A stretch of DNA of 64,000 nucleotides from Tabrizicola fusiformis (GCF_013328815.1 NZ_JABUHN010000008.1:1-64000), one strand, 5' to 3'; counted from the first letter of the stretch, positions 1 to 64,000 are shown. Made by a program: numbers and translations. The notes: a model not told the origin generated them from the letters alone.

Positions 1-77
1 CTATCACAGAGGTCGCGGGGTAGGTCTGTCCACGGAAAGGGGAGGTCCCACGATCAACCGATTTGTGCAACAGAGCC
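1..77. mobile_element. End of an insertion sequence, cut by the window edge
   Basis: Read on the minus strand, the segment begins at 77 with GGCTCTGTTGCACAAATC (77 to 60), which resembles the terminal inverted repeats of IS5-family elements of the IS903/IS427 kind. The aldolase reading frame is recognisable only from about 78 onward, and the in-frame translation of 1-77 does not resemble an aldolase, so the junction falls exactly at the repeat end. The transposase, the other end and the target duplication lie outside the window. The family assignment rests on the terminal repeat alone. Confidence 0.6.
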
Positions 78-486
78 GTTTTCCATGGCACAGCGGGCGA
101 ACGGCTTTGGCCGGATTGCGGGCTATCATGCCAATGCCCTCGTGCAGCAATTCCTTGCCCTGCAGATCGAATGCGAAACCGGCGGGGCCAATGCCGCCGC
201 CATTGCTGCCGTGCCGCGGGTGGATGCGCTCTTTGTTGGCCCCGGCGATCTGTCGGCCAATATGGGCGCCATGGGCAATCCCGATGCAGCCCCGGTGCAG
301 GGCGCCATCGCCTCGGTTCTGGCGGCGGCCCGGGCGGCAGGGAAAAGCGCAGGCATCCTTGCCCCCGTCCGGGCCGATGCCCAGCGGTATCTGGCGGCAG
401 GCTTTACCATGGTTGCGGTAGGCTCTGACCTCGGGCTGCTGGCGCGCGGGTCGGATGCCTTGGTATCGGCCTTCAAGCCGGCCTGA
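78..486 (+). pseudogene. C-terminal remnant of a HpcH/HpaI-family aldolase
   Basis: The frame keeps the C-terminal half of a class II pyruvate aldolase of the HpcH/HpaI (2-keto-3-deoxy sugar acid aldolase) family: the metal-binding glutamate region around LQIECETGG, then VDALFVGPGDLSANMG with the aspartate-containing metal/pyruvate loop. About 135 residues remain, against roughly 250-260 for the family. The missing N-terminal part would include the catalytic histidine loop. The frame runs open to the left into the insertion sequence. ATG at 85 could start a short product, but that product would lack half the barrel, so I treat the gene as broken. The intact family member at 58589-59374 shows what is missing. 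It could have served a sugar-acid pathway such as the one at 7-18 kb, but nothing links them directly. Confidence 0.75.
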
Positions 487-532
487 CAGGGCGGCAAACG
501 CCACTATCTGCAAAGCCGACTTCCGCCCCGCT

Positions 533-550
533 CTTTGCGTTCGCGCAAAG
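533..550 (+). terminator. Hairpin with TTCG tetraloop after the aldolase remnant
   Basis: CTTTGCG, loop TTCG, CGCAAAG form a perfect 7-bp stem between the aldolase stop (486) and the nnrR start (617). No T-run follows, so it is at best a weak terminator or an RNA-stabilising hairpin. Confidence 0.3.
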
Positions 551-616
551 TGGCGGCGGGTGGCGGGGCCTAAACCCGTCAAGGGCCGGGCGCCCCCGAC
601 GGAAAGGCCAAAGCAG

Positions 617-1333
617 ATGAGCCACAGACTCTCCACCGCGCAGCGCAACATCGCCTGTCAGTCGCGCCTGTTCTCGGCCCTGCCGCCCGAAGTGCGCGAG
701 GCGCTGCTGGATGCAGCCCAGGTTCACCGGCTGGGGCGCGGCCAAAGCCTGTTCCATCAGGGCGACACCGCGCATTCAATCCACATTGTGGCCGACGGCT
801 GGGTAAAGCTTTACCGCATTGCGCCGAACGGGACCGAAGCCGTTGTCGGCGTGATGACCCGCGGCCAGAGCTTTGGTGAGCCGATTGCCCTACGCCGGGC
901 CGCCTATCCCGTCTCGGCCGAAGCGACAACGGCCTGCGACCTGATCGCAGTTCCGGCGCGGGCCTTTCTTGACCTGCTGCAATCGCATCCCGAAACCGCC
1001 ATCTCGATCCTTGCCGCCACCTTCCTGCATCTTCAGGGGCTGGTCGAGCAGATCGAACAACTCAAGGCGCGGTCGGGCGCCCAGCGCGTGGCGGAATTCC
1101 TGCTGGAGCTTTGTCCCGAAGGCGCGGCAAGCGCGACCGTCACCCTGCCCTATGACAAGGCACTGATTGCCGGGCGTCTGGGCATCAAGCCCGAAAGCCT
1201 GAGCCGCACCTTCTTGCGGCTGCGCGATTATGGCGTGCGCATCAATCAGGCCAATGCGGTAATCTCCTCGATCAGCCGCCTGCGCGACCTGGCCCATGCC
1301 GATGCTTTCGGGGCGACAAGCCGCCTTATCTGA
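617..1333 (+). CDS. nnrR: Crp/Fnr-family nitric oxide regulator, NnrR/Nnr type
   Basis: A 238-residue Crp/Fnr-family regulator. The N-terminal cyclic-nucleotide-binding-like beta-roll covers roughly residues 20-140 (LGRGQSLFHQGD, GQSFGEP) and a C-terminal winged helix-turn-helix lies near 170-215 (AGRLGIKPESLSRTFLRL). It has no Fnr-type N-terminal cysteine cluster, as expected of the Nnr/Dnr branch that responds to nitric oxide and activates nor and nir genes. ATG at 617 gives the normal family length, although the frame is open further upstream. It ends tail to tail with norF, the two stops overlapping by 8 bp, the same arrangement as nor-nnr in Paracoccus. The Nnr box at 6746-6759 is its probable target. 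The gene name rests on family and position. Confidence 0.88.
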   Translation: MSHRLSTAQRNIACQSRLFSALPPEVREALLDAAQVHRLGRGQSLFHQGDTAHSIHIVADGWVKLYRIAPNGTEAVVGVMTRGQSFGEPIALRRAAYPVSAEATTACDLIAVPARAFLDLLQSHPETAISILAATFLHLQGLVEQIEQLKARSGAQRVAEFLLELCPEGAASATVTLPYDKALIAGRLGIKPESLSRTFLRLRDYGVRINQANAVISSISRLRDLAHADAFGATSRLI

Positions 1334-1562
1334 CGGACAGGGCATGGAGCCCCCAGATCAGGACAAACCAGAAACCAAGCGGCAGCATCAGGGCAGAAAG
1401 CCATCCCGGCGCCCTGCCCAGATGCAGGAACCCGCCCAGAATGACCCGGGCCTTCAGCCATGCAAAGGCCAGCAAACCCGCTGCCGCCATCGCACCGGCA
1501 TGGGGTGACAGCGCCAGCGTCGCCCCGATCAGCGCCATCAGGAAAGCCCAGTTGCGGATCAT
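1326..1562 (-). CDS. norF: Nitric oxide reductase accessory membrane protein NorF
   Basis: A 78-residue hydrophobic protein with about two to three membrane segments (AFLMALIGATLAL near the start, then WLSALMLPLGFWFVLIWGL near the end). Size, topology and its place as last gene of norCBQDEF identify NorF. In Paracoccus, NorE and NorF are needed for full nitric oxide reductase activity without being catalytic subunits; their exact function is unsettled. It starts 9 bp after the norE stop. Its 3' end overlaps the convergent nnrR 3' end. Sequence conservation in this family is low, so the call leans on context. Confidence 0.8.
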   Translation of the reverse strand: MIRNWAFLMALIGATLALSPHAGAMAAAGLLAFAWLKARVILGGFLHLGRAPGWLSALMLPLGFWFVLIWGLHALSVR

Positions 1563-1571
1563 GCCTGCCCC

Positions 1572-2108
1572 CTATCGCAGCAGATAGATCGGCGGCAGGA
1601 TCAGCACCCAGACCAGATCGACCATATGCCAGAACATCACCCCGGCCTGCACCGGCGCGGGCCGGGCACGGATCGCCACAAGTCCTAGGACCGCAACCCC
1701 GGCCAGCACATGTGCGGCATGAAAGCCGGTCAGAAGATAGTAGAAGGTGAAGAACAGGTGGCTGTCGATAGCCGCGCCCATGGCAAGGTCGCGGTGGTAT
1801 TCCACGCCCTTCACGGCAAGGAATGCCACCCCGCCCAACCCAGCCAGCGCAAGGAACTGGCGGGCACGGCGGCGATTGCCCCATGACGCAGCCTGCTCGG
1901 ACAGCGCCGCGAACAGGCCGGATGTCACCAGAACCACCGTGTTCAGCGCCGCCATGCGCCCGTCCAGCACGGCCTGCGCCGCAGCGAAGCCCTGCGGATC
2001 GGTCAGGCGCATGGCCATCATGGCCGTCACCCCCGCCGCAAAAACCAGCAGCTCCGAGAGGATCAGCACCCACAGGATCAGCTCGCCCGGCAGATCGTCC
2101 AGCCGCAT
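1572..2108 (-). CDS. norE: NorE, cytochrome oxidase subunit III-like membrane protein
   Basis: A 178-residue protein with about five membrane segments, of the heme-copper oxidase subunit III superfamily. The N terminus (LPGELILWVLILSELLVFAA) and the conserved HLFFTFYYLLTGFHAAHV segment are typical of the short NorE forms in nor clusters. It sits one base after the norD stop and just before norF, in the standard norCBQDEF order. It is an accessory membrane protein for maturation or stability of the NorCB complex rather than a redox subunit. The ATG at 2108 is the first methionine of the frame. Confidence 0.88.
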   Translation of the reverse strand: MRLDDLPGELILWVLILSELLVFAAGVTAMMAMRLTDPQGFAAAQAVLDGRMAALNTVVLVTSGLFAALSEQAASWGNRRRARQFLALAGLGGVAFLAVKGVEYHRDLAMGAAIDSHLFFTFYYLLTGFHAAHVLAGVAVLGLVAIRARPAPVQAGVMFWHMVDLVWVLILPPIYLLR

Positions 2109-2109
2109 C

Positions 2110-4032
2110 TCACGTCACCAATTGCCGGTAAATCTCCGGCAGCGCGGTGATCAGCCGGTCGGGATCGCGGATCACCTGAAAGCCACCCTGACCGAAGATG
2201 CGGGGGAACCAGCTTTGCGCATCGCGGTCGATGGTGATGCCGAACACGGCATGACCGGCCCGGCGTGCCTCGCGCACGGCCATGGCGCTGTCTTCGATGC
2301 CATGGCGACCCTCGTAATGGTCAAGGTCATTGGGCTTGCCATCGGTGATCACGATCATCAGGCGGCGCGAGCGACCCTCTTTCGCCAACCCCTGTGCGGC
2401 ATGGCGCACCGCCGCCCCAAGGCGGGTGTAGAAGGCCGGGCGCAGGGCATGAATGCGCGCCTCGATATCCGTGCCCATCGGCTCGTCAAAGCTCTTGCAG
2501 TCATGCAGCCAGACCCGATCGCGGCGGAGCGAACAGAACCCTTGCACGGCAAAGCGGTCACCGCAGGCATCCAAGCCCCAGGCAAGGGCCGTCAGCGCCT
2601 CGCGCGCAATCTCGATCACCGGGCGCCCGGTAACCGCACTTTCGGTCGAGCGGGAAACGTCCAGCAGAATGGAAACCGCGAGATCGCGGTTTTCCGGGCG
2701 GGCCTGTTGCCAGATGCGGTCGCTGCCGCGCCCCGTCGCCCGCAGATCGGCAATCGAACGCAGGCAGGCGTCCAGATCAAGCTCTTCGCCATCCGGCTGG
2801 GCATGACGAACCCGTCTGGCGGGGCGCAGTGCCTCGAACTGGCGGCGGACGGCGCGAACCCGGCGCAATGCCGCCGGATCGGTGATGCCGTGATAGTCCG
2901 GGGCGGGCGCGACCGGCGCGGCCAGCACCCGGCAATGATCGGGCAGCCAGACACCGCCCCGCGCGTCCCATTCGGGATAGGTGAACTGCCCGGCGATGCG
3001 TTCGCGGTCCACATCCTCGGGCGCAAGATCAAGGTGCAGTTTCAGTTTGGTCGCCGGGGCCTTGGAAATTTGGCCCAGCACGATTTCCTCGTGGTCCTCG
3101 GCGGCCTTTTTCGCCGTGTCCAGGTCGTCATCCTCGACCCGGCGGTTGATGTTCATCATCTCGGCCCAGGTCAGCATCGCCTCGAACTTGTAGAGGATCA
3201 GGCTGTCCTTGCGCTCGGCCTGATCGGCCTTCAGGCGCCGGGTCTTGCGGGCGGTGCCGTCGCCCGCCTCTTCCGGGGTGCCATCGGTGGGCAGGCTGGC
3301 AACCTCGCTGGCGTTGCCCTGCGCCAGCCCGCGCAGATCGGGCCACATCGGCACCGGCAGCACCGGGCGATACCCCTTTGGCGCGCGCCAATGTGCAGGC
3401 GGATTCTGCCACGCGGCCAAAAGCCCGGCGGGCGGCGCGGCGGGATCGCCCAGCAGATGGCGCAGCAAAGCCTCGACCGCCGCTTCGGTGCCGCGCAGGG
3501 CGGGGCGCTGCCGGGTGGCCAGATGGGCTGCGCACAATTGCAGCCAAAGCGGGCGCAGACCCGGCGCGCCCTGCAACGTGGCTTCGGTCATCGCCATTCC
3601 TGCCCGGATCGCGGCCAGATCGGCAAGGAACGGGTCCGCCGCAGGAGAGGCCGCCACCGCATAGGCGGAAACCGCCGCCAACCAGAGATAGAGCGCCGCA
3701 TTCTCTTCGCGCTGCGCGAACACCGCCAGCTCTGCCGGAAGCCGCAGCGCCTCGCCGTCAAAGCTGGCCCGGGCAAGGCGTTCGCTGTCAAAGGCCAGAC
3801 GGCGGCGCAGGGAAATACGGTGGCGGCTGATCTCGTCCGCGACGGGTTTCAGTTCAACATCGGCGGCGCCGCCCAGCCCCCGGAACAGCACCGCCATCCG
3901 CCCACGCATGTCGTCAAAGCGCACCGCCGCCGCCGGATGGCGCGGCGGCGGGTCCATCCGCGAAGCCAGAAGATGCCAGAGCTTGCCCGCGGTTTCCTCT
4001 GGCTCCCAGGGGGCGATGTCGAGATGGGCCAT
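2110..4032 (-). CDS. norD: NorD, VWA-domain activation protein for nitric oxide reductase
   Basis: A 640-residue cytoplasmic protein with a C-terminal von Willebrand factor A domain (about residues 440-640). The MIDAS motif D-x-S-x-S is present as ILLDVSRST, followed by the later aspartate in MIVITDGKPND. NorD partners the MoxR-type AAA ATPase NorQ; the pair is needed to insert or activate the non-heme iron of NorB. The gene lies 3 bp downstream of norQ, so the two are almost certainly cotranslated. The charged middle part (about residues 250-330) is linker-like. An antisense frame of over 1000 codons covers this gene but is a composition effect. Confidence 0.93.
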   Translation of the reverse strand: MAHLDIAPWEPEETAGKLWHLLASRMDPPPRHPAAAVRFDDMRGRMAVLFRGLGGAADVELKPVADEISRHRISLRRRLAFDSERLARASFDGEALRLPAELAVFAQREENAALYLWLAAVSAYAVAASPAADPFLADLAAIRAGMAMTEATLQGAPGLRPLWLQLCAAHLATRQRPALRGTEAAVEALLRHLLGDPAAPPAGLLAAWQNPPAHWRAPKGYRPVLPVPMWPDLRGLAQGNASEVASLPTDGTPEEAGDGTARKTRRLKADQAERKDSLILYKFEAMLTWAEMMNINRRVEDDDLDTAKKAAEDHEEIVLGQISKAPATKLKLHLDLAPEDVDRERIAGQFTYPEWDARGGVWLPDHCRVLAAPVAPAPDYHGITDPAALRRVRAVRRQFEALRPARRVRHAQPDGEELDLDACLRSIADLRATGRGSDRIWQQARPENRDLAVSILLDVSRSTESAVTGRPVIEIAREALTALAWGLDACGDRFAVQGFCSLRRDRVWLHDCKSFDEPMGTDIEARIHALRPAFYTRLGAAVRHAAQGLAKEGRSRRLMIVITDGKPNDLDHYEGRHGIEDSAMAVREARRAGHAVFGITIDRDAQSWFPRIFGQGGFQVIRDPDRLITALPEIYRQLVT

Positions 4033-4035
4033 GGC

Positions 4036-4839
4036 CTAACCCGTGACCGCCACGACCAGATCCAGCAACCCCTGACGAATGTCGGGATCATCACTCAGCG
4101 GTTCGATCATTGCGGCGCGGATGGCACGTTCCACCCCCATGCCGCCGACGATCAGGCTGGCGGCATAGACCACAAGCCGCGTCGAAACCCCTTCCTCCAG
4201 ATCCTGCCCCTTCAGCCCGCGCAGCTTGCCCGCCAGCCGGACCAGCAATGCGGCGCGGTCGCGGTCCAGCCCGCTTTCCCGCATCACGACGGGAATTTCA
4301 TGCTCGGGCTTGGGAAAGGTGAATTCCAGCGACAGAAACCGCTGCCGGGTCGAGGGTTTCAGTGTCTTGAGGATGTTCTGATAGCCCGGATTGTAAGAGG
4401 CCACCAAGAGAAAGCCCGGCGCGGCGTGCAACTCTTCCCCCGTGCGGTCAATGGGCAGGATGCGGCGGTCATCGGTCAGGGGATGCAGCACTACGGCCAC
4501 ATCCTTGCGGGCCTCCACCACCTCATCCAGATAGCAGATCGCCCCTTCGCGCACGGCGCGGGTCAGCGGGCCATCGACCCAGACCGTTTCCCCGCCTTTC
4601 AGCAAATAGCGCCCGATCAGATCGGCCGCCGACAGATCGTCATGGCAGGCCACCGTGTAAAGCGGGCGGCCCAGCCGCGCCGCCATATGGGCGACGAACC
4701 GGGTCTTGCCGCAACCCGTCGGCCCTTTGAGCAAGAGCGGCAGGCTCTTGGCATAGGCGGCGGCGAAGACATCGCATTCGTCGCCCTGTGGCAGATAGAA
4801 GGGGGCATCTGCCCCCTTCACCGGAAAGGTTCCGTCCAT
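4036..4839 (-). CDS. norQ: NorQ, MoxR-type AAA+ ATPase
   Basis: A 267-residue AAA+ ATPase of the MoxR/CbbQ/NorQ group. Walker A is LLKGPTGCGKTRFV, Walker B is ICYLDEVVEA, and the sensor segment LLVASYNPGYQN is intact. It acts with NorD as a chaperone pair that activates the catalytic subunit NorB. I chose the ATG at 4839 because a GGAG lies about 7 bases upstream; a further in-frame ATG at 4857 would overlap the norB end. With the chosen start the gene begins 4 bp after the norB stop. Confidence 0.93.
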   Translation of the reverse strand: MDGTFPVKGADAPFYLPQGDECDVFAAAYAKSLPLLLKGPTGCGKTRFVAHMAARLGRPLYTVACHDDLSAADLIGRYLLKGGETVWVDGPLTRAVREGAICYLDEVVEARKDVAVVLHPLTDDRRILPIDRTGEELHAAPGFLLVASYNPGYQNILKTLKPSTRQRFLSLEFTFPKPEHEIPVVMRESGLDRDRAALLVRLAGKLRGLKGQDLEEGVSTRLVVYAASLIVGGMGVERAIRAAMIEPLSDDPDIRQGLLDLVVAVTG

Positions 4840-4843
4840 GGTG

Positions 4844-6214
4844 TCACTCCGCAGCATGGGTAATCGCGGAACCCGGCTCGATCACCTCGCGCCGCGGGAT
4901 CAGCAGGGCATAGATCAGCAGATAGCAGCCCAGCACCACGGCCACGCCCGCCCCCAGCCGCATCCAGTAGAACAGCGCGATCTGGTCCTGCACTTCCATG
5001 TAATACATGCCCATGACCCGTTGCAGATGGGTCTGGATCGTGCCCGCAAAGGTCAGCACGAAGGTCATGAACACCATGCCCGACGACATCAGCCAGAAGC
5101 CCGCCATGTTCAGCACCTGATTATAGGGGTCGCGCTGGCGCAGGATCGGCAAAGCATAGGTGAACAGCGCAAGGTTCAGGCAGACATAGGCGCCGTAGAA
5201 GGCAAGGTGCCCATGCGCGGCGGTGACCTGCGTGCCGTGGGTATAGTAGTTCACCCCGTGCAGCGTATGCAGAAAGCCCCAGACGCCCGCGCCAAAGAAG
5301 GCCAGCGTGGCACAGCCCAGCGACCACAGCAGCGCCGCCTTGTTCGGATGGTCGCGCCGCCCCTTCCACACCATGACGAAGGCAAAAGACATCATGGCGA
5401 AGAACGGCACGATCTCGAAGCTGGAGAAGATCGAGCCGATCCACTGCCAGTAGGCGGGCAGGCCGATCCAATAGTAATGGTGCCCGGTGCCGAGGATGCC
5501 GGAAAACAGCGCCGTGGCGACGATGACATAAAGCCATTTCTCCACCACCTCGCGGTCCACCCCCGTCAGCTTCAGCATCAGGAAGCCAAGGATAGAGGCC
5601 ATGATCAGTTCCCACACACCTTCGACCCACAGATGGACGACGTTCCACCAGTATTGCTTGTCCAGTGCGAGGTTCGACGGATTGTAGAACGAGAACAGGA
5701 ACAGCAGCGCCAACCCCCAGAGACCCAGCAGCAGGATCGACGAAATCACCGTCTTGCGGCCCTTCAGCACCGTCATGCTGATGTTCCACAGGAAGATGAG
5801 GGCGGCCACGACGATACCGACCTTGACCCAGATCGGCTGTTCCAGAAACTCGCGTCCCTGACGGCCCAAGAGGAAATTCCCTTCAAACAGGTTGAAGAGA
5901 TAGGTCACCACCACCCCCGCCGTGCCCAGCACAAGGATGGCAAGCTGGAGATAGGCGGCCTTGACCGAGTGGATTTCCCGCTCTGCCTCTTCCGGGATCA
6001 AGAAATAGGCGGCGCCGAAGAAGCCGGTCAAAAGCCAGACGATCAGCGAGTTGGTATGCAGCATCCGCCCGATGTTGAAGGGCAGGATTTCCGCCAGAAA
6101 GTTCGGCTGCACATAGATATAGCCGATCACCAGCCCCATGGTGACCTGCACGGCGAACAGGGCAAGCGCCACCAGAATATAGGCCAGCGCGATCTTTTGC
6201 GATTGATATTTCAT
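4844..6214 (-). CDS. norB: Nitric oxide reductase catalytic subunit NorB (cytochrome b)
   Basis: A 456-residue, twelve-helix heme-copper oxidase-superfamily protein that reduces two NO to N2O at a heme b3/non-heme iron site, with electrons from NorC. Characteristic motifs are HLWVEGVWELI (histidine and glutamate of the FeB site), GTGHHYYWIG (the His-His pair of FeB) and late histidines in YTHGTQVTAAHGHLAFYG. There is no quinol-oxidase N-terminal extension, so it is a cNor type that works with the separately encoded cytochrome c subunit. It starts 15 bp after norC stops. Length matches the family. Confidence 0.96.
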   Translation of the reverse strand: MKYQSQKIALAYILVALALFAVQVTMGLVIGYIYVQPNFLAEILPFNIGRMLHTNSLIVWLLTGFFGAAYFLIPEEAEREIHSVKAAYLQLAILVLGTAGVVVTYLFNLFEGNFLLGRQGREFLEQPIWVKVGIVVAALIFLWNISMTVLKGRKTVISSILLLGLWGLALLFLFSFYNPSNLALDKQYWWNVVHLWVEGVWELIMASILGFLMLKLTGVDREVVEKWLYVIVATALFSGILGTGHHYYWIGLPAYWQWIGSIFSSFEIVPFFAMMSFAFVMVWKGRRDHPNKAALLWSLGCATLAFFGAGVWGFLHTLHGVNYYTHGTQVTAAHGHLAFYGAYVCLNLALFTYALPILRQRDPYNQVLNMAGFWLMSSGMVFMTFVLTFAGTIQTHLQRVMGMYYMEVQDQIALFYWMRLGAGVAVVLGCYLLIYALLIPRREVIEPGSAITHAAE

Positions 6215-6229
6215 GGTTTTCTTTCCCCC

Positions 6230-6682
6230 TCAGCCCGCATCATTCGGCGGCCAGTTCTGGGTGTTGATCCGGCCCGTCCAGAGCAGGAAGTCCGACAGCG
6301 CGCGAACCTCTTCGTCGGTCAGGTGGAATTGCGGCATCTGGCGGCGGCCTTCGACGCCCGAAGGCTGCGCATCCATCCAGCCTTTCAGCGTTTCAAAGGC
6401 GGCCTCGGGATCATCCTGCACGCCCCAGCGTTTCATGACATTGCCGACCTCGGGCGCGAAATAGGCGCCCTCTCCCAAGATCGAATGGCAGTTCACACAT
6501 GCCTTTTCTTCCCAGACATGCTTGCCGAGTTTCACGCTGTCGGTGATCCCGGCCTGATCGGTCGAGACATTGACGATATACCAGTGGCCATGAACGAAGA
6601 GGCCGATGAAGATGAGGATGAAGAACAGCGACCCGCCATAAAAGATGTTCCGGGCCATGCTCTTCGTCAGGATTTCGCGCAT
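6230..6682 (-). CDS. norC: Nitric oxide reductase cytochrome c subunit NorC
   Basis: A 150-residue membrane-anchored monoheme cytochrome c. One N-terminal helix (IFYGGSLFFILIFIGLFVHG) anchors it; the periplasmic domain carries the heme motif CVNCH near residue 62 and a methionine ligand in RRQMPQFHL. It passes electrons from periplasmic cytochrome c or cupredoxin donors to NorB. It is the first gene of the operon, preceded by a perfect Nnr box about 64-77 bp upstream. A second ATG at codon 9 (MARNIFYGG) is an alternative start, and codon 1 gives the usual family N terminus. Confidence 0.95.
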   Translation of the reverse strand: MREILTKSMARNIFYGGSLFFILIFIGLFVHGHWYIVNVSTDQAGITDSVKLGKHVWEEKACVNCHSILGEGAYFAPEVGNVMKRWGVQDDPEAAFETLKGWMDAQPSGVEGRRQMPQFHLTDEEVRALSDFLLWTGRINTQNWPPNDAG

Positions 6683-6745
6683 GGCGAGGATCTCCGCGAA
6701 CTGTTGGCGATCCTTCCGAACTGCCAGCGCGGGGCGGGTTTCTCC

Positions 6746-6759
6746 TTAACAAAAGTCAA
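6746..6759. promoter_or_regulatory. Nnr/Dnr binding box before norC
   Basis: TTAACAAAAGTCAA is a perfect dyad TTAAC-N4-GTCAA, the consensus of Nnr/Dnr-type Crp/Fnr regulators. Its centre is 70 bp upstream of the norC start and 58 bp upstream of the divergent small gene at 6811, so it could activate either or both. The regulator is presumably the nnrR product encoded at the far end of the cluster. Confidence 0.82.
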
Positions 6760-6810
6760 GGATGCGGTTTTTCTTTTGCCGCAGAATGTCCGCCTGCACA
6801 GGAGCGCGGA

Positions 6811-7038
6811 ATGCAAAACCCATGGCCGGTCTGGAAACTGGCGCTGCTGCTTTACGTCTTTGCGGCGGGCGCGGTTGCGATCAACCTCTTCATGCTGGGC
6901 TTGTTGATGCAGGCTGTCGGCTTTGCGGCGCTGTCGCCGGTGGCGGCGCTGCTGATTGCAGCGCCGCTGGGCATTCCGGCAAGCTGGGCCGCGGCCCGTT
7001 GGGTTCGCGCGCTGCTGGCACAGGCAGACGGGGCATAG
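6811..7038 (+). CDS. Small two-helix membrane protein divergent from norC
   Basis: A 75-residue hydrophobic protein with two predicted membrane helices (LALLLYVFAAGAVAINLFML and LSPVAALLIAAPLGIPASWA) and a short charged tail. ATG at 6811 has GGAG seven bases before it. I do not recognise a characterised family. Small two-helix proteins of this kind are common in Rhodobacteraceae and mostly unnamed. Its position across the Nnr box from norC suggests it may be induced with denitrification genes; this is inference from position only. Confidence 0.65.
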   Translation: MQNPWPVWKLALLLYVFAAGAVAINLFMLGLLMQAVGFAALSPVAALLIAAPLGIPASWAAARWVRALLAQADGA

Positions 7039-7047
7039 ACCGGGCAG

Positions 7048-7884
7048 TCAGGCGGCGATCTGCCAGACCCGCCGCGCATTGCCATGCAGAACCGCCTGCC
7101 GCTCCTCCCCGCTCAGGTCCGAAAGAAGCGCCTGACTGGTCGCAACCCATTCGGCAAGGCCGGAGTTCAGCGTGCAGACCGGGCTGTCAGAACCCCAGAC
7201 CATTCGCCCCGGTCCGAATGCGTGCAGCACATGGCCGATCCATGGCCACAGCGTGTCCAGCGTCCATGGACCGCCGGTATAGGCCGTCACCCCCGACAGT
7301 TTGAGCGTGACATTCGGGCGCCGGGCCAGCTCGGTGATCTGCGCCGCCCAGGGCGCAAAGGCACCACCCGCGATATCCGGCACGCCGCAATGGTCCAGCA
7401 CAAAGGCCGTGTCGGGGCAGGCATCCACCAGGTCTTGCGCAAGGGGCAGTTGCCGCGCCAGCATCACGATGTCGAACGGCAGACCCGCCCGCCCCAGCCG
7501 GGCGATATTGGCCCGAAACAGCGTGGTTTGTGAAACCGCGTCGGGCAGCACATGCAGCACACGGCGCACGCCTTTGACCACACGGCGGTCCGCCCGCTCC
7601 AGCCATGCCTCAAAACCGGGGGCTTCAGGGCGGGCGCTGGCAATGGCGCCACGGATCAGGCTGCCGGGCCGCTGCATCAGATCGGCGACAAAGGCGGTTT
7701 CCGCCTCGATATCCCCCGCGGCGACATCGACCTCCATATGCAGAACATCGGTGATGCCGACACGGCGCGCGGTGATTTCGTAGTCGTAATAGCTCCAGTC
7801 GCGGTTCAGCGCCGGAGCGTCACCGAGCCACGGATAGGACAACCGCTTGCGCTCCACGAGATGCAGATGGGTGTCAAAGATCAT
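7048..7884 (-). CDS. Amidohydrolase family 2, probable L-fucono-1,5-lactonase type
   Basis: A 278-residue COG3618 amidohydrolase. It opens with the metal-binding H-x-H of FDTHLHLVE; later come the conserved LDHCGVPD, TLKLSGV and a catalytic aspartate in MVWGSDSPVC. This family contains the lactonases that open L-fuconolactone, L-rhamnonolactone or L-galactonolactone in non-phosphorylative sugar pathways. It is divergent from the sugar ABC operon and shares a 169-bp intergenic region with it. With the downstream dehydratase, mutarotase, SDR and FAH genes an L-fucose-type substrate is likely, but the lactone is not proven by sequence. Confidence 0.85.
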   Translation of the reverse strand: MIFDTHLHLVERKRLSYPWLGDAPALNRDWSYYDYEITARRVGITDVLHMEVDVAAGDIEAETAFVADLMQRPGSLIRGAIASARPEAPGFEAWLERADRRVVKGVRRVLHVLPDAVSQTTLFRANIARLGRAGLPFDIVMLARQLPLAQDLVDACPDTAFVLDHCGVPDIAGGAFAPWAAQITELARRPNVTLKLSGVTAYTGGPWTLDTLWPWIGHVLHAFGPGRMVWGSDSPVCTLNSGLAEWVATSQALLSDLSGEERQAVLHGNARRVWQIAA

Positions 7885-7944
7885 CAGAGGGCCCTCCCAG
7901 TCCCGAAACTCCGCATCCTGTGCCGGATTTGACCCCAGTCATAC

Positions 7945-7973
7945 TTGACTCGAAGGCGCATGTCACGTTTAAA
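7945..7973 (+). promoter_or_regulatory. Possible sigma-70 promoter of the sugar transport/catabolic operon
   Basis: TTGACT at 7945-7950, a 17-bp spacer and TTTAAA at 7968-7973 lie about 80 bp before the binding-protein start at 8054, at the start of an AT-rich run in otherwise GC-rich DNA. The -35 is good and the -10 moderate. No operator for the local IclR protein was recognised here. Confidence 0.4.
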
Positions 7974-8053
7974 TATAAAAAGATGTTCTTGATATAAAAT
8001 CCATCGGTTCCAAAATCACCGCCTTCGAGCATCTCAAAACGGGAGGAGACGAC

Positions 8054-9364
8054 ATGAAGGGACGTGTTACCAGCTCTGCGCTGGCGCTAGCGACGGGCCT
8101 CGGCTTTGCGACGGCAGCCCTTGCCGATGGCGAGTTTGCCGGCGTGGCCATCGAAGCCAAACTGATCGGCGGCCAGCAGTATGAGGCGCTCTATGGCCGT
8201 ATCGCCGAATGGGAAAAGGCCACGGGCGCCAAGGTCAGCATCATCAGCCAGAAGAACCACTTCGAGCTGGACAAGGAATACAAGGCCGACATCGCGGCGG
8301 GCACGACCGCCTGGTGCGTGGGGTCGAACCATTCGTCCTTCGCGCCGCAATACCCCGATCTCTTCACCGATCTGACGCCGCTTGTCGCGGCCGATACGGT
8401 TGCGGGCTTTGTTCCGGCCAACATCGCGGCGGCCACGATCGGCGGCAAGCTGACCATGCTGCCGCGCGCGCAGTTCGACGTTTCGGCGCTGTATTACCAG
8501 AAGTCGCTTTACACCGATCCGGCCAAGGCCGAGGCGTTCAAGGCCAAGTTCGGCTATGATCTGGCCCCGCCGGAAACCTGGGATCAGTTCCGCGATCAGG
8601 CGATGTTCTTTGCTGCGCCGCCGAATTTCTACGGCACGCAATATGCCGGCAAGGATGAGGCGATCAACGGGCGGTTCTACGAACTGGTCGTCGCCAATGG
8701 CGGCAAGATGTTCAACGACGATTTCACCCCCGCCTTCAACTCGCCCGCGGGCAAAGAGGCGCTGCAATGGTTCGTTGACCTTTACAAGGCCGGTGCGGTT
8801 CCTCCGGGCACCACCAACTATCTGTGGGACGATCTGGGCAACGGCTTTGCCTCGGGCACCATCGCGCTGAACCTCGACTGGCCCGGATGGTCGGGCTTCT
8901 TCAACGATCCGGCCGCGTCCAAGGTCGCGAGCAATGTCGGCGTGGCCCCCGCACCCAAAGGCTCGGCCGGGGTTCGCACCGGCTGGTCGGGCTTCCACGG
9001 CTTTTCCGTGACCGAAGCCTGCGCCAACAAGGAAGCTGCGGCTTCGCTGGTGGATTTCCTGACCAACGAAGACAGCCAGAAACTGGAATCAGCCGCGGGC
9101 CCGCTGCCGTCGCGCACGGCGGTCTGGGACTATGTGCTGGAGCAGGCCAAGGACGACCCCTACAAGTCCGAGGTGCTGGCCGCCTTCCAGGAAACCGCCA
9201 AGACCGCGTTCCCGGTGCCGCCGACCCCCTACTGGATCGAGGCCGGCAACCTGATCTTCCCGGAGCTGCAGGCCGCCATTCTGGGCGACAAGACCGTGGA
9301 TCAGGCGTTGCAGGACGCCTCTGATGCGGTCGATGGTCTGATGAAGGAAAACGGCGTCTACTGA
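8054..9364 (+). CDS. Sugar ABC transporter substrate-binding protein, family 1
   Basis: A 436-residue periplasmic binding protein of the extracellular solute-binding family 1 (CUT1, MalE/UgpB-like). The signal peptide is clear: MKGR, a hydrophobic core, and a cleavage site near ALADG at about residue 24. A GGGAGGAG Shine-Dalgarno sequence lies just before ATG 8054. It is the first gene of a long collinear operon (8054-18357) of transporter then enzymes. The ligand is likely the sugar catabolised by the downstream genes, or an oligomer carrying it. A strong stem-loop follows the stop, which often keeps binding-protein mRNA more abundant than that of the permeases. Confidence 0.92.
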   Translation: MKGRVTSSALALATGLGFATAALADGEFAGVAIEAKLIGGQQYEALYGRIAEWEKATGAKVSIISQKNHFELDKEYKADIAAGTTAWCVGSNHSSFAPQYPDLFTDLTPLVAADTVAGFVPANIAAATIGGKLTMLPRAQFDVSALYYQKSLYTDPAKAEAFKAKFGYDLAPPETWDQFRDQAMFFAAPPNFYGTQYAGKDEAINGRFYELVVANGGKMFNDDFTPAFNSPAGKEALQWFVDLYKAGAVPPGTTNYLWDDLGNGFASGTIALNLDWPGWSGFFNDPAASKVASNVGVAPAPKGSAGVRTGWSGFHGFSVTEACANKEAAASLVDFLTNEDSQKLESAAGPLPSRTAVWDYVLEQAKDDPYKSEVLAAFQETAKTAFPVPPTPYWIEAGNLIFPELQAAILGDKTVDQALQDASDAVDGLMKENGVY

Positions 9365-9373
9365 GGCCAACCC

Positions 9374-9401
9374 GTAGGATGGGCAATTCTGCCCATCCTA
9401 C
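9374..9401 (+). terminator. Perfect 12-bp stem-loop between binding protein and permease genes
   Basis: GTAGGATGGGCA, loop ATTC, TGCCCATCCTAC is a perfect inverted repeat. It lies 10 bp after the binding-protein stop and 4 bp before the first possible permease start. No T-run follows, so I read it as a partial terminator or 3' mRNA-protecting hairpin that lets the binding protein be expressed above the membrane components. Confidence 0.65.
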
Positions 9402-9404
9402 CAC

Positions 9405-10325
9405 ATGACCCACCCGGACATTCCCCGCATGACCCGTAACAGGCTTCCCCCGTGGCTGGTGCTTCTGCTGCCAGCTGTCATCATCATTCTGGCGGTGGTT
9501 GCGATCCCGCTGGTGCTGTCGCTCTATTCCAGCTTCACGCCCTATCACCTGACCCGGCCCGACACGCTGTGGAAATGGACGGGCAGCTTCAACTATATCA
9601 AGGCTGCGACGGACCCGAATTTCTGGAAGGCGTTCGGCCGCACGGTTCTTCTGCTGACCATCGCGCTGAATGCCGAAATGCTGCTGGGCCTTGGCCTTGC
9701 GCTGATGGTGTCCAAGGTGACGCACGGCCAGCGGGCGCTGCGCACGGCAATGATGTTCCCGATGATGTTCTCGCCCATTCTGGTGGGGTTCCAGTTCAAG
9801 TTCATCTTCAACGACAACGTCGGTCTGGTGAACAATGCGCTGCAATCGCTGGGGCTGACCGATGTTGCGATCCCGTGGCTGGTGGACGGCAACCTTGCCA
9901 TGTTCGCCATCATCTTCGCCGAGGTCTGGACCTCGACTTCGGTCTTCGCCATCCTGATCCTTGCCGGCCTTTTCGCCCTGCCGCAAGACCCGCTTGAGGC
10001 GGCCAAGGTCGATGGCTGCACGCCGTGGCAATCCTTCCGCTTTGTCACTCTGCCGTTCCTGATGCCCTTCATCTACATCGCCATGGCGATCCGGTCGCTG
10101 GATGTGGCCCGCGCCTATGACATCGTTCAGGTGATGACCAACGGCGGCCCCGCGCGGCGGACCGAGCTGCTTTGGACGCTGATCGGGCGCACCGGCTATG
10201 TCGATGCCCGCATGGGTTATGCCAATGCCATGGGCTATATCGCCATCCTGCTGTCTATCGGCTTCACGGTTTACTTCTTCCTGAAACTGCAAACCGCCCG
10301 GCGTGAGCTGGGAATGGGGGACTGA
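9405..10325 (+). CDS. Sugar ABC transporter permease, MalF type
   Basis: A CUT1-family inner-membrane permease of about 300 residues with six membrane helices; the first is WLVLLLPAVIIILAVVAIPL. The conserved EAA loop that contacts the ATPase is EAAKVDGCTPWQSFRFVTLP near residue 198. The start is uncertain: ATG 9405 lies only 4 bp after the stem-loop, and the in-frame ATG 9429 (MTRNRLPPW) is equally plausible; neither has a good Shine-Dalgarno sequence, which would fit low expression relative to the binding protein. It pairs with the next permease. Confidence 0.92.
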   Translation: MTHPDIPRMTRNRLPPWLVLLLPAVIIILAVVAIPLVLSLYSSFTPYHLTRPDTLWKWTGSFNYIKAATDPNFWKAFGRTVLLLTIALNAEMLLGLGLALMVSKVTHGQRALRTAMMFPMMFSPILVGFQFKFIFNDNVGLVNNALQSLGLTDVAIPWLVDGNLAMFAIIFAEVWTSTSVFAILILAGLFALPQDPLEAAKVDGCTPWQSFRFVTLPFLMPFIYIAMAIRSLDVARAYDIVQVMTNGGPARRTELLWTLIGRTGYVDARMGYANAMGYIAILLSIGFTVYFFLKLQTARRELGMGD

Positions 10326-10328
10326 GCC

Positions 10329-11195
10329 ATGGCAACTGCCTCCCAACACCGCATCAGGAAACGTGCGCTGAAGGTCGCGCATTTCGCCGGCCTGTTTCTG
10401 GCCATGTCGATCATCTGCCTGCCCGGCCTCTGGGTGGTGCTGAACAGCTTCCGCCCGACGGTCGAGATCATGGCAAAGCCGCCGGTCTGGATTCCCGAAA
10501 GCCTGAGCCTTGACCATTATCGCGCCATGTTCGGCGGTGCGGGCGAAGGCGGCGTGCCGGTGCTGACCTATTTCCGCAACTCGCTGATCATCTCGGTCAC
10601 CTCGACGGTGATCGCGCTTCTGGTGGGAATGGCCGGGGGCTATGCCTTTGCCCGCTACCGCTTCAAGGGCAAGGGGGTGATGTTCGTCGCCCTGATGGCC
10701 AGCCGGGCCGTGCCGGGCGTGGCGCTGTCGTTGCCCTTGTTCATCATCTTTGGCCGCACCGGGATCATCGACACACATTTCGGCCTGATCCTTGTCTATG
10801 TGGCGATGAACGTGCCCTTCACCATCTGGCTGATCGACGGCTTTTTCCGGCAGGTGCCGAAAGAGCTGGCCGAAGCCGCCGAGATTGACGGCTGCACCCG
10901 CTGGCAGGCGTTCTGGAGGGTGGAATTTCCGGTTGCCCGATCCGGCATCGCCTCGGCAGGGATTTTTGCCTTCCTGACCTCATGGAACGAATATGCGCTG
11001 GCAAGCCAGCTTACCCGCTCTGCCACGTCGAAAACCATGCCGGTGGGTCTGTTGGACTTCACCTCGCAATTCACCCTCAACTGGGGGGGCATGTGCGCGC
11101 TGGCGGTCTTGATGATCATTCCGGCGCTGGTGCTGACCTTCCTTGTGCAGAAACACCTTATCGCCGGGCTGACCTTCGGCGGCGTGAAAGGATAA
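10329..11195 (+). CDS. Sugar ABC transporter permease, MalG type
   Basis: A 288-residue CUT1 permease, second half of the heterodimeric channel. It has a short cytoplasmic N terminus, helix 1 at about residues 18-38, the periplasmic loop typical of MalG proteins, and the EAA loop ELAEAAEIDGCTRWQAFWRV near residue 180. It begins 3 bp after the preceding permease stop and ends 3 bp before the ATPase gene, so the three are tightly coupled. Substrate is inferred only from the neighbouring sugar-acid enzymes. Confidence 0.93.
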   Translation: MATASQHRIRKRALKVAHFAGLFLAMSIICLPGLWVVLNSFRPTVEIMAKPPVWIPESLSLDHYRAMFGGAGEGGVPVLTYFRNSLIISVTSTVIALLVGMAGGYAFARYRFKGKGVMFVALMASRAVPGVALSLPLFIIFGRTGIIDTHFGLILVYVAMNVPFTIWLIDGFFRQVPKELAEAAEIDGCTRWQAFWRVEFPVARSGIASAGIFAFLTSWNEYALASQLTRSATSKTMPVGLLDFTSQFTLNWGGMCALAVLMIIPALVLTFLVQKHLIAGLTFGGVKG

Positions 11196-11198
11196 GTC

Positions 11199-12284
11199 AT
11201 GGCTCAGGTTCAACTGAAGAACGTGGTCAAGAAATACGGCGCCGTGGGCGTGGTCCATGCAATCAACCTCGACATCGCCGAGGGGGAGTTCGTGGTGCTG
11301 GTCGGCCCTTCGGGCTGCGGCAAATCCACCACGCTGCGCATGGTGGCCGGGCTTGAGGATATCTCGGGCGGCGAGGTGATCATCGGCGACCGCGTGGTCA
11401 ATGACCTGCCCCCGCGCGAGCGCAACCTGGCAATGGTGTTCCAGAACTATGCGCTTTATCCGCATATGACGGTGCGCGAAAATCTGGGCTTCAGCCTGAA
11501 GATCGCCAAGCGCCCTCAAGCGGAAATCGACCGGGCCGTCGATGAGGCGGCAGGCATCCTGTCGCTGACCCCGCTTCTGGACCGCAAGCCCGGCGCCCTG
11601 TCGGGTGGTCAGCGTCAGCGGGTCGCCATGGGCCGCGCCATCGTCCGTCACCCGGATGTCTTTCTGTTCGACGAACCCCTGTCCAACCTTGATGCCAAGC
11701 TGCGCACCCAGATGCGGGTCGAGATCAAGAAGCTGCATCAGCGCGTCGGGTCCACCGTGATCTATGTCACCCATGACCAGATCGAGGCGATGACCCTTGC
11801 CGACCGCATCGTGATCATGCGCGACGGCCATATCGTGCAGGTCGGCACCCCGCTTGAGGTATTTGAAAACCCGGTGAACACTTTTGTCGCCACCTTCATC
11901 GGTTCGCCGCCGATGAATCTGCTCGAAGGGGTGATCCGGGCCGGTCAGGTCGTTCTGGCCGACGGCACCGCAATTCCGCAACCGCCGGGGCTGAACGTGG
12001 CCGAGGGCCGCAAGGTTCAACTTGGCATCCGCGCCGACAACATCATGCCCGAAGGCCATGCCCTGCCGCCGACCGCCCATATGGCCTTCGTCGAAATGCC
12101 GGTCATCCTGACCGAGCCGCTGGGCACCGAGACCTTGCTTTACGCAACGCTGTCAGGCACCGAAATGCAGGCCAAGATGCTGAATCCCCGCCCGGTTTCC
12201 GCAGGCGAGCGGATGCGTTTCGGCATCGCTCTGGACAAGTGCCACCTGTTCGATGCCGAAACCGGCAACAGTCTGCGGGGCTGA
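11199..12284 (+). CDS. Sugar ABC transporter ATP-binding protein, MalK/UgpC type
   Basis: A 361-residue ATPase that energises the CUT1 importer. Walker A GPSGCGKST (about residues 38-46), signature LSGGQRQR, Walker B VFLFDEPLSNLD and the switch histidine in VIYVTHDQIEA are intact. The C-terminal third is the MalK-type regulatory/TOBE region (LGIRADNIMPEG). It ends 2 bp before the enolase-superfamily gene, showing that transport and catabolic genes form one operon. Confidence 0.95.
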   Translation: MAQVQLKNVVKKYGAVGVVHAINLDIAEGEFVVLVGPSGCGKSTTLRMVAGLEDISGGEVIIGDRVVNDLPPRERNLAMVFQNYALYPHMTVRENLGFSLKIAKRPQAEIDRAVDEAAGILSLTPLLDRKPGALSGGQRQRVAMGRAIVRHPDVFLFDEPLSNLDAKLRTQMRVEIKKLHQRVGSTVIYVTHDQIEAMTLADRIVIMRDGHIVQVGTPLEVFENPVNTFVATFIGSPPMNLLEGVIRAGQVVLADGTAIPQPPGLNVAEGRKVQLGIRADNIMPEGHALPPTAHMAFVEMPVILTEPLGTETLLYATLSGTEMQAKMLNPRPVSAGERMRFGIALDKCHLFDAETGNSLRG

Positions 12285-12286
12285 TC

Positions 12287-13405
12287 ATGGCGCGCATCGT
12301 TCTGGCCGAGGCTTTCCTTGTCGATCTGATCCCCAAGGTGAAACGCACCGACGCGATCCAGTCGTTCAAGTCGCAAGAGACGATCTTCGTCACCCTGACC
12401 GATGCCGAGGGTGCCTCGGGGATGGGGTATTCCTATACAATCGGCGATGGTGGGCCGGCGATCCTGTCGCTGTTGCAGCGCAGCCTGCTGCCCGCCCTGA
12501 TGGGACGCGAGGCGGAAATGATCGAGCAGATCTGGCGCGATCTTCTCTTCACCAGCCACGCCACCGCCGTCGGCCCGATCATGTCGCTGGCGCAAGCCGC
12601 CATCGACACCGCGCTGTGGGATCTGCGCGGCAAACGCGCGGGGCTGCCGCTGCATCTGCTGGCCGGGGGCGCGAAAACCCGGGTACCGATGTATTCCACC
12701 GAAGGCGGCTGGCTGCATCTGGAACCCGCCGCTTTGGTCGAGGATGCTTTGGCGATGCGCGAGGCAGGCTTCAAAGGGTCAAAAATCAAGATCGGCAAGC
12801 CCACGGTCGCCGGTGATGCCGCCCGCCTTTCGGCGGTGCGCAGCGCCTTGGGTGATGCATATGAGATCATGACCGACGCGAACCAGTCGCTGACACAGCC
12901 CGAGGCCGCCCGTCGCCTGAACCTCTTGGAAAGCCTGAATATCGCCTGGTTTGAAGAGCCGCTGCCCGCCGATGACATTGCCGGCCATGCCCGCCTGAAC
13001 CGGCAGTCCCGCGTGCCGATTGCGGTCGGTGAATCGATGTATTCCCCAGGCCAGTTCGCCGATTACATCGCTGCCGAAGCTTGCGGCATCGTGCAGGCCG
13101 ATGTCGCCCGCATCGGTGGCATCACCCCATGGCTGAAAGTCGCGCATATGGCCGAGGCGCATAACCTGATGATCTGCCCCCATTTCCTGATGGAGCTGCA
13201 TGTGTCCTTGGTCTGCGCGGTGCCCAATGCGCCCTGGCTGGAATACATCCCGCAACTGGACGATATCGCGGCCCCGATGGCACGGGATGGCGGCCATGCC
13301 ATTGCCCCCACCGCCCCGGGCCTTGGCATCAACTGGGATCACGACAGCCTTGCCGCCCGCACCGCAGACGGCTCTCGCTTCACCATTCGGGAGGGCGGGC
13401 AATGA
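12287..13405 (+). CDS. Mandelate racemase-family sugar acid dehydratase (L-fuconate type)
   Basis: A 372-residue enolase-superfamily enzyme. The general-base lysine motif is KIKIG (about residues 166-170); metal ligands are in MTDANQ, WFEEPL and AVGESM; the His-Asp dyad is in VQADVARIGG and ICPHFLME. This residue set defines the mandelate racemase subgroup, which contains L-fuconate, L-rhamnonate, galactonate and related dehydratases. Given the lactonase upstream and the 2-keto-3-deoxy-fuconate-type dehydrogenase and hydrolase downstream, L-fuconate to 2-keto-3-deoxy-L-fuconate is the best guess. ATG 12287 lies 2 bp after the ATPase stop. The stop overlaps the mutarotase start (ATGA). Confidence 0.88.
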   Translation: MARIVLAEAFLVDLIPKVKRTDAIQSFKSQETIFVTLTDAEGASGMGYSYTIGDGGPAILSLLQRSLLPALMGREAEMIEQIWRDLLFTSHATAVGPIMSLAQAAIDTALWDLRGKRAGLPLHLLAGGAKTRVPMYSTEGGWLHLEPAALVEDALAMREAGFKGSKIKIGKPTVAGDAARLSAVRSALGDAYEIMTDANQSLTQPEAARRLNLLESLNIAWFEEPLPADDIAGHARLNRQSRVPIAVGESMYSPGQFADYIAAEACGIVQADVARIGGITPWLKVAHMAEAHNLMICPHFLMELHVSLVCAVPNAPWLEYIPQLDDIAAPMARDGGHAIAPTAPGLGINWDHDSLAARTADGSRFTIREGGQ

Positions 13406-13731
13406 AACGCTATGGCGCCGTGCTGGGCCTTTCCGAAGAGGGCAAGGCGGAATACCGCAGGCTGCATGCCGAGGTCTGGCCGGATGTGCTGGCCAAGATC
13501 AACGAATGCAACATCCGCAACTACTCGATCTTCCTGAAAGAGCCAGAGAACCTGCTGTTCTCTTACTTCGAATATGTCGGCACCGACTATGCGGCCGATA
13601 TGGCCAAGATGGCCGCCGACCCGACAACACAGAAATGGTGGGCGGTGAACATGCCGTTGCAACGGCCGCTGGACACCCGAAAGGAAGGGGAATGGTGGGC
13701 CGACATGACCGAAATCTTCCACCATGACTGA
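13402..13731 (+). CDS. L-rhamnose mutarotase-family protein (DUF718)
   Basis: A 109-residue dimeric alpha/beta-barrel-type protein of the L-rhamnose mutarotase family. Conserved features are the N-terminal MKRYGAVLGL, EYRRLHAEVWPDVL with the active-site histidine, NYSIFLKEPENLLFSYFEY, and the WW pair near the C terminus (QKWWAVNM, EWWADM). Family members interconvert anomers of 6-deoxy-L-sugars; a DUF718 gene also sits in the L-fucose locus of Campylobacter jejuni. It overlaps the dehydratase stop by ATGA and its own end overlaps the next gene by 8 bp. Confidence 0.88.
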   Translation: MKRYGAVLGLSEEGKAEYRRLHAEVWPDVLAKINECNIRNYSIFLKEPENLLFSYFEYVGTDYAADMAKMAADPTTQKWWAVNMPLQRPLDTRKEGEWWADMTEIFHHD

Positions 13732-14782
13732 CCTCATCCAAACCATCGCACCGCCTGCCCGCAGCCTGCCCATCGTGATCTTCGGCGCGGGTTCAATCGT
13801 GTCTGACGCGCATCTGCCGGCCTATGCGCAGGCGGGGTTCACCGTTGCGGGCATCTATGACCCCGACCATGCGAAAGCCGCCGCTCTGGCGCAAAAGCAT
13901 GGAACGCGCGCCTTTTCCGATCTGGCCGAGGCGACCGCCGCCGGCCCCTCTGCGATCTACGATCTGGCCGTGCCGCCCGCCGCGATTGCCGGGCTGCTGC
14001 GTGCCCTGCCCGAAGCCTGCGTTGCGCTGATCCAGAAACCGATGGGCAGCGATCTGGCCGCAGCGGACGAGATCATCGGCATTCTGCGCGCCCGCAACAT
14101 CCGGGCGGCGGTGAATTTCCAACTGCGTTTTGCCCCGATGTGTCTGGCCCTGAAGGACGCCATTGCACAGGGCCAACTGGGCGAGGTGATCGACTTCGAT
14201 GCGCTGCTCGCGGTCGATACGCCGTGGCATCTCTGGGCCTTTCTTGCCGATCTGCCGCGGGTCGAAATCCTGCTGCACTCGATCCATTATCTCGACCTGA
14301 TCCGCGATCTTTTCGGCAATCCGCAGGGCATCGCCGCGCGCACGATGGGCCATCCCTCGTCGAGCATTTCCAACAGCCGCAGCTCGCTGATGCTGGATTA
14401 CGGCCCGAAGATCCGCGCCAATCTGTCGATCAACCACAATCACAGCTTTGGCCGCAAGTTTCAGGCTTGCGAGTTCCGCATCAGCGGCACCAAGGGCGCT
14501 GCTTATCTGAAGGTCGGCGTCAATCTCGACTACCCCCGCGGCGAACCGGACGAGCTGTGGCTGAACACCAGCGGCGACTGGCGGCAAATCCCGCTGGTCG
14601 GCAACTGGTTCATCGCGGCCTTCGTCGGCCGCATCACCCAGGTCATGCGCTTTACCACCGGCGAGGATGCCACGTTGCAGGGCAGTGCCGAAGACGCCTG
14701 GCACACCATGGCGCTGGTCGAGGCCGCCTATGAAAGTGCCGCAGCCCCGCTTCATCCGATCAGGACGAACCCGAATGCTTGA
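13724..14782 (+). CDS. Gfo/Idh/MocA-family NAD(P)-dependent oxidoreductase
   Basis: A 352-residue dehydrogenase. The N-terminal Rossmann fold has IVIFGAGSIVSDAHLP. The usual E-K-P catalytic motif is present as LIQKPMG, with glutamine in place of glutamate. The C-terminal alpha/beta domain carries the HSIHYLDLIRDLFG active-site segment. Family members oxidise or reduce sugars, inositols and sugar acids. The operon has no other obvious sugar dehydrogenase for the first step (sugar to lactone), so this enzyme is a candidate for it; that is inference. It overlaps both neighbours by 8 bp. Confidence 0.85.
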   Translation: MTDLIQTIAPPARSLPIVIFGAGSIVSDAHLPAYAQAGFTVAGIYDPDHAKAAALAQKHGTRAFSDLAEATAAGPSAIYDLAVPPAAIAGLLRALPEACVALIQKPMGSDLAAADEIIGILRARNIRAAVNFQLRFAPMCLALKDAIAQGQLGEVIDFDALLAVDTPWHLWAFLADLPRVEILLHSIHYLDLIRDLFGNPQGIAARTMGHPSSSISNSRSSLMLDYGPKIRANLSINHNHSFGRKFQACEFRISGTKGAAYLKVGVNLDYPRGEPDELWLNTSGDWRQIPLVGNWFIAAFVGRITQVMRFTTGEDATLQGSAEDAWHTMALVEAAYESAAAPLHPIRTNPNA

Positions 14783-15221
14783 ACAAACCAGATACTTTGA
14801 GGATTACGTCATCGGCGAGGCCCGTGACACCGTTGGCCGCACCATCACCGAGACCGATTTCGTCGTTCATGCGGGCCATTCCGGCGATTTCTTTCCGCAT
14901 CATCTGGATGCCGAATTCTGCAAGACCCTGCCCTTTGGCCAGCGCATCGCGCATGGCACCATGGTCTTCACCATCGGCGTCGGGTTGACGGCGACGATCA
15001 TCAATCCGGTGGCCTTCTCTTACGGCTATGACCGGATGCGTTTCGTGAAGCCGGTGTTCATCGGCGACACGATCCGCTCGCGCGTTGAAATCATCGGCAA
15101 GGAGCTGATGGAGAAACGCCCCGGCTATGGCCGCGTTACCGAACGGCTGACGGTGACCAAACACACCGGGGAAACCGCGCTGGTGGCCGATCACATCTAT
15201 ATGGTGGAGTGCCGGACGTGA
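14775..15221 (+). CDS. MaoC-type hotdog-fold hydratase, active-site dyad intact
   Basis: A 148-residue single-hotdog protein of the MaoC/(R)-hydratase family. The hydratase motif is present as HSGDFFPHHLDAEF, keeping the catalytic Asp and His, followed by RIAHGTMVFTIGVGL and the SYGYDRMRFVKPVFIGD strand. Such enzymes add or remove water from 2-enoyl thioesters, usually CoA esters. No CoA ligase is adjacent, but a class III CoA-transferase lies at 21137. ATG 14775 overlaps the Gfo/Idh gene end. What a hydratase does among sugar-acid genes is not explained by the known L-fucose pathway. Confidence 0.82.
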   Translation: MLEQTRYFEDYVIGEARDTVGRTITETDFVVHAGHSGDFFPHHLDAEFCKTLPFGQRIAHGTMVFTIGVGLTATIINPVAFSYGYDRMRFVKPVFIGDTIRSRVEIIGKELMEKRPGYGRVTERLTVTKHTGETALVADHIYMVECRT

Positions 15222-15541
15222 CCCATGACTTCGGACCGTTCCTGCTGTTGTCGGAAAAGGACAATGTGCTGGTCGCCCGCGCCAATGCCGCCGAAGGCGA
15301 CCGCGTGACATTGGAGACCGGCCCGGTGCAACTGACCCGTGCCATTCCCATGGCACACAAGATCGCCCGTCACGACATTGCCTGCGGCGCGCCGATCCTG
15401 AAATACGGCATGCCCATCGGCGTTGCGACCGAAGCCATCCACGCCGGTGCGCATGTTCACGTCCACAATATCCGTTCGGCCTATACCGCAACCCACATGT
15501 TGCAGGACGCCGATGGCCTGAGCGCGGGGGTCTCGCTGTGA
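15218..15541 (+). CDS. UxaA-like small subunit (SAF domain)
   Basis: A 107-residue SAF-domain protein equivalent to the N-terminal domain of altronate dehydratase (UxaA) and galactarate dehydratase. Typical segments are LLLSEKDNVLVARANAAEGD, AHKIARHDIACGAPILKYG and HVHNIRS. In many operons the SAF domain is a separate gene, as here and as in the uxaA'-uxaA pair of the Campylobacter jejuni L-fucose locus. GTG 15218 overlaps the MaoC stop as GTGA; an upstream in-frame GTG at 15209 is possible. It ends with a 4-bp overlap with the large subunit, so the two are coupled. Confidence 0.85.
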   Translation: MTHDFGPFLLLSEKDNVLVARANAAEGDRVTLETGPVQLTRAIPMAHKIARHDIACGAPILKYGMPIGVATEAIHAGAHVHVHNIRSAYTATHMLQDADGLSAGVSL

Positions 15542-16752
15542 GTGACATTCAGGGCTGGCTGCGCGCCGACGGCCGCAAGGGCATCAGGAACACGCTGGTC
15601 GTGGCCTATCTGGTCGAATGCGCGCATTTCGTGGCCGCCGAAATCGTGCAGAAGTTCCGCAATACGCCCCATGAGGGCGAGGTGCAGTTGATCGGCTTTC
15701 CCGGCTGCTATCCCAATGAATATGCGGCGCAGATGATGGAAAAGCTCTGCACCCATCCAAATGTAGGGGCGGTACTGTTCGTCAGCTTGGGCTGCGAAAG
15801 CTTTGACAAGGTGCGCGCAGCCAATGCCGTCGATGCCTCGGGTCGCCCGGTCAAGACGCTGGTGATCCAGCGCACCGGGGGCACGCGATCGACGATACAG
15901 GCGGGAACCGACTGGATTCGCAAGACGCTGGCACAAATCGCCGAAGGTCCGCGCGCCGCGATGGGCGTGGATGAGCTGATCATCGGCACCGTTTGCGGCG
16001 GTTCTGACGGCACTTCGGGCATTTCCGGCAATCCGGCGGCAGGTAAGGCGTTTGACCTTCTGGTGGCCGAAGGGGCCGCCTGCATCTTTGAAGAAACCGG
16101 CGAGTTGATCGGCTGTGAAGAGATCATGGCCGAACGGGCGATCACCCCCGAACTTGGCAATATCCTGCGTGAAAGCGTGCAAAAGGCGGAACGCTATTAT
16201 GCCACGCTGGGCTATGGTAGCTTTGCCGCCGGCAATGCGGCAGGCGGGCTGTCCACCATCGAGGAAAAGTCGCTGGGCGCCTATGTGAAATCCGGTGACA
16301 GCCCGATTTCCGGCCTGATCAAGCCGGGCGACATACCGCCCAAAGGCGGGCTTTACCTGATGGATGTGGTTCCCGATGGCGATGTACGCTTTGGCTTTCC
16401 GAACATCAGCGACAATGCCGAAATCGTCGAGATGATCGCCAGCGGTGCGCATATGACGCTGTTCGTAACCGGGCGCGGTTCGGTCGTGGGGTCCGCCATC
16501 TCTCCGGTGATCAAGGTCTGCGCCAACCCCGACACCTATCGTGCGCTGGCCGAGGATATGGATGTGAACGCAGGCGATATCATCGAAGGCCGCCGCACGA
16601 TCCCCGAGGTCGGGCAGGAAATCCGCGATCTGGTGGTGGCCGTGGCCGCCGGGCAGCAAACCAGATCCGAAGAGCTTGGCCACCGCGAATTCATCCTGAC
16701 CTACAAGAGTTTTGAACCCATCGGCCCGGCCTGCCTGCCGGGCGCCGCATAA
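15538..16752 (+). CDS. UxaA-family sugar acid dehydratase, large subunit
   Basis: A 404-residue protein of the UxaA/GarD C-terminal family. Conserved segments are the N-terminal RNTLVVAYLVECAHFVA, LIGFPGCYPNEYA, VSLGCESFD, the central GTVCGGSDGTSGISGNPAAG, and late FVTGRGSVVGSAISPVIKVC. Family enzymes are iron-dependent dehydratases of hexonates such as altronate or galactarate; the homologous pair in Campylobacter jejuni is assigned to fuconate dehydration. It starts at GTG 15538, overlapping the SAF gene. Its presence next to a mandelate-racemase-type dehydratase means two unrelated dehydratase types share one operon. Confidence 0.87.
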   Translation: MSDIQGWLRADGRKGIRNTLVVAYLVECAHFVAAEIVQKFRNTPHEGEVQLIGFPGCYPNEYAAQMMEKLCTHPNVGAVLFVSLGCESFDKVRAANAVDASGRPVKTLVIQRTGGTRSTIQAGTDWIRKTLAQIAEGPRAAMGVDELIIGTVCGGSDGTSGISGNPAAGKAFDLLVAEGAACIFEETGELIGCEEIMAERAITPELGNILRESVQKAERYYATLGYGSFAAGNAAGGLSTIEEKSLGAYVKSGDSPISGLIKPGDIPPKGGLYLMDVVPDGDVRFGFPNISDNAEIVEMIASGAHMTLFVTGRGSVVGSAISPVIKVCANPDTYRALAEDMDVNAGDIIEGRRTIPEVGQEIRDLVVAVAAGQQTRSEELGHREFILTYKSFEPIGPACLPGAA

Positions 16753-16763
16753 AGGACACGAGA

Positions 16764-17501
16764 ATGCAAAGACTTGCGGGCAAGCGCGCCCTGATCACCG
16801 CCGCTGGACAGGGCATCGGCAAGGCCACCGCCCTGCGGCTGGCCGAGGAAGGCGCCGAGGTGCTTGCCACCGATCTGAACGCCGCCACGCTGGAAGAGCT
16901 GAAAGCCACGCCGCGCATCACCGTGCAGGTCTTGAACGTGCTGGACGCCGAAGCTGTTGCGGCGACGGTTGCCGCAGCCGGCCGCATCGACATTCTTTTC
17001 AACTGCGCCGGCGTGGTCCATGCGGGCGACATCATGGCCTCGACCGAGGACGAATGGGATTTTGCCTTCGCGCTGAACTGCAAGGCCATGTATCGAATGC
17101 TGCGCGCTGTGCTGCCGGGGATGGTGGCGCAGGGCGGCGGGTCGATCATCAACATGGCTTCGGTCGCGGGCCCGCTGACCGCGCCGCCGAACCGTTTCAT
17201 CTATTCCGCGTCAAAGGCGGCGGTGGGCGGCATCACCAAATCGGTGGCGCAGGATTATGTGAAACAGGGCATCCGCTGCAACGCGGTCTGCCCCGGCACG
17301 GTGGACAGCCCTTCGCTGCATCAGCGCCTGCGCGACACCGGCAATTATGAAGCTGCGATGCAGGCGTTCATCGCCCGCCAGCCGATGGGCCGCATCGGCA
17401 AGCCCGAAGAAATCGCGGCGATGGTTGCCTATCTGGGCGCCGACGAATCCGCCTATACCACCGGCCAGTTGATCGCACTCGACGGCGGCTGGACCATCTG
17501 A
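16764..17501 (+). CDS. SDR dehydrogenase, 2-keto-3-deoxy-L-fuconate dehydrogenase type
   Basis: A 245-residue classical short-chain dehydrogenase. The cofactor glycine motif is TAAGQGIG, the catalytic serine is in INMASVAG and the Y-x-x-x-K motif is YSASK. The C terminus GQLIALDGGWTI is standard. Segments such as CPGTVDSPSLHQRL and GRIGKPEEIAAMVAYL closely match the BDH2/DHRS6 group, which includes 2-keto-3-deoxy-L-fuconate dehydrogenase of Xanthomonas. The product would be a 2,4-diketo acid, the proper substrate for the FAH hydrolase encoded next. AAGGA lies before ATG 16764. An alternative role as L-fucose dehydrogenase, as for FucX, cannot be excluded. Confidence 0.87.
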   Translation: MQRLAGKRALITAAGQGIGKATALRLAEEGAEVLATDLNAATLEELKATPRITVQVLNVLDAEAVAATVAAAGRIDILFNCAGVVHAGDIMASTEDEWDFAFALNCKAMYRMLRAVLPGMVAQGGGSIINMASVAGPLTAPPNRFIYSASKAAVGGITKSVAQDYVKQGIRCNAVCPGTVDSPSLHQRLRDTGNYEAAMQAFIARQPMGRIGKPEEIAAMVAYLGADESAYTTGQLIALDGGWTI

Positions 17502-17517
17502 GGAAAGGAAACCCCCC

Positions 17518-18357
17518 ATGAAACTTGTCCGCTATGGCAGCCGCGGCGCGGAAAAGCCCGGCCTGATCGACGCGCAGGGGCGCATCCGCGATCTGTCCGC
17601 CCATGTCTCTGACATTGCCGGCGATGTGCTGGCCAACCTTGACCGGCTGCAGGCCATCGACCCGGCATCGCTGCCGCTGGTCGAGGGCAATCCGCGCTAT
17701 GGCGCCTGCGTCGGCCAGATCGGCAAATTCATCTGCATCGGCCTGAACTATTCCGACCATGCCGCCGAATCCGGCATGGCCGTGCCGCCCGAGCCGGTGA
17801 TCTTTGCCAAATACACCAGCGCCGTCTGCGGCCCGAATGACGACATCATCATTCCCCGCGGCTCGGAAAAGACCGACTGGGAGGTGGAGCTGGCCTTCGT
17901 CATCGGCAAGCCCGGCAAATATATCACCGAGGCCGATGCGATGGATCACGTCGCGGGTTTCTGCGTCTGCAATGATGTGAGCGAGCGGGCCTATCAGACC
18001 GAACGGTCGGGCCAATGGTCCAAGGGGAAATCCTCGGACAATTTCGGCCCGATCGGCCCCTGGCTGGTCACGCGGGACGAGGTGGCCAATCCCAACAACC
18101 TGCATATGTGGCTGAAGGTGAACGGCGCGCAGATGCAGAACGGCTCGACCAATACGATGGTTTATCAGGTGCCGTTCCTGGTGTCTTACCTGTCGCAGTT
18201 CTTCACCCTGCATACGGGCGATGTGATCTCGACCGGCACGCCTCCGGGGGTGGGTCTGGGCATGAAACCGCCGCGTTACCTCAAGGCCGGGGATGTGGTG
18301 GAACTGGGGATCGAGGGGCTGGGGGAACAGCGCCAGATCTGCGTGAACGACATCTGA
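17518..18357 (+). CDS. FAH-family 2,4-diketo-3-deoxy-L-fuconate hydrolase type
   Basis: A 279-residue fumarylacetoacetate hydrolase-family enzyme. Metal ligands are visible in KTDWEVELAFVIG (Glu-x-Glu) and CVCNDVSERAYQ (Asp); the loop SKGKSSDNFGPIGPWLV and the C-terminal GDVISTGTPPGVGLGMKPP are diagnostic. In the L-fucose pathway of Xanthomonas and Burkholderia, an FAH enzyme cleaves 2,4-diketo-3-deoxy-L-fuconate to pyruvate and L-lactate. It lies 16 bp after the SDR gene, ends the operon, and is followed by a terminator. Confidence 0.9.
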   Translation: MKLVRYGSRGAEKPGLIDAQGRIRDLSAHVSDIAGDVLANLDRLQAIDPASLPLVEGNPRYGACVGQIGKFICIGLNYSDHAAESGMAVPPEPVIFAKYTSAVCGPNDDIIIPRGSEKTDWEVELAFVIGKPGKYITEADAMDHVAGFCVCNDVSERAYQTERSGQWSKGKSSDNFGPIGPWLVTRDEVANPNNLHMWLKVNGAQMQNGSTNTMVYQVPFLVSYLSQFFTLHTGDVISTGTPPGVGLGMKPPRYLKAGDVVELGIEGLGEQRQICVNDI

Positions 18358-18362
18358 GGATT

Positions 18363-18384
18363 GGGGGGCAGCAGCCCCCCTTTT
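18363..18384 (+). terminator. Rho-independent terminator of the 8-18 kb operon
   Basis: GGGGGGC, loop AGCA, GCCCCCC followed by TTTT, 5 bp after the FAH stop. The T-run overlaps the stop codon of the convergent MaoC gene. Confidence 0.85.
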
Positions 18385-18953
18385 CACCCGGCACGCGCCG
18401 TCTTTTCGGCCATGCGCGCCCTGGCGGCCTCGGCAAAGCCGGCGGGGTCACGGTAAAGCGCCGTCAGCAGATGTTCGGCATAAAGCACCAACTCGCCTTC
18501 GCCCTTGTAAACCGAATAGCTGACCCGCAGCTTGCCCATCTTGTCGCTGTGAACCTCTTTCGCCAGATTCTCGCGGATGGTGTAGATGGTATCGCCGATG
18601 AAGACCGGCTTGATGAAGCGCAGCCGGTCATAGCCATAGCTGAACGAATTCAGGCAATTGGTCGCGGCCAGCCCCAGACCCAGCGAGAACACGAAAGCCC
18701 CCGCCACCAGACGGCGGCCAAAGACACCCTCTTCAACGGCAAAACGCTCGTCGCTGACATAGGGGTGATGGTCCATCACAAGGCTGTTGAACTGCATCGA
18801 CTCCCCTTCCGCGATCGTGCGGCGGATCGACCGGATTTTGTCGCCGATGGCAAAATCCTCATAATACCAGTTCTCGGCGTTCCAGACGGGAATCTGTGCG
18901 TGATCCTCGGGCAGGCCGGGAAGACCGCGCGGGTGAATGCCAATCTCGGCCAT
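18384..18953 (-). CDS. MaoC-family protein with altered catalytic dyad
   Basis: A 189-residue hotdog-fold protein of the MaoC family, paralogous in style to 14775-15221: the [20 protein letters not shown] strand is nearly the same. In the hydratase motif position it reads [13 protein letters not shown], so the glycine before Asp and the usual following His are replaced (His to Val). Catalysis may differ or be lost. ATG 18953 has GGAGG eight bases upstream; it starts 2 bp after the lactonase stop, so the two form an operon. It might form a heteromer with the intact MaoC protein, or act on a different thioester; neither is shown. Confidence 0.8.
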
Positions 18954-18955
18954 CG

Positions 18956-20050
18956 TTAAACCTCCGCGAATTTCAGGCACATCGGCGTGCCGATCGGCAA
19001 GGCGGCGCCTGTATCGCGCAGCGCGCCGGTTGCTGCATCGCGGGCCAGCATGCTCACCCGGTCGGCGTTTTGATTGGCCACCAGCAGATGCCGTCCAGAA
19101 GGTGTCAGCGCCAGATGCCGGGGCGTGGCCCCGCCACAGGGCGCAAAGCCGCGCGGCGTCAGTCGGCCACTGTCCTGGTCAATCTCGAAGATCGAGATGC
19201 TGTCATGCCCGCGGTTGCCGCCATAAAGGAACCGCCCGTCCGGGGAAATCTGGATGTCCGAGCAATGATTGCCAGACCGCGCCTCGGCCGGCACGGCGGG
19301 CTGGCTGTCAATCGGCGCCAGAACCCCCGTGGCAGGATCAAAGCTATGCGCAGTTACGGTGGAATCCAGCTCGTTCATCACGAAGACAAACCGCCCACCG
19401 GGATGCAGAGCCAGATGCCGCGGCCCCGCGCCGGGGGCGGTCTGGACGCGGGCGATCTGCCTTGGCACGCCATCGCTGCCGATGCTGTAGGTGATCAGCG
19501 CGTCCATCCCCAGATCGGCCACGATCACCATACCGCCCTGCAACACCTCGGTCGCACTATGGGCATGGGACCGCTCTTGCCGCGCGGGGTCCGGGCCGCT
19601 GCCCTGATGCGCCACGCTGGCAATGGCCGGAGAGAGGCCCGCCGTCCCCAGATCGAACACCACCAGCGACTGATCCGGCCCGCCCGTGCCCACCGTGTAA
19701 TTGGCCACGAACAGGCGCCGCCCATCGCGCGAGATCATGCTGTGGGCCGTGATGCTGCCAAGGCTGGGCTGGGTGTTGAGATAGTCGAGCCGCCCGGTCG
19801 CCGGATCAAAGCCAAAGGCGGTCACCAAACCCTCGCGCCAGTCGGCCACTTCGGAATTGGCATAGATGCGGCGGCCATCGGCGCTGACGGAAAGATAGGT
19901 CGGATTTTCGACCTGCGGATAACCGGCCAGTTTGCGAAAGCGCAGCGCGGCCTCGTCAAAGCTGAACACATTCAGACCGTCGCCCCGCGCGCCCTGAAAA
20001 TAGGGTGCTTCGCGGTTCAGCGTTCCGACAAACAACAGAAGTTCGCCCAT
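18956..20050 (-). CDS. Seven-bladed beta-propeller lactonase (PF10282 type)
   Basis: A 364-residue protein of the 6-phosphogluconolactonase/muconate-cycloisomerase-like beta-propeller family. Blade repeats with the consensus D-G-R-x-L/I-Y/F-V-x-N recur ([60 protein letters not shown]). There is no signal peptide, so it is cytoplasmic. It could hydrolyse a sugar lactone and would duplicate the amidohydrolase at 7048. Three successive starts (GTG 20056, ATG 20053, ATG 20050) are possible; I chose 20050 for its spacing from GGGGAGG. It is divergent from the IclR gene. Confidence 0.85.
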
Positions 20051-20087
20051 CATCACCCTCCCCTTGCCCGCTCCCCGACGGGCAGTA

Positions 20088-20101
20088 TTCCATATATGAA
20101 A
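20088..20101. promoter_or_regulatory. IclR-type operator candidate 1
   Basis: TTCCATATATGAAA is a near-palindrome in the lactonase-iclR intergenic region. Almost the same word, TTCCATAAATGAAA, occurs at 21044-21057 before the CoA-transferase. The AT-centred dyad of this length is typical of IclR-family sites. Confidence 0.5.
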
Positions 20102-20124
20102 TGTTATACTGCCAGTAAACGATA

Positions 20125-20142
20125 TTGACGTTGCCGCGTCAA
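20125..20142. promoter_or_regulatory. Inverted repeat TTGACG-N6-CGTCAA
   Basis: A perfect 6-bp inverted repeat between the lactonase and iclR starts. Its left arm could also act as a -35 element for iclR. Whether it is an operator or part of a promoter cannot be decided from sequence. Confidence 0.3.
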
Positions 20143-20162
20143 TGCGTAGCTTAAGCGGGAAA

Positions 20163-20176
20163 TTTCACAGGTGAAA
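20163..20176. promoter_or_regulatory. Inverted repeat over the iclR ribosome binding site
   Basis: TTTCAC-AG-GTGAAA is a perfect dyad ending 2 bp before the iclR start codon and covering its AGGTG Shine-Dalgarno element. It may serve autoregulation by the IclR protein or reduce translation as a small hairpin. Confidence 0.4.
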
Positions 20177-20178
20177 CC

Positions 20179-20946
20179 ATGTCCGAGAATGACGATGACG
20201 GCCGCTATCGCGCCCCCGCGCTGGACAAGGGGCTTGATATGATCGAGCTTTTGGCCGCCCGCGAAGAAGGCATGACGCTGAAAGACATCTCGACCGCGCT
20301 CAACCGCTCTCCGACCGAACTTTACCGGATGCTCGACCGGCTGGCACGGCGCGGCTATGTGGCCCGTCAGGGCGACAATTATGCGCTGACCATGAAGCTG
20401 TTCCTGCTGGCTCATCTGCGCCCGCCGATCCGCCGTCTGGTCGGTCAGGCCATGCCAGTGATGCGCCGTTTTACCAATGCTGCCGAACAAGCCTGCCATC
20501 TGGTGAAATATGACCGTGGCGATCTGGTGGTCATCGCTCAGGTCGAGGCGCCGGGCTATTGGGGCGTCACGATCCGCGTGGGTGCGCAGATCGGGCTGGT
20601 CAATTCCGGGTCCGGCCACGTCATTCTGGCCTTCGCTTCCCCCGAAGAACGGGCGCTGATGTTTGAAGAGCATGAAACCATGCCCTATGAGGTCGCCCCC
20701 GCCGATCTGGACAAGCGGTTGGCCGATGTCGTGCAGCACGGCTATGAGGCGATGCAAAGCCAGCAGACGCCAACGGTGTGGAACCTGTCCGTGCCGATCA
20801 TGGGGCCGAACGGCACGGTTCTGGCCGCCCTGACCTGCCCCTTCGTGCGGCGGCTTGAAAACCCCGATGCCCCCGACCGGGATCGCGTTCTGGCCCTGTT
20901 GCGCGCCGCGGGCGACGAGCTGTCGCTGACATCCGCCACGAACTAG
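20179..20946 (+). CDS. IclR-family transcriptional regulator
   Basis: A 255-residue regulator with an N-terminal winged helix (about residues 15-75: ALDKGLDMIELLAAREEGM, DISTALNRSPTELYRML) and a C-terminal ligand-binding IclR domain (about 90-250) including the NSGSGHVILAF segment. IclR proteins usually control catabolic genes for sugars and aromatic or organic acids; an IclR regulator also controls the C. jejuni L-fucose locus. It sits between the lactonase-MaoC pair and the CoA-transferase/ribose-type transporter operon, with similar dyads before both, so it probably controls both. It is followed by its own terminator. Confidence 0.92.
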   Translation: MSENDDDGRYRAPALDKGLDMIELLAAREEGMTLKDISTALNRSPTELYRMLDRLARRGYVARQGDNYALTMKLFLLAHLRPPIRRLVGQAMPVMRRFTNAAEQACHLVKYDRGDLVVIAQVEAPGYWGVTIRVGAQIGLVNSGSGHVILAFASPEERALMFEEHETMPYEVAPADLDKRLADVVQHGYEAMQSQQTPTVWNLSVPIMGPNGTVLAALTCPFVRRLENPDAPDRDRVLALLRAAGDELSLTSATN

Positions 20947-20968
20947 GCCAGCCCGATTGACCTGCCCA

Positions 20969-20994
20969 AGCCCCGGCCGCCGGCCGGGGCTTTT
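20969..20994 (+). terminator. Rho-independent terminator of iclR
   Basis: AGCCCCGGCC, loop GCC, GGCCGGGGCT with a TTTT run, 23 bp after the iclR stop. Confidence 0.88.
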
Positions 20995-21043
20995 GTCATG
21001 CAAATTCTTTGCCCGGGGCCGCAGATTCTGGCTTGCGCGAAAC

Positions 21044-21057
21044 TTCCATAAATGAAA
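21044..21057. promoter_or_regulatory. IclR-type operator candidate 2
   Basis: TTCCATAAATGAAA differs by one base from the dyad at 20088-20101. It lies 80 bp upstream of the CoA-transferase start and would place the 21-28 kb operon under the same regulator. Confidence 0.5.
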
Positions 21058-21136
21058 ACATAATTTACCAACGAAAGATTGTGCTGCATTGCCGCATGAC
21101 GAAAGCGGCGCGTGACCGCGCCGGGGAGAAAGTGAC

Positions 21137-22300
21137 GTGACACAGACCGAGGCCGTTCTGCCGCTTGATGGCCTGATCGTGCTGGACATGAGCCAGTTTC
21201 TGTCAGGCCCCTATTGCTCGTTGCGGCTGGCCGACCTGGGCGCGCGGGTGATCAAGATCGAGCGGCCTGACGGCGGGGATCTGTCGCGCCGGCTCTACCT
21301 GTCCGATACCGAGATCGGCGGCGATTCGACGATCTTCCACGCCATCAACCGCGGCAAGGAAAGCCTTGCGATCGACCTTAAGAACCCCGCCGATCTGGCC
21401 GCCCTGCGCAAGCTGATTGCCCGCGCGGATGTGCTGATCCAGAATTTCCGGCCCGGCGTGATTGACCGCCTTGGCCTGGACTATGACGCGGTGAAGGCGA
21501 TCAACCCCCGTCTCGTCTATGCCTCGATCAGCGGCTATGGCGATGAAGGGCCATGGGTCGCCCGCCCCGGCCAGGATCTGTTGGCACAGGCACGTTCGGG
21601 GGTGATGTGGCTGAATGGCGACGAAGATCAGGGGCCGGTGCCCTTTGGCCTTGCCGTTGCCGATATGCTGGCGGGCGCGGCCTGCTGTCAGGGCATTCTG
21701 GCCGGGCTGGTGCGGCGCGGCATCTCGAACCACGGGATGCATGTGCAGACCAGCCTGATGGAGGCCCTGCTCGATTTCCAGTTCGAGGTGCTGACCACCC
21801 ATCTCAACGATGGCCGCCGCCTGCCGAAACGCTCCGATTTCCGCAGCGCCCATGCCTATCTTTCTGCGCCCTATGGCGTCTATCAGGCGGCAGATGGCTG
21901 GCTTGCCATTGCGATGACGCCGCTGCCGAAGCTGGCCGATCTGATGCAGATCGACACGCTGGCACCCTACCGTGACGATCCCAAACTCAGCTTTACCGAG
22001 CGTGACACCATCAAGCGGCTGATCGCCGAGAAGGTCGCCACGCGGCCGGTTGACGCTTGGCTTGCCGTGCTGGAACCCGCCGACATCTGGTGCGCCCGCG
22101 TGCTGGACTGGCCGGCCCTGCTGGCCTCGGAGGGGTTTCAGGTGCTGGACATGTTGCAGACCGTCACCCGCGCCGATGGCGTGTCAATCGAAACCACCCG
22201 CCTGCCGCTGCGCCTGAACGGTCATCGCCCCGTCAATACCGCCGCCGCACCCCTGATCGGCGCCCACAGCGCCGCCATCCGCAAGGAGTTCAACCTGTGA
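21137..22300 (+). CDS. Class III CoA-transferase (CaiB/BaiF family)
   Basis: A 387-residue class III CoA-transferase. The N-terminal LDMSQFLSGPYCSLRLADLG, the RGKESLAIDLKNP segment, and the catalytic aspartate in RPGQDLLAQARSG (near residue 150) are all present. It moves CoA from a donor such as succinyl-CoA to a carboxylic acid. It starts at GTG 21137 after a purine-rich GGGGAGAAAG and opens an operon ending at 28064. A CoA-transferase within a sugar-acid island, with two MaoC proteins nearby, suggests that an intermediate is handled as a CoA ester. No substrate can be read from the sequence. Confidence 0.9.
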   Translation: MTQTEAVLPLDGLIVLDMSQFLSGPYCSLRLADLGARVIKIERPDGGDLSRRLYLSDTEIGGDSTIFHAINRGKESLAIDLKNPADLAALRKLIARADVLIQNFRPGVIDRLGLDYDAVKAINPRLVYASISGYGDEGPWVARPGQDLLAQARSGVMWLNGDEDQGPVPFGLAVADMLAGAACCQGILAGLVRRGISNHGMHVQTSLMEALLDFQFEVLTTHLNDGRRLPKRSDFRSAHAYLSAPYGVYQAADGWLAIAMTPLPKLADLMQIDTLAPYRDDPKLSFTERDTIKRLIAEKVATRPVDAWLAVLEPADIWCARVLDWPALLASEGFQVLDMLQTVTRADGVSIETTRLPLRLNGHRPVNTAAAPLIGAHSAAIRKEFNL

Positions 22301-23421
22301 CCCGCCTGAAAGGCATGACCTGGAGCCACCCGCGGGGTTTCGATCCGATGGTGGCCTGCGCAGCGATCTGGGCCGAAAAGACCGGCGTGCAGATTGATTG
22401 GGAAAAGCGGTCCTTGCAGGATTTTGAAAGCTTTCCGGTGGAAGAGCTGGCGCGCGCCTATGACCTGATCGTGATTGATCACCCGCATGTCGGCCAGATC
22501 ACCGACGAAGGCTGTCTGGCTGCGCTGGATGTGCCGGGTCGTGAGGCCGAACGCGCGGCACTTGCGGCGGGGTCGGTGGGGGCCAGCTATCCCAGCTATT
22601 TCTGGCGCGGCCATCAATGGGCCTTCCCGATCGACGCCGCCACGCAGGTTCTGGCATGGCGGCCCGATCTGATCGACGCCCCGCCCACCACCTGGGCCGC
22701 GGTGATCGACCTTGCCCGCCAAGGCCGGGTGCTGCTGCCGCTGCGCCCGCCGCATTCGCTGATGTGCCTTTACACGCTCGCGGGGAACATCGGTGCGCCC
22801 TGCACAGTTGAAGGCGATACCCTGATCAATCCTGCGACAGGCGCCGAGGTCTGGGACATGCTGCGCGAACTGGCCGCTCTGGTGGACCCGGCTTGCGCGG
22901 GCTGGGATCCGATTGCCGTCTTTGAGGAAATGGCCAGACCGGGATCGCAAATCGCCTGCGCGCCGCTGATTTATGGCTATGTCAATTACGCCATCCCCGG
23001 CTTTCGCCCCAACCTGATCCGTTTTGCCGATATGCCCGTCGCGGGGGGCAAGGGGCCGGTTGGTTCTGCGCTTGGCGGCACGGGGATTGCCGTTTCGGCA
23101 TTTTCCGCGGCGAAAGAAGCGGCCATCAACTTTGCCTATTGGATCGCCAGTGGCGAGGTTCAGCGCGGCCCCTTTGCTGCGGCCGGCGGGCAGCCCGGCC
23201 ATGCCGCCGCATGGGAAGATGCCGCGGTAAATGCCGCCACCAGCGATTTCTACCGCGCCACCCGCGCCACGCTTGAGGGGGCGTGGCTGCGTCCGCGCCA
23301 CAACGGCTATATGGCGCTGCAAGAGGCGGCATCGCAGCGCATCACCGCAGGACTGGCAGCCGGGGAACCGGCGGCCCCGGTGATAGACGAGATCAACCGG
23401 CTGTTCCGGGAGAGTTTCTGA
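22297..23421 (+). CDS. Binding-protein homologue without signal peptide
   Basis: A 374-residue protein that looks like an extracellular solute-binding protein (family 1 fold: domain swap segments FPIDAATQVLAWRPDLID, GPVGSALGGTGIAVSAFS, AAINFAYWIASGEVQRG) but begins directly with VTRLKGMTWSHPRGFDPMV and has no hydrophobic leader. GTG 22297 overlaps the CoA-transferase stop as GTGA, so the two are translationally coupled. The frame is open 80 codons upstream, but that stretch lies wholly inside the CoA-transferase gene and encodes no signal. It is probably a cytoplasmic ligand-binding partner of the transferase rather than a transporter part. Confidence 0.75.
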   Translation: MTRLKGMTWSHPRGFDPMVACAAIWAEKTGVQIDWEKRSLQDFESFPVEELARAYDLIVIDHPHVGQITDEGCLAALDVPGREAERAALAAGSVGASYPSYFWRGHQWAFPIDAATQVLAWRPDLIDAPPTTWAAVIDLARQGRVLLPLRPPHSLMCLYTLAGNIGAPCTVEGDTLINPATGAEVWDMLRELAALVDPACAGWDPIAVFEEMARPGSQIACAPLIYGYVNYAIPGFRPNLIRFADMPVAGGKGPVGSALGGTGIAVSAFSAAKEAAINFAYWIASGEVQRGPFAAAGGQPGHAAAWEDAAVNAATSDFYRATRATLEGAWLRPRHNGYMALQEAASQRITAGLAAGEPAAPVIDEINRLFRESF

Positions 23422-23472
23422 CAACGACGCGACCCCGGGTGACAACCCCGGACAATAGGGAGGAGGAACCCG

Positions 23473-24657
23473 ATGAAGACCCTGTTCTGTGGCCTGCTGG
23501 CCGCAACTGCCCTGACGGCGGCGCTGCCCGCCTTTGCCCAATCGGTTGAAGAAACCATTGCGGGCCTGCCCGATGTCTTGCGCGCGCAATATGAAGGCGC
23601 GCCGCAAGCCATCACCCCCGGCCCGCTGGCCGATTTCACGCCCAAGGCCAAGCCCTACAAGTGGTGCCACTCGGAAAGCTATCAGGGCAATCCGTGGCGC
23701 GTGTCAGTGACGACCGAGCTGAAGCGGCTGGTCGATGGCCTGATCGCGGCCGGTGTGGTGTCCGATTTCGAGGTTTCGGATTCCAACGGCGATGTCGGTC
23801 AGCAGATCAACCAGATCCGCGCCTTCATCGACAAGGGCTGCGGCGTGATCACCTCTATCCCCGGTTCGGCAACCGGGCTGGACGAGGCGGTTGCCGCCGC
23901 CGCCGCCGCGGGCATCCCGTTCATCACCGCAGCCGGTTCTGTCACCGCGCCCTCGGCCGTCAATGTTGACAGCAACTATCAGCGCTGGGGCTATGAGATG
24001 ATGGACGCCATCGGCAAGGCGCTGCCCGAGGGCGGCAATGTGCTGATCGTCGAAGGCATCGCCGGCCATCCGATCGTGGCACAGGAACGCGCGGGCGGCG
24101 ATGCTGCGATGGCGCTTTACCCGAACCTGAAGGTTGCCCGCGTCGTCAACGGCGATTGGACGGCCAATGTCACCAAGACCGTGGTGTTGCAGACGCTGGC
24201 GACCAATCCGGCGCCGATTGATGCCGTCTGGTCGGCAGGTTCGGAATCCCGCGTGATTGCCGAAGCCTTTGCCGAGGCCGGCCGCCCGGTGCCGCTGATC
24301 ACCGGCTCGATCACCGGCGATGCCTTGGGCTATTGGAAAGCCAATCCCGAGGGTTACCGCTTTGAAGGCCATGCGGTGCTGCCGGGCTGGACGGCACAGA
24401 CCCTGTTCCGCGTCGCGGCCCGGATCATGGATGGCCAGAAGCCGGTGCTGAACACCCTGCTTATCCCGCTGCCGCCGGTGCATGGGGCCGATCTTGCCGG
24501 CTGGTATCAGGATTGCATGACGCCCGATGCCGTGTCCGTCTTCCCGGTCCCGCCGACCGATCCGGTTTCGGAAGAGGCGATGAACGCCTATTTCTCGAAC
24601 CCCGCGGCAAGCCCCGGCTGGGACTACGCCACCGTGCCCCCGGCCTGCGCCAAGTAA
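23473..24657 (+). CDS. Ribose-type periplasmic sugar-binding protein
   Basis: A 394-residue periplasmic binding protein of the RbsB/periplasmic-binding-protein 4 kind. The signal peptide runs to about residue 22 (LFCGLLAATALTAALPAFAQ). Later segments include QQINQIRAFIDKGCGVITSI and LIVEGIAGHPIVAQERAGG, the ribose-binding-type signature zones. GGGAGGAGG lies before ATG 23473. It feeds the split ATPase and two permeases encoded next. It is longer than typical RbsB (about 300), with extra N- and C-terminal segments including cysteines. Confidence 0.9.
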   Translation: MKTLFCGLLAATALTAALPAFAQSVEETIAGLPDVLRAQYEGAPQAITPGPLADFTPKAKPYKWCHSESYQGNPWRVSVTTELKRLVDGLIAAGVVSDFEVSDSNGDVGQQINQIRAFIDKGCGVITSIPGSATGLDEAVAAAAAAGIPFITAAGSVTAPSAVNVDSNYQRWGYEMMDAIGKALPEGGNVLIVEGIAGHPIVAQERAGGDAAMALYPNLKVARVVNGDWTANVTKTVVLQTLATNPAPIDAVWSAGSESRVIAEAFAEAGRPVPLITGSITGDALGYWKANPEGYRFEGHAVLPGWTAQTLFRVAARIMDGQKPVLNTLLIPLPPVHGADLAGWYQDCMTPDAVSVFPVPPTDPVSEEAMNAYFSNPAASPGWDYATVPPACAK

Positions 24658-24711
24658 GGCCCTCCGTGCCGCGCCCACCCGGCGCGGCACCCCACCCTGC
24701 GGGAGACTGCG

Positions 24712-25455
24712 ATGCTGGCGATCACCGGCCTGTCCAAACGCTATGGCGAGACCGTGGCGCTGGATCAGGCGACCATTTCGTTCCGGGCGGGCACCGTCCA
24801 CACCATTCTGGGCGAAAACGGCTCGGGCAAAAGCACCCTGGTCAAGCTGCTGTCAGGCATCGTCCTGCCCGATGCCGGTGCCATCCGGTTCGAAGGGCAG
24901 CCGATCACCGCCCGCAGCCCCGCCGCCTTTCAGGCTGCCGGATTTGCCACCGCCTTTCAGGAAGTGCTGATCGCCCCCGACCGCTCAGTCACCGACAACA
25001 TCCTGCTGGGGCTGGACGGCCTTTTCACCCGCCGCATCCCGCGCCATCAGCGCCGCGACCGGGCCGCCGCCGTTCTAGCGCGCTTTGCCCGCACGGCGAT
25101 TGATCTGGATGCACCCGCAGGATCATTACCCCTCGCAGCCCAACAGCTTGTCGTCTTGGCCCGCGCCGTCGCCCGCAATCCCCGCGTGCTGATCCTGGAT
25201 GAAATCACCGCCGCGCTGGATTTTGCTGACCGCGAGTCAGTGTTCGACTTCATGCGCAGCCAAGCGGCCGCCGGCTGTCTCATCCTGTTCATCACCCACC
25301 GCATGGATGAGGTGATGGCTTTGTCCGATGACATTTCCGTGCTGCGCTCTGGCAGGGTCGTGGCAACCCAAGCCCGCGACACCGCAACACCGGCGCAGCT
25401 TTTGCACTTGATGGCCCCGCAAAAGGCCGAACAGCTTGAGGCGCAGCATGGCTGA
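24712..25455 (+). CDS. Ribose-type ABC ATPase, N-terminal half as a separate gene
   Basis: A 247-residue single ABC domain corresponding to the N-terminal half of RbsA/MglA/XylG. Walker A is GENGSGKSTLVKLL, Walker B is RVLILDEITAALDF and the switch histidine is in LFITHRMDEVM. The signature region is degenerate (LPLAAQQLVVLARAV in place of LSxGEQQ). In nearly all CUT2 transporters the two ABC domains form one chain of about 500 residues; here the second half is another gene, in another frame, overlapping by 8 bp. Both genes have intact frames and a believable start, so I annotate two proteins. Confidence 0.87.
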   Translation: MLAITGLSKRYGETVALDQATISFRAGTVHTILGENGSGKSTLVKLLSGIVLPDAGAIRFEGQPITARSPAAFQAAGFATAFQEVLIAPDRSVTDNILLGLDGLFTRRIPRHQRRDRAAAVLARFARTAIDLDAPAGSLPLAAQQLVVLARAVARNPRVLILDEITAALDFADRESVFDFMRSQAAAGCLILFITHRMDEVMALSDDISVLRSGRVVATQARDTATPAQLLHLMAPQKAEQLEAQHG

Positions 25456-26173
25456 TCTGTCCCTGACCGTCCGCGATCTGTCTTTGCGCAGCAATGCCGC
25501 CCCGCTCTCCACCCGGATCAGCGGCGGCGAGATCGTCGGCCTTGCGGGCCTCGACGGCCATGGCCAGGACGTGTTCCTGCGCAGCCTTGCCGGGCTTGAG
25601 CGCAACAGCGGCGCCGTTGACCTGCAAGGCAACCGCATCGCCACCTTCCGCGACGCCGAGCGGAATGCCGTGGTTTATGTGCCGCGCGACCGCCGCTCGA
25701 CCGGGATTTTTCCCGGCATATCGATCCTCGACAATTTCGCCATCGCCACCCCGGGCCGCGACCGCAGGGGCCCGCTGATCAGCGCCAAGGCCCGCCGCGC
25801 GCGGTATGAGACATGGAAAGAGCGGTTGCAGATCAAGGCGCCCAGCCCCGAAGCCCCCATTACCGCCCTGTCGGGTGGCAATCAGCAAAAGGTGCTGCTG
25901 GCCCGCGCGCTGGCCCGCGATCCCAAGGTGCTGCTGCTGAACGACCCGACCCGCGGCGTCGATGTGGCCACCCGGCTGGTGCTGTATGACCTGTTCCGCG
26001 ATCTGGCCGCCGAGGGCATGGCTCTGGTGATCCTGTCTTCGGAAATCGAAGAAATCCTTGTGCTGTGCAACCGCGTTCTGGTGTTCCGCGACCACGCCCT
26101 TGCCGCCGAGATGGCCGGCGAGGCGATGGGCACCGAAGCCGTTATCGCCGCCATGTTCGGGAGGGCGGCATGA
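25448..26173 (+). CDS. Ribose-type ABC ATPase, C-terminal half as a separate gene
   Basis: A 241-residue protein equal to the C-terminal ABC domain of RbsA. As is normal for that half, Walker A is degenerate and lacks the lysine (GLAGLDGHGQDVFL). The signature is perfect (LSGGNQQKVLLARAL). In Walker B the usual catalytic Glu is Asp: VLLLNDPTRGVDV. ATG 25448 overlaps the preceding stop; its Shine-Dalgarno region (GAGGCG) lies within that gene. Together with the preceding product it would form the ATPase of the importer, as a heterodimer of single-domain chains. Confidence 0.87.
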   Translation: MADLSLTVRDLSLRSNAAPLSTRISGGEIVGLAGLDGHGQDVFLRSLAGLERNSGAVDLQGNRIATFRDAERNAVVYVPRDRRSTGIFPGISILDNFAIATPGRDRRGPLISAKARRARYETWKERLQIKAPSPEAPITALSGGNQQKVLLARALARDPKVLLLNDPTRGVDVATRLVLYDLFRDLAAEGMALVILSSEIEEILVLCNRVLVFRDHALAAEMAGEAMGTEAVIAAMFGRAA

Positions 26174-27105
26174 CCCGCATCTTTGGCCGCTATGGCTTTG
26201 CCATCGGCATCCTTGTGGTGCTGCTGATCGCCAATCTGGTGATGAACCCCGCCCGCTTTGCCCCCGGCAACTGGCCGACGCTGCTGGGGCTGGCCGCGCC
26301 GCTGATCGGGGCCGCGCTGGCCTCGACCCCGGTCATTCTGGCCGGGCGCGGCGGCATCGACATCTCGGTCGGCCCGGTGATGGGGCTGGTCAGTGCCGTG
26401 GTGATCAAGGTGCTTTACCTTGATGCAGGGCTGGCCTCGCCCTTCATCCTGTGGCCTGCGGCGCTGCTGATCGGGGCCGCCATCGGCGCCTTCAACGGCG
26501 CCATGGCAACCGTGGTGCGGGTGCAGCCGATCGTAGCCACGCTGGGCACCTATCTGATCCTTGGCGGGCTGACGCTGACCATCCTGCCGGCGCCCATCGG
26601 CCCCGCCCCCGACTGGCTGAAGGCGATGGCGGGCGCGTGGAGCTTTCTGCCCCTTGGCCTGATTGCCGCCCTCTGGTGGGCTTTGTGCCGCACACCTTTC
26701 CATGATCAGCTCATGGCCGTCGGCAGCGATGACCGCGCCGCCTATACCGCAGGTGTTCCGGTCAGCCTGACCCGGTTTCTGGCCTATGTGCTGACAGGTT
26801 TGCTGGCGGGGGCTGCGGGGATGATGCTGACGGCGCTGATCGGCTCGGCCGACCCGAAGGTGGGCGCCAATTACACCCTGATCGCCATTGCCGCGGTGGC
26901 TTTGGGCGGCGTCAGTCTGGCGGGCGGGCGCGGTGGCCTCTTGGGGGCGGCCATAGGCGCGGTGGACATCTTCCTGCTGCAAAGCCTGCTGACTGCCTTC
27001 AACGTCTCGACCTATGTGTTGCAGGTCGCCTATGGCACGATCCTTGTCGTTGCCGTTGTGCTGATTGCCCTGCAGGACCGCAGCACCAAACGGAGCCACG
27101 CATGA
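26170..27105 (+). CDS. Ribose-type ABC transporter permease 1
   Basis: A 311-residue CUT2-family permease (RbsC type, PF02653) with about eight to ten membrane helices. The conserved GRGGIDISVGPVMGL near residue 58 and ALGGVSLAGGRGGLLGA near residue 246 are the family's repeated glycine-rich motifs. ATG 26170 overlaps the ATPase stop (ATGA). The operon encodes two different permeases, so the channel is likely a heterodimer. Confidence 0.92.
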   Translation: MTRIFGRYGFAIGILVVLLIANLVMNPARFAPGNWPTLLGLAAPLIGAALASTPVILAGRGGIDISVGPVMGLVSAVVIKVLYLDAGLASPFILWPAALLIGAAIGAFNGAMATVVRVQPIVATLGTYLILGGLTLTILPAPIGPAPDWLKAMAGAWSFLPLGLIAALWWALCRTPFHDQLMAVGSDDRAAYTAGVPVSLTRFLAYVLTGLLAGAAGMMLTALIGSADPKVGANYTLIAIAAVALGGVSLAGGRGGLLGAAIGAVDIFLLQSLLTAFNVSTYVLQVAYGTILVVAVVLIALQDRSTKRSHA

Positions 27106-28064
27106 CCCTGCCTCTCGACAGTATCAAGGCCCGCGTGCTGGGGGCATTCGCCGTGGCACTGGTGCTGCATGGCATCGGAACCGCGCTGATCCCCGGCTAT
27201 TCCGCGCCCTTTGCCATCCGTGCCATGCTTGTGATCGCAAGCTTGCTCGCCGTGGCCTCGATCGGGCAGACGCTGGTAGTGATCCTTGGCGGGATTGACC
27301 TGTCCATTCCCTTCGTGATCGGTTTCGCCAATGTCGTTGCGGCCCAGCTTTACGGTCAGGGCTGGCATTTCGGGCTGGTCTGCGCGGTGGTCTTTGGCCT
27401 TGCCGCGCTGATCGGCGCCTTCAACGGCGCGCTGTCGCGCGGGCTGAACCTGCATCCGCTGATCGTCACCCTTGGCGTGGGCATGGTCGTGCAGGGCCTT
27501 GTTCTGATCTGGACCAAGGGCTTTCCGTCCGGCTCTGCCCCGAAAGCCGTGTCAGGTTTCGTTTCGATCGGCGGCTCGTTCGGGCCGCTGCCGGTGCCCG
27601 CGCTGATCCCGACGCTGCTTGTCCTGACGGTGCTGATCGTGCTGGTGCTTGAACGCACGCCCTATGGCCGCCGGCTTTATGCCCTTGGCTCGAACCCCGG
27701 GGCGGCGCCCTATGCGCTGATCAACCCGCTGCGCATCTGGACCGTCACCTTTGCGGCTTCCGCAGTGTTTGCCGCCATGGCCGGGGTGCTGCTGCTGGGC
27801 TTTACCGGATCGGCCTATGGCGATGTCGGCCAGCCCTATCTGTTCCAGACCATCGCCGCCGTTGTCGTCGGCGGCACCGCCCTTGTCGGCGGGCGGGGAA
27901 GCTTTATCGGCACCATCGCGGGCGTGCTGGTGCTGACCGAGATCAACACGCTGCTGATCGGGCTGAACTTCTCGCCTGCGTCGGTTCAGGCGGCTTTCGG
28001 CGCGATCATTCTGCTGCTCGTCTCGATCTATGGCCGCGAGCGGCATTTCCGCACCACGGTCTGA
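27102..28064 (+). CDS. Ribose-type ABC transporter permease 2
   Basis: A 320-residue CUT2 permease, partner of the preceding one. It carries ILGGIDLSIPFVIGFANV near residue 65 and VVGGTALVGGRGSFIGTIAG near residue 250. The start overlaps the permease 1 stop as ATGA. It is the last gene of the operon 21137-28064 and is followed by a stem-loop before the convergent gene at 28110. Confidence 0.92.
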   Translation: MTLPLDSIKARVLGAFAVALVLHGIGTALIPGYSAPFAIRAMLVIASLLAVASIGQTLVVILGGIDLSIPFVIGFANVVAAQLYGQGWHFGLVCAVVFGLAALIGAFNGALSRGLNLHPLIVTLGVGMVVQGLVLIWTKGFPSGSAPKAVSGFVSIGGSFGPLPVPALIPTLLVLTVLIVLVLERTPYGRRLYALGSNPGAAPYALINPLRIWTVTFAASAVFAAMAGVLLLGFTGSAYGDVGQPYLFQTIAAVVVGGTALVGGRGSFIGTIAGVLVLTEINTLLIGLNFSPASVQAAFGAIILLLVSIYGRERHFRTTV

Positions 28065-28076
28065 TCCATCCGGGGC

Positions 28077-28099
28077 GCGGCGGGCCGAAAACCCGCCGC
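28077..28099. terminator. Stem-loop between convergent genes
   Basis: GCGGCGGG, 7-base loop, CCCGCCGC between the permease stop (28064) and the stop of the convergent gene (28110). No T-run on either side, so termination is uncertain. Confidence 0.4.
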
Positions 28100-28109
28100 A
28101 GCCCAGCCC

Positions 28110-28712
28110 CTAGCGCGTCGCGCAACCGCTTTCGGCAATCGGGCCATGCGAGACGGCATAGCCTTTGCGCGGATTGATGATGACATCGTAAAAGCCGGTC
28201 AGCCGATACATACAATCATTGGCCGTCGCCGCGCCGACATCGCTGCCATCGACGTAGACATCCAGCCAGGGAAGACCGTTCTTGCCCCGGGCGCAGCCGG
28301 TCAGATGCGGTTGCGGGCCATCGCCGCAGATATCCTCGACAATCGCATAGCGTTGCAGATGCGGCAGGTAAAAGCGGGTGCCCGCCGGAAAATCAAGCCG
28401 CGCCCGCCCCCCGACAAGGCGATACCCCACCGCGATGGTCACCGGATCGTGATAGGTGCCCGTGCCGCCCGCCCTGCTGTGAATGACCGGCCGGGCAATG
28501 GCGGCCGAGCCGGGCGGCGTATTGTCCCAGTAGCTGTAGCCGGTGGTATAGGCGGTGAAATACTGCTCGCCCGCCGAAACCGTCACAAGCCCCTCGGGTG
28601 TCGCCGGGCGCATTTCCGGGCTGCCGGGGAATTGCAGCGGATTTGCCGCAGCCGCACCAGCCAATTGGGCAATCATGCAAGTGAGTGCCCCGAATTTTGC
28701 CAGAATCTTCAT
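28110..28712 (-). CDS. Secreted protein, possible double-psi beta-barrel (3D/RlpA-like) fold
   Basis: A 200-residue protein with a signal peptide (MKILAKFGALTCMIAQLAGA, cleavage near AAAANP). The mature part has YTTGYSYWDNTPPGSA, HSRAGGTGTYHDPVTIAVG, FPAGTRFYLPHLQRYAIVED and WLDVYVDGSD, with cysteines near CGDG, TGCARG, NDCMYR and SGCATR that could pair. The pattern of a T-x-G-T-Y core followed by spaced aspartates recalls 3D-domain or expansin-like barrels, and I recall similar sequences in fungi; neither is certain. ATG 28712 follows GGAG. It stands alone, downstream of an AT-rich spacer, and its function is unknown. Confidence 0.65.
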   Translation of the reverse strand: MKILAKFGALTCMIAQLAGAAAANPLQFPGSPEMRPATPEGLVTVSAGEQYFTAYTTGYSYWDNTPPGSAAIARPVIHSRAGGTGTYHDPVTIAVGYRLVGGRARLDFPAGTRFYLPHLQRYAIVEDICGDGPQPHLTGCARGKNGLPWLDVYVDGSDVGAATANDCMYRLTGFYDVIINPRKGYAVSHGPIAESGCATR

Positions 28713-28919
28713 GGTTTCGCGCTCCTCTTGATTTGAACTTCATGAGGAGAATTTGGCGGAAACTGATGAATCCCGGGTTATGTTCCAAAATTGGAAACAT
28801 TGCAGTTTAATTCAAATACAGAGGACCGCCCGGGAATTAATTAAATTCCATGCGCGTTTAAATAAACGCCATCCCGTTATTGCTCTGATCTTATTAAAAT
28901 GCGTCGCAGGAAAACCCGG
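28713..28919. other. AT-rich intergenic spacer with three inverted repeats
   Basis: No gene is seen in these 207 bp. They are markedly richer in A+T than the surroundings. Three short dyads are stacked here: TTCCAA-AA-TTGGAA (28783-28796), GGAATT-5-AATTCC (28833-28849) and GCGTTTA-AA-TAAACGC (28854-28869). The first is about 70 bp before the start of the secreted-protein gene and could be an operator. The others may be operators or part of the opgC 3' end. No T-run typical of a terminator was found. Confidence 0.5.
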
Positions 28920-30074
28920 TTAATGCCCGGCATGTGACGTAACAAGCGGCCTGCCGCGGCGTTTCCTGCGGTCGTTCAAGAGCGCCACCAGCAGCATGAT
29001 GTTCATGCCGACCCCGATCAGCAGAATGTCCACCGGGGGCGTGGTCAGGTAGGATATTCTTATGATTTGAATAAGATACCCCAGAATACTGCCCGCCGCA
29101 AAGGCGGGCAGCGCGTTGCGGCCCAGCACCACGATGGCCGCGACATGGCGGCTTTGCGCAATCTTGTGCAGCAGGGGCCAGGCGGCAAGCGCATAGGCAA
29201 GCACGAAGATATGCAGCACCCGCAAGGGCGCAAGATAGGTCTTGTCGAAGGAAATCATGACCTGCGGTGCGCCAAAACGCTCTTGCCATTGCGCAAGGAT
29301 TTCATATCCGCGGTCGGCAATCGACGGAACCTGCATCCACGCCGCCGAAGCCACAAGGCAGATCACCGCTGCAACGGCAATCCAGGCCCGGATCGGCAGC
29401 CATTGCTGATTGCGGCTTTTCGCAAGCCCGATCAACAGGCCGACAACAAACAGAAACTGCCATGACAGCGGATTGAAGAACCATTCGTGATCGGTGGGCC
29501 AGGTCCGAAGATTGACCGCATACCAGCCGACATAGGCCCAAAGCAGGCCCGATCCCACAAGCAGCAGCAAAGGCCAGCGCCACCCGACGGCGATCAGCCC
29601 CGGCGCCGCCAGCAAAAGCAGGATGTAAAGCGGCAGGATATCCGCGCAGTTGAACTGATGCGTCAGGATCAGCAGTGGCGCCAGCAGCCCGGCTGGATCG
29701 TCCAGCACGGGCGCCACATTCCGCTCGGCCGCCATCTCGGCGACGCCGGGCCAGTTCAGCGTGGCCGCGATCATCAGATAGATACACAGGACGACCAGCG
29801 CTTGCACCCACCACAGCGTGAAGGCGCGCGACCATGGGCCAAAGATCGAGCCATCCTCGGACCTCTTGCGGCGCAGCGGGCTGTAGGCCAGCCCGGCAGA
29901 AATCCCCGAGAGCAGCACAAAAGCCTCGGCCGCATCCGAAAAGCCGAAATTGCGCGAGGTATAGGCGCCCAGAACCGTGTCGGGGATGTGGTTTATGAAT
30001 ATCATGATCAACGCCAGACCGCGCAGAAAGTCGATCCGATAATCTCGGGTGCGCGAGGGATCGGGCATCGACAT
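28920..30074 (-). CDS. OpgC-type membrane acyltransferase
   Basis: A 384-residue integral membrane protein with about ten helices, of the OpgC family (PF10129), which modifies osmoregulated periplasmic glucans with succinyl or other groups. The N-terminal RDYRIDFLRGLALIMIFINH with its Arg-Asp and His, then FGFSDAAEAFVLLSGISAGL, is diagnostic. The frame is open up to 30155; I chose ATG 30074, 12 bases after an AGGAG, with ATG 30068 as alternative. No opgG/opgH backbone genes are in the window; instead it faces the glycosyltransferase fusion and DUF3131 gene, so its acceptor may be that polymer. Family is sure, acceptor is not. Confidence 0.87.
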   Translation of the reverse strand: MSMPDPSRTRDYRIDFLRGLALIMIFINHIPDTVLGAYTSRNFGFSDAAEAFVLLSGISAGLAYSPLRRKRSEDGSIFGPWSRAFTLWWVQALVVLCIYLMIAATLNWPGVAEMAAERNVAPVLDDPAGLLAPLLILTHQFNCADILPLYILLLLAAPGLIAVGWRWPLLLLVGSGLLWAYVGWYAVNLRTWPTDHEWFFNPLSWQFLFVVGLLIGLAKSRNQQWLPIRAWIAVAAVICLVASAAWMQVPSIADRGYEILAQWQERFGAPQVMISFDKTYLAPLRVLHIFVLAYALAAWPLLHKIAQSRHVAAIVVLGRNALPAFAAGSILGYLIQIIRISYLTTPPVDILLIGVGMNIMLLVALLNDRRKRRGRPLVTSHAGH

Positions 30075-30398
30075 CTTCTGGGCCAACTCCTGTCCGCTGC
30101 GGATTGTGCGGATGCTGCGTGATCGACCCGCATTGGATGACCGGAGTTTTGCCAAGCCGCAAGAGCCGCCGTGAGATCGGCGCGCGGCTGCGACGGGAAT
30201 CTATGCAGGCCCCGCAGCGGGATTGTCGCCGGTCTCTGCAAGACCGCCGGCGCAGCGCCATAATTCCGACAAATCATTGAACAATACCGGCTACAGGCGG
30301 GGCATTTTTGACTCTGCCACCGGAATGGCGTTAGCTGATCCCGGGTGATCGTCTGAACGTCTTACCAGTTCTTCCTCCTGTTGTCGGAAACGGCCCTG
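30075..30398. other. Intergenic region between opgC-type gene and synthase fusion
   Basis: About 320 bp between divergent genes. It should hold both promoters. Apart from a possible sigma-70 element at 30308-30336 I see no gene, RNA or strong repeat in it. Confidence 0.5.
30308..30336 (+). promoter_or_regulatory. Possible promoter of the polysaccharide synthase operon
   Basis: TTGACT (30308-30313), a 17-bp spacer, then TTAGCT (30331-30336). The -35 is good, the -10 weak. It lies about 60 bp before the start of the synthase gene. Confidence 0.3.
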
Positions 30399-33300
30399 AT
30401 GCGCGCGCCAATTGGCAAGTTGATATCCGCCCCGGTCGCCGGGAAACCGGTGTTCGAAGACCTGAGCGGTCTTCGCGTCCGGCGCGTCAAGCGCTGGGGC
30501 AAGCTGGCCTTTGTCGCCTTGCTGGTCTGGGGCATCGCCATCACGATTGCCATCGTCAACCCGGCCAAGCTGGCAGGCCGCGACGCGGCGCGGCAGGCCG
30601 GCACCGAAAGCCCGGCGGTCGTGGCGCCACAGTCCCCCGGCGCAACGGATGCCAGCCTGCTGATTGACGTCAAGGCACAGACCGGCGCCGGACCGCTGCA
30701 AGATCCGAACCTGAGGGCGCCTGCGGGGCGGCCCGTCTGTTCGGCCGAAACCCTGCCCGCCGGGGCGGCGGTTGCGGCCTCGGACCAGATGTTCCCCTCG
30801 CGCATCTATGCCCTTTTGTCGAACGAGCCGGAAAACGCCTTTCTGCCGCTCTTGCGCAACTGCGGCCGCGTCGATGTGATCCTGCCGGAATGGTTCGAGA
30901 TCAACGCCCCCTCGCTGGCCCTGACCCGCACCGATCTTGACGCCGAAATGCTTGAGGCACTCCGGTCGATCCGCATGGCGCGGGGCGACGCGACCAAGCT
31001 CTGGCCGGTGTTCGGCTTTGGCCGCAGCCTGACCGCCAAGGGCTTTCTCGACGGTCTGACGGACAAGGGCCAAAGCGCCGGACTGGCCAAGGGAATCGTG
31101 CGCGCCGCAGTTGGGATGAAGGCCGAGGCGGCCTGCCTGCGGCTGCGCGACCTCAAGCCCGCCGATGCCGACGCGCTGATGCCATTCCTGACCGATCTTG
31201 CCGCGCAGGCGAAGGGCGAGGGGCTCAAGCTGTGTCTTGTCGCCTCGCTCTTCGATCAGCTTTGGGCAAGCCCCGCACTGCTGGCGCATTTCGACAAGGT
31301 GATCGTGGCCGCCTATCAGGAGCCGTGGATCGGCGCGCAGCCGCAACCACTGGCGCCGCTGGACTGGTTCCGGGCCCAGGTGAAGGTGATCAAGAACCGG
31401 GTTCCGGCCGACAAGCTGGTGATTTCGGTCGGCGGCCATGCGGTGGACTGGGTGTCGGGGCAGGCCGTTCCCGAACGCATCAGCATCGCCCAAGCCATGT
31501 TCCGCATCTCCGAAGCCAGTGCGCGGATTGATTTTTCACCGACGGCCCGCAACAGCTATGCCTCGTTCTTCGACCGGGCCGGCAAGCGGCATCAGATCTG
31601 GATGCTGGATGCCGCCAGCGTTCACAACAATCTGCGGGTCATGCGCGAGCTTGGCCTGTCGGAACTGGCCATAACCAGCCTTGGCGAAGAGGAACCCGCC
31701 TATTGGGACGTGCTGGAGGGTCAGTTGTCGTCGGGCAGGCAATCCTCCTTCGCGGCACCGGAGTTTCCCGACAATGTGGTCTACAGCGGCGAGGGCGCGT
31801 TCTACCGGCTGCACAGCCCCAGCCGCGCCGGGCTGCGGCTCTGGCGGATGGACCCGGACGACGATTACGTCGACGATGTCCGCTTTGACGTGGTTCCCCG
31901 CCCGGCGCAGATGGAGCGCTATGGCACCCGCCTGCCGCGGCAGATCGCCCTGACCTTCGATGACGGCCCCGATGCCGTGGCAACCGCCCGGATTCTGGAT
32001 GTCCTCAAGGCCCAAAAGGCGCCGGCGACGTTCTTTGTGGTCGGCAAGATGGCGCTGTCGGCGCCCGATCTGCTCAAACGCGCCCTTGCCGAAGGCCACA
32101 TGATCGGCTCGCACAGTTTCAGCCATCCGCATCTTGAAGACCTCAGCCCCTTCATGCTGCGCGCCGAACTCAGCGCCAACCGCAGCCTGATCGAAGGCGT
32201 GATCGGGCGCACGCCGATGATCTTCCGCCCGCCCTATATCCGCGGCCCGGGACCGATCAGCGAGGTGGAGGCGATGGCCTTTACCGTCCCCGCCGAAGAG
32301 GGGTATTTCGTTGCGGGCAGCGATATCGTTCCCACCGACTGGGCCGGAACGAGCGCCGACGGGATCGTCCGGCAGGTCTTCGCCGAACTGGAAAAGACCG
32401 GCGGCAATGTGATCGTTCTGCACGATGGCCGCAGCGCCGGAATGCACACCGCCGAGGCGCTGGAGCTGCTGATCCCGGCGCTGCGCGCCCGCGGCTATGA
32501 GATTGTCGGCCTGCCCACCTTGCTGGGCATCACGACCGAGGCCGCCCTGCCGGTGGTCGGCACCGCCGAATCCTTCTTCAAGAGCGTGTCGGTGCAGACG
32601 ATCAGCCTGTGGATTGCCCTTCTGACCGGCATCTTCTGGATCTGCATCTTTGCCAGCGTGCTGCGTTCGGCGCTCTATCTGTTCCTGTCGTTCCGGCGCG
32701 ATCCGGTCTATCCGCGGAACTTTGCCGCGCAACCCTCGGTCACGGTGATCGTTCCGGCCTATAATGAAGAAAAGGTCATCGTGGCCACCGTGCAATCGGT
32801 GCTGGCCAGCGATTATGAACGGCTGTCCTGCATCGTGGTGGATGACGGATCGACCGACGCCACCCTTGCGGTTCTGGCCAAAGCCTTTGGCAAGCATCCG
32901 CGCGTCAAGGTGGTGTCGCAACCCAATCAGGGCAAATGGCAGGCGCTCAACAATGCCTTCCGGCAGGTGGAGACCGAGATTGCGATTTGCGTCGATGCTG
33001 ACACCCGGATTGCCCCCGATGCCATCGGCGAAATCGTGCGGCCCTTTGCCGACAGTAAGGTTGCTGCCGTGGCCGGAACGGTTGTGGTGGCCAATGCCGC
33101 GGGTCTGCTGACCCGGTTCCAGTCGATCGAATATATCACCGCCCAACAGATCGGCCGCCGCGCCCATGAACATCTGAACGGCATCATGGTGGTGCCCGGG
33201 GCGCTTGGCGCATGGCGGGTGGAGGCGGTGCGCGATGTCGGACTTTACTCCAACGAAACCCTGACCGAAGACGCCGACCTGACCATCTGGCTGCGGCGCG

Positions 33301-33854
33301 GCGGCTACCGGATTTCCTATGCCGAGAACGCCCGTGCCTATACCGAAGCGCCGACCGATGTGCGGTCGCTGTTGAAACAGCGGCTGCGCTGGTCCTTCGG
33401 CAATCTGCAAACCCTGTGGAAGCATCGGGGCGCCTTCCTCGAATTCGGTCCGCGCCGGATGATGTCGATGCTCGACATGGTGTTCTTCGGTTATATGCTG
33501 CCGCTGATGTCGCCCATTCTGGACATCCTGTTCCTTGTCTTCCTGGCCGGTCTGGTGTCCGACTGGCACAGCGGGCGGATCGCCGATGGGGTGGAGGTGT
33601 CGCATGTCGCCGTGTTCGGCGTGGCCTTCGTGCAGGTGATGGACCTTGCTGTTGCCTGGATCGCGCATCGCCGCGAAAGGATGCCCGTCTGGCGGCTGAT
33701 CTATCTGATCCCGTTGATGAACCTGTTCTACCGCCCGCTCTTGTATATCACGGTCTACCGCGCCCTCTGGTCCGCCCTCAGCGGCCGGCTGGCCCGCTGG
33801 AACAAGCTGCGCCGCCTTGGGCTTGAGCCGGGCAGGGAGCTGACGGTTCGATGA
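30399..33854 (+). CDS. GH18-like / NodB deacetylase / GT2 synthase fusion
   Basis: A 1151-residue inner-membrane protein. Order: cytoplasmic N terminus; one helix (LAFVALLVWGIAITIAIV, about residues 35-55); a GH18-like barrel (about 110-450) whose catalytic D-x-x-D-x-D-x-E strand is replaced by ACLRLRDLKPAD, so probably inactive or binding only; a NodB polysaccharide deacetylase domain (about 505-710) with LTFDDGPD, SHSFSHPH and FRPPY intact; a helix pair; a GT2 domain (about 765-1010) with IVPAYNEE, VVDDGSTD, CVDADTR, EDADL and QRLRW; then about four helices. Topology puts deacetylase outside and transferase inside. It resembles PgaC fused to a PgaB-like deacetylase. No Shine-Dalgarno decides between ATG 30399 and TTG 30381. 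Confidence 0.88.
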   Translation: MRAPIGKLISAPVAGKPVFEDLSGLRVRRVKRWGKLAFVALLVWGIAITIAIVNPAKLAGRDAARQAGTESPAVVAPQSPGATDASLLIDVKAQTGAGPLQDPNLRAPAGRPVCSAETLPAGAAVAASDQMFPSRIYALLSNEPENAFLPLLRNCGRVDVILPEWFEINAPSLALTRTDLDAEMLEALRSIRMARGDATKLWPVFGFGRSLTAKGFLDGLTDKGQSAGLAKGIVRAAVGMKAEAACLRLRDLKPADADALMPFLTDLAAQAKGEGLKLCLVASLFDQLWASPALLAHFDKVIVAAYQEPWIGAQPQPLAPLDWFRAQVKVIKNRVPADKLVISVGGHAVDWVSGQAVPERISIAQAMFRISEASARIDFSPTARNSYASFFDRAGKRHQIWMLDAASVHNNLRVMRELGLSELAITSLGEEEPAYWDVLEGQLSSGRQSSFAAPEFPDNVVYSGEGAFYRLHSPSRAGLRLWRMDPDDDYVDDVRFDVVPRPAQMERYGTRLPRQIALTFDDGPDAVATARILDVLKAQKAPATFFVVGKMALSAPDLLKRALAEGHMIGSHSFSHPHLEDLSPFMLRAELSANRSLIEGVIGRTPMIFRPPYIRGPGPISEVEAMAFTVPAEEGYFVAGSDIVPTDWAGTSADGIVRQVFAELEKTGGNVIVLHDGRSAGMHTAEALELLIPALRARGYEIVGLPTLLGITTEAALPVVGTAESFFKSVSVQTISLWIALLTGIFWICIFASVLRSALYLFLSFRRDPVYPRNFAAQPSVTVIVPAYNEEKVIVATVQSVLASDYERLSCIVVDDGSTDATLAVLAKAFGKHPRVKVVSQPNQGKWQALNNAFRQVETEIAICVDADTRIAPDAIGEIVRPFADSKVAAVAGTVVVANAAGLLTRFQSIEYITAQQIGRRAHEHLNGIMVVPGALGAWRVEAVRDVGLYSNETLTEDADLTIWLRRGGYRISYAENARAYTEAPTDVRSLLKQRLRWSFGNLQTLWKHRGAFLEFGPRRMMSMLDMVFFGYMLPLMSPILDILFLVFLAGLVSDWHSGRIADGVEVSHVAVFGVAFVQVMDLAVAWIAHRRERMPVWRLIYLIPLMNLFYRPLLYITVYRALWSALSGRLARWNKLRRLGLEPGRELTVR

Positions 33855-36379
33855 GGCGGCGCAGCTTTCTTGAACTGCTGATGGCCAGCCCGGTCCTCAG
33901 CCAGATGGCCTTGGCGCAAGAGGTCGCCCTGCCCGAACCGCAGCGCGTGCTTCTGACCCTTTCCGGCATCGGCGCGGCAACGGACCCGGCGGCACTGGGG
34001 GCGCTGCTTGCGGCGCTGGTGGCCGGGGGCGTTCCCGTCAATCTGGTGATCTCAACCCGCGAGGCGCCGGACCGCCTGCAGCAAGGCAGCGAGACCGCAA
34101 GACTGATCCTGCGCTATGTCGAATCCTTTCCCGGTCTGGTCGAGGTGGTGGCATGGTGTCCCGATCTGGGGCAACTGCCGCCCTATCAGGCCGCAAGACA
34201 GGCACAGGAAACCCGCACGACCCTGTATGACGTGCTGCAACCCGGCGCGGGCAACGATCCGCTGCGCCAGCCGCTGCTGTCGATCGCCTGCCGCGCCCCG
34301 CTGGATTCCGGGGCGGCATCGGCCGTTCTGGCCTCGGGCTTTCGCAATGTGCTTGAGCTGCCCGAAACCGGATCACCTGTAACCGCCCGGCAAGACCGGC
34401 TGGGCGTTCTGACGCTGCTCGGCGGTGAAAACCACCGGATCGAAGGGGTTGCGGCGGCGCTCTCGCAAAAGGTTCCGGGCCTGCAACGCCATCTGGTCCT
34501 GTCGGCCGATGACATCTCGCAAACGCCGGTCGAGACACTTCTTGCCGCCGCGGGGGACATCGGGCGCGTGCTGCGCGAAGCCACGCTGTCGCTGACCATG
34601 CTGTCGGTTCTGGCCAACGATCTGCAAATGCGCACGGACACCGCCTTTCGCCGCCGGGTCGCGGTGCTTGTGCTGGAAACCCCGGGCAATGCGGAGCCTT
34701 CCCTGCAACAGCAGCTTGCAGGCGAAGGCATCGGTTTCAGCACAGCCTCGGTGCCGCCCGATGCGGTGGGTGGTCTGCCGTTCTGGGTTCCGCTGGACCT
34801 GCCGCAGGGGGGGGCCTTCAATTCCGATACCGCCTTTGGCAACTTTGCGCAGGAACGGATCACCCTTGCCCGGCCCGGCAGCATCGCGGGCAAAGACCTG
34901 CGCTTTGGCGTCGTGGTCCGGCCGGTCCCCGGGGCAGAGCAGGCCGGGCTGACGCCGCAGGCAGAGTTCAACATCCCCCTGCTTGCCTTTGTCGGCACGG
35001 CGGGAGATGCGCTTGAAGGTGGCTTCCAGCTTGGCCCGGATGGCGATGGCCTGCTGCTCGTTGCCGCCTCGGCCTTGCAGGAACCCGTCGCGCGCACGGC
35101 CTTTCTCCTGACAATCCGGCAAATCGTGTCGCAGGCCGAAACGCGGCTGATGTCGCTGGCCGATTATTGCGCCGAAGCCCTGCCGAAAGACCCGCTGCTG
35201 CCCACGCTGCTGCTGACCCGGTCAAAAAGCTGGCGGCAGCGGAGCGAAGTTTACACGAACACAGCCGATGACCGCACCGCACTTCTGGAAGATGCCCGGG
35301 CGGCATGGGCCTTCTTTGATCGCAACACCAACAGCAATACGGGCCTGTCGGCGGTCACCTCGATCACCGGGGGCGACCCGGGTGACGCCTATAGCGCGGT
35401 CAGCATGTGGGAGGCGGGCAGCCATATCAACGCGATGATCGCGGCGGTGGACCTTGGCCTGATCGGGGACGAAGAGTTCACCGAGCGGTGCCAGCGCCTG
35501 TTGCGCACCCTTGAACGCGCGTCCAGAAAGCGTCTTGTCCTGCCACCCGAAACCATGGACGCCATGACCGGCAAGGGCACGACCCGCTTCAACTCTTATG
35601 ACACGGGCCGGTTGATGATTGCGCTGCACCGGCTGAACGCGCATCGGCTGGCGCCGCCGGGGCTGAACGATCTTGTCGCCTCGTGGGACTTTTCCAAGGT
35701 CATTCTCGACCGCCGCCTGCATTCCTGGCGCGAACAGAAGATGGTCGATGACTTCGCCTCGAACTATGCCGATTATGCGGCGGCGGGAATGCGGCTCTGG
35801 GGCTTTGACGTCGCCTCGCCCTTCGATGATTTCGCCGGCCTGACCTCTGCCGATGACGAGGCGCGTCTGCTTGCCGCCACCGTATCCTTCGGCGTGCTGG
35901 GGGCCGAGCCGTGCTTTCTGCATCTTCTGGAAATGCCGGGATCGCCCGCCGCCGGATATCTGGCCGATTGCCTTGACCTCATCCAGTCGCGTCTGGCCGA
36001 AGCAACTGGCGTGACCGCAGCCCCGTCGGAATCGCCGCTCGACCGTTCCCCCTGGTTCACCTATCAGGGCTTTGACGTGAGCAAGCTGGCCGACCCTTGG
36101 GTGGTTCTGTTCACCGAAAAAGGGGCTGCGACCTCGACGCAGACCGACGACCGCAGCTTGCGCGCCACAAGCACGAAGGCCGCCTATATGTGGCACGCGC
36201 TGCGCCCCAGCACCTATTCGGCGCGGCTGATCGAAACCCTGCGCGCCAAGGCACGCCGGGACTATGGTTTTGATTCCGCGTTCTTTACCGACTCACAGAT
36301 GCCGGCGGCGGGCTATTCCGACCTCAACACCAACGCCGCCATCCTGCAATCCATCGCGCACGCCCTTGCAGCGGGCTGA
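33851..36379 (+). CDS. Secreted DUF3131 protein coupled to the synthase
   Basis: An 842-residue exported protein. The N terminus MRRRSFLELLMASPVLSQMA with AQEV cleavage looks Tat-like. Residues about 35-440 form a domain with deacetylase-like spacing (VLLTLSGIGAATDPAALG) but without recognisable catalytic motifs. Residues about 450-840 match DUF3131, an alpha/alpha-toroid glucoamylase-like domain: TGLSAVTSITGGDPGDAYSA, MWEAGSHINAMIAAVDLGLI, RFNSYDTGRLMIALHRLN. ATG 33851 overlaps the synthase stop (ATGA). It probably trims, binds or exports the polymer made by the synthase in the periplasm. The substrate is unknown. Confidence 0.83.
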   Translation: MRRRSFLELLMASPVLSQMALAQEVALPEPQRVLLTLSGIGAATDPAALGALLAALVAGGVPVNLVISTREAPDRLQQGSETARLILRYVESFPGLVEVVAWCPDLGQLPPYQAARQAQETRTTLYDVLQPGAGNDPLRQPLLSIACRAPLDSGAASAVLASGFRNVLELPETGSPVTARQDRLGVLTLLGGENHRIEGVAAALSQKVPGLQRHLVLSADDISQTPVETLLAAAGDIGRVLREATLSLTMLSVLANDLQMRTDTAFRRRVAVLVLETPGNAEPSLQQQLAGEGIGFSTASVPPDAVGGLPFWVPLDLPQGGAFNSDTAFGNFAQERITLARPGSIAGKDLRFGVVVRPVPGAEQAGLTPQAEFNIPLLAFVGTAGDALEGGFQLGPDGDGLLLVAASALQEPVARTAFLLTIRQIVSQAETRLMSLADYCAEALPKDPLLPTLLLTRSKSWRQRSEVYTNTADDRTALLEDARAAWAFFDRNTNSNTGLSAVTSITGGDPGDAYSAVSMWEAGSHINAMIAAVDLGLIGDEEFTERCQRLLRTLERASRKRLVLPPETMDAMTGKGTTRFNSYDTGRLMIALHRLNAHRLAPPGLNDLVASWDFSKVILDRRLHSWREQKMVDDFASNYADYAAAGMRLWGFDVASPFDDFAGLTSADDEARLLAATVSFGVLGAEPCFLHLLEMPGSPAAGYLADCLDLIQSRLAEATGVTAAPSESPLDRSPWFTYQGFDVSKLADPWVVLFTEKGAATSTQTDDRSLRATSTKAAYMWHALRPSTYSARLIETLRAKARRDYGFDSAFFTDSQMPAAGYSDLNTNAAILQSIAHALAAG

Positions 36380-36400
36380 AACGGGACCGCCCCTTTCGCC

Positions 36401-36754
36401 TCAGCCGACGGGACGCAGCGCCGCCCAATTCGGTGGCGTGACCACAAAGAACCCCGCCGTCGTGCCCTTTGACTTGTAGCGCAGCGGGGTGTCCTTTGGC
36501 AGCCACATCATGTCGCCCGGCTGCATGAAATGGTCCTTGCCGTTCACCTCGATCGAGAAGCTCTCCTCGATGCTGTGACAAATCCAGACCTCGTCATACC
36601 AAAGGGTAAAGGGGATGTCGCAATCGCGGAACCAGACGGTCCCAGCGGCCATGCTGGCCTGATCCTTGTCGTCGATCTGCACATGGGTCGAACCGCCCCG
36701 GGGCGACCAGTTCTGCACCAGATCGGCAAAGCGGCAAAGTTTCACTTCGGACAT
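36401..36754 (-). CDS. Small cupin-domain protein
   Basis: A 117-residue single-domain cupin. The strand pattern IPFTLWYDEVWICHSIEESF and FMQPGDMMWLPKDTPLRYKS is the double cupin motif, resembling EutQ-like or ethanolamine/choline-type cupins. ATG 36754 has AGGAG seven bases upstream. It is 17 bp downstream of the amine oxidase gene, in the same direction, and so may be a small binding or isomerase-type enzyme for the amine oxidase product. Specific function is not known. Confidence 0.78.
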   Translation of the reverse strand: MSEVKLCRFADLVQNWSPRGGSTHVQIDDKDQASMAAGTVWFRDCDIPFTLWYDEVWICHSIEESFSIEVNGKDHFMQPGDMMWLPKDTPLRYKSKGTTAGFFVVTPPNWAALRPVG

Positions 36755-36771
36755 GTCCTGCTCCTTGCGTT

Positions 36772-38133
36772 TCAATGCGCCAGCGCGGTCAGAACCTGCC
36801 GGGCCGCCGCCTCCCCCGCAGCAAGGGCGCCTTCCATATAGCCGCGGAATTCGGTCGCCATATGCGTGCCCGCCCAATGGATCGGACCGGCAGGCGCGCG
36901 CAGGGCCGCGCCGTATTGCGTCAACTGCCCCGGCACGAGGAAGGGGCTTGAGGCGCCGCCCGACCATTGCTCGTCGGCCCAGACCTGCATGTGGAACTCC
37001 AGAGGGGTCTGCGCCTCCGGCCCCAGGGCCTGGGCAAGAACGGCCAGAACCGCCCGCCGCCGCCCGGCCTCGTCAAGCGGGTCCACATGCAGCGCGGCCT
37101 TGCCCGAGAACAGCGCAATCATCACGCCATGGCCCGGCTCTGCACCGCTGATGTCCAAGGCAGCCGTCAGCGCGCCGCTGGTCGAGATGACATGCCCGTT
37201 CAGCCCCTTCTCGCGCCAGAACGGCCGATCATAAACGGCAACCGCCTTGGAATTGCGGCCATTGGGAAAACGTTGGTGCAGCAACCGGCGCGCGGCAGGC
37301 AGCGCCGGCGCAAAACCGATCTGCTGCACCATCGCCGGAGAGCAGGCGAAAATCACCTTCTCCGCTTCAAAGCGGCCGCCATCGGTTTCCACCGCAACGC
37401 TCTTGTCGGACCATTCCACGCGCCGCGCCGCGCTGCCCAGAAAGACATCGCCGTCAAGGTCGGCGGCCATTCCTTCCGAAACCCCTTGCGAGCCCCACAG
37501 ATGCTCGGACATGCCGCCCGTCTCGACATCGGACATGAAGCGGGGGCCGCCGCAGCCGCGAAGCTTCTGGATTAGCTCAAGGGCTGACACCTCTTCGGGC
37601 ATCACGCCGTAATAGGCCCCGGGCAGCCGCAGCAGGGCGTTGCGCGCCATTCCCGGCGGCAGGATTTCGCAAACCCAGCTCTGATAGGTCATCTGGTCAA
37701 GGCGCGCAGCAAGCTCCCCCTCCCAAGGATTGGCCGGAAGCGCATCGAAGACGCCATAAAGCGTGTCGAACGCCTGCGTATAGGCCGCCCAATCCGCCTC
37801 GCTCATACCGGGAATCGTCCCCATCGGGCCGCGGAACGTCTTGTCTTCATGGATGCAAATTCGCGCGCCATCGGCGAATTGCTTGCGCACGGGCACGTCA
37901 TAGCGCCGGATCAGCCCGTAAATCCGTTTGTGGAATTTCGAGACCCACTGACCGCCAAGATCCACCCGGCGCCCCAACGTCGGGCTGTGCGGCGAAAGGG
38001 TCAACCCGCCCACGCGGTCGCGCGCCTCAAGGACCGCAACCGACCGGCCCGCCTCCTTGAGGTGCAGCGCGGCATAAAGGCCGGACAGGCCGCCACCGAT
38101 GACAATGACCTGACGCCTGACGACGGTGTTCAT
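36772..38133 (-). CDS. FAD-dependent amine oxidase
   Basis: A 453-residue flavin monoamine oxidase-family protein. The FAD dinucleotide motif is VIVIGGGLSGLYAALHLKEA with EARDRVGG; the C-terminal flavin segment is HWAGTHMATEFRGYMEGALA. The cysteine used for covalent FAD in animal MAO is not evident. It has no signal peptide. ATG 38133 is chosen because it begins the Rossmann fold in the usual position; upstream methionines have no support. It is encoded between a family-5 binding protein and a cupin, so the oxidised compound is probably an imported amine or amino-acid derivative. Confidence 0.88.
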   Translation of the reverse strand: MNTVVRRQVIVIGGGLSGLYAALHLKEAGRSVAVLEARDRVGGLTLSPHSPTLGRRVDLGGQWVSKFHKRIYGLIRRYDVPVRKQFADGARICIHEDKTFRGPMGTIPGMSEADWAAYTQAFDTLYGVFDALPANPWEGELAARLDQMTYQSWVCEILPPGMARNALLRLPGAYYGVMPEEVSALELIQKLRGCGGPRFMSDVETGGMSEHLWGSQGVSEGMAADLDGDVFLGSAARRVEWSDKSVAVETDGGRFEAEKVIFACSPAMVQQIGFAPALPAARRLLHQRFPNGRNSKAVAVYDRPFWREKGLNGHVISTSGALTAALDISGAEPGHGVMIALFSGKAALHVDPLDEAGRRRAVLAVLAQALGPEAQTPLEFHMQVWADEQWSGGASSPFLVPGQLTQYGAALRAPAGPIHWAGTHMATEFRGYMEGALAAGEAAARQVLTALAH

Positions 38134-38204
38134 TTCTTGCTCTTTCCATTGAATTGCGTGGCTCTGCGGGGGCATCCCCCCACAGAGCCGATTGCCGGGC
38201 CGGA

Positions 38205-39809
38205 TCACTTGGCCCAGTGCAGCTCGCCAAGAACCAAATTGCAGCAGGCCGAAATCCGGGCCCCTTGCAGGGCAGGGTTGGAGACGAGGATGGTATCGGG
38301 CGCAACGATGGGAAGGATAATCCGATCCTGCGCCATGATCGCCGAAAGTTCGGCAAAGGCCGCCTCGCTCTCGGCGCCGCTGGTGCTGAGGGCACGCTTC
38401 AGGATGTCCTGACCATCGGGATGGGCCAGCGCCGGGTCACTGGCGCCACCGGCACGCTTGTGCCAGACCGTGCCGTCAACCATGCCGAAGTAGCCGAAAT
38501 ACTGCGACGAACCATAGAAATCCGGCACAAAGAACACCGCCGTCATCGGAATGCCATCGCCGTTCACCCGCTCCCGCCAGACGGGGAACTCAAGCGGCTC
38601 CAGCACGATCTTGATGCCGACCGCAGCAAGGTCCATCTGGATTTTCTGCATCATCAGGGTGAAATCGACGCCATATTGCCGCACATTCGGGAAAGCGGCC
38701 TGCAGCGTGAACTCGGCCGGTGCGCCGCCTTCGTCCAGCAGCTTGCGCGCAAGGGCCGGATCATAGGCCGGAAGATCATGCCCGCTGCCGCCCGGGAAAT
38801 CCAGCGGGACCGGAGAAGCCAGACGATGCCCCTTGCCTTCCACGGTCAGCTCGATCAGCGCATCATAGTCGATGGCATGGGCGATCCCCTCGCGGACTTT
38901 GGCGGTCAGCGGAACGTCATTCGCCTTCGCCCCCGGGGACAGCGCAATATAGACCAGCGCCTGCGAGGGCATGGAACTGACCGCAACGCCGGGATCAGAG
39001 GCAACCCGACCAGCGGTCAGCGCATCAACCTGCATCGCCAGATCGGCGGCAGCGGTCTGCACAAGCTGCAACTGGCTTGCGGATTCCGCGGTTTGCAGCA
39101 ATGCCGCCCCTTCAATCGCGGGTTTCTCGCCCCAATAGGCTTCGTTGCGCTTCAGGCGCAGGCTTTCGCCGGGGACATAGCTTTCCAGAACAAAGGGACC
39201 AGCCCCGGCCGAATTTGCCATCAGCCACGCCTCGGCCGTGTCGGCAGTATCGGCGGTTTCATCCGCGCGGCCGCCCTCTGCGGCAACAATGTCGGAATTC
39301 ACGATCCCCATGTAAGGCGCCGAAAGCAGGCCCAGCAGCTCTGAATTGCTGTCCTTCATGCGGATGACAACGGTGTGGCCATCCTGCGCCACAAGCGTCT
39401 CGACACCGGCAAGCAGATAGCCCGCGCCTGCGGTGATGTGGCGAAGCCGGTCCAGTGACCAGACCACATCCTTCGCCTCGACCGGGGAACCATCGGAAAA
39501 GACAGCATCCTTGCGCAGATGGAAGGTGAACTCCTTCTGCGCAGCATCCGCCTCCCAGCTTTCGGCCAGCATCGGAACGATGGTCTTTCCATCGGAATCC
39601 AGATCGACCAGACGGGCATAGACCGCGCTCAGATAAATCTGGCAGGTGTCGCAAAAGCCCCGCGCCGGATCGAGCGAGTTCAGGTCCATATCGCGGGCGA
39701 TGATCACGCCCTGCTCGGTCTGGGCGGCGGCCTCCAGCCCGGCAAAGGCCAGAAGGGCAGCCACCGAAAGCCCCAGCCGCAGCTTTGTCATGGACGACAT
39801 TCGTTTCAT
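38205..39809 (-). CDS. Family-5 (DppA/OppA-like) ABC substrate-binding protein, orphan
   Basis: A 534-residue periplasmic binding protein of extracellular solute-binding family 5, which binds peptides, nickel, opines or glycosides. The signal peptide ends near residue 30 (LLAFAGLEAAAQTEQ). Typical segments are NSLDPARGFCDTCQIYLSAV, LRKDAVFSDGSPVEAKDVVWS and ALVYIALSPGAK. GGAGG stands before ATG 39809. No dppBCDF permease or ATPase genes follow; the next genes are an amine oxidase and a cupin. It either uses a transporter encoded elsewhere or the permeases have been lost. Confidence 0.9.
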   Translation of the reverse strand: MKRMSSMTKLRLGLSVAALLAFAGLEAAAQTEQGVIIARDMDLNSLDPARGFCDTCQIYLSAVYARLVDLDSDGKTIVPMLAESWEADAAQKEFTFHLRKDAVFSDGSPVEAKDVVWSLDRLRHITAGAGYLLAGVETLVAQDGHTVVIRMKDSNSELLGLLSAPYMGIVNSDIVAAEGGRADETADTADTAEAWLMANSAGAGPFVLESYVPGESLRLKRNEAYWGEKPAIEGAALLQTAESASQLQLVQTAAADLAMQVDALTAGRVASDPGVAVSSMPSQALVYIALSPGAKANDVPLTAKVREGIAHAIDYDALIELTVEGKGHRLASPVPLDFPGGSGHDLPAYDPALARKLLDEGGAPAEFTLQAAFPNVRQYGVDFTLMMQKIQMDLAAVGIKIVLEPLEFPVWRERVNGDGIPMTAVFFVPDFYGSSQYFGYFGMVDGTVWHKRAGGASDPALAHPDGQDILKRALSTSGAESEAAFAELSAIMAQDRIILPIVAPDTILVSNPALQGARISACCNLVLGELHWAK

Positions 39810-39948
39810 CGCGCTCCTCCCTGAGCAGGTTTGTCAGCGCATCTTCCGAAAAGCGGGCGAAAGCGTGATTGCACATGGCGCCAGGAATATTGCATTTCCC
39901 GACAGAACCGCGACCATGCTGCGGATCGGCTGCGAAATTGGACATCTT

Positions 39949-40941
39949 ATGGACATCTTTCGAATCGCCATGCTCTGCGTCGGCGAGATTTCGTTGCATA
40001 CAGCCCTTCTGGCCGTCGAACCGTTCCGGGCTGCAAACCGGCTCGGTCCCGGCAAGCCGTTCGAGATTGACTTCGTTGGCCTGACGGGCGGTGTGCTGCA
40101 CAGCATGATCGGCCTGCCGCTTGCAACGCGGGCGGTTGCAGAGATCGGTTCAAACGCCAATCTGGCGCTGATTCTGGCCTGCTATGACACCGAACCCAGC
40201 GAAAAACCGCGCCTGTTTTCCTGGCTGCGCGCCCTGCGCAAACGGGGGGCGCAAATCGCCGGCATTGATTACGCCCCGCTTCTGCTGGCCGAGGCCGGGC
40301 TGCTGACCAACCGGCGTGCGACCGCGCATTGGAGCGCACTGGCCGCCTTTTCGGAACGCCACGCCGATATCCGGGTTGAAGACGCGCTTTATGTCATCGA
40401 CGGCGATATCGCCACCTGCGCCGGACAGATTGCCACCCTCGACTTCTCACTGGCCCTGCTGAAACCGCATGTCAGTGCCGAAATGTTTCAGGCCGTTCAG
40501 GACGACCTGGTTTATCGCGCCCGCGATCGTGGCGATCAGCCACAGCGCCCCTCGCGGATCGAAACGCAAAGGCGCGGCGATCCGGCCCTGACCAAAGCCA
40601 TCGCCCTGATGGAAGCCCATATCGAAGATCCGCTGCCTGTGACCCAGATTGCGCGGCAGGTCGGGTTGAGCGAGCGGGAACTACAACGGCAGTTCCGCGG
40701 GCATATCGGTCAGGGTCCGACGCTGTATTACAGGGATATCCGGCTCAACCGGGCGTTCAACCTGTTGCAATATTCGGCACTGTCGGTCCGCGAGGTCGGC
40801 CTTGCCACCGGCTTTGCCGACCATTCCACCTTCTACCGTGCCTTCCGCAGCCGCTTTCACCAAAGCCCGCAAAACCTCCGCGCGGGCTTTCGCGCCGCCT
40901 CTGCCACGCCACACGGTCGGCAGATCGGCTTCACCACCTGA
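39949..40941 (+). CDS. GlxA-type AraC regulator (DJ-1/PfpI plus helix-turn-helix)
   Basis: A 330-residue regulator. The N-terminal DJ-1/PfpI-like domain (about residues 1-185) begins IFRIAMLCVGEISLHTALLA followed by EPFRAANRL, the form seen in GlxA, GbdR and ArgR-type activators of amine and amino-acid catabolism. The C-terminal AraC domain (about 225-320) has two helix-turn-helix units (VTQIARQVGLSERELQRQF; VREVGLATGFADHSTFYRAF). ATG 39949 fits the family N terminus; ATG 39916 is also possible. It diverges from the binding-protein gene and is its likely activator. Confidence 0.9.
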   Translation: MDIFRIAMLCVGEISLHTALLAVEPFRAANRLGPGKPFEIDFVGLTGGVLHSMIGLPLATRAVAEIGSNANLALILACYDTEPSEKPRLFSWLRALRKRGAQIAGIDYAPLLLAEAGLLTNRRATAHWSALAAFSERHADIRVEDALYVIDGDIATCAGQIATLDFSLALLKPHVSAEMFQAVQDDLVYRARDRGDQPQRPSRIETQRRGDPALTKAIALMEAHIEDPLPVTQIARQVGLSERELQRQFRGHIGQGPTLYYRDIRLNRAFNLLQYSALSVREVGLATGFADHSTFYRAFRSRFHQSPQNLRAGFRAASATPHGRQIGFTT

Positions 40942-41008
40942 TGCGCCGCTCCGAAGCCATCCGTGATACCCCCGGTCAGGCGGCAAATCCCCGGGCGTTT
41001 CGCATTTG

Positions 41009-41034
41009 AAAAGGCCCCCGGTTTCCCGGGGGCC
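41009..41034 (-). terminator. Rho-independent terminator of gltB
   Basis: On the minus strand a 9-bp stem (GGCCCCCGG at 41013-41021 pairing with CCGGGGGCC at 41026-41034, 4-base loop) is followed by TTTT (complement of 41009-41012). It lies 7 bp after the gltB stop. Confidence 0.88.
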
Positions 41035-41040
41035 TGTCGC

Positions 41041-44000
41041 TTATTCTGCAGGAACCTTCACCGCCTCATCCGACAGCGGATAGGGCAGGCGCGCGATCAT
41101 TTCCTTGGGGCAGACTTGCAGGAAATTCGCCCGCTCGGCCTCCCAGTTGGCAAGGATGCGCTCGGCCTTGCGGCTGCCGGTTTCGGCCAGATGACGGGCG
41201 ATCAGGCCCTTGAGCTGCGCCTCCCAATGCGGATGGGCCACGGCGCAGGCGATCAGGCTTTCGGGGTTGACGAAATCCTCGGCCGTGCCTTCGGGATCGT
41301 AGATATAGGCCATGCCGCCCGTCATCCCCGCACCGAAGTTGGCACCGATCCGGCCCAGGATCACCGCGACGCCACCCGTCATGTATTCGCAGCCGTTGGA
41401 GCCGCAGCCCTCGACCACCACCGATGCGCCCGAGTTGCGGACCGCAAACCGCTCTCCGGCCCGACCGGCGGCGAACAGGAACCCGTCCGTCGCCCCGTAA
41501 AGCACGGTGTTGCCGATGATGGTGTTCTCTTCCGCCTTCAGCGGGCTGGCCATCGCCGGACGCACTGCAATGGTGCCGCCCGACAGACCCTTGCCCACAT
41601 AGTCGTTGGCGTCGCCCTGCACCTCGATCTTCAACCCGTTGACGGCGAACGCCCCCAGCGACTGGCCGCAAGACCCCTGCAGCTTCACCGTCAGATGGTC
41701 GGGTTGCAGGCTGTTGCGCATCCCGAACTTCTTGACGATATGGCTCGATGCGCGCGTCCCGATGGTGCGCAGCGTGTTGCGCACCGCATAGGACAGTTGC
41801 ATCTTCTCGCCATCTTCAAAGAAGCGCGCCCCGTCGCGGATAATCTCGGCATCCAGCGTGTCGGGCACCGCATTGCGCGGCTTGGACCGATCATAGGTGA
41901 TCTTCTGCGAGCTATCGACCGAGATCAGCAGCGGGTTCAGGTCAAGGTCATCCAGATGCGCCGAACCGCGGCTGACCTGCGACAGCAGATCGGCCCGCCC
42001 GATGATCTCATCCATCGACCGCGCACCGATGCTCGCCAGAATCTCCCGCACTTCCTGCGCGTAGAAGGTGATCAGGTTCACCACCTTGTCCGCCGTGCCG
42101 GTGAATTTGGCGCGCAGCCGTTCGTCCTGCACGCAGACCCCCACCGGGCAGGTGTTCGACTGGCACTGACGCACCATGATGCAGCCCATGGCGATCAGCG
42201 CGGCGGTGCCGATGCCATATTCTTCGGCCCCCATCATCGCCGCCATCACCACATCGCGGCCCGTGCGCAACCCGCCATCGGTCCGCAACGTCACCCGCTC
42301 GCGCAGGTTGTTCATCGCCAGCACCTGATGCGCCTCGGTCAGACCCATTTCCCACGGCAGCCCGGCATATTTGATGCTGGTGGCCGGGCTGGCCCCGGTG
42401 CCGCCGTTATGGCCGGAAATCAGGATCACATCGGCCTTGGCCTTGGCCACGCCCGCCGCAATCGTGCCGACACCGGACGAGGACACCAGCTTCACCGTGA
42501 CCTTGGCGCGCGGGTTGATCTGCTTGAGGTCATAGATCAACTGCGCAAGGTCTTCGATGGAGTAGATATCATGGTGCGGCGGCGGCGAAATCAGCGTCAC
42601 GCCCGGCGTGGAATGCCGCAGCCGCGCGATCAGCGCCGTCACCTTCATGCCGGGCAATTGCCCGCCCTCGCCGGGCTTGGCCCCCTGCGCGACCTTGATT
42701 TCCAATTCCTCGCAGGCGTTCAGATATTCCGCCGTGACGCCAAAGCGCCCGGAAGCCACCTGCTTGATCTTGGCGCTCGGGTTGTCGCCATTCGGCTCCG
42801 GCAGGAAATGCGCCGGGTCTTCGCCGCCCTCGCCCGAATCCGACTTCGCGCCGATCCGGTTCATCGCCACGTTCAGCGTCTTGTGCGCCTCGGGGCTCAA
42901 TGCCCCCAGCGACATCCCCGGCGTCACGAACCGCTTGCGGATCGAGGTGATGCTTTCCACCTCTTCGATCGGCACCGGCTTGCCCAGCGCCTTGATGTCC
43001 AGAAGGTCACGAATGTGGATCGGCGGGTTCGCCCGCATCGCGGCCGAATATTGCTTCCAGATGTCAAAGCTGGCACGGTCGCAGGCCGATTGCAGCATAT
43101 GCATGGTCTGCGCTTCCCAGGCGTGCTTTTCACCCGAGCGCCGCGCCTTGTAGAAGCCGCCAATTGGCAGCACATCGGCGCCGCCCAGCCAGCCCTTGGC
43201 ATGAACCTCGACCACCTTCATCTGCAACCCTTGCAGGCCGATCCCCGAAATGCGGCTTTGCATCCCCGGGAAATACTCGGCCACCATGGCCCGGCTCAGA
43301 CCCACGGCTTCAAAGTTCAGACCGCCGCGATAGCTGGAGATAACGCTGATCCCCATCTTCGACATGATCTTCAAAAGACCGGCGTCGATGGCGTCACGGT
43401 AGCTCCGCATCGCATCCAGAAGGCTGCCCTCCAGAAGGCCGCGGTTGATCCGGTCGGCGATGGAATCTTCGGCCAGATAGGGGTTCACCGTGGTCGCACC
43501 CGAGCCGATCAGCACCGCGAAATAATGCGGGTCAATGCATTCCGCCGAACGCACGTTGATCGAACAGAAGGTCCGCAGCCCCTTGCGCGTCAGCCAGCTA
43601 TGCACCGCGCTGGTGGCAAGGATCATCGGCATCGCCACCTTGGCCGTGCCCTGATGCTCGTCCGTCAGGATGAGCTGCCCGGCGCCCGAGCGCACGGCGT
43701 CCTCGGCCTCGGCGCGGATACGTTCCAGCCCCTGACGCAGCGCATCATGGTCGGCCCCCGCCGGGAAGGTGCAGTCGATGAAGGCGACCTGCGCGCCGAA
43801 CCGTTCAACCAGCACCTCGAACTCGCCATTGGCGATGAACGGGCTTTCCAGCACCAGAATCTCGGTCTGGCTGGAGTTTTCGTCCAGCACGTTGCGCAGG
43901 TTGCCGAACCGTGTTTTCAGCGACATCACCCGGCCTTCGCGCAAGCTGTCGATCGGCGGGTTGGTCACCTGGCTGAAGTTCTGCCGGAAGAAATGGCTCA

Positions 44001-45579
44001 GGGGCCGGTAGACCGACGACAGCACGGCGGCAGGCGTGTCATCGCCCATCGAGGCGACCATTTCCTTGCCGTCTTCGGCCATCGGCGCCAGAACCTGTTC
44101 CAGTTCCTCCACCGTATAGCCCGCCGCGATCTGCCGCTTGCGCAGTTCGGCGCCGGTGTGAACCGCCTTTTCCGGCACATCATGCAACAAGGCGTTCAGA
44201 TCAACGATCTTGCCCACCCAATCGCCATAGGGCTGATTTCCGGCCAGTTTGTCCTTGATCTCGGTGTCGTGGTAAAGCTTGCCATTCGCCATATCGACGG
44301 CAATCATCTGCCCCGGCCCCAGCGCGCCCTTTTCGCGCACGGTGCTTTCATCGACCGGCACCATCCCGGCTTCGGACCCCGCAATCAGCATCCCGTCGCC
44401 GGTGATGACATAGCGCATCGGCCGCAGCCCGTTACGGTCCAGCCCGCCGCAAACCCAGCGTCCATCGGTCATGGCCAGCGCCGCCGGCCCGTCCCAAGGC
44501 TCGATCACCGAGTTGCAGTAGGAATACATATCCGCCCATGCCTTGGGCATGTTGGTGGTGGCCTTCGACCACGCCTCGGGCACCAGCATGGTTTTCGCCA
44601 TCGGCGCCGAACGGCCCGAACGCACCAGAACCTCAAACACCGCATCCAGCGCGCCCGAGTCAGAGGTGCCGCCCGGGATGATCGGCTTGATATCCTCGGC
44701 CATCTCGCCAAAGGCGCTGGAAGCCATGCGAATCTCGTGGCTCTTCATCCAGTTGACGTTGCCCTTCAGCGTGTTGATCTCGCCGTTATGGGCCAACATG
44801 CGGAAGGGCTGCGCCAGCCACCACTGCGGGAAGGTGTTGGTGGAATAGCGCTGGTGATAGATCGCAAAGGCGCTCTCGAAGCGTTCGTCCTGCAGATCAG
44901 GGTAGAACACCGAAACCTGCTCGGCCAGCATCATGCCTTTGTAGATAATCGACCGGCAGGACAGGCTGCACAGATACATGCCCTGAATGCCCGCCGCCGT
45001 CGCCGCCTTCTCGATCCGGCGGCGAATGATATACAGCTCGCGCTCAAACTGCTCGGGGTCCGAACCGTCTTCGCAGCGGATCAGGATCTGCTCGATCTCG
45101 GGCCGCGTCGCATTGGCCTTTTCCCCCAGAACCGAGGTATCCACCGGCACATGCCGCCAGCCATAGATGTAATGGCCCATCCGCAGCACTTCGGTTTCCA
45201 CGATGGTCCGGCACCGCTCCTGCGCGCCGAAATCGGTGCGCGGCAGGAAGACCTGACCGACCGCGATCAGCTTTTTCGTATCCGGCTCATGGCCCGTGCG
45301 GCGGACCTGATCGTAAAAGAACTTCACCGGGATTTGCACATGGATGCCCGCGCCGTCGCCGGTCTTGCCATCGGCATCCACCGCGCCCCGGTGCCAGATC
45401 GCCCGCAGGGCCGAAATCCCGCTTTCCACCACCTTGCGGCTGGGCTTGCCGGAAATCGACACCACCAGACCCACGCCGCAGGACGAATGCTCATCCTCGG
45501 TCTTGTAAAGCCCGTTCGCGTCCATCCAGGCGCGCTTTTCTTCTTCGGCCTTCACCCAGGCTTCATCATAGATCGTCAT
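41041..45579 (-). CDS. gltB: Glutamate synthase (NADPH) large subunit
   Basis: A 1512-residue GOGAT alpha subunit that makes glutamate from glutamine and 2-oxoglutarate. The catalytic N-terminal cysteine follows a short propeptide in DEHSSCGVGLVVS (Cys about 34). Then come the glutamine amidotransferase domain (to about 430), the central domain, the FMN/synthase domain with SGHNGGTGASPATSIKYAGL and the 3Fe-4S cysteines in CIMVRQCQSNTCPVGVC, and the C-terminal GXGXG beta-helix with repeated glycines (about 1270-1480). Length matches the family. gltD lies upstream in the same direction, with one secreted-protein gene between them. Confidence 0.97.
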   Translation of the reverse strand: MTIYDEAWVKAEEEKRAWMDANGLYKTEDEHSSCGVGLVVSISGKPSRKVVESGISALRAIWHRGAVDADGKTGDGAGIHVQIPVKFFYDQVRRTGHEPDTKKLIAVGQVFLPRTDFGAQERCRTIVETEVLRMGHYIYGWRHVPVDTSVLGEKANATRPEIEQILIRCEDGSDPEQFERELYIIRRRIEKAATAAGIQGMYLCSLSCRSIIYKGMMLAEQVSVFYPDLQDERFESAFAIYHQRYSTNTFPQWWLAQPFRMLAHNGEINTLKGNVNWMKSHEIRMASSAFGEMAEDIKPIIPGGTSDSGALDAVFEVLVRSGRSAPMAKTMLVPEAWSKATTNMPKAWADMYSYCNSVIEPWDGPAALAMTDGRWVCGGLDRNGLRPMRYVITGDGMLIAGSEAGMVPVDESTVREKGALGPGQMIAVDMANGKLYHDTEIKDKLAGNQPYGDWVGKIVDLNALLHDVPEKAVHTGAELRKRQIAAGYTVEELEQVLAPMAEDGKEMVASMGDDTPAAVLSSVYRPLSHFFRQNFSQVTNPPIDSLREGRVMSLKTRFGNLRNVLDENSSQTEILVLESPFIANGEFEVLVERFGAQVAFIDCTFPAGADHDALRQGLERIRAEAEDAVRSGAGQLILTDEHQGTAKVAMPMILATSAVHSWLTRKGLRTFCSINVRSAECIDPHYFAVLIGSGATTVNPYLAEDSIADRINRGLLEGSLLDAMRSYRDAIDAGLLKIMSKMGISVISSYRGGLNFEAVGLSRAMVAEYFPGMQSRISGIGLQGLQMKVVEVHAKGWLGGADVLPIGGFYKARRSGEKHAWEAQTMHMLQSACDRASFDIWKQYSAAMRANPPIHIRDLLDIKALGKPVPIEEVESITSIRKRFVTPGMSLGALSPEAHKTLNVAMNRIGAKSDSGEGGEDPAHFLPEPNGDNPSAKIKQVASGRFGVTAEYLNACEELEIKVAQGAKPGEGGQLPGMKVTALIARLRHSTPGVTLISPPPHHDIYSIEDLAQLIYDLKQINPRAKVTVKLVSSSGVGTIAAGVAKAKADVILISGHNGGTGASPATSIKYAGLPWEMGLTEAHQVLAMNNLRERVTLRTDGGLRTGRDVVMAAMMGAEEYGIGTAALIAMGCIMVRQCQSNTCPVGVCVQDERLRAKFTGTADKVVNLITFYAQEVREILASIGARSMDEIIGRADLLSQVSRGSAHLDDLDLNPLLISVDSSQKITYDRSKPRNAVPDTLDAEIIRDGARFFEDGEKMQLSYAVRNTLRTIGTRASSHIVKKFGMRNSLQPDHLTVKLQGSCGQSLGAFAVNGLKIEVQGDANDYVGKGLSGGTIAVRPAMASPLKAEENTIIGNTVLYGATDGFLFAAGRAGERFAVRNSGASVVVEGCGSNGCEYMTGGVAVILGRIGANFGAGMTGGMAYIYDPEGTAEDFVNPESLIACAVAHPHWEAQLKGLIARHLAETGSRKAERILANWEAERANFLQVCPKEMIARLPYPLSDEAVKVPAE

Positions 45580-45582
45580 GGC

Positions 45583-46317
45583 TCACTCCTTCGGGCTGGC
45601 GGTCGTCAGGTGGAAACGCGCCTGATGCAGCCCCGCGCCGGGGGCCTGCGACATCAGCGCATCGCATTCGAAAATCGGTTGGGTCGCGGCAAATCCCGGC
45701 TCACCCGGCTGGATGAACTGCACCGGGCTGCCTTCCAGCGGCGACCATGTGCCATCGGGCTGCAACCATTCCGAGGTGCCGGAAAAGAACAGCCGCCAGT
45801 CGCGGTGGATATATTCTTTCCCCCGCGCTGTGCGCAGCACGTTCCCGGCATCGTCGGTCTCGGTATATTCGAACTCGGTCTGGTCCAGCGTCACGCCGTC
45901 GATGGTAAAGGTCTTGCCGGTCAGCACATCATGGCCGCGCACCTTGGAATGCTGCCCGTCATCCTTGGACAGCTCAAAGATGAAATCGTCGCGGCCCTTG
46001 GTCAGCAGATCGTCAAAGCTGGCCGGGTCCGCGGGATTGGGATCAAGCCGCTGCGTCACCATCGGGTTCAGCTCGATGCTTTCCACCCATTGCGTCTCGC
46101 GGTCGATCCGGCTCAGGAAGAACAGCCCCTCCTGATCGAAATCGGCCCGCCACTGATCGCCGGGGGCATCGCCCTCGCATTTGTAGTAATTCGCCACATA
46201 GCAGCCACGCGACTGCACCGTCAGCCAGGCCGTGCAACCCTCGGGCGGGGTGAAGCTGCCCGCCTCTGCGGCCACAGGCAGCATCAGGGCGAAGGTCAGG
46301 GTCATCACGTTGCGCAT
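45583..46317 (-). CDS. Secreted protein of unknown function between gltD and gltB
   Basis: A 244-residue exported protein. Signal peptide MRNVMTLTFALMLPVAAEAG, cleaved near EAGS. The mature protein has cysteines in EGCTAWLTVQSRGCYVANYY and CEGD, then a beta-rich body (WRADFDQEGLFFLSRID, DDLLTKGRDDFIFELSKDDG, FTIDGVTLDQTEFEYTET, DWRLFFSGTSEW) that recalls a lipocalin- or DUF-type barrel. I do not recognise a characterised family. GGAGAC precedes ATG 46317. It ends 3 bp before gltB, so it is cotranscribed with glutamate synthase; the reason is not apparent. Confidence 0.78.
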   Translation of the reverse strand: MRNVMTLTFALMLPVAAEAGSFTPPEGCTAWLTVQSRGCYVANYYKCEGDAPGDQWRADFDQEGLFFLSRIDRETQWVESIELNPMVTQRLDPNPADPASFDDLLTKGRDDFIFELSKDDGQHSKVRGHDVLTGKTFTIDGVTLDQTEFEYTETDDAGNVLRTARGKEYIHRDWRLFFSGTSEWLQPDGTWSPLEGSPVQFIQPGEPGFAATQPIFECDALMSQAPGAGLHQARFHLTTASPKE

Positions 46318-46448
46318 TGCCGTCTCCTGCCGATGGGTCAGCCGGGCTGACCGTTCAATTCCGGGGGCGCCTGGGTGGGGTTGCGGGCTGTATCTACGGA
46401 AAAAATACGCAGAAACTACAGAAGCACGACGCAAACCTGACGCCCGTT

Positions 46449-47885
46449 TTATTCTGCCGCCACAGTGGCCGATTGCGCCAGATAGCCAAGGATCGCATCG
46501 GCGGCTTCGCGCCCGTCGCGGATTGCCCAGACCACCAGAGAAGCGCCGCGCACGATGTCGCCCACCGCATAAACGCCCGGCAGGCTGGTGGCATGGCTGC
46601 GGAAATCGGCCTTGATGGTGCCCCAACGGGTCACGGCCAGTTCCGGCACACCCCACAGCGTCGGGATCGCCTCGGGCTCAAAGCCCAGCGCCTGCACCAC
46701 CAGATCGGCGGGTTCGACATAATCGGCACCCTCGATCACCTCGGGCGACTGGCGGCCGCTGGCATCGGGGGCGCCAAGGCGCATCTTCTGCACCATCACG
46801 CCCTCAACCTCGACCCCGCCGGTAAAGCCCTTGGGCGCCGAAAGCCAAACGAATTCAACGCCCTCTTCCTCGGCATTCTGCACTTCGCGCTGGCTGCCCG
46901 GCATATTGGCCTTGTCGCGGCGATAGAGGCATTTCACCGAAACCGCGCCCTGCCGGATCGCCGTGCGCACGCAGTCCATCGCGGTGTCGCCGCCACCGAT
47001 CACCACCACGCGCTTGCCCTTGGCATCCAGAGCGCCACTGTCAAACTCGGGCACATCATCGCCAAAGCTCTTGCGGTTGGAAGCCGTCAGATAATCCAGC
47101 GCCTTGACGATGCCGCGGGCCCCCGCGCCCGGCGCCTCGATGGCGCGCACCTTGTAGACGCCGGTGGCAATCAGCACCGCATCATGCTGGCCGCGAATAG
47201 CGTCAAACGACAGGTCCACCCCGACATTGCAGTTCAGCACAAAGGTCACGCCCGCCTCTTCCAGCTGAGCAATCCGTTGCATCACAACGGGTTTTTCCAG
47301 CTTGAAGCCCGGAATGCCATAGGTCAGCAGACCGCCCGCGCGGTCGTAACGGTCATAGACCGTCACCTGAATCCCCTTGCGGCGCAGGTTGTCCGCCGCC
47401 GCCAGCCCGCCCGGACCGGCGCCGATGATGCCCACCGATTCCACCCGCTCGGCATGGGGGCGGATCGGCTTGACCCAGCCGTTTTCCCAAGCCGTGTCGG
47501 TGATGTATTTTTCGACCGCGCCAATCGTCACGGTGCCGTGGCCGGACTGTTCAATCACGCAATTGCCTTCGCAAAGGCGGTCCTGCGGGCAGATACGGCC
47601 GCAGATTTCGGGGAAGGTGTTGGTGGCCTGCGAAATCTCATAGGCTTCTTCCAGACGGCCCTCGGCGGTCAGGCGCAGCCAGTCGGGGATGTTGTTGTGC
47701 AAGGGGCAATGCGACTGGCAATAGGGCACGCCGCACTGGCTGCACCGGCTGGCCTGCTCGGCGGCCTTCTGCGCCGCGAACTCCTGATAAATCTCATCGA
47801 AATCATGGCTGCGCGAAGATGCGTCACGCTTCTGCGGCATCTCTTTGCCCAGGGTGACAAACTTCAGCATCTTCTGCGTGGCCAT
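46449..47885 (-). CDS. gltD: Glutamate synthase (NADPH) small subunit
   Basis: A 478-residue GOGAT beta subunit that passes electrons from NADPH through FAD and 4Fe-4S centres to GltB. The N-terminal cysteines are in SRCSQCGVPYCQSHCPLHNN and ICPQDRLCEGNCVIE. FAD motif GAGPGGLAAADNLRRKG, NADPH motif VVIGGGDTAMDC, and the C-terminal PGVYAVGDIVRGASLVVWAI are present. ATG 47885 gives the usual N terminus MATQKMLKFV. It is first in the gltD-x-gltB operon. Confidence 0.96.
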   Translation of the reverse strand: MATQKMLKFVTLGKEMPQKRDASSRSHDFDEIYQEFAAQKAAEQASRCSQCGVPYCQSHCPLHNNIPDWLRLTAEGRLEEAYEISQATNTFPEICGRICPQDRLCEGNCVIEQSGHGTVTIGAVEKYITDTAWENGWVKPIRPHAERVESVGIIGAGPGGLAAADNLRRKGIQVTVYDRYDRAGGLLTYGIPGFKLEKPVVMQRIAQLEEAGVTFVLNCNVGVDLSFDAIRGQHDAVLIATGVYKVRAIEAPGAGARGIVKALDYLTASNRKSFGDDVPEFDSGALDAKGKRVVVIGGGDTAMDCVRTAIRQGAVSVKCLYRRDKANMPGSQREVQNAEEEGVEFVWLSAPKGFTGGVEVEGVMVQKMRLGAPDASGRQSPEVIEGADYVEPADLVVQALGFEPEAIPTLWGVPELAVTRWGTIKADFRSHATSLPGVYAVGDIVRGASLVVWAIRDGREAADAILGYLAQSATVAAE

Positions 47886-48042
47886 GGCTGCGCCCTCCGG
47901 AATAACTCGCGTGGAAGGCATACGGGAAGCGCAGACAGAATAAAAGTCAACATGGCTGACCTATTTGTCGGTTTTTTCCGGCTGGCAGGGGTCTTTTTGG
48001 GTGACGCGGCAAATATTAGGTCAGCAGATGACACCTATCACC

Positions 48043-48840
48043 CTAAAACCCCAGCGAAAGCGCCACGAAAGCCACCGTCCCAAGGATGATTCGCCACCAC
48101 CCGAACAGCGCATAGCCATGACGGGAGATATAGCCCAAGACCCATTTCACCACGATGACACCCGTGACAAAGGCCAGAAGAAACCCCACCCCGATCTGGC
48201 TCCATGCTGAAAAATCCAGCAGATCGCGGTTTTTCAGCAGGTCATAACCCACCGCCGCCGCCATGGTCGGCAGGGACAGAAAGAAGGAAAACTCGGCCGC
48301 CGCGCGCTTTTCCACGCGCAGGAACAAGGCCGCCACAATCGTCGCCCCCGACCGCGACACGCCGGGCACCATGGCCAGACATTGCGCGCAACCGATCAGC
48401 AATGCCTTGCGCAGGGGCAGCGCCGCCGCGTCAAACTCTTCCGGCGCGGGCGCCAGCCGGTCCACGAACAACAGGATCACCCCGCCCAGAACCAGCATCA
48501 CAGCAATCAGCCGGGGGGTTTCGAACAGCACCGCCTTGATGAAATCATGCGCCAGCACCCCCACCACCACCGCCGGCAGAAAGGCCAGCAGCACCGAGAC
48601 GATGAAGCGCAGGTTGCCCGGATCGCGCGGCGCCGAAAACACCTGCCACAGCTTGGCGGCATAAACCGTCATCAGAGCCAGAACGGCACCAAGCTGGATC
48701 ACCACCTCAAAGGTTTTCCCGCTGCTCTCAAACCCCAGAAAATGCGACGCCAGCAGCAGATGCCCGGTGGAGGACACCGGAATGAACTCGGTCAGCCCTT
48801 CAAGCAGGCCCAGAAGCGCCGAGATGCCAAGATCGGCCAA
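48043..48840 (-). CDS. uppP: Undecaprenyl-diphosphatase UppP (BacA)
   Basis: A 265-residue membrane enzyme that dephosphorylates undecaprenyl diphosphate to recycle the lipid carrier for peptidoglycan and other envelope polymers. The two active-site motifs are [20 protein letters not shown] near the N terminus and [11 protein letters not shown] near residue 165. About eight membrane helices are predicted. It starts 3 bp after the stop of the NDUFA9-like gene, so they are cotranscribed. Overexpression in this family gives bacitracin resistance. Confidence 0.95.
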
Positions 48841-48843
48841 GTG

Positions 48844-49830
48844 TCAGACTTTGCGCAGATTCTTGGCCGATTCCTTGATCGCGGCATATTGGCCCGAAGG
48901 GCGGTAGCGCCACAGATATTCCGGCAGCACGGCATCCAGATCGGTCGCCACGATGCCCAGATCGGCCAGCGTCCGCGCGTCGGGCGCCACCACATTGTCG
49001 CTGCGCAGGCTGGTCACCTGATCACGGGTCAGGATCTTGTTCGGGATCAGTCCCAGCGTCAGCGCCGAGGCGAAATCGGTTAGCCCGCCAATGATGCGAC
49101 CCACAAAGAACGGCAGGTTCAGAACCAGACGACGGCGGCGGATCACCAGCAGCATCTTGACAATCAGTCCCTTCAGCGTTTCGACATCCGGCCCGCCCAG
49201 TTCATAGATGCCCGGCGCCGCCTGCCCCGTCACGCCCTTGACCGCCGCCTGCGCCACGTCATCGACATGGACCGGCTGGAACCGGGTATTGCCACCGACC
49301 AGCGGCAGAACCGGACCCCTGCCCGCCATCCCGGCAAAGCGGTTGAAGAACCCGTCCTCGCTGCCGAAAATCACCGAAGGCCGCAGGATCATGGCCGTGG
49401 GGAAGGCCGCCAGAACGGCCTTCTCGCCCTCGCCCTTCGACTGGGCGTAAAGGCTGGCCGCAGCCGGATCGGCACCGATGGCCGACAGATGCACCAGCCG
49501 CGCCACGCCCTCTTCGGCGGCAATCCGGGCCACGCGACCCGCGCCCTCGGCCTGCACGGCCTCAAAGTTGTTCTTTCCGCCACGGTCAAAGGTGCCGACG
49601 CAGTTCACCACCGCATCCGCCCCCCGCATCGCCGCGCGCACGCTGGCATCGTCGCGGATGTTGCACAGAACCGGCTCGACCTGACCGACGGCGCCATAGG
49701 GCTTGACGAACAGCGCCTCGTTCGGGCGGCGGACGGCGACACGCACGCGCCAGCCTTCTTTGGCCATGCGGCGGGCAATATAGCGCCCGACAAAGCCCGA
49801 ACCGCCGTAGATCGTGACAAGCTTGCTCAT
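48844..49830 (-). CDS. NDUFA9-like complex I/NAD-dependent epimerase-family protein
   Basis: A 328-residue atypical short-chain dehydrogenase of the NDUFA9 family. The dinucleotide motif is [19 protein letters not shown]; later segments [20 protein letters not shown] and [17 protein letters not shown] are typical. In alphaproteobacteria such as Paracoccus a homologue is known as a complex I accessory subunit, while other members act in quinone or lipid metabolism. ATG 49830 begins the Rossmann fold; the longer open frame upstream overlaps no recognisable domain. It precedes uppP. Confidence 0.85.
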
Positions 49831-50014
49831 CGCATACCCTCTCGCTGCCCCGCTTGCGGGGTCTGATCGCCTTGCCGCCTGAATATCTGCCCGCCCCAGC
49901 CCGGGCAAGCGCAAAGACCGGCAGCCCCCCGCGCAAGGCTGCGACGAAAAAACAGGAATCTTGGTGCGACCCCTGTTGACACCCCCCGCCACCTTCTCTA
50001 AATCGCCCCTCAGT

Positions 50015-50099
50015 GCCCAGATGGCGGAATTGGTAGACGCACTGGTTTCAGGTACCAGCGCTGCAAGGCGTGGAGGTTCGAGTCCTCTTCTGGGCACCA
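50015..50099 (+). tRNA. tRNA-Leu(CAG)
   Basis: An 85-nt class II tRNA. The acceptor stem GCCCAGA pairs with TCTGGGC. The anticodon stem CTGGT/ACCAG encloses the loop TTCAGGT with anticodon CAG. A long variable arm follows, then the T arm with GGTTCGAGTCC, and the gene encodes ACCA at the 3' end. Confidence 0.96.
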
Positions 50100-50111
50100 A
50101 TTACCAAGAAT

Positions 50112-50152
50112 GCCGCGTGATCCCAACGGATTACGCGGCTTTCTTGTTTTTC
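50112..50152 (+). terminator. Terminator after tRNA-Leu
   Basis: GCCGCGT (50112-50118) pairs with ACGCGGC (50133-50139), with an inner GATCC/GGATT stem, followed by the T-rich run TTTCTTGTTTTT. Confidence 0.85.
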
Positions 50153-50169
50153 GCACCGGGGCTGGCGGG

Positions 50170-51036
50170 TCAGTAAAGCCCCAAATCGCGCATGATCGGT
50201 GGCCAGTCCTTGATCCGTTTGCGGGCCTTTTCGGGGGCGCGGCCGGCGATCTCATGGATGATCACATTCATCAGCGTGGTCATCGGTCCGGTGCTTTCCA
50301 GAAAGGCATCGACCTTGGTCGTGACATGAAAGACGAAAGGCGTCTCGGCCTGGGCCCAGGTGTTCAGCTCGTCCGTCACCACCACAACCTGCATTCCAAG
50401 GCCGCGCGCCGTCTGCACGACGGCCAGCGCCTCGCGGGCATAGGGGGCCATATCGATCAGGACCAGACAGCGCGCCTCGTTCGCGCGGCGGAACGAGGGA
50501 ATCCATTCCACCAAACCGCCGTCATGCGGCGACAGGAACCGCACCGATCCGCGCACAATGGCAAGGCGCCGGGCAAAATCCTCGGCGATGCCGCGGATGG
50601 TCTGAAAGCCGGTCACGAAAACCTCGTCCGCGGCGGCGATGGCATCAATGGCCTGCGGCCAGGCGGGTTTTTCCACCTCATGCGCCAGAGCAAGGACGGC
50701 ATCGGCATCCCGTTTCAGAATCGCGCCGATTTCGCTGTCCAGCAACCGGAAATAACGGTCGCTGGGCGAGACATGGGCATGGACCAGCGCCGCTTGCAGA
50801 TCTTCCTTCAGGCCCTGCAAACCCTTGTAGCCCGCGCGTTTGAGGAACCGGCTGACGGTGATCTCGCTGACCCCGGTTTTCGCGGCGATCGAGGCGCCGG
50901 TTTCCAGCCCGAGCGTCGCCTCGTTCAGAATCAGCCACTGGGCGATGACCGCCTCTGATTTGGTCAAGCCGCCTGAAATGCTGCGCAATCTTGCGGCAAG
51001 CGGCGAATCTTCGGTCTGGGGCGGCAGATCATTCAT
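50170..51036 (-). CDS. RpiR/MurR-family transcriptional regulator
   Basis: A 288-residue regulator with an N-terminal RpiR helix-turn-helix (about residues 10-85: GLTKSEAVIAQWLILNE, ASIAAKTGVSEITVSRFLKR) and a C-terminal SIS sugar-isomerase-like ligand domain (about 125-260: ADEVFVTGFQTIRGIAEDF). SIS ligands are usually phosphosugars, but RpiR proteins also control amine and amino-acid transport. It diverges from the PotD-like operon. An 8-bp inverted repeat overlaps its start codon. ATG 51036 gives the family length; longer upstream frames lack support. Confidence 0.9.
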   Translation of the reverse strand: MNDLPPQTEDSPLAARLRSISGGLTKSEAVIAQWLILNEATLGLETGASIAAKTGVSEITVSRFLKRAGYKGLQGLKEDLQAALVHAHVSPSDRYFRLLDSEIGAILKRDADAVLALAHEVEKPAWPQAIDAIAAADEVFVTGFQTIRGIAEDFARRLAIVRGSVRFLSPHDGGLVEWIPSFRRANEARCLVLIDMAPYAREALAVVQTARGLGMQVVVVTDELNTWAQAETPFVFHVTTKVDAFLESTGPMTTLMNVIIHEIAGRAPEKARKRIKDWPPIMRDLGLY

Positions 51037-51080
51037 GACAGAGTTTACAGCAATATTTCTAAATGATAGCGTTCTGTCAT
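51035..51080. promoter_or_regulatory. Widely spaced inverted repeat at the RpiR start
   Basis: ATGACAGA (51035-51042) and TCTGTCAT (51073-51080) are perfect 8-bp inverted arms separated by 30 bp, with the left arm covering the regulator start codon. Arms three helical turns apart would suit two dimers or a loop; autoregulation and control of the divergent transporter operon are plausible. Confidence 0.4.
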
Positions 51081-51162
51081 AGATATAACACGCCCGAGTC
51101 GCCGCCGCCAAGCCTTTTCACCACCAACGGCCCGACCAACTGGCACCAACCGGGAGAATGTC

Positions 51163-52182
51163 ATGAAGGCAGTTGGAATTGCATCGGTCCTCGCACTTGC
51201 GGCCGGGATGGCGCAGGCGGAAGGATCGCTCGCGCTGTATAACTGGGGCGACTACATCAACCCCGATGTGCTGACGAAGTTCACCGAGGAAACCGGCATT
51301 GCCGTGACGCTCGACACCTATTCGTCGAACGAAGAGATGCTGGCCAAGATTCAGGCCGGTGCGACGGGCTATGACATCGTTTTTCCGTCTGTCCATATGA
51401 ATGACATCATGATCAAGCTGGGCCTGCTGGAAAAGACCGGCATCAACAGCCATCCCGATTTCAAGAACATCAACCCCGCCTTCCTGCGCGCCAAGGAAGA
51501 CCCGGCGAGCGAATATTGCCTGCCCTATGCCTGGGGCACCGTGGGGATCTTCTATAACGAGGCTGTCACCGGCCCGATCACCGGCTGGGCCGATTTCTTT
51601 GCCATTCCCGAAAAGACCGGCGGCAAGATCACCCTGCTGGACGACATGCGCGAGGTCATCGCCATCGGGCACATCATGAACGGCACCTCCGTCAACAGCA
51701 CCGACCCGGCTGCGGTGCAGGCGGCGACGGATTATGTGCTGGCGCACAAGGGCGCCGTCTCGGCTTTCACCTATGAGGTGCCGCCGATGCTGACTTCGGG
51801 TGATATTGCGGCGGGGCATTTCTTTGTCGGCGGCAACGTCTTTTTCACCGAGACCCCGAACATCAAATATGTGATCCCGGCCGAAGGCGGCACGATGTAT
51901 CAGGAAAACATCTGCATGTTGGCATCTGCGCCGAACAAGGAGAACGCCAGGAAATTCATGGAGTTCTACCTGCGCCCGGAGATTGCCGCGCTGAACGTCG
52001 CGCAACAGTTCAACGGCACACCCAACACCCCCGCCAATGATCTGACACCCGAGGCGATCAAGTCGAACCCGAATATCAACGTCGGTGCCGATACGATGGC
52101 GCGGCTTCAGATCTTTGAAGACATCGGGGCGGCGCTGAAGCTGTATGACCGCGCCTGGAACACCATCCGCACGGCGCAATAA
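51163..52182 (+). CDS. PotD-type polyamine/amine ABC substrate-binding protein
   Basis: A 339-residue periplasmic binding protein of the spermidine/putrescine group. The signal peptide MKAVGIASVLALAAGMAQAE is clear. The mature start LALYNWGDYINPDVLTKF is the classical PotD/PotF opening, followed by YDIVFPSVHMNDIMIKLGLL and YCLPYAWGTVGIFYNE. GGGAGAATGTC precedes ATG 51163. The ligand could be a polyamine or another cationic amine or amino-acid derivative, in view of the downstream monooxygenase and amidase genes. Confidence 0.92.
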   Translation: MKAVGIASVLALAAGMAQAEGSLALYNWGDYINPDVLTKFTEETGIAVTLDTYSSNEEMLAKIQAGATGYDIVFPSVHMNDIMIKLGLLEKTGINSHPDFKNINPAFLRAKEDPASEYCLPYAWGTVGIFYNEAVTGPITGWADFFAIPEKTGGKITLLDDMREVIAIGHIMNGTSVNSTDPAAVQAATDYVLAHKGAVSAFTYEVPPMLTSGDIAAGHFFVGGNVFFTETPNIKYVIPAEGGTMYQENICMLASAPNKENARKFMEFYLRPEIAALNVAQQFNGTPNTPANDLTPEAIKSNPNINVGADTMARLQIFEDIGAALKLYDRAWNTIRTAQ

Positions 52183-53250
52183 ATGGCACCGCTGCTGGAA
52201 ATCCGCGAGGCGAGGCGCAGCTTTGTCACACCCGAAGGGGGCCGTCTGGCGGCCCTCGACGGGGTAAACCTGGATGTCGGCGCGAATGAATTCGTCACCC
52301 TGCTGGGCCCGTCCGGTTGCGGCAAGACCACACTATTGCGCGCGATTTCGGGGTTCGAGTCGCTGGACAGCGGCACGATGCGGCTTGACGGTGCCGACCT
52401 GACCGCGCTGCCGCCGTTCCGCCGCCCGGTGAATACGGTGTTTCAAAGCTATGCCCTGTTCGGCCACATGAGCGTCGCCCGCAATGTGGGCTATGCGCTG
52501 GAGGTGGCCGGCGTCGCCCGCGCCACGCGCGAGGCGCAGGTGGCCGAGGTGCTGGAGAAGGTCGGGCTTGCCGGCATGGGCGCACGCCGGCCGGGGCAAT
52601 TATCGGGCGGCCAGCGTCAGCGCGTAGCGCTGGCGCGGTCGATCATCGCCAAGCCGCGGCTACTCTTGCTGGACGAACCGCTGTCGGCGCTGGACCGCAA
52701 CCTCCGCCAGCAGATGCAGCTTGAACTGAAATCGCTGCAACATGCACTGGGCATCGCCTTCATCTTCGTGACTCATGATCAGGAAGAGGCGCTGACCATG
52801 TCGGACCGCATCGTGGTGATGCGGTCGGGACAAATCGAACAGATCGGCACCCCGCGCGAGATTTACCGCCACCCCAGGAACCGCTTCGTGGCCGAGTTCA
52901 TCGGCGAAACCAACCTCTTCCCCGTCACCATCGACCGCGTGGAGGGGGCCGAGGCGCTGGCGCGCACCGCCGAAGGGGTAGAAATGCGCCTGCCCGGCAA
53001 GGACCGCAGGCCGGGTGAACAGGTGACGGCCATCCTAAGGCCCGCCGACTTTACCCTTGGCGGTGCGGGCATTCCCGGCCGGGTGACCCGCGCAGTCTAT
53101 CTGGGGTCCGACCTCTATCTGTTCGTGCAGCCCTTGGCGGGGGGGCCGGAAATCCGCGTCATCGCCCGCGATGGCGCGGGGTTCGACGAAGGCGCTGCGG
53201 TGCATCTGGCCCACGATCCGGCCCGTGTGCATGTGCTGGAGGCGGCGTGA
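52183..53250 (+). CDS. PotA-type ABC transporter ATP-binding protein
   Basis: A 355-residue ATPase of the polyamine/opine transporter group. Walker A GPSGCGKTT, signature LSGGQRQR, Walker B LLLLDEPLSALD and switch histidine FVTHDQEEAL are intact; the C-terminal TOBE region (about 280-355) is present. It begins directly after the binding-protein stop (no gap) and its own stop overlaps the permease start (TGATG). Confidence 0.94.
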   Translation: MAPLLEIREARRSFVTPEGGRLAALDGVNLDVGANEFVTLLGPSGCGKTTLLRAISGFESLDSGTMRLDGADLTALPPFRRPVNTVFQSYALFGHMSVARNVGYALEVAGVARATREAQVAEVLEKVGLAGMGARRPGQLSGGQRQRVALARSIIAKPRLLLLDEPLSALDRNLRQQMQLELKSLQHALGIAFIFVTHDQEEALTMSDRIVVMRSGQIEQIGTPREIYRHPRNRFVAEFIGETNLFPVTIDRVEGAEALARTAEGVEMRLPGKDRRPGEQVTAILRPADFTLGGAGIPGRVTRAVYLGSDLYLFVQPLAGGPEIRVIARDGAGFDEGAAVHLAHDPARVHVLEAA

Positions 53251-54134
53251 TGGCAAACCGCCGGCAATCGGTGGCGCTGGGGATTCTTCTGGCGCCGGTC
53301 ACGCTGTTCCTTGGGGTATTCTTCCTGCTGCCCCTTGGGATCATTGCGCTGTTTTCGGTGCTGACACCCGGCCTTTACGGCGGCGTGGAATGGGCCTTCT
53401 ATCACTGGAACTATGGCCGCATCTTTGGCTGGGCCGACGGGATCATCGAGATTTACGAGCCGATCTATCTGCAGATCCTGCTGCGGTCGCTGTCGTTCGC
53501 GGCGCTGACGGTGATCCTGACGCTGATCCTGTGCTATCCCGTGGCGTTCTGGGTGTCGCGCCTGTCGGAACGCTGGCGGCTGGTGTTCATGTTCCTGATC
53601 ACGCTGCCATTCTTTTCCAGCCTGATCGTGCGGCTATATGCGTGGCTGCTGATCCTCAAACCCTCGGGGCTGCTGAACGCGGCCCTGCTGGCGCTGGGGA
53701 TCGTCGATGTGCCGCTGGAGATTCTTTATACCCCGACGGCGGTGGTTCTGGGCATGGTCTATGTCATGGTGCCCTTCATGTTCCTGCCGCTTTACTCGGC
53801 CGTGGACAACCTTGACCGCAGCCAGATCGAAGCCAGCCTGGATCTGGGCGCCAACCGGGTGCAGACCTTTGTGAAGGTGGTGCTGCCGCAGACCCTGCCG
53901 GGCATCATGGGCGGGGCGGTGATCGTCTTCATCCCTTCGGTCGGTAATTTCGTCGTGCCGGATGTGCTGGGCGGGGCCAAGGGGCTGATGATCGGCAATC
54001 TGGTCGAGCAACAGTTCCTGTCATCCCGCAACTGGCCCTTCGGCTCGGCGCTGTCGATGATCATCATGGCGGTGGTGCTGACCGTTCTGCTGATCTCGGT
54101 CACCCGGGCAAGAAAGGCGGGCGGCCATGCGTAA
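53250..54134 (+). CDS. PotB-type ABC transporter permease
   Basis: A 294-residue inner-membrane permease with six helices; the first is ALGILLAPVTLFLGVFFLLP. The EAA loop is QIEASLDLGANRVQTFVKVV near residue 193. ATG 53250 overlaps the ATPase stop (TGATG); a GTG one codon earlier (53247) is an equal choice. It forms the channel with the PotC-like protein, whose gene overlaps by 8 bp. Confidence 0.93.
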   Translation: MANRRQSVALGILLAPVTLFLGVFFLLPLGIIALFSVLTPGLYGGVEWAFYHWNYGRIFGWADGIIEIYEPIYLQILLRSLSFAALTVILTLILCYPVAFWVSRLSERWRLVFMFLITLPFFSSLIVRLYAWLLILKPSGLLNAALLALGIVDVPLEILYTPTAVVLGMVYVMVPFMFLPLYSAVDNLDRSQIEASLDLGANRVQTFVKVVLPQTLPGIMGGAVIVFIPSVGNFVVPDVLGGAKGLMIGNLVEQQFLSSRNWPFGSALSMIIMAVVLTVLLISVTRARKAGGHA

Positions 54135-54963
54135 CCCCATCGGCTGGGCCGGGCTGACGGCGTTTTCACTGGCCTTCTTCGCCTTCATCTATGCGCCCTT
54201 GTTCGTGATCATCGGCTATTCCTTCAACTCGAACCCGGTCAACATGATGATCTGGGAGAGTTTCACCCTTGACTGGTATACCGGCCTTCTGGGCCTGTCG
54301 GACCGCACGACAGATGTCAGCAACCGCGCGGCCTATGTCGAAAGCACCGGGCTCATGCTGGCGGCGCTGCGCACCTCGCTCACGGTGGCGCTGTTCACCA
54401 CCACGATTTCGACCGTGATCGGCACCGCCACCGCCATTGCGCTGGCCCGCTATCGGTTCCGGCTGCGCGGGGTCTACAACGGGTTCCTGATGCTGCCGAT
54501 GATGATGCCGGATATCGTGCTGGGCATCGGGCTGCTGATCTTCTTTGTCAGCATCGGCATGAACCTGTCGATCCTGACCATCATCATCGGCCATTGCACG
54601 TTTCTGACCTCTTACGTCTTCATCATCGTGCAGGCGCGCATGGCCGGGCTTGATCCGGCGCTGGAAGAGGCGTCGGCCGATCTTGGCGCCTCGGAATGGG
54701 TGACGCTGCGCAAGGTGCTGTTGCCGCAACTGGCGCCCGGCATTCTGGGCGGCGCGCTTCTGGCCTTTGTCATCTCGATGGATGATCTGGTGATCACCTA
54801 TTTCGTTTCTGGCACCGGCGACACCACCCTGCCCGTCTTCATCTTCGGCATGATCCGGCGCGGCGTTAAACCCGAGATCAACGCCATCGCCACATTGATC
54901 ATCCTTGCCTCGGTGGTGATCGCCGCCCTTGGCCTGTGGCTTCGCAGCAGAAAGACAGATTGA
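54127..54963 (+). CDS. PotC-type ABC transporter permease
   Basis: A 278-residue permease with six helices. The N terminus GLTAFSLAFFAFIYAPLFVI and the DLGASEWVTLRKVLLPQLAP EAA loop are typical of PotC. The segment ISMDDLVITYFVSGTGDTTL near residue 217 is the conserved PotC signature. It ends immediately before the peptidase gene, which starts at the next base. Confidence 0.93.
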   Translation: MRNPIGWAGLTAFSLAFFAFIYAPLFVIIGYSFNSNPVNMMIWESFTLDWYTGLLGLSDRTTDVSNRAAYVESTGLMLAALRTSLTVALFTTTISTVIGTATAIALARYRFRLRGVYNGFLMLPMMMPDIVLGIGLLIFFVSIGMNLSILTIIIGHCTFLTSYVFIIVQARMAGLDPALEEASADLGASEWVTLRKVLLPQLAPGILGGALLAFVISMDDLVITYFVSGTGDTTLPVFIFGMIRRGVKPEINAIATLIILASVVIAALGLWLRSRKTD

Positions 54964-56025
54964 ATGACAAAACCGCGCGCGCGTGACCTTGGTTTGCCGT
55001 TTCCCGGCACCCCGGGCCCCCTGAATGCCATCACCGATGTCGCCGGTGTGGCCGTGGGTTTCTGCACCCTGACCGACCCCGCCAAGAAGATGCGCACGGG
55101 CGTCACCGCCATTCTGCCACGCCCCGCGACAGTACCGCAGCCGGTCTGGGCCGGGCAATATGCGCTGAACGGCAATGGCGAGATGACCGGGACGCATTGG
55201 ATCAACGATGCGGGGTATTTTCTGGGGCCGATCCTTATCACCAATACCCATGGCGTGGGCGCGGCCCATCTGGGGGCCACCCGCTGGATGATCGGGCATT
55301 ACGCCGATTATTTCGCCAAGGAACACGCCTGGGCGATGCCGGTGGTGGCCGAAACCTATGACGGCGTGCTGAACGACATCAACGCGCTGCATGTGCAGCC
55401 GGAACATGCCATCGCGGCGCTGGAGGCCCGCAGCACCGGCCCGGTGGCCGAAGGGGCAACCGGCGGCGGCAATGGCATGATCGCTTATGAGTTCAAGGGC
55501 GGCACGGGCACCGCCTCGCGCCGGATCGAGCTTGGCGGGCAGGGTTACACCGTGGCGGCGCTGGTGCAGGCCAATCACGGCATAAGGCCATGGCTGACGA
55601 TTCTTGGCAAACCCGTCGGCGCACTGATGCCGGAAGACGCGCTTTACACCGGCGAGATGGGGTCGATCATCGTGGTCGTCGCCACCGATGCGCCACTGTC
55701 AGGGCTGGCGCTGCGGCAACTGGCCAAGCGGGCGGCCATCGGCATCGGGCGCGGCGGCACGCCGGGCGGCAACAATTCGGGTGACATCTTTCTAGCCTTC
55801 TCGACCGCCAACGAAGGGCCGATGCCGCAATTCGCCCCCGCCGTTTCCGCCCGGCAGGAGCTGAACATCGAATTGCTGGACAACCTCTATCTTGCTGCCG
55901 TCCAGTCGATCGAAGAGGCGGTGGTCAATGCGATGGTCGCCGGAGAAGACACCCCTACGGTCAAGCCCGAAGGCCGGATTTGCCGCGGGCTGGACCGGCG
56001 GCGGCTGGCCGAGATCTTTGCCTGA
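54964..56025 (+). CDS. P1 family (DmpA-type) self-cleaving aminopeptidase
   Basis: A 353-residue S58-family (DmpA/BapA) hydrolase. The N terminus RDLGLPFPGTPGPLNAITDV and the autoproteolysis site TPGGNNSGDIFLAF are diagnostic: cleavage before the Ser (near residue 267) frees the catalytic N-terminal nucleophile. No signal peptide, so it acts in the cytoplasm on imported compounds. Known members remove D-amino acids or beta-amino acids from the N terminus of short peptides or amides. It is in one operon with the PotDABC-like importer (0 bp gap), which suggests the importer brings in its substrate. Confidence 0.9.
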   Translation: MTKPRARDLGLPFPGTPGPLNAITDVAGVAVGFCTLTDPAKKMRTGVTAILPRPATVPQPVWAGQYALNGNGEMTGTHWINDAGYFLGPILITNTHGVGAAHLGATRWMIGHYADYFAKEHAWAMPVVAETYDGVLNDINALHVQPEHAIAALEARSTGPVAEGATGGGNGMIAYEFKGGTGTASRRIELGGQGYTVAALVQANHGIRPWLTILGKPVGALMPEDALYTGEMGSIIVVVATDAPLSGLALRQLAKRAAIGIGRGGTPGGNNSGDIFLAFSTANEGPMPQFAPAVSARQELNIELLDNLYLAAVQSIEEAVVNAMVAGEDTPTVKPEGRICRGLDRRRLAEIFA

Positions 56026-56036
56026 TCCCCGCCAAT

Positions 56037-56061
56037 GCCGCGCCGGTCCGGTCGGCGCGGC
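56037..56061. terminator. Stem-loop between convergent genes
   Basis: GCCGCGCCG, 7-base loop, CGGCGCGGC in the 36-bp gap between the peptidase and the monooxygenase genes. No T-run; a probable bidirectional pause or weak terminator. Confidence 0.4.
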
Positions 56062-57714
56062 CTAGTCGCCCAAGGCCACGGGGCCAATCGCCCCCCACAG
56101 ATCGCCCGGCCCGGGGTTCTCCTCCGGGCTGGTGCCGCCAAGATGGGTCATCACCCCCCAGACCGCGTTCAGCGCCGTCTGCACCGCGCCCTCGACCCAG
56201 GCGGGGGTCCAACTTATGCCATCGCCGGCAAGGAAGATGCCCCGCTGTTCCGCCGGCAGGTCGGCCTGCATGAAATGGCCATACATCCGGTGGTTATAGC
56301 GGTAATGCCCCGGCAGCGCGCCCTTGAAGGCGCCAAGGAAATTCTCGTCCGCCTCCCAGCTTACGCAGATCGGATTGCCGCGGATATGGCTGCGGATATC
56401 GACCCCCGGATAAATCCGTTCCAGCGCGGACAACGCCAGCTCCACGCGCTTTTCCGGGCCATAGGGCAGCAGTTTCAGCGCATCGGTCATCCAGGAATAA
56501 GACAGGCAGATCACCGCAGGCTTGTCCGGGCCGTTGTCGAAGAAATAGGTGCCGCGGGTGTTGCGGTCGGTCAGGGTCATCGACAACAGCGGGCGGCCAT
56601 CCGGCCCGGGGTCGTTCCAGAACGGCCGGTCCACCATGACAAAGGTCTTGGCCGCCTGCATATAACGGGTGCGGTCCAGCGCCATCCACAGCTTCTGGTC
56701 AAACAGAGCCTCCTCCACCGAAACCGAGGTGGTCAGAAGATGGCTTTGGCAGGTGACCAGAACGGCGGCATAGCTGCGCGTCACGCCCCATTGATCGGTC
56801 ACCGTCAGGGCGCCGCCCGCGTCCCGACTGATGCGCACCGCGCGGCCCAGCGTCGCCCCGCCATTCAGCGCGGCCAGCGTCGTGCCCTCGGGCCAATGCG
56901 CGCAAGGAGCGGGCTGACGCCAGAGCCGGTGCAGCACATTCTCGACCCCACCGACGATGAACCGCTGATGATCGTCCAGTTCCAGCAGGTTCACCCGCAG
57001 GATTTCCAGCATCGAATTCGGAAAGTCGCTGTCCCAGCCGCCGGTGCCGAAACCCACCTGACCAAACACCTCCCGGTGGCGGAAGCTGAGATTGCGGAAG
57101 GCGGTGGAAGAGGTGACGAATTCGTAGAACGTCCGCTCGTCCCATGCCGCGACGATCGGATCCCAGATCGCCTTGAGGCGCGTCACGTCGCGGTCGCGCA
57201 CGGCCTGCGTCAGGGCGGCAAAATCGGCGTGTTCCTCAAGCGCCGCACGATAGGCGGCGGCAACCTCGTGATAGATTCTCGGCAGATCGTCGAGGCTGCG
57301 GGCGAAATGCGTCTCCCCTTCAAGGTCGATCACGGTGGAGCCTGCGGCAGCGGTCAGCGGGTTGGGGAAGGGGCGGCTTTCGATGCCCAGCGCATCGACA
57401 TAATGGTAAAACGCCCGCGACGAGACGGGAAAGCGCATTCCGCCCAGTTCGGCCACCACATCCTCGGTGCCTTCGAAGACTTCCGACTGCAAGCGGCCGC
57501 CGAACCTGCCGGATTCGTAAATCTCGGGCCGCAACCCCATCTTCATCAACTCATGCCCGGCAATGATGCCTGCGGCCCCGGCGCCGATCACCGCCACCGC
57601 CTGCCCATGCCGGTCGGCAGGCACGGCGCCCAAGCCTGCGGGATGGGTCAGCCAGTCGTCATAGGCAAAGGGAAAATCGGGGCCAAAGGCGGTAACGGGC
57701 TTGGGGCTGCTCAT
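56062..57714 (-). CDS. Amino acid 2-monooxygenase-type flavoenzyme (tryptophan/lysine 2-monooxygenase family)
   Basis: A 550-residue FAD enzyme of the amine oxidase superfamily. It has the FAD motif AVAVIGAGAAGIIAGHELMK, then VVAELGGMRFPVSSRAFYHY with SRPFPNP, the substrate-loop region FGTGGWDSDFPNSMLEILRV, LSYSWMTDALKLLP and the C-terminal GIFLAGDGISWTPAWVEGAV. These match tryptophan 2-monooxygenase (IaaM) and lysine 2-monooxygenase (DavB) rather than ordinary amine oxidases, and the length fits (about 560). Such enzymes decarboxylate an L-amino acid to its amide. The divergent neighbour is a nitrilase-family amidase, as expected for the second step. The amino acid substrate is not determined. 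Confidence 0.82.
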   Translation of the reverse strand: MSSPKPVTAFGPDFPFAYDDWLTHPAGLGAVPADRHGQAVAVIGAGAAGIIAGHELMKMGLRPEIYESGRFGGRLQSEVFEGTEDVVAELGGMRFPVSSRAFYHYVDALGIESRPFPNPLTAAAGSTVIDLEGETHFARSLDDLPRIYHEVAAAYRAALEEHADFAALTQAVRDRDVTRLKAIWDPIVAAWDERTFYEFVTSSTAFRNLSFRHREVFGQVGFGTGGWDSDFPNSMLEILRVNLLELDDHQRFIVGGVENVLHRLWRQPAPCAHWPEGTTLAALNGGATLGRAVRISRDAGGALTVTDQWGVTRSYAAVLVTCQSHLLTTSVSVEEALFDQKLWMALDRTRYMQAAKTFVMVDRPFWNDPGPDGRPLLSMTLTDRNTRGTYFFDNGPDKPAVICLSYSWMTDALKLLPYGPEKRVELALSALERIYPGVDIRSHIRGNPICVSWEADENFLGAFKGALPGHYRYNHRMYGHFMQADLPAEQRGIFLAGDGISWTPAWVEGAVQTALNAVWGVMTHLGGTSPEENPGPGDLWGAIGPVALGD

Positions 57715-57775
57715 CTTCGGAAGGGCTTTCTAAACGACGCAGGATCGCGCAAATCTTGGCATGAGAATGCGGTTT

Positions 57776-58582
57776 ATGGGGGCAAAAGTGAAGTTGGCAC
57801 TCTGGCAGGCAAGCCCGACGAATGGCCGGATCGAGGCCGGAATTTCGGCACTTTGCACGCAGTTGCAGGCAGCGGCCACGGCGGGGGCGAAAATGCTGGT
57901 GGCGCCAGAGTTGTTCCTGCCCGGCTACAACCGCCCCGATCTGCACGCCGAACTGGCGCAGGGGCTGGACGGCGCATGGATCGCCCGGCTGCGCGGCATG
58001 GCGGCCGAGGCGGGCTGCGGCCTGTGCCTTGGCTGGGCCGAGCGGGACGGCGGGGCGGTCTATAATGCCGCCACCGCCATCGGCCCGGATGGCGCCCTTC
58101 TGGGCCATTACCGCAAGATTCAGCTTTACGGTCCGATGGAACGCGCCAGCTTTGCCCGAGGTGACAATCTTGGCCCGGTCTTCACACTGGAAGGGCGGCG
58201 GGCGGCGATGCTGGTCTGCTATGACATCGAATTTCCGGCCCATGCCGCGGCGCTGGCGCAGGCGGGGGCCAGCCTTATCCTTGTGCCCACCGCCAATCCG
58301 GCAGGGTTCGAATATGTGCAGCGCCGTCTTGTTCCCGCCCGCGCGCATGAGAATGACGCCGTGGTCGCCTATGCCAATCTGGTCGGGGATGAGGGCGACG
58401 TGACCTTTGGCGGCCTCTCCGTCATCGCTGGCCCCGATGGCGAGCCGCTGGCCATGGCCGGCGCACGGGGCGAGGCGCTGCTGGTGGTCGATCTGGCTGC
58501 GGCGGAGGCGGTGCCGCAGGGCCTGCGCTCGGCCCAGCGGCAGGAATACCGCCCCGCCAGCATGGGCGAGGGGGGGCAGTAA
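57776..58582 (+). CDS. Nitrilase-family amidase (carbon-nitrogen hydrolase)
   Basis: A 268-residue carbon-nitrogen hydrolase with the Glu-Lys-Cys triad: Glu in LVAPELFLPGYNR, Lys in GHYRKIQLYG and Cys in AMLVCYDIEFPAHA. Size and motif context resemble 5-aminovaleramidase (DavA) and related amidases. It diverges from the 2-monooxygenase gene with about 60 bp between starts, so it probably hydrolyses the amide made by that enzyme to a carboxylic acid plus ammonia. Start choice: ATG 57776 places the usual VKLALWQ at the N terminus; ATG 57761 and GTG 57788 are alternatives. Confidence 0.85.
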   Translation: MGAKVKLALWQASPTNGRIEAGISALCTQLQAAATAGAKMLVAPELFLPGYNRPDLHAELAQGLDGAWIARLRGMAAEAGCGLCLGWAERDGGAVYNAATAIGPDGALLGHYRKIQLYGPMERASFARGDNLGPVFTLEGRRAAMLVCYDIEFPAHAAALAQAGASLILVPTANPAGFEYVQRRLVPARAHENDAVVAYANLVGDEGDVTFGGLSVIAGPDGEPLAMAGARGEALLVVDLAAAEAVPQGLRSAQRQEYRPASMGEGGQ

Positions 58583-58588
58583 CCGGCC

Positions 58589-59374
58589 TCAGTAACCGGC
58601 CACCGTCTGCGCCGTGGTGTCGTTCAGCTCCGCCAGATGTCCGGCAAGGGCGCTGGCAAGGATTCGCACATCCGTCAGCAGCGTTGCGAAGTGAAAGCCC
58701 TGCGCCTGCATCCGCCGGATCATCGCGGTGGAGCCGGTGTGAATCCCGGCAATCCGCCCCCCCGCCCGGGCCCGGCGAACGATGGCACCGATCGCCTCGA
58801 TCACTTCGGGGGCGGTGGGGTCCAGCGTCGGCTCATGCCCCATGGACAGGCCAAGGTCGGACGGGCCAACATAGATGCCATCAATCCCCTCCACCGCAAG
58901 GATGGCGTCCAGATTCTGCACCGCCTCGCGGGTTTCGATCATCGCCAGCACCAGCACCGCGTCATTGGCCGTCTTCGCATAACCCGGCCCGTGAACCATA
59001 TTGGCCCGGGTGGGGCCAAAGGACCGTGACCCCAGCGGCGCATAGCGGGTGGATTGCACAAGGCGGCGGGCATCCTCGGCGGTGTTGATCATCGGGCAGA
59101 TCACCCCGGCAAACCCGGCATCCAGGCATTTCATCAAGATACCCGGCTCATTCCACGGCACGCGGGCCAGAACCGGGGCGGGCAGACCCTGCAAGACCTG
59201 ACACATGGTCAGCGCCATCTGATAGTCGATCAGCCCGTGTTGCAGATCGACCGTGACCATGTCGAACCCGGCGCGGCCCATGATCTCGGCGGTGACGGGC
59301 GAGGGAACGGCGCACCAGCCGTTCACGGCGGTTCCGCCTTGGGCGAAATGGCTTTTCAGATCGGTGATCGGCAT
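58589..59374 (-). CDS. HpcH/HpaI-family aldolase
   Basis: A 261-residue class II pyruvate aldolase of the HpaI/YfaU group. The catalytic His is in TVDLQHGLIDYQ, Arg in LARVPWNEPG, metal-binding Glu in LAMIETREAVQ, and Asp in YVGPSDLGLSMG. It cleaves a 4-hydroxy-2-oxo acid to pyruvate (or related keto acid) and an aldehyde. ATG 59374 (MPITDLKS) is preferred over an upstream ATG at 59395. It is convergent with the amidase gene, 6 bp apart, and precedes no other aldolase-pathway gene, so its substrate is unclear. Confidence 0.9.
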   Translation of the reverse strand: MPITDLKSHFAQGGTAVNGWCAVPSPVTAEIMGRAGFDMVTVDLQHGLIDYQMALTMCQVLQGLPAPVLARVPWNEPGILMKCLDAGFAGVICPMINTAEDARRLVQSTRYAPLGSRSFGPTRANMVHGPGYAKTANDAVLVLAMIETREAVQNLDAILAVEGIDGIYVGPSDLGLSMGHEPTLDPTAPEVIEAIGAIVRRARAGGRIAGIHTGSTAMIRRMQAQGFHFATLLTDVRILASALAGHLAELNDTTAQTVAGY

Positions 59375-59443
59375 GGGATGTCCTTGGCGCTGCACAGGCC
59401 AAGGATGGCGGCTGCCGGGCCGGATGACAAGGCCGCAGCCGGG

Positions 59444-60004
59444 TCAGCCCGCCATCGCCCGCGCCGCCAGCAGCACCGACAGAAGCGCCAGCCACAGCGC
59501 CGAACCCCGGTTCAGCCAGCGCCCCGTGCGCGACAGAACCCCGGCGCCCAGCGTGATCCACAAGAGCGAGACAGGCGGCATCACCGCCGCAAAGATCGCC
59601 AGAGCCGCGCCGGGCGCATTCAGCCCCGGCATCAGCACCAAGGCCATGACCAGTGCCTTGGGGTTCAACAGCGTCGTCAGCGCAAGGTTGCCCGCCGTTA
59701 CCGCCTGCGCGCCGCCCGGTGCCGCAGGCGGCATCCGCCACAGCCGCAGCGCCAGCCATGCCACCCAAAGCGCCGCCCCGGCCGCCAGTGCCGGACGCAG
59801 CAACGGCAGTTGCGCCACCAAGGGCGCCCCCCAGATCAAAAGCGGCGCGATCACCGCCAGATAGGCCGCCAACTCAACCGGAATAAGCCGCAGCGAGGGC
59901 CACAGCCCCGCCCGCGCGCCCGACAGCGCCAGAAGCGAATTGGTCGGTCCGGGGGTGATCAGCAGCGCAAGAAGCGCAAGGGCAAGGGGGGCAGCGGTCA
60001 TCAT
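59444..60004 (-). CDS. LysE-family amino acid exporter
   Basis: A 186-residue membrane protein of the LysE/RhtB family, with about six helices. The N-terminal [20 protein letters not shown] contains the family G-P-x-N motif. AGGAA lies just before the ATG at 60004. It may export an amino acid or an inhibitory analogue; the family covers lysine, arginine, threonine and homoserine lactone exporters. It lies next to the amino acid 2-monooxygenase module but has its own start region. Confidence 0.87.
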
Positions 60005-60047
60005 GGTTTCCTGTCGGGTCGCACCGGATATCCACCCGATACGGCAA

Positions 60048-60075
60048 GGCGGCCTTGATCGGGATCAAGGCCGCC
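60048..60075. terminator. Perfect 12-bp stem-loop between aqpZ and the LysE gene
   Basis: GGCGGCCTTGAT, loop CGGG, ATCAAGGCCGCC. It follows the aqpZ stop on the minus strand by about 57 bp. No T-run follows. It may end or weaken aqpZ transcription before the LysE gene. Confidence 0.5.
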
Positions 60076-60131
60076 CAACTTCCGCAAGGAAACCGTCTTC
60101 ACGCGGCCCGTGCAAGGCCGTCATTGTCGCA

Positions 60132-60812
60132 TCAGGCGCGGGTAAGGCCCGCCGCATTCACAATGCCCGCCAAAGCGCCACCGGCCAGCGGCGCCACGAT
60201 GAACACCCACAGATCGGCCATCGCCTTGCCGCCGACAAACAGCGCCGGCCCGATCGACCGGGCGGGGTTCACCGAAACCCCGGTCACATTGATCCCCACC
60301 AGATGGATCGCCGCCAGCGTCAGCCCGATGGCCAGCCCGGCAAAGCCTGCGGTCGAACCCGGGCCGGTCGCCCCCAGAATCACCGTCACGAACAGAAAGG
60401 TCATCACAGCTTCAAAAATCAGCGCCGAGGTCAGGGAATATTCCCCCAGATAGCCCGCACCATAACCATTCTGGCCCAGCCCGTTCACCGCGATATCATA
60501 GCCCGGCGCGCCGCTGGCGATGGCATAAAGCAGACCGGCGCCGACAATGGCCCCCAGGATCTGCGCCACGACATAGCCTGCAAATTCCGCCGCCGTCATG
60601 CGCCCGGCCAACAGCACCCCCAGCGACACCGCCGGGTTCAGATGCGCCCCCGAAATCGCGCCAAGCCCATAAGCCGCCGCAACAATCGCCAGCCCGAAGG
60701 CCAGCGCGATCCCCAGCATTCCGATCTGCGCGCCCATCAGCACCGCAGCCCCGCAACCGAACAGCACAAGGATCAATGTCCCCAGGCCCTCGGCGATCAG
60801 CTTCTTTGTCAT
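60132..60812 (-). CDS. aqpZ: Aquaporin Z
   Basis: A 226-residue water channel with six helices and the two half-helix NPA motifs: [18 protein letters not shown] near residue 60 and [14 protein letters not shown] near residue 180. The residues following the second NPA (Arg, Ser) and the small aromatic filter fit the water-selective AqpZ group more than glycerol facilitators. It is divergent from lipA. Confidence 0.93.
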
Positions 60813-60947
60813 AACCCTACCCTCTTAGCTGTTCCACCTTCCCGTCTGGCGCATGGGGCCAAGGCGTGTCCGCAGGGCCGCCGCCGTTGCCATCGGGTCC
60901 GGCAAAGACTATGTGGAGGGAAGACATCTGGTCAGGGGGAATTTCCG

Positions 60948-61898
60948 TTGCGCGACCTCAAGCTTCCCGCCGAGCGTCACCCCGAAAAGGCGCACCGGCC
61001 CGACAACGCCCAACCGAAAAAGCCGGACTGGATTCGCGTCAAAGCGCCGACCTCGGAAGGCTACAAGCAGACGCGCGACATCCTGAAGTCGAAAAAGCTG
61101 GTGACGGTCTGCGAAGAGGCAGGCTGCCCCAATGTCGGCGAATGCTGGAGCCAAGGTCACGCCACCATGATGATCATGGGCGAGATTTGCACCCGTGGCT
61201 GTTCCTTCTGCAACATCGCCACCGGCAAGCCCAATGCGCTGGACGCGTTCGAGCCGGGCAAGGTCGCCCATGCCGTCAGCGAGCTGGGCCTGAAACATGT
61301 CGTGGTGACCAGCGTGGACCGCGACGACCTCAAGGATGGCGGGGCCGAACATTTCGCCCAGACCATCCGCGCCATCCGCCACCGCAGCCCGGGCACCACC
61401 ATTGAAATCCTGACTCCCGATTTCCTGAAATGCGCCCCCGAGGCGCTGGAACAGGTGGTCGCGGCCAAACCGGATGTGTTCAACCACAACCTTGAAACCG
61501 TTCCGGGGCTTTATCCCACCGTCCGCCCCGGCGCGCGGTATTTCCACAGCCTGCGGCTGTTGCAGCGGGTCAAGGAACTGGACCCGACGATCTTCACCAA
61601 ATCCGGCATCATGGTGGGTCTGGGCGAAGACCGTCAGGGCGTGGGTCAGGTGATGGACGACATGCGGGCCGCCGATGTCGATTTCCTGACCATCGGCCAA
61701 TATCTGCAACCCACGCCGAAACATCACCGGGTGGACCGTTTCGTCACCCCCGATGAATTCAAAGCCTATGAAACCTCGGCCTATGGCAAGGGCTTCCTGA
61801 TGGTCTCGGCGACGCCACTGACCCGCTCAAGCTATCACGCGGGCGAGGATTTCGCGCAGTTGCGCGCGGCGCGGCTGGCGAAACTGGGCCGGACCTGA
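60948..61898 (+). CDS. lipA: Lipoyl synthase, TTG start
   Basis: A 316-residue radical SAM enzyme that inserts two sulfurs into octanoyl-protein to make lipoate. The auxiliary cluster cysteines are in [19 protein letters not shown] and the SAM cluster motif is [11 protein letters not shown] (C-x3-C-x2-C). The C-terminal RSSY cluster serine is in [11 protein letters not shown]. The frame is open far upstream, but the family N terminus [17 protein letters not shown] begins at TTG 60948, behind CAGGGGGA, so TTG is the start. Frames reported with earlier ATGs are overextended through aqpZ antisense. Confidence 0.95.
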
Positions 61899-61901
61899 GC
61901 G

Positions 61902-61925
61902 GGTCCGGCGCCCCTGCGCCGGACC
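61902..61925. terminator. Stem-loop between convergent lipA and nfeD-like gene
   Basis: GGTCCGGCGC, loop CCCT, GCGCCGGACC, a perfect 10-bp stem 3 bp after lipA. No clear T-run. Confidence 0.5.
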
Positions 61926-61935
61926 GCCCCTGTGG

Positions 61936-62205
61936 TCACTGGTCGTTGATGTCCTTGGTCCAGATCTTCACCTGATGCTTATGCACGCCCATCGTGGCGC
62001 GCAGCGCGAACCACGCCAGCAGCGACAGCGCGGCGAAGACCACCAGAAGAATCGGCAGGCTACCGCCCAGAAGGCCAATCGCCAGCAGTATCCCCGTTGC
62101 AACCGCGCCGATGGCAAAGCCAAGGAAGATGAAGCCGGGCGCAAGGATCTCAAGCACGCCCAGCGCGAAACCTGCCACCAGCCAGACCCACCAGACCGTC
62201 CACAT
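61936..62205 (-). CDS. Short NfeD-family membrane protein
   Basis: An 89-residue NfeD1b-type protein with two to three helices (WLVAGFALGVLEILAPGFIF, LGGSLPILLVVFAALSLLAW) and a small soluble tail. It overlaps the SPFH gene stop as TGATG, with GTG 62208 an alternative start. NfeD-SPFH pairs occur widely and act in membrane organisation and protease control. It lacks the C-terminal OB-fold and protease domain of long NfeD proteins. Confidence 0.87.
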   Translation of the reverse strand: MWTVWWVWLVAGFALGVLEILAPGFIFLGFAIGAVATGILLAIGLLGGSLPILLVVFAALSLLAWFALRATMGVHKHQVKIWTKDINDQ

Positions 62206-63086
62206 CACACACGCCCTTTCAGCATCTTGAAGGCATCGCCGAACGCCTCAAGCGCATTGGCGGGAACCAGAATGGTCTGCTTGCCCTGACCGCTTGCCAC
62301 CGCCTGCAAGGCTTCGACCTGTTTCAGCGCGACCTGAAACTGCGCCGCCTCAAGCCCGTTTTCCTTGATCGCCACGGCAATCACGCCGGTCGCATAGGCT
62401 TCGGCATCGGCTGTCACGCGGCGGGCCTTGGCGGCCTGCTCGGCCGAATAAAGGTCGGCATCGGCGGCCAGTTCGACCGAACGCTTCTTGCCCTCGGCCT
62501 CCATCACCTGCGCGCGGCGGGCGCGTTCGGCGTTCAGTTGCTGCAACATGGCGGCGCGGGTCTGTTCATCAAGGTTGACGTCCAGAATCTCGGCCCGGGT
62601 CACCTCGACCCCCCAGTCATCGACCATCGCCGTGACCTGATCGCGGACCCGTTCGATCAGTTGGGCGCGGTTCGACTGCACCTGATCCAGCTCCAGCTTG
62701 CCGATTTCCGACCGCACGATCCCGGCAACCGTGGTGGCAATGGCGCCGTCCACATCGCGGATGCGGTAGACGGTCTTTTCCGGTTCGGTGATGCGGTAGA
62801 ACACGCTGGTTTCCACCTTCACCAGCACGTTGTCGGCGGTGATGGCGTCCTGGCTGGCGGTGGGCAACTGGCGTTCCAGAATGGTGATCTTATGTGCCAC
62901 ACGGTCAAGGAAGGGCACCGTAAAGTTGATGCCCGGCCCCAGAACCGCGCGCAGGCGGCCGAACCGCTCGACCACGAATTTCTCGGATTGCGGCACAATG
63001 CGCACCGCCTTGAAGATGGCAATGATGATCAGGATCGCCAGCGCGAGGAATACCGCGTTGCCGCCCACGAGGTCTTGAATGTTCAT
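62205..63086 (-). CDS. SPFH/band 7 membrane protein (stomatin/QmcA type)
   Basis: A 293-residue stomatin-like protein. One N-terminal helix (AVFLALAILIIIAIFKAVRI), then the SPFH domain (about residues 25-210: SEKFVVERFGRLRAVLGPGI, ETSVFYRITEPEKTVYRIRD), then a coiled-coil-rich tail with ERARRAQVMEAEGKKRSVEL. AGGGGG precedes ATG 63086. It forms oligomeric scaffolds in the inner membrane and works with the short NfeD protein encoded next. Confidence 0.92.
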   Translation of the reverse strand: MNIQDLVGGNAVFLALAILIIIAIFKAVRIVPQSEKFVVERFGRLRAVLGPGINFTVPFLDRVAHKITILERQLPTASQDAITADNVLVKVETSVFYRITEPEKTVYRIRDVDGAIATTVAGIVRSEIGKLELDQVQSNRAQLIERVRDQVTAMVDDWGVEVTRAEILDVNLDEQTRAAMLQQLNAERARRAQVMEAEGKKRSVELAADADLYSAEQAAKARRVTADAEAYATGVIAVAIKENGLEAAQFQVALKQVEALQAVASGQGKQTILVPANALEAFGDAFKMLKGRV

Positions 63087-63296
63087 GTGAACCCCCTGAT
63101 GAAAAATCGGGGTCGCCCCCTTGCACCAAAGCTGCACCGAACCCGCCCGCTGCGCAAGAACCTGGGCGAGAACCCGGGGGGTCGGGTTTTCCGGCCCGGC
63201 CCCTCAGCGCGCTTGATCGGCGGGGCAAGCTGTAGCACTGTGACCAACAATTTAAGGCCGTTTCCCGGCAGGCGCCCCTTTATTTCCGAGGCCGCG

Positions 63297-64000
63297 ATGA
63301 GTGATTATGAGCTGACAGAAGAGTATCAGAAAAAGCTGGAAAGCTTTCTCACCGATATTCCGGCCTATGGCGGCGGCAAGCTGTCGTCGATGAAACCCGG
63401 GTCCAAGACGCTGACCCCGCCCTTCACCAAGGCGCAGGCGACCGAGTTGAAGGGCGTTCTCGAAGAGCCGGCGTTTCAGCGGTATACCGGCTACACCCAC
63501 CGCGGCCTGCTGGAGAAATGGTCCGATCCGGGCAACCGCACCACCACCTGCAACGAATTCTGCACCAAATGCGCCAATGCCATGGGCTATGTCGCCGAGG
63601 ACAAGAATGATGGCGTGGGCCGGTTCGACATCGCCGATTACCTGACGCGCATGGGCAAGGGCCATTGCTGGGTGCGCGCCGATGCCGGGCAGACGCCGGA
63701 ATATGGCGACATCTTCCGCGTCTTCGCGCCGTCGCCGGACCAGAACGGCGTGGCGACCAACCACATGGGGGTGGCGCTCTATTTCAAGGAAGGTTCGCTT
63801 TACACGGTGGAATCGGGTCAGGGCGGCCCCTCGACCGGCTTTGACGCGATCGAACGCAAGGTGCGCGGCTGGCCGGTGCCCGGAATTCAGGGCTGGGTCA
63901 GTATGCGCGCGCTGCTCGCCACCGGCAAACGGGTGGAATACTGGCAAGGCGGCTGGTGGGATGTGAAGATCGGCAAGACCGAACAATGGTATTACTACTT
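63297..64000 (+). CDS. Hypothetical protein with NlpC/CHAP-like motifs, 3' end outside window
   Basis: The frame runs from ATG 63297 to the window end (over 234 residues). No signal peptide is seen. Residues about 80-100 contain TTCNEFCTKCANAMGYV with several cysteines; a later segment has YGDIFRVFAPSPDQNG and then NHMGVALYFKEGSLYTVESG. A cysteine followed by G-D-I and then H-M-G-V recalls the Cys-His core of NlpC/P60 or CHAP peptidases, with VES as a possible third residue. Sequence similarity to a named family is not recognised. The absence of a leader with a wall-hydrolase-like core would fit an effector or an internal peptidase; both are guesses. Confidence 0.55.
   Translation, partial: MSDYELTEEYQKKLESFLTDIPAYGGGKLSSMKPGSKTLTPPFTKAQATELKGVLEEPAFQRYTGYTHRGLLEKWSDPGNRTTTCNEFCTKCANAMGYVAEDKNDGVGRFDIADYLTRMGKGHCWVRADAGQTPEYGDIFRVFAPSPDQNGVATNHMGVALYFKEGSLYTVESGQGGPSTGFDAIERKVRGWPVPGIQGWVSMRALLATGKRVEYWQGGWWDVKIGKTEQWYYY

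Follow-up and report, generated by a model that had tools for sequence, protein, structure and literature searches.

In Streptomyces, MatB combines a GT2 and a CE4 domain in one protein and makes a PNAG-like polymer (PMC5972031). In the PgaABCD system, PgaB joins a deacetylase to a hydrolase, and it cleaves PNAG only when this is deacetylated (PMC5933820). Gram-negative deacetylase-glycosyltransferase fusions (divergent pgaB-GT clades) without the pgaA porin were also noted in a survey of biofilm operons (PMC7112194). The locus described here lies on contig 58 of the 4.4 Mb genome of Tabrizicola fusiformis, within a stretch of 64,000 nucleotides (NZ_JABUHN010000008.1, 1-64000) that is called the window below. 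It encodes a fusion protein, FUS (P0001), which resembles MatB in joining, within one membrane protein, an extracytoplasmic CE4/NodB domain to a GT2 that is cytoplasmic and nearest to PgaC. However, only GT2 and CE4 domains have been reported for MatB, without a GH18-like domain, and its neighbours are MatA and an icaC orthologue, not DUF3131 or P4, in a monoderm host. PgaABCD (with PgaB, GH153 + CE4, and PgaC) likewise brings a deacetylase, a glycosidase-like domain and a GT2 to one polymer; in FUS, however, a single chain holds all three, the glycosidase-like part descends from GH18 and looks inactive, and the partner that always accompanies it is a DUF3131 protein. The rhizobial chitooligosaccharide synthase NodC and deacetylase NodB also pair a processive GT2 with NodB. 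These are fused in FUS, whereas they are encoded by separate genes in rhizobia such as Sinorhizobium alkalisoli, whose match has no GH18-like domain.

Since deacetylase-GT2 fusions are known from MatB and the divergent pga-like operons, FUS is a known kind of protein. A literature search for the fused three-domain protein, or for DUF3131 with a deacetylase, found nothing, and the constant DUF3131 partner, the link to P4 and the pattern of domain loss were not found described. The features of the locus are given in Table 1.

Table 1. Features of the locus in Tabrizicola fusiformis, with positions counted from the first nucleotide of the window.
Feature	Position	Strand	Basis
P4, small secreted protein, possible expansin-like double-psi beta-barrel	28110..28712	-	linkage, predicted model
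OpgC-family acyltransferase (P0003)	28920..30074	-	PF10129; ORF open to TTG 30155, likely ATG 30074
FUS fusion gene (P0001)	30399..33854	+	ORF search, Pfam, PDB matches, motifs, hydropathy
FUS layout: N-terminal TM, periplasmic GH18-like, NodB/CE4, TM, cytoplasmic GT2, C-terminal TMs
GH18-derived domain, ~residues 135-505 of P0001	30783..31895	+	PDB GH18 matches, PF00704 in homologues, motif
NodB/CE4 deacetylase domain	31896..32585	+	Pfam, motifs
Processive GT2 domain	32733..33401	+	Pfam, NCBIfam, motifs
Tat-type exported DUF3131 protein (P0002), 842 aa	33851..36379	+	Pfam, Arg-Arg leader
N-terminal alpha/beta region of the DUF3131 protein	33929..35260	+	predicted model
DUF3131 (alpha/alpha)-barrel domain	35291..36364	+	Pfam, predicted fold, invariant Glu
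E686, in DUF3131 domain	35906..35908
E727, in DUF3131 domain	36029..36031

P4 and OpgC adjoin on the minus strand, and FUS and the DUF3131 gene run divergently from them. Scans for an operon promoter or terminator at the locus gave nothing above shuffled sequence. The reading frame of FUS extends to TTG 30381; ATG 30399 is most likely its start, because the nearest homologue, in a Fuscovulum MAG (L032), has Met there too.

Two domains of FUS matched Pfam above the cut-off, NodB/CE4 (PF01522, E 1.6e-29, residues 519-619) and GT2 (PF13641, E 1.7e-36, residues 785-1007). The GH18-like region gave no separate match in the Pfam search. It was matched by the GH18-type PDB sequences 4s3j, 3cz8 and 5jh8, and PF00704 was matched above the cut-off by Prevotella and Deinococcus homologues with this domain layout. 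This indicated that the domain was derived from GH18. Full-length homologues were present in Sphingobium, Deinococcus and Prevotella, and FUS showed the domain order, in one chain, of the GH18-CE4-GT2 tri-domain synthases. Hydropathy indicated single TM segments ahead of the GH18-like part and ahead of GT2, with further ones C-terminal to GT2. Because of these positions, the GH18-like and NodB parts are predicted to be periplasmic, opposite a cytoplasmic GT2 across the membrane. The NodB motifs of the window (FDDGPD, HSFSH with the HxxxH metal motif, RPPY, and LHD) were all intact, as in CE4/NodB deacetylases, and so were the GT2 motifs (VDDGSTD, DADT, TED, and QRLRW), which together with the TM helices gave the features of a processive GT2. 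The latter motifs were retained across the 31 aligned fusions, bar a few conservative substitutions. The best NCBIfam synthase model for this GT2 was PgaC/IcaA and NodC was matched as well, both below the cut-off (the PgaC/IcaA equivalog TIGR03937 scored 181 bits vs. a cut-off of 422).

The FUS stop and the start of the DUF3131 gene share ATGA at 33851-33854. P0002 matched PF11329 (DUF3131) with an E-value of 7.8e-58 and 196.7 bits, above the cut-off of 20.3, and its two leader arginines were invariant across the DUF3131 sequences compared, as would be expected of a Tat substrate. The model predicted from a 28-sequence alignment (pLDDT 86) had a glucoamylase/SGL-like (alpha/alpha)6 barrel. Its matches, with E-values between 1e-9 and 1e-6, were beta-1,2-glucanases of the GH144, GH162, and GH192 types and, within cyclic glucan synthase, the GH189 domain. 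In a profile comparison with GH189/NdvB-type domains the first ~110 residues aligned with a probability of 95.6%. DUF3131 differs from the SGL clan and GH189 in its very low identity (10-15%), and the activities of the known members are on beta-1,2-glucan. E686 and E727 were invariant in 37 of 37 long and short DUF3131 sequences. Their equation with the acid and nucleophile of GH189 looked plausible by eye (GAEP/ASEAR, SE/ISES) and was dropped, the profile alignment of that half being not significant. The N-terminal half was also considered as a decayed NodB or GH18 barrel, for which the profile comparison was again not significant. The first-pass annotation had read the locus as one polypeptide with a glycosidase-like domain, a deacetylase and a cytoplasmic GT2, whose stop overlaps the gene of an exported DUF3131 protein of glucoamylase-like fold. 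The Pfam and PDB matches, the topology and the predicted model all agreed with that description.

In a sample of 395 Rhodobacteraceae genomes searched with PF11329, long DUF3131 proteins were found at 29 places in 28 genomes, and the FUS and long DUF3131 gene pair in ~7% of the genomes. FUS adjoined the long DUF3131 gene in 28/28 loci with a long enough contig, in tandem in 12 of them and oriented oppositely in 16. Part of the comparison set consists of draft assemblies, where an absent neighbour can be a contig end. An adjacency that has survived rearrangement speaks for a functional pair, and its presence in all 28 loci, in both orientations, indicated that FUS and the long DUF3131 protein form the core of a module. 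The pair was also carried by Sulfitobacter and Limimaricola plasmids. The nearest named relatives of the module, from a search of genome contigs with P0002, were the Fuscovulum MAG and Tabrizicola oligotrophica. Short DUF3131 proteins adjoined a GT2 synthase gene in 5/5 loci checked. No outer-membrane porin gene conserved in the module was found. We propose that the locus encodes a synthase-dependent system that makes a PNAG/chitosan-like polymer, for the envelope or as an exopolysaccharide, and in which chain cleavage has moved to DUF3131; as an explanation of the whole, we regard this as probable, though well short of certain.

The first-pass annotation overlooked P4, a protein of 200 aa with a signal-like leader. 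The Pfam search assigned no family to it and its sequence matched none of the solved structures. The eight best PDB matches of its predicted model (pLDDT 74) were seven expansins or expansin-like allergens and one cerato-platanin, with E-values of 0.04-0.15 (best 0.042), none of them significant. Among the 395 genomes, 19 contained P4 and 17 of these possessed the module. P4 was near FUS or the DUF3131 gene in 16 loci, the window and L032 counted. Long DUF3131 proteins were present in 17/19 genomes with P4 vs. 11/376 without it (Fisher p ~1e-20, shared ancestry ignored). Judged by this linkage, P4 is part of the module, better linked than OpgC.

The GH18 motif of the window reads ACLRLRDL, compared with, for example, SGINLDLEDL in homologues. 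Its DxE end is RLR and the catalytic Glu of DxxDxDxE is missing, so the glycosidase-like domain had rightly been called degenerate. This Glu was retained in 8/9 fusions outside Rhodobacterales and in none of the 31 Rhodobacterales fusions. Among the latter, L086 (CLSPERG) had the sole aligned Glu, outside any DxE motif. The outgroup fusion L004/G051 had lost the GH18 Glu though no DUF3131 gene was nearby, and thus the putative replacement of GH18 by DUF3131 is not strict.

The NodB motifs were lost in six of the 31 aligned fusions (L089, L092, L094, L096, L097, and L098). These six formed one clade with the GT2-only relative L102, with a support of 1.0. The genomes of the six NodB-less fusions yielded no P4 gene. 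In five of the six loci, where P4 was missing, an unrelated small secreted protein, possibly lysozyme-like, was encoded near the module. An AT3-SGNH acyltransferase gene adjoined the module in four of the seven clade members (L102 included), and no NodB-intact locus had one alongside (Fisher p ~0.001, which is descriptive as the sequences are related). The genome G152 contained both NodB-intact and NodB-less copies.

The second small secreted protein raises another explanation, namely that the locus remodels the cell wall: FUS would make a short oligosaccharide attached to lipid or to the wall, and the target of DUF3131 and P4 would be peptidoglycan or some related glycan of the wall. The nearest solved relatives of NodB are peptidoglycan deacetylases and the PDB relatives of the GH18-like domain include spore cortex-lytic enzymes, which is consistent with this. 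However, the QRLRW motif in the GT2 is that of processive polymer synthases, and a module found in only 28 of 395 genomes is not likely to serve a core wall function. We consider the wall explanation very unlikely.

P0003 belongs to the OpgC family (PF10129 OpgC_C, E 1.1e-86) and its gene is indeed divergent from FUS, as the first-pass annotation stated. That annotation further suggested that FUS, DUF3131, and OpgC work as a single dedicated machine for the synthesis, deacetylation, trimming, and acylation of one polymer. The window and L032 share their gene order, OpgC included, and their OpgC proteins are 61% identical, vs. 38% between the window copy and the other OpgC of the genome. However, OpgC adjoined FUS only in these two loci. 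It was not found at the other module loci examined and was missing between P4 and FUS in Tabrizicola oligotrophica, and its divergent orientation means no co-transcription with FUS. Of the three genes expected to stay together, only FUS and DUF3131 did so. OpgC is a lineage-specific local add-on and its candidacy as a core gene was rejected on these neighbourhood data; the single machine is quite unlikely.

The genome also has a separate opgG-opgH-opgC locus on contig 34, with opgG at 590.8 bits and opgH at 959.8 bits, the latter above the equivalog cut-off. The window OpgC resembles the periplasmic glucan succinyltransferase in its family but differs in being a second copy, away from opgG and opgH and beside a different synthase. 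Because a complete Opg locus is present elsewhere, the module replaces no Opg proteins, contrary to one half of the suggestion that it stands in for Pga or Opg. For the other half, no match to the PgaA porin (TIGR03939) in the genome exceeded the cut-off, and the module may possibly be used in place of Pga.

The fold of DUF3131 bears on a further explanation, in which the module makes and trims a beta-glucan, periplasmic or beta-1,2-linked. DUF3131 would then be a glucanase or transglycosylase, OpgC would acylate the glucan, and NodB would have a different acyl group or some minor substituent as its target. The matches of DUF3131 to beta-1,2-glucanases and cyclic glucan synthase agree with this, and periplasmic glucans are modified by the OpgC family (PMC4726272). 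The clade lacking all NodB motifs retained GT2 and DUF3131, from which it can be argued that deacetylation is dispensable to the core. However, the GT2 scored highest with the PgaC/IcaA model and also matched NodC, the window and most homologues keep an intact NodB, opgGHC already provides for periplasmic glucan, and OpgC is not conserved with the module. A beta-glucan product therefore seems rather unlikely. As an observation against the PNAG/chitosan-like proposal, the closest fold relatives of DUF3131 act on beta-1,2-glucan, not on hexosamine polymers.

For the PNAG/chitosan-like module, we infer the sugar, its linkage, the order of processing and any roles of P4 and OpgC as follows; the architecture, the motifs kept or lost, the linkage and the fold match are read from the sequences. 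The GT2 would polymerise a beta-linked N-acetylhexosamine from a UDP sugar, PNAG- or chitin-like, and extrude the chain, a PNAG-like product being suggested by direct analogy with MatB and PgaB. The attached periplasmic NodB would take off some acetyl groups on the emerging chain. The GH18-derived domain would no longer be a hydrolase and would probably just bind or guide the chain. The Tat-exported DUF3131 protein may be the periplasmic enzyme that cuts or transfers the chain, in the role that the GH18 domain may hold elsewhere. P4 may bind or loosen the deacetylated polymer in an expansin-like manner, and in the lineage of the window the added OpgC paralogue may attach O-acyl groups to that polymer or to a periplasmic glucan.

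A bolder idea, possible but doubtful, is that DUF3131 represents a new glycosidase or transglycosylase family for synthase-made polymers, which in Rhodobacterales took over chain processing from the fused GH18. One clade would then have swapped N-deacetylation for O-acylation, losing the NodB motifs and P4 and gaining AT3-SGNH in several members. The suggested takeover by DUF3131 rests on co-distribution, with one loss and one gain in one bacterial order.

DUF3131 is a family without an assigned function, and its fixed partnership with a synthase and its fold point to a role that is directly testable. The module points to a porin-less Gram-negative deacetylase-synthase system. The fusions form a natural series, from an active-looking GH18, through a dead GH18 with DUF3131 and a dead NodB with AT3-SGNH, to GT2 alone, and through this series it could be asked what processing is really required in an exopolysaccharide system.

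P4 was absent with the six NodB-less fusions, and a secreted-looking protein of ~170–250 aa, for which no Pfam family was found, was encoded near five of them. A GT2-only relative grouped within this NodB-less clade. Its gene was adjoined by an AT3-SGNH acyltransferase, and DUF3131 had no match in its genome (G016).

On the Sphingobium plasmids, the genes after the fusion encoded a VirJ-family protein and a protein resembling lysylphosphatidylglycerol synthase; the fusion-type synthase was of the same kind, but the neighboring genes differed.

The ABC transporter set in the window comprised a periplasmic binding protein, two ATPase-like ORFs, and two permeases. Beside an AraC/FtrA-type regulator, the window had genes of the cupin (EutQ-like), flavin amine oxidase, and SBP_bac_5 types, which looked like a small amine-utilization cluster. 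The genome that contains the window also carried a canonical opgG-opgH-opgC locus.

Positions of the genes and clusters described
Feature	Locus	Position	Strand
Secreted-looking protein	L089	8396-9061	
Secreted-looking protein	L092	816-1487	
Secreted-looking protein	L096	17303-17824	
Secreted-looking protein	L097	3940-4437	
Secreted-looking protein	L098	8214-8975	
GT2-only relative	L102 (G016:C1:2770001-2790000)	8891-12564	
Sphingobium plasmid neighborhood	L122	2683-8982	
Sugar-type ABC transporter set	window	23473-28064	+
Cupin, flavin amine oxidase, and SBP_bac_5 genes	window	36401-40941	
opgG-opgH-opgC	L130 (G000:C34:282501-292500)	2181-7178	

In five other loci (L103, L104, L105, L107, and L109), short DUF3131 proteins (~400–600 aa) were clustered with a different, cellulose-synthase-like GT2, and some of these clusters contained two DUF3131 genes. 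Apparently, they constitute a second synthase system.
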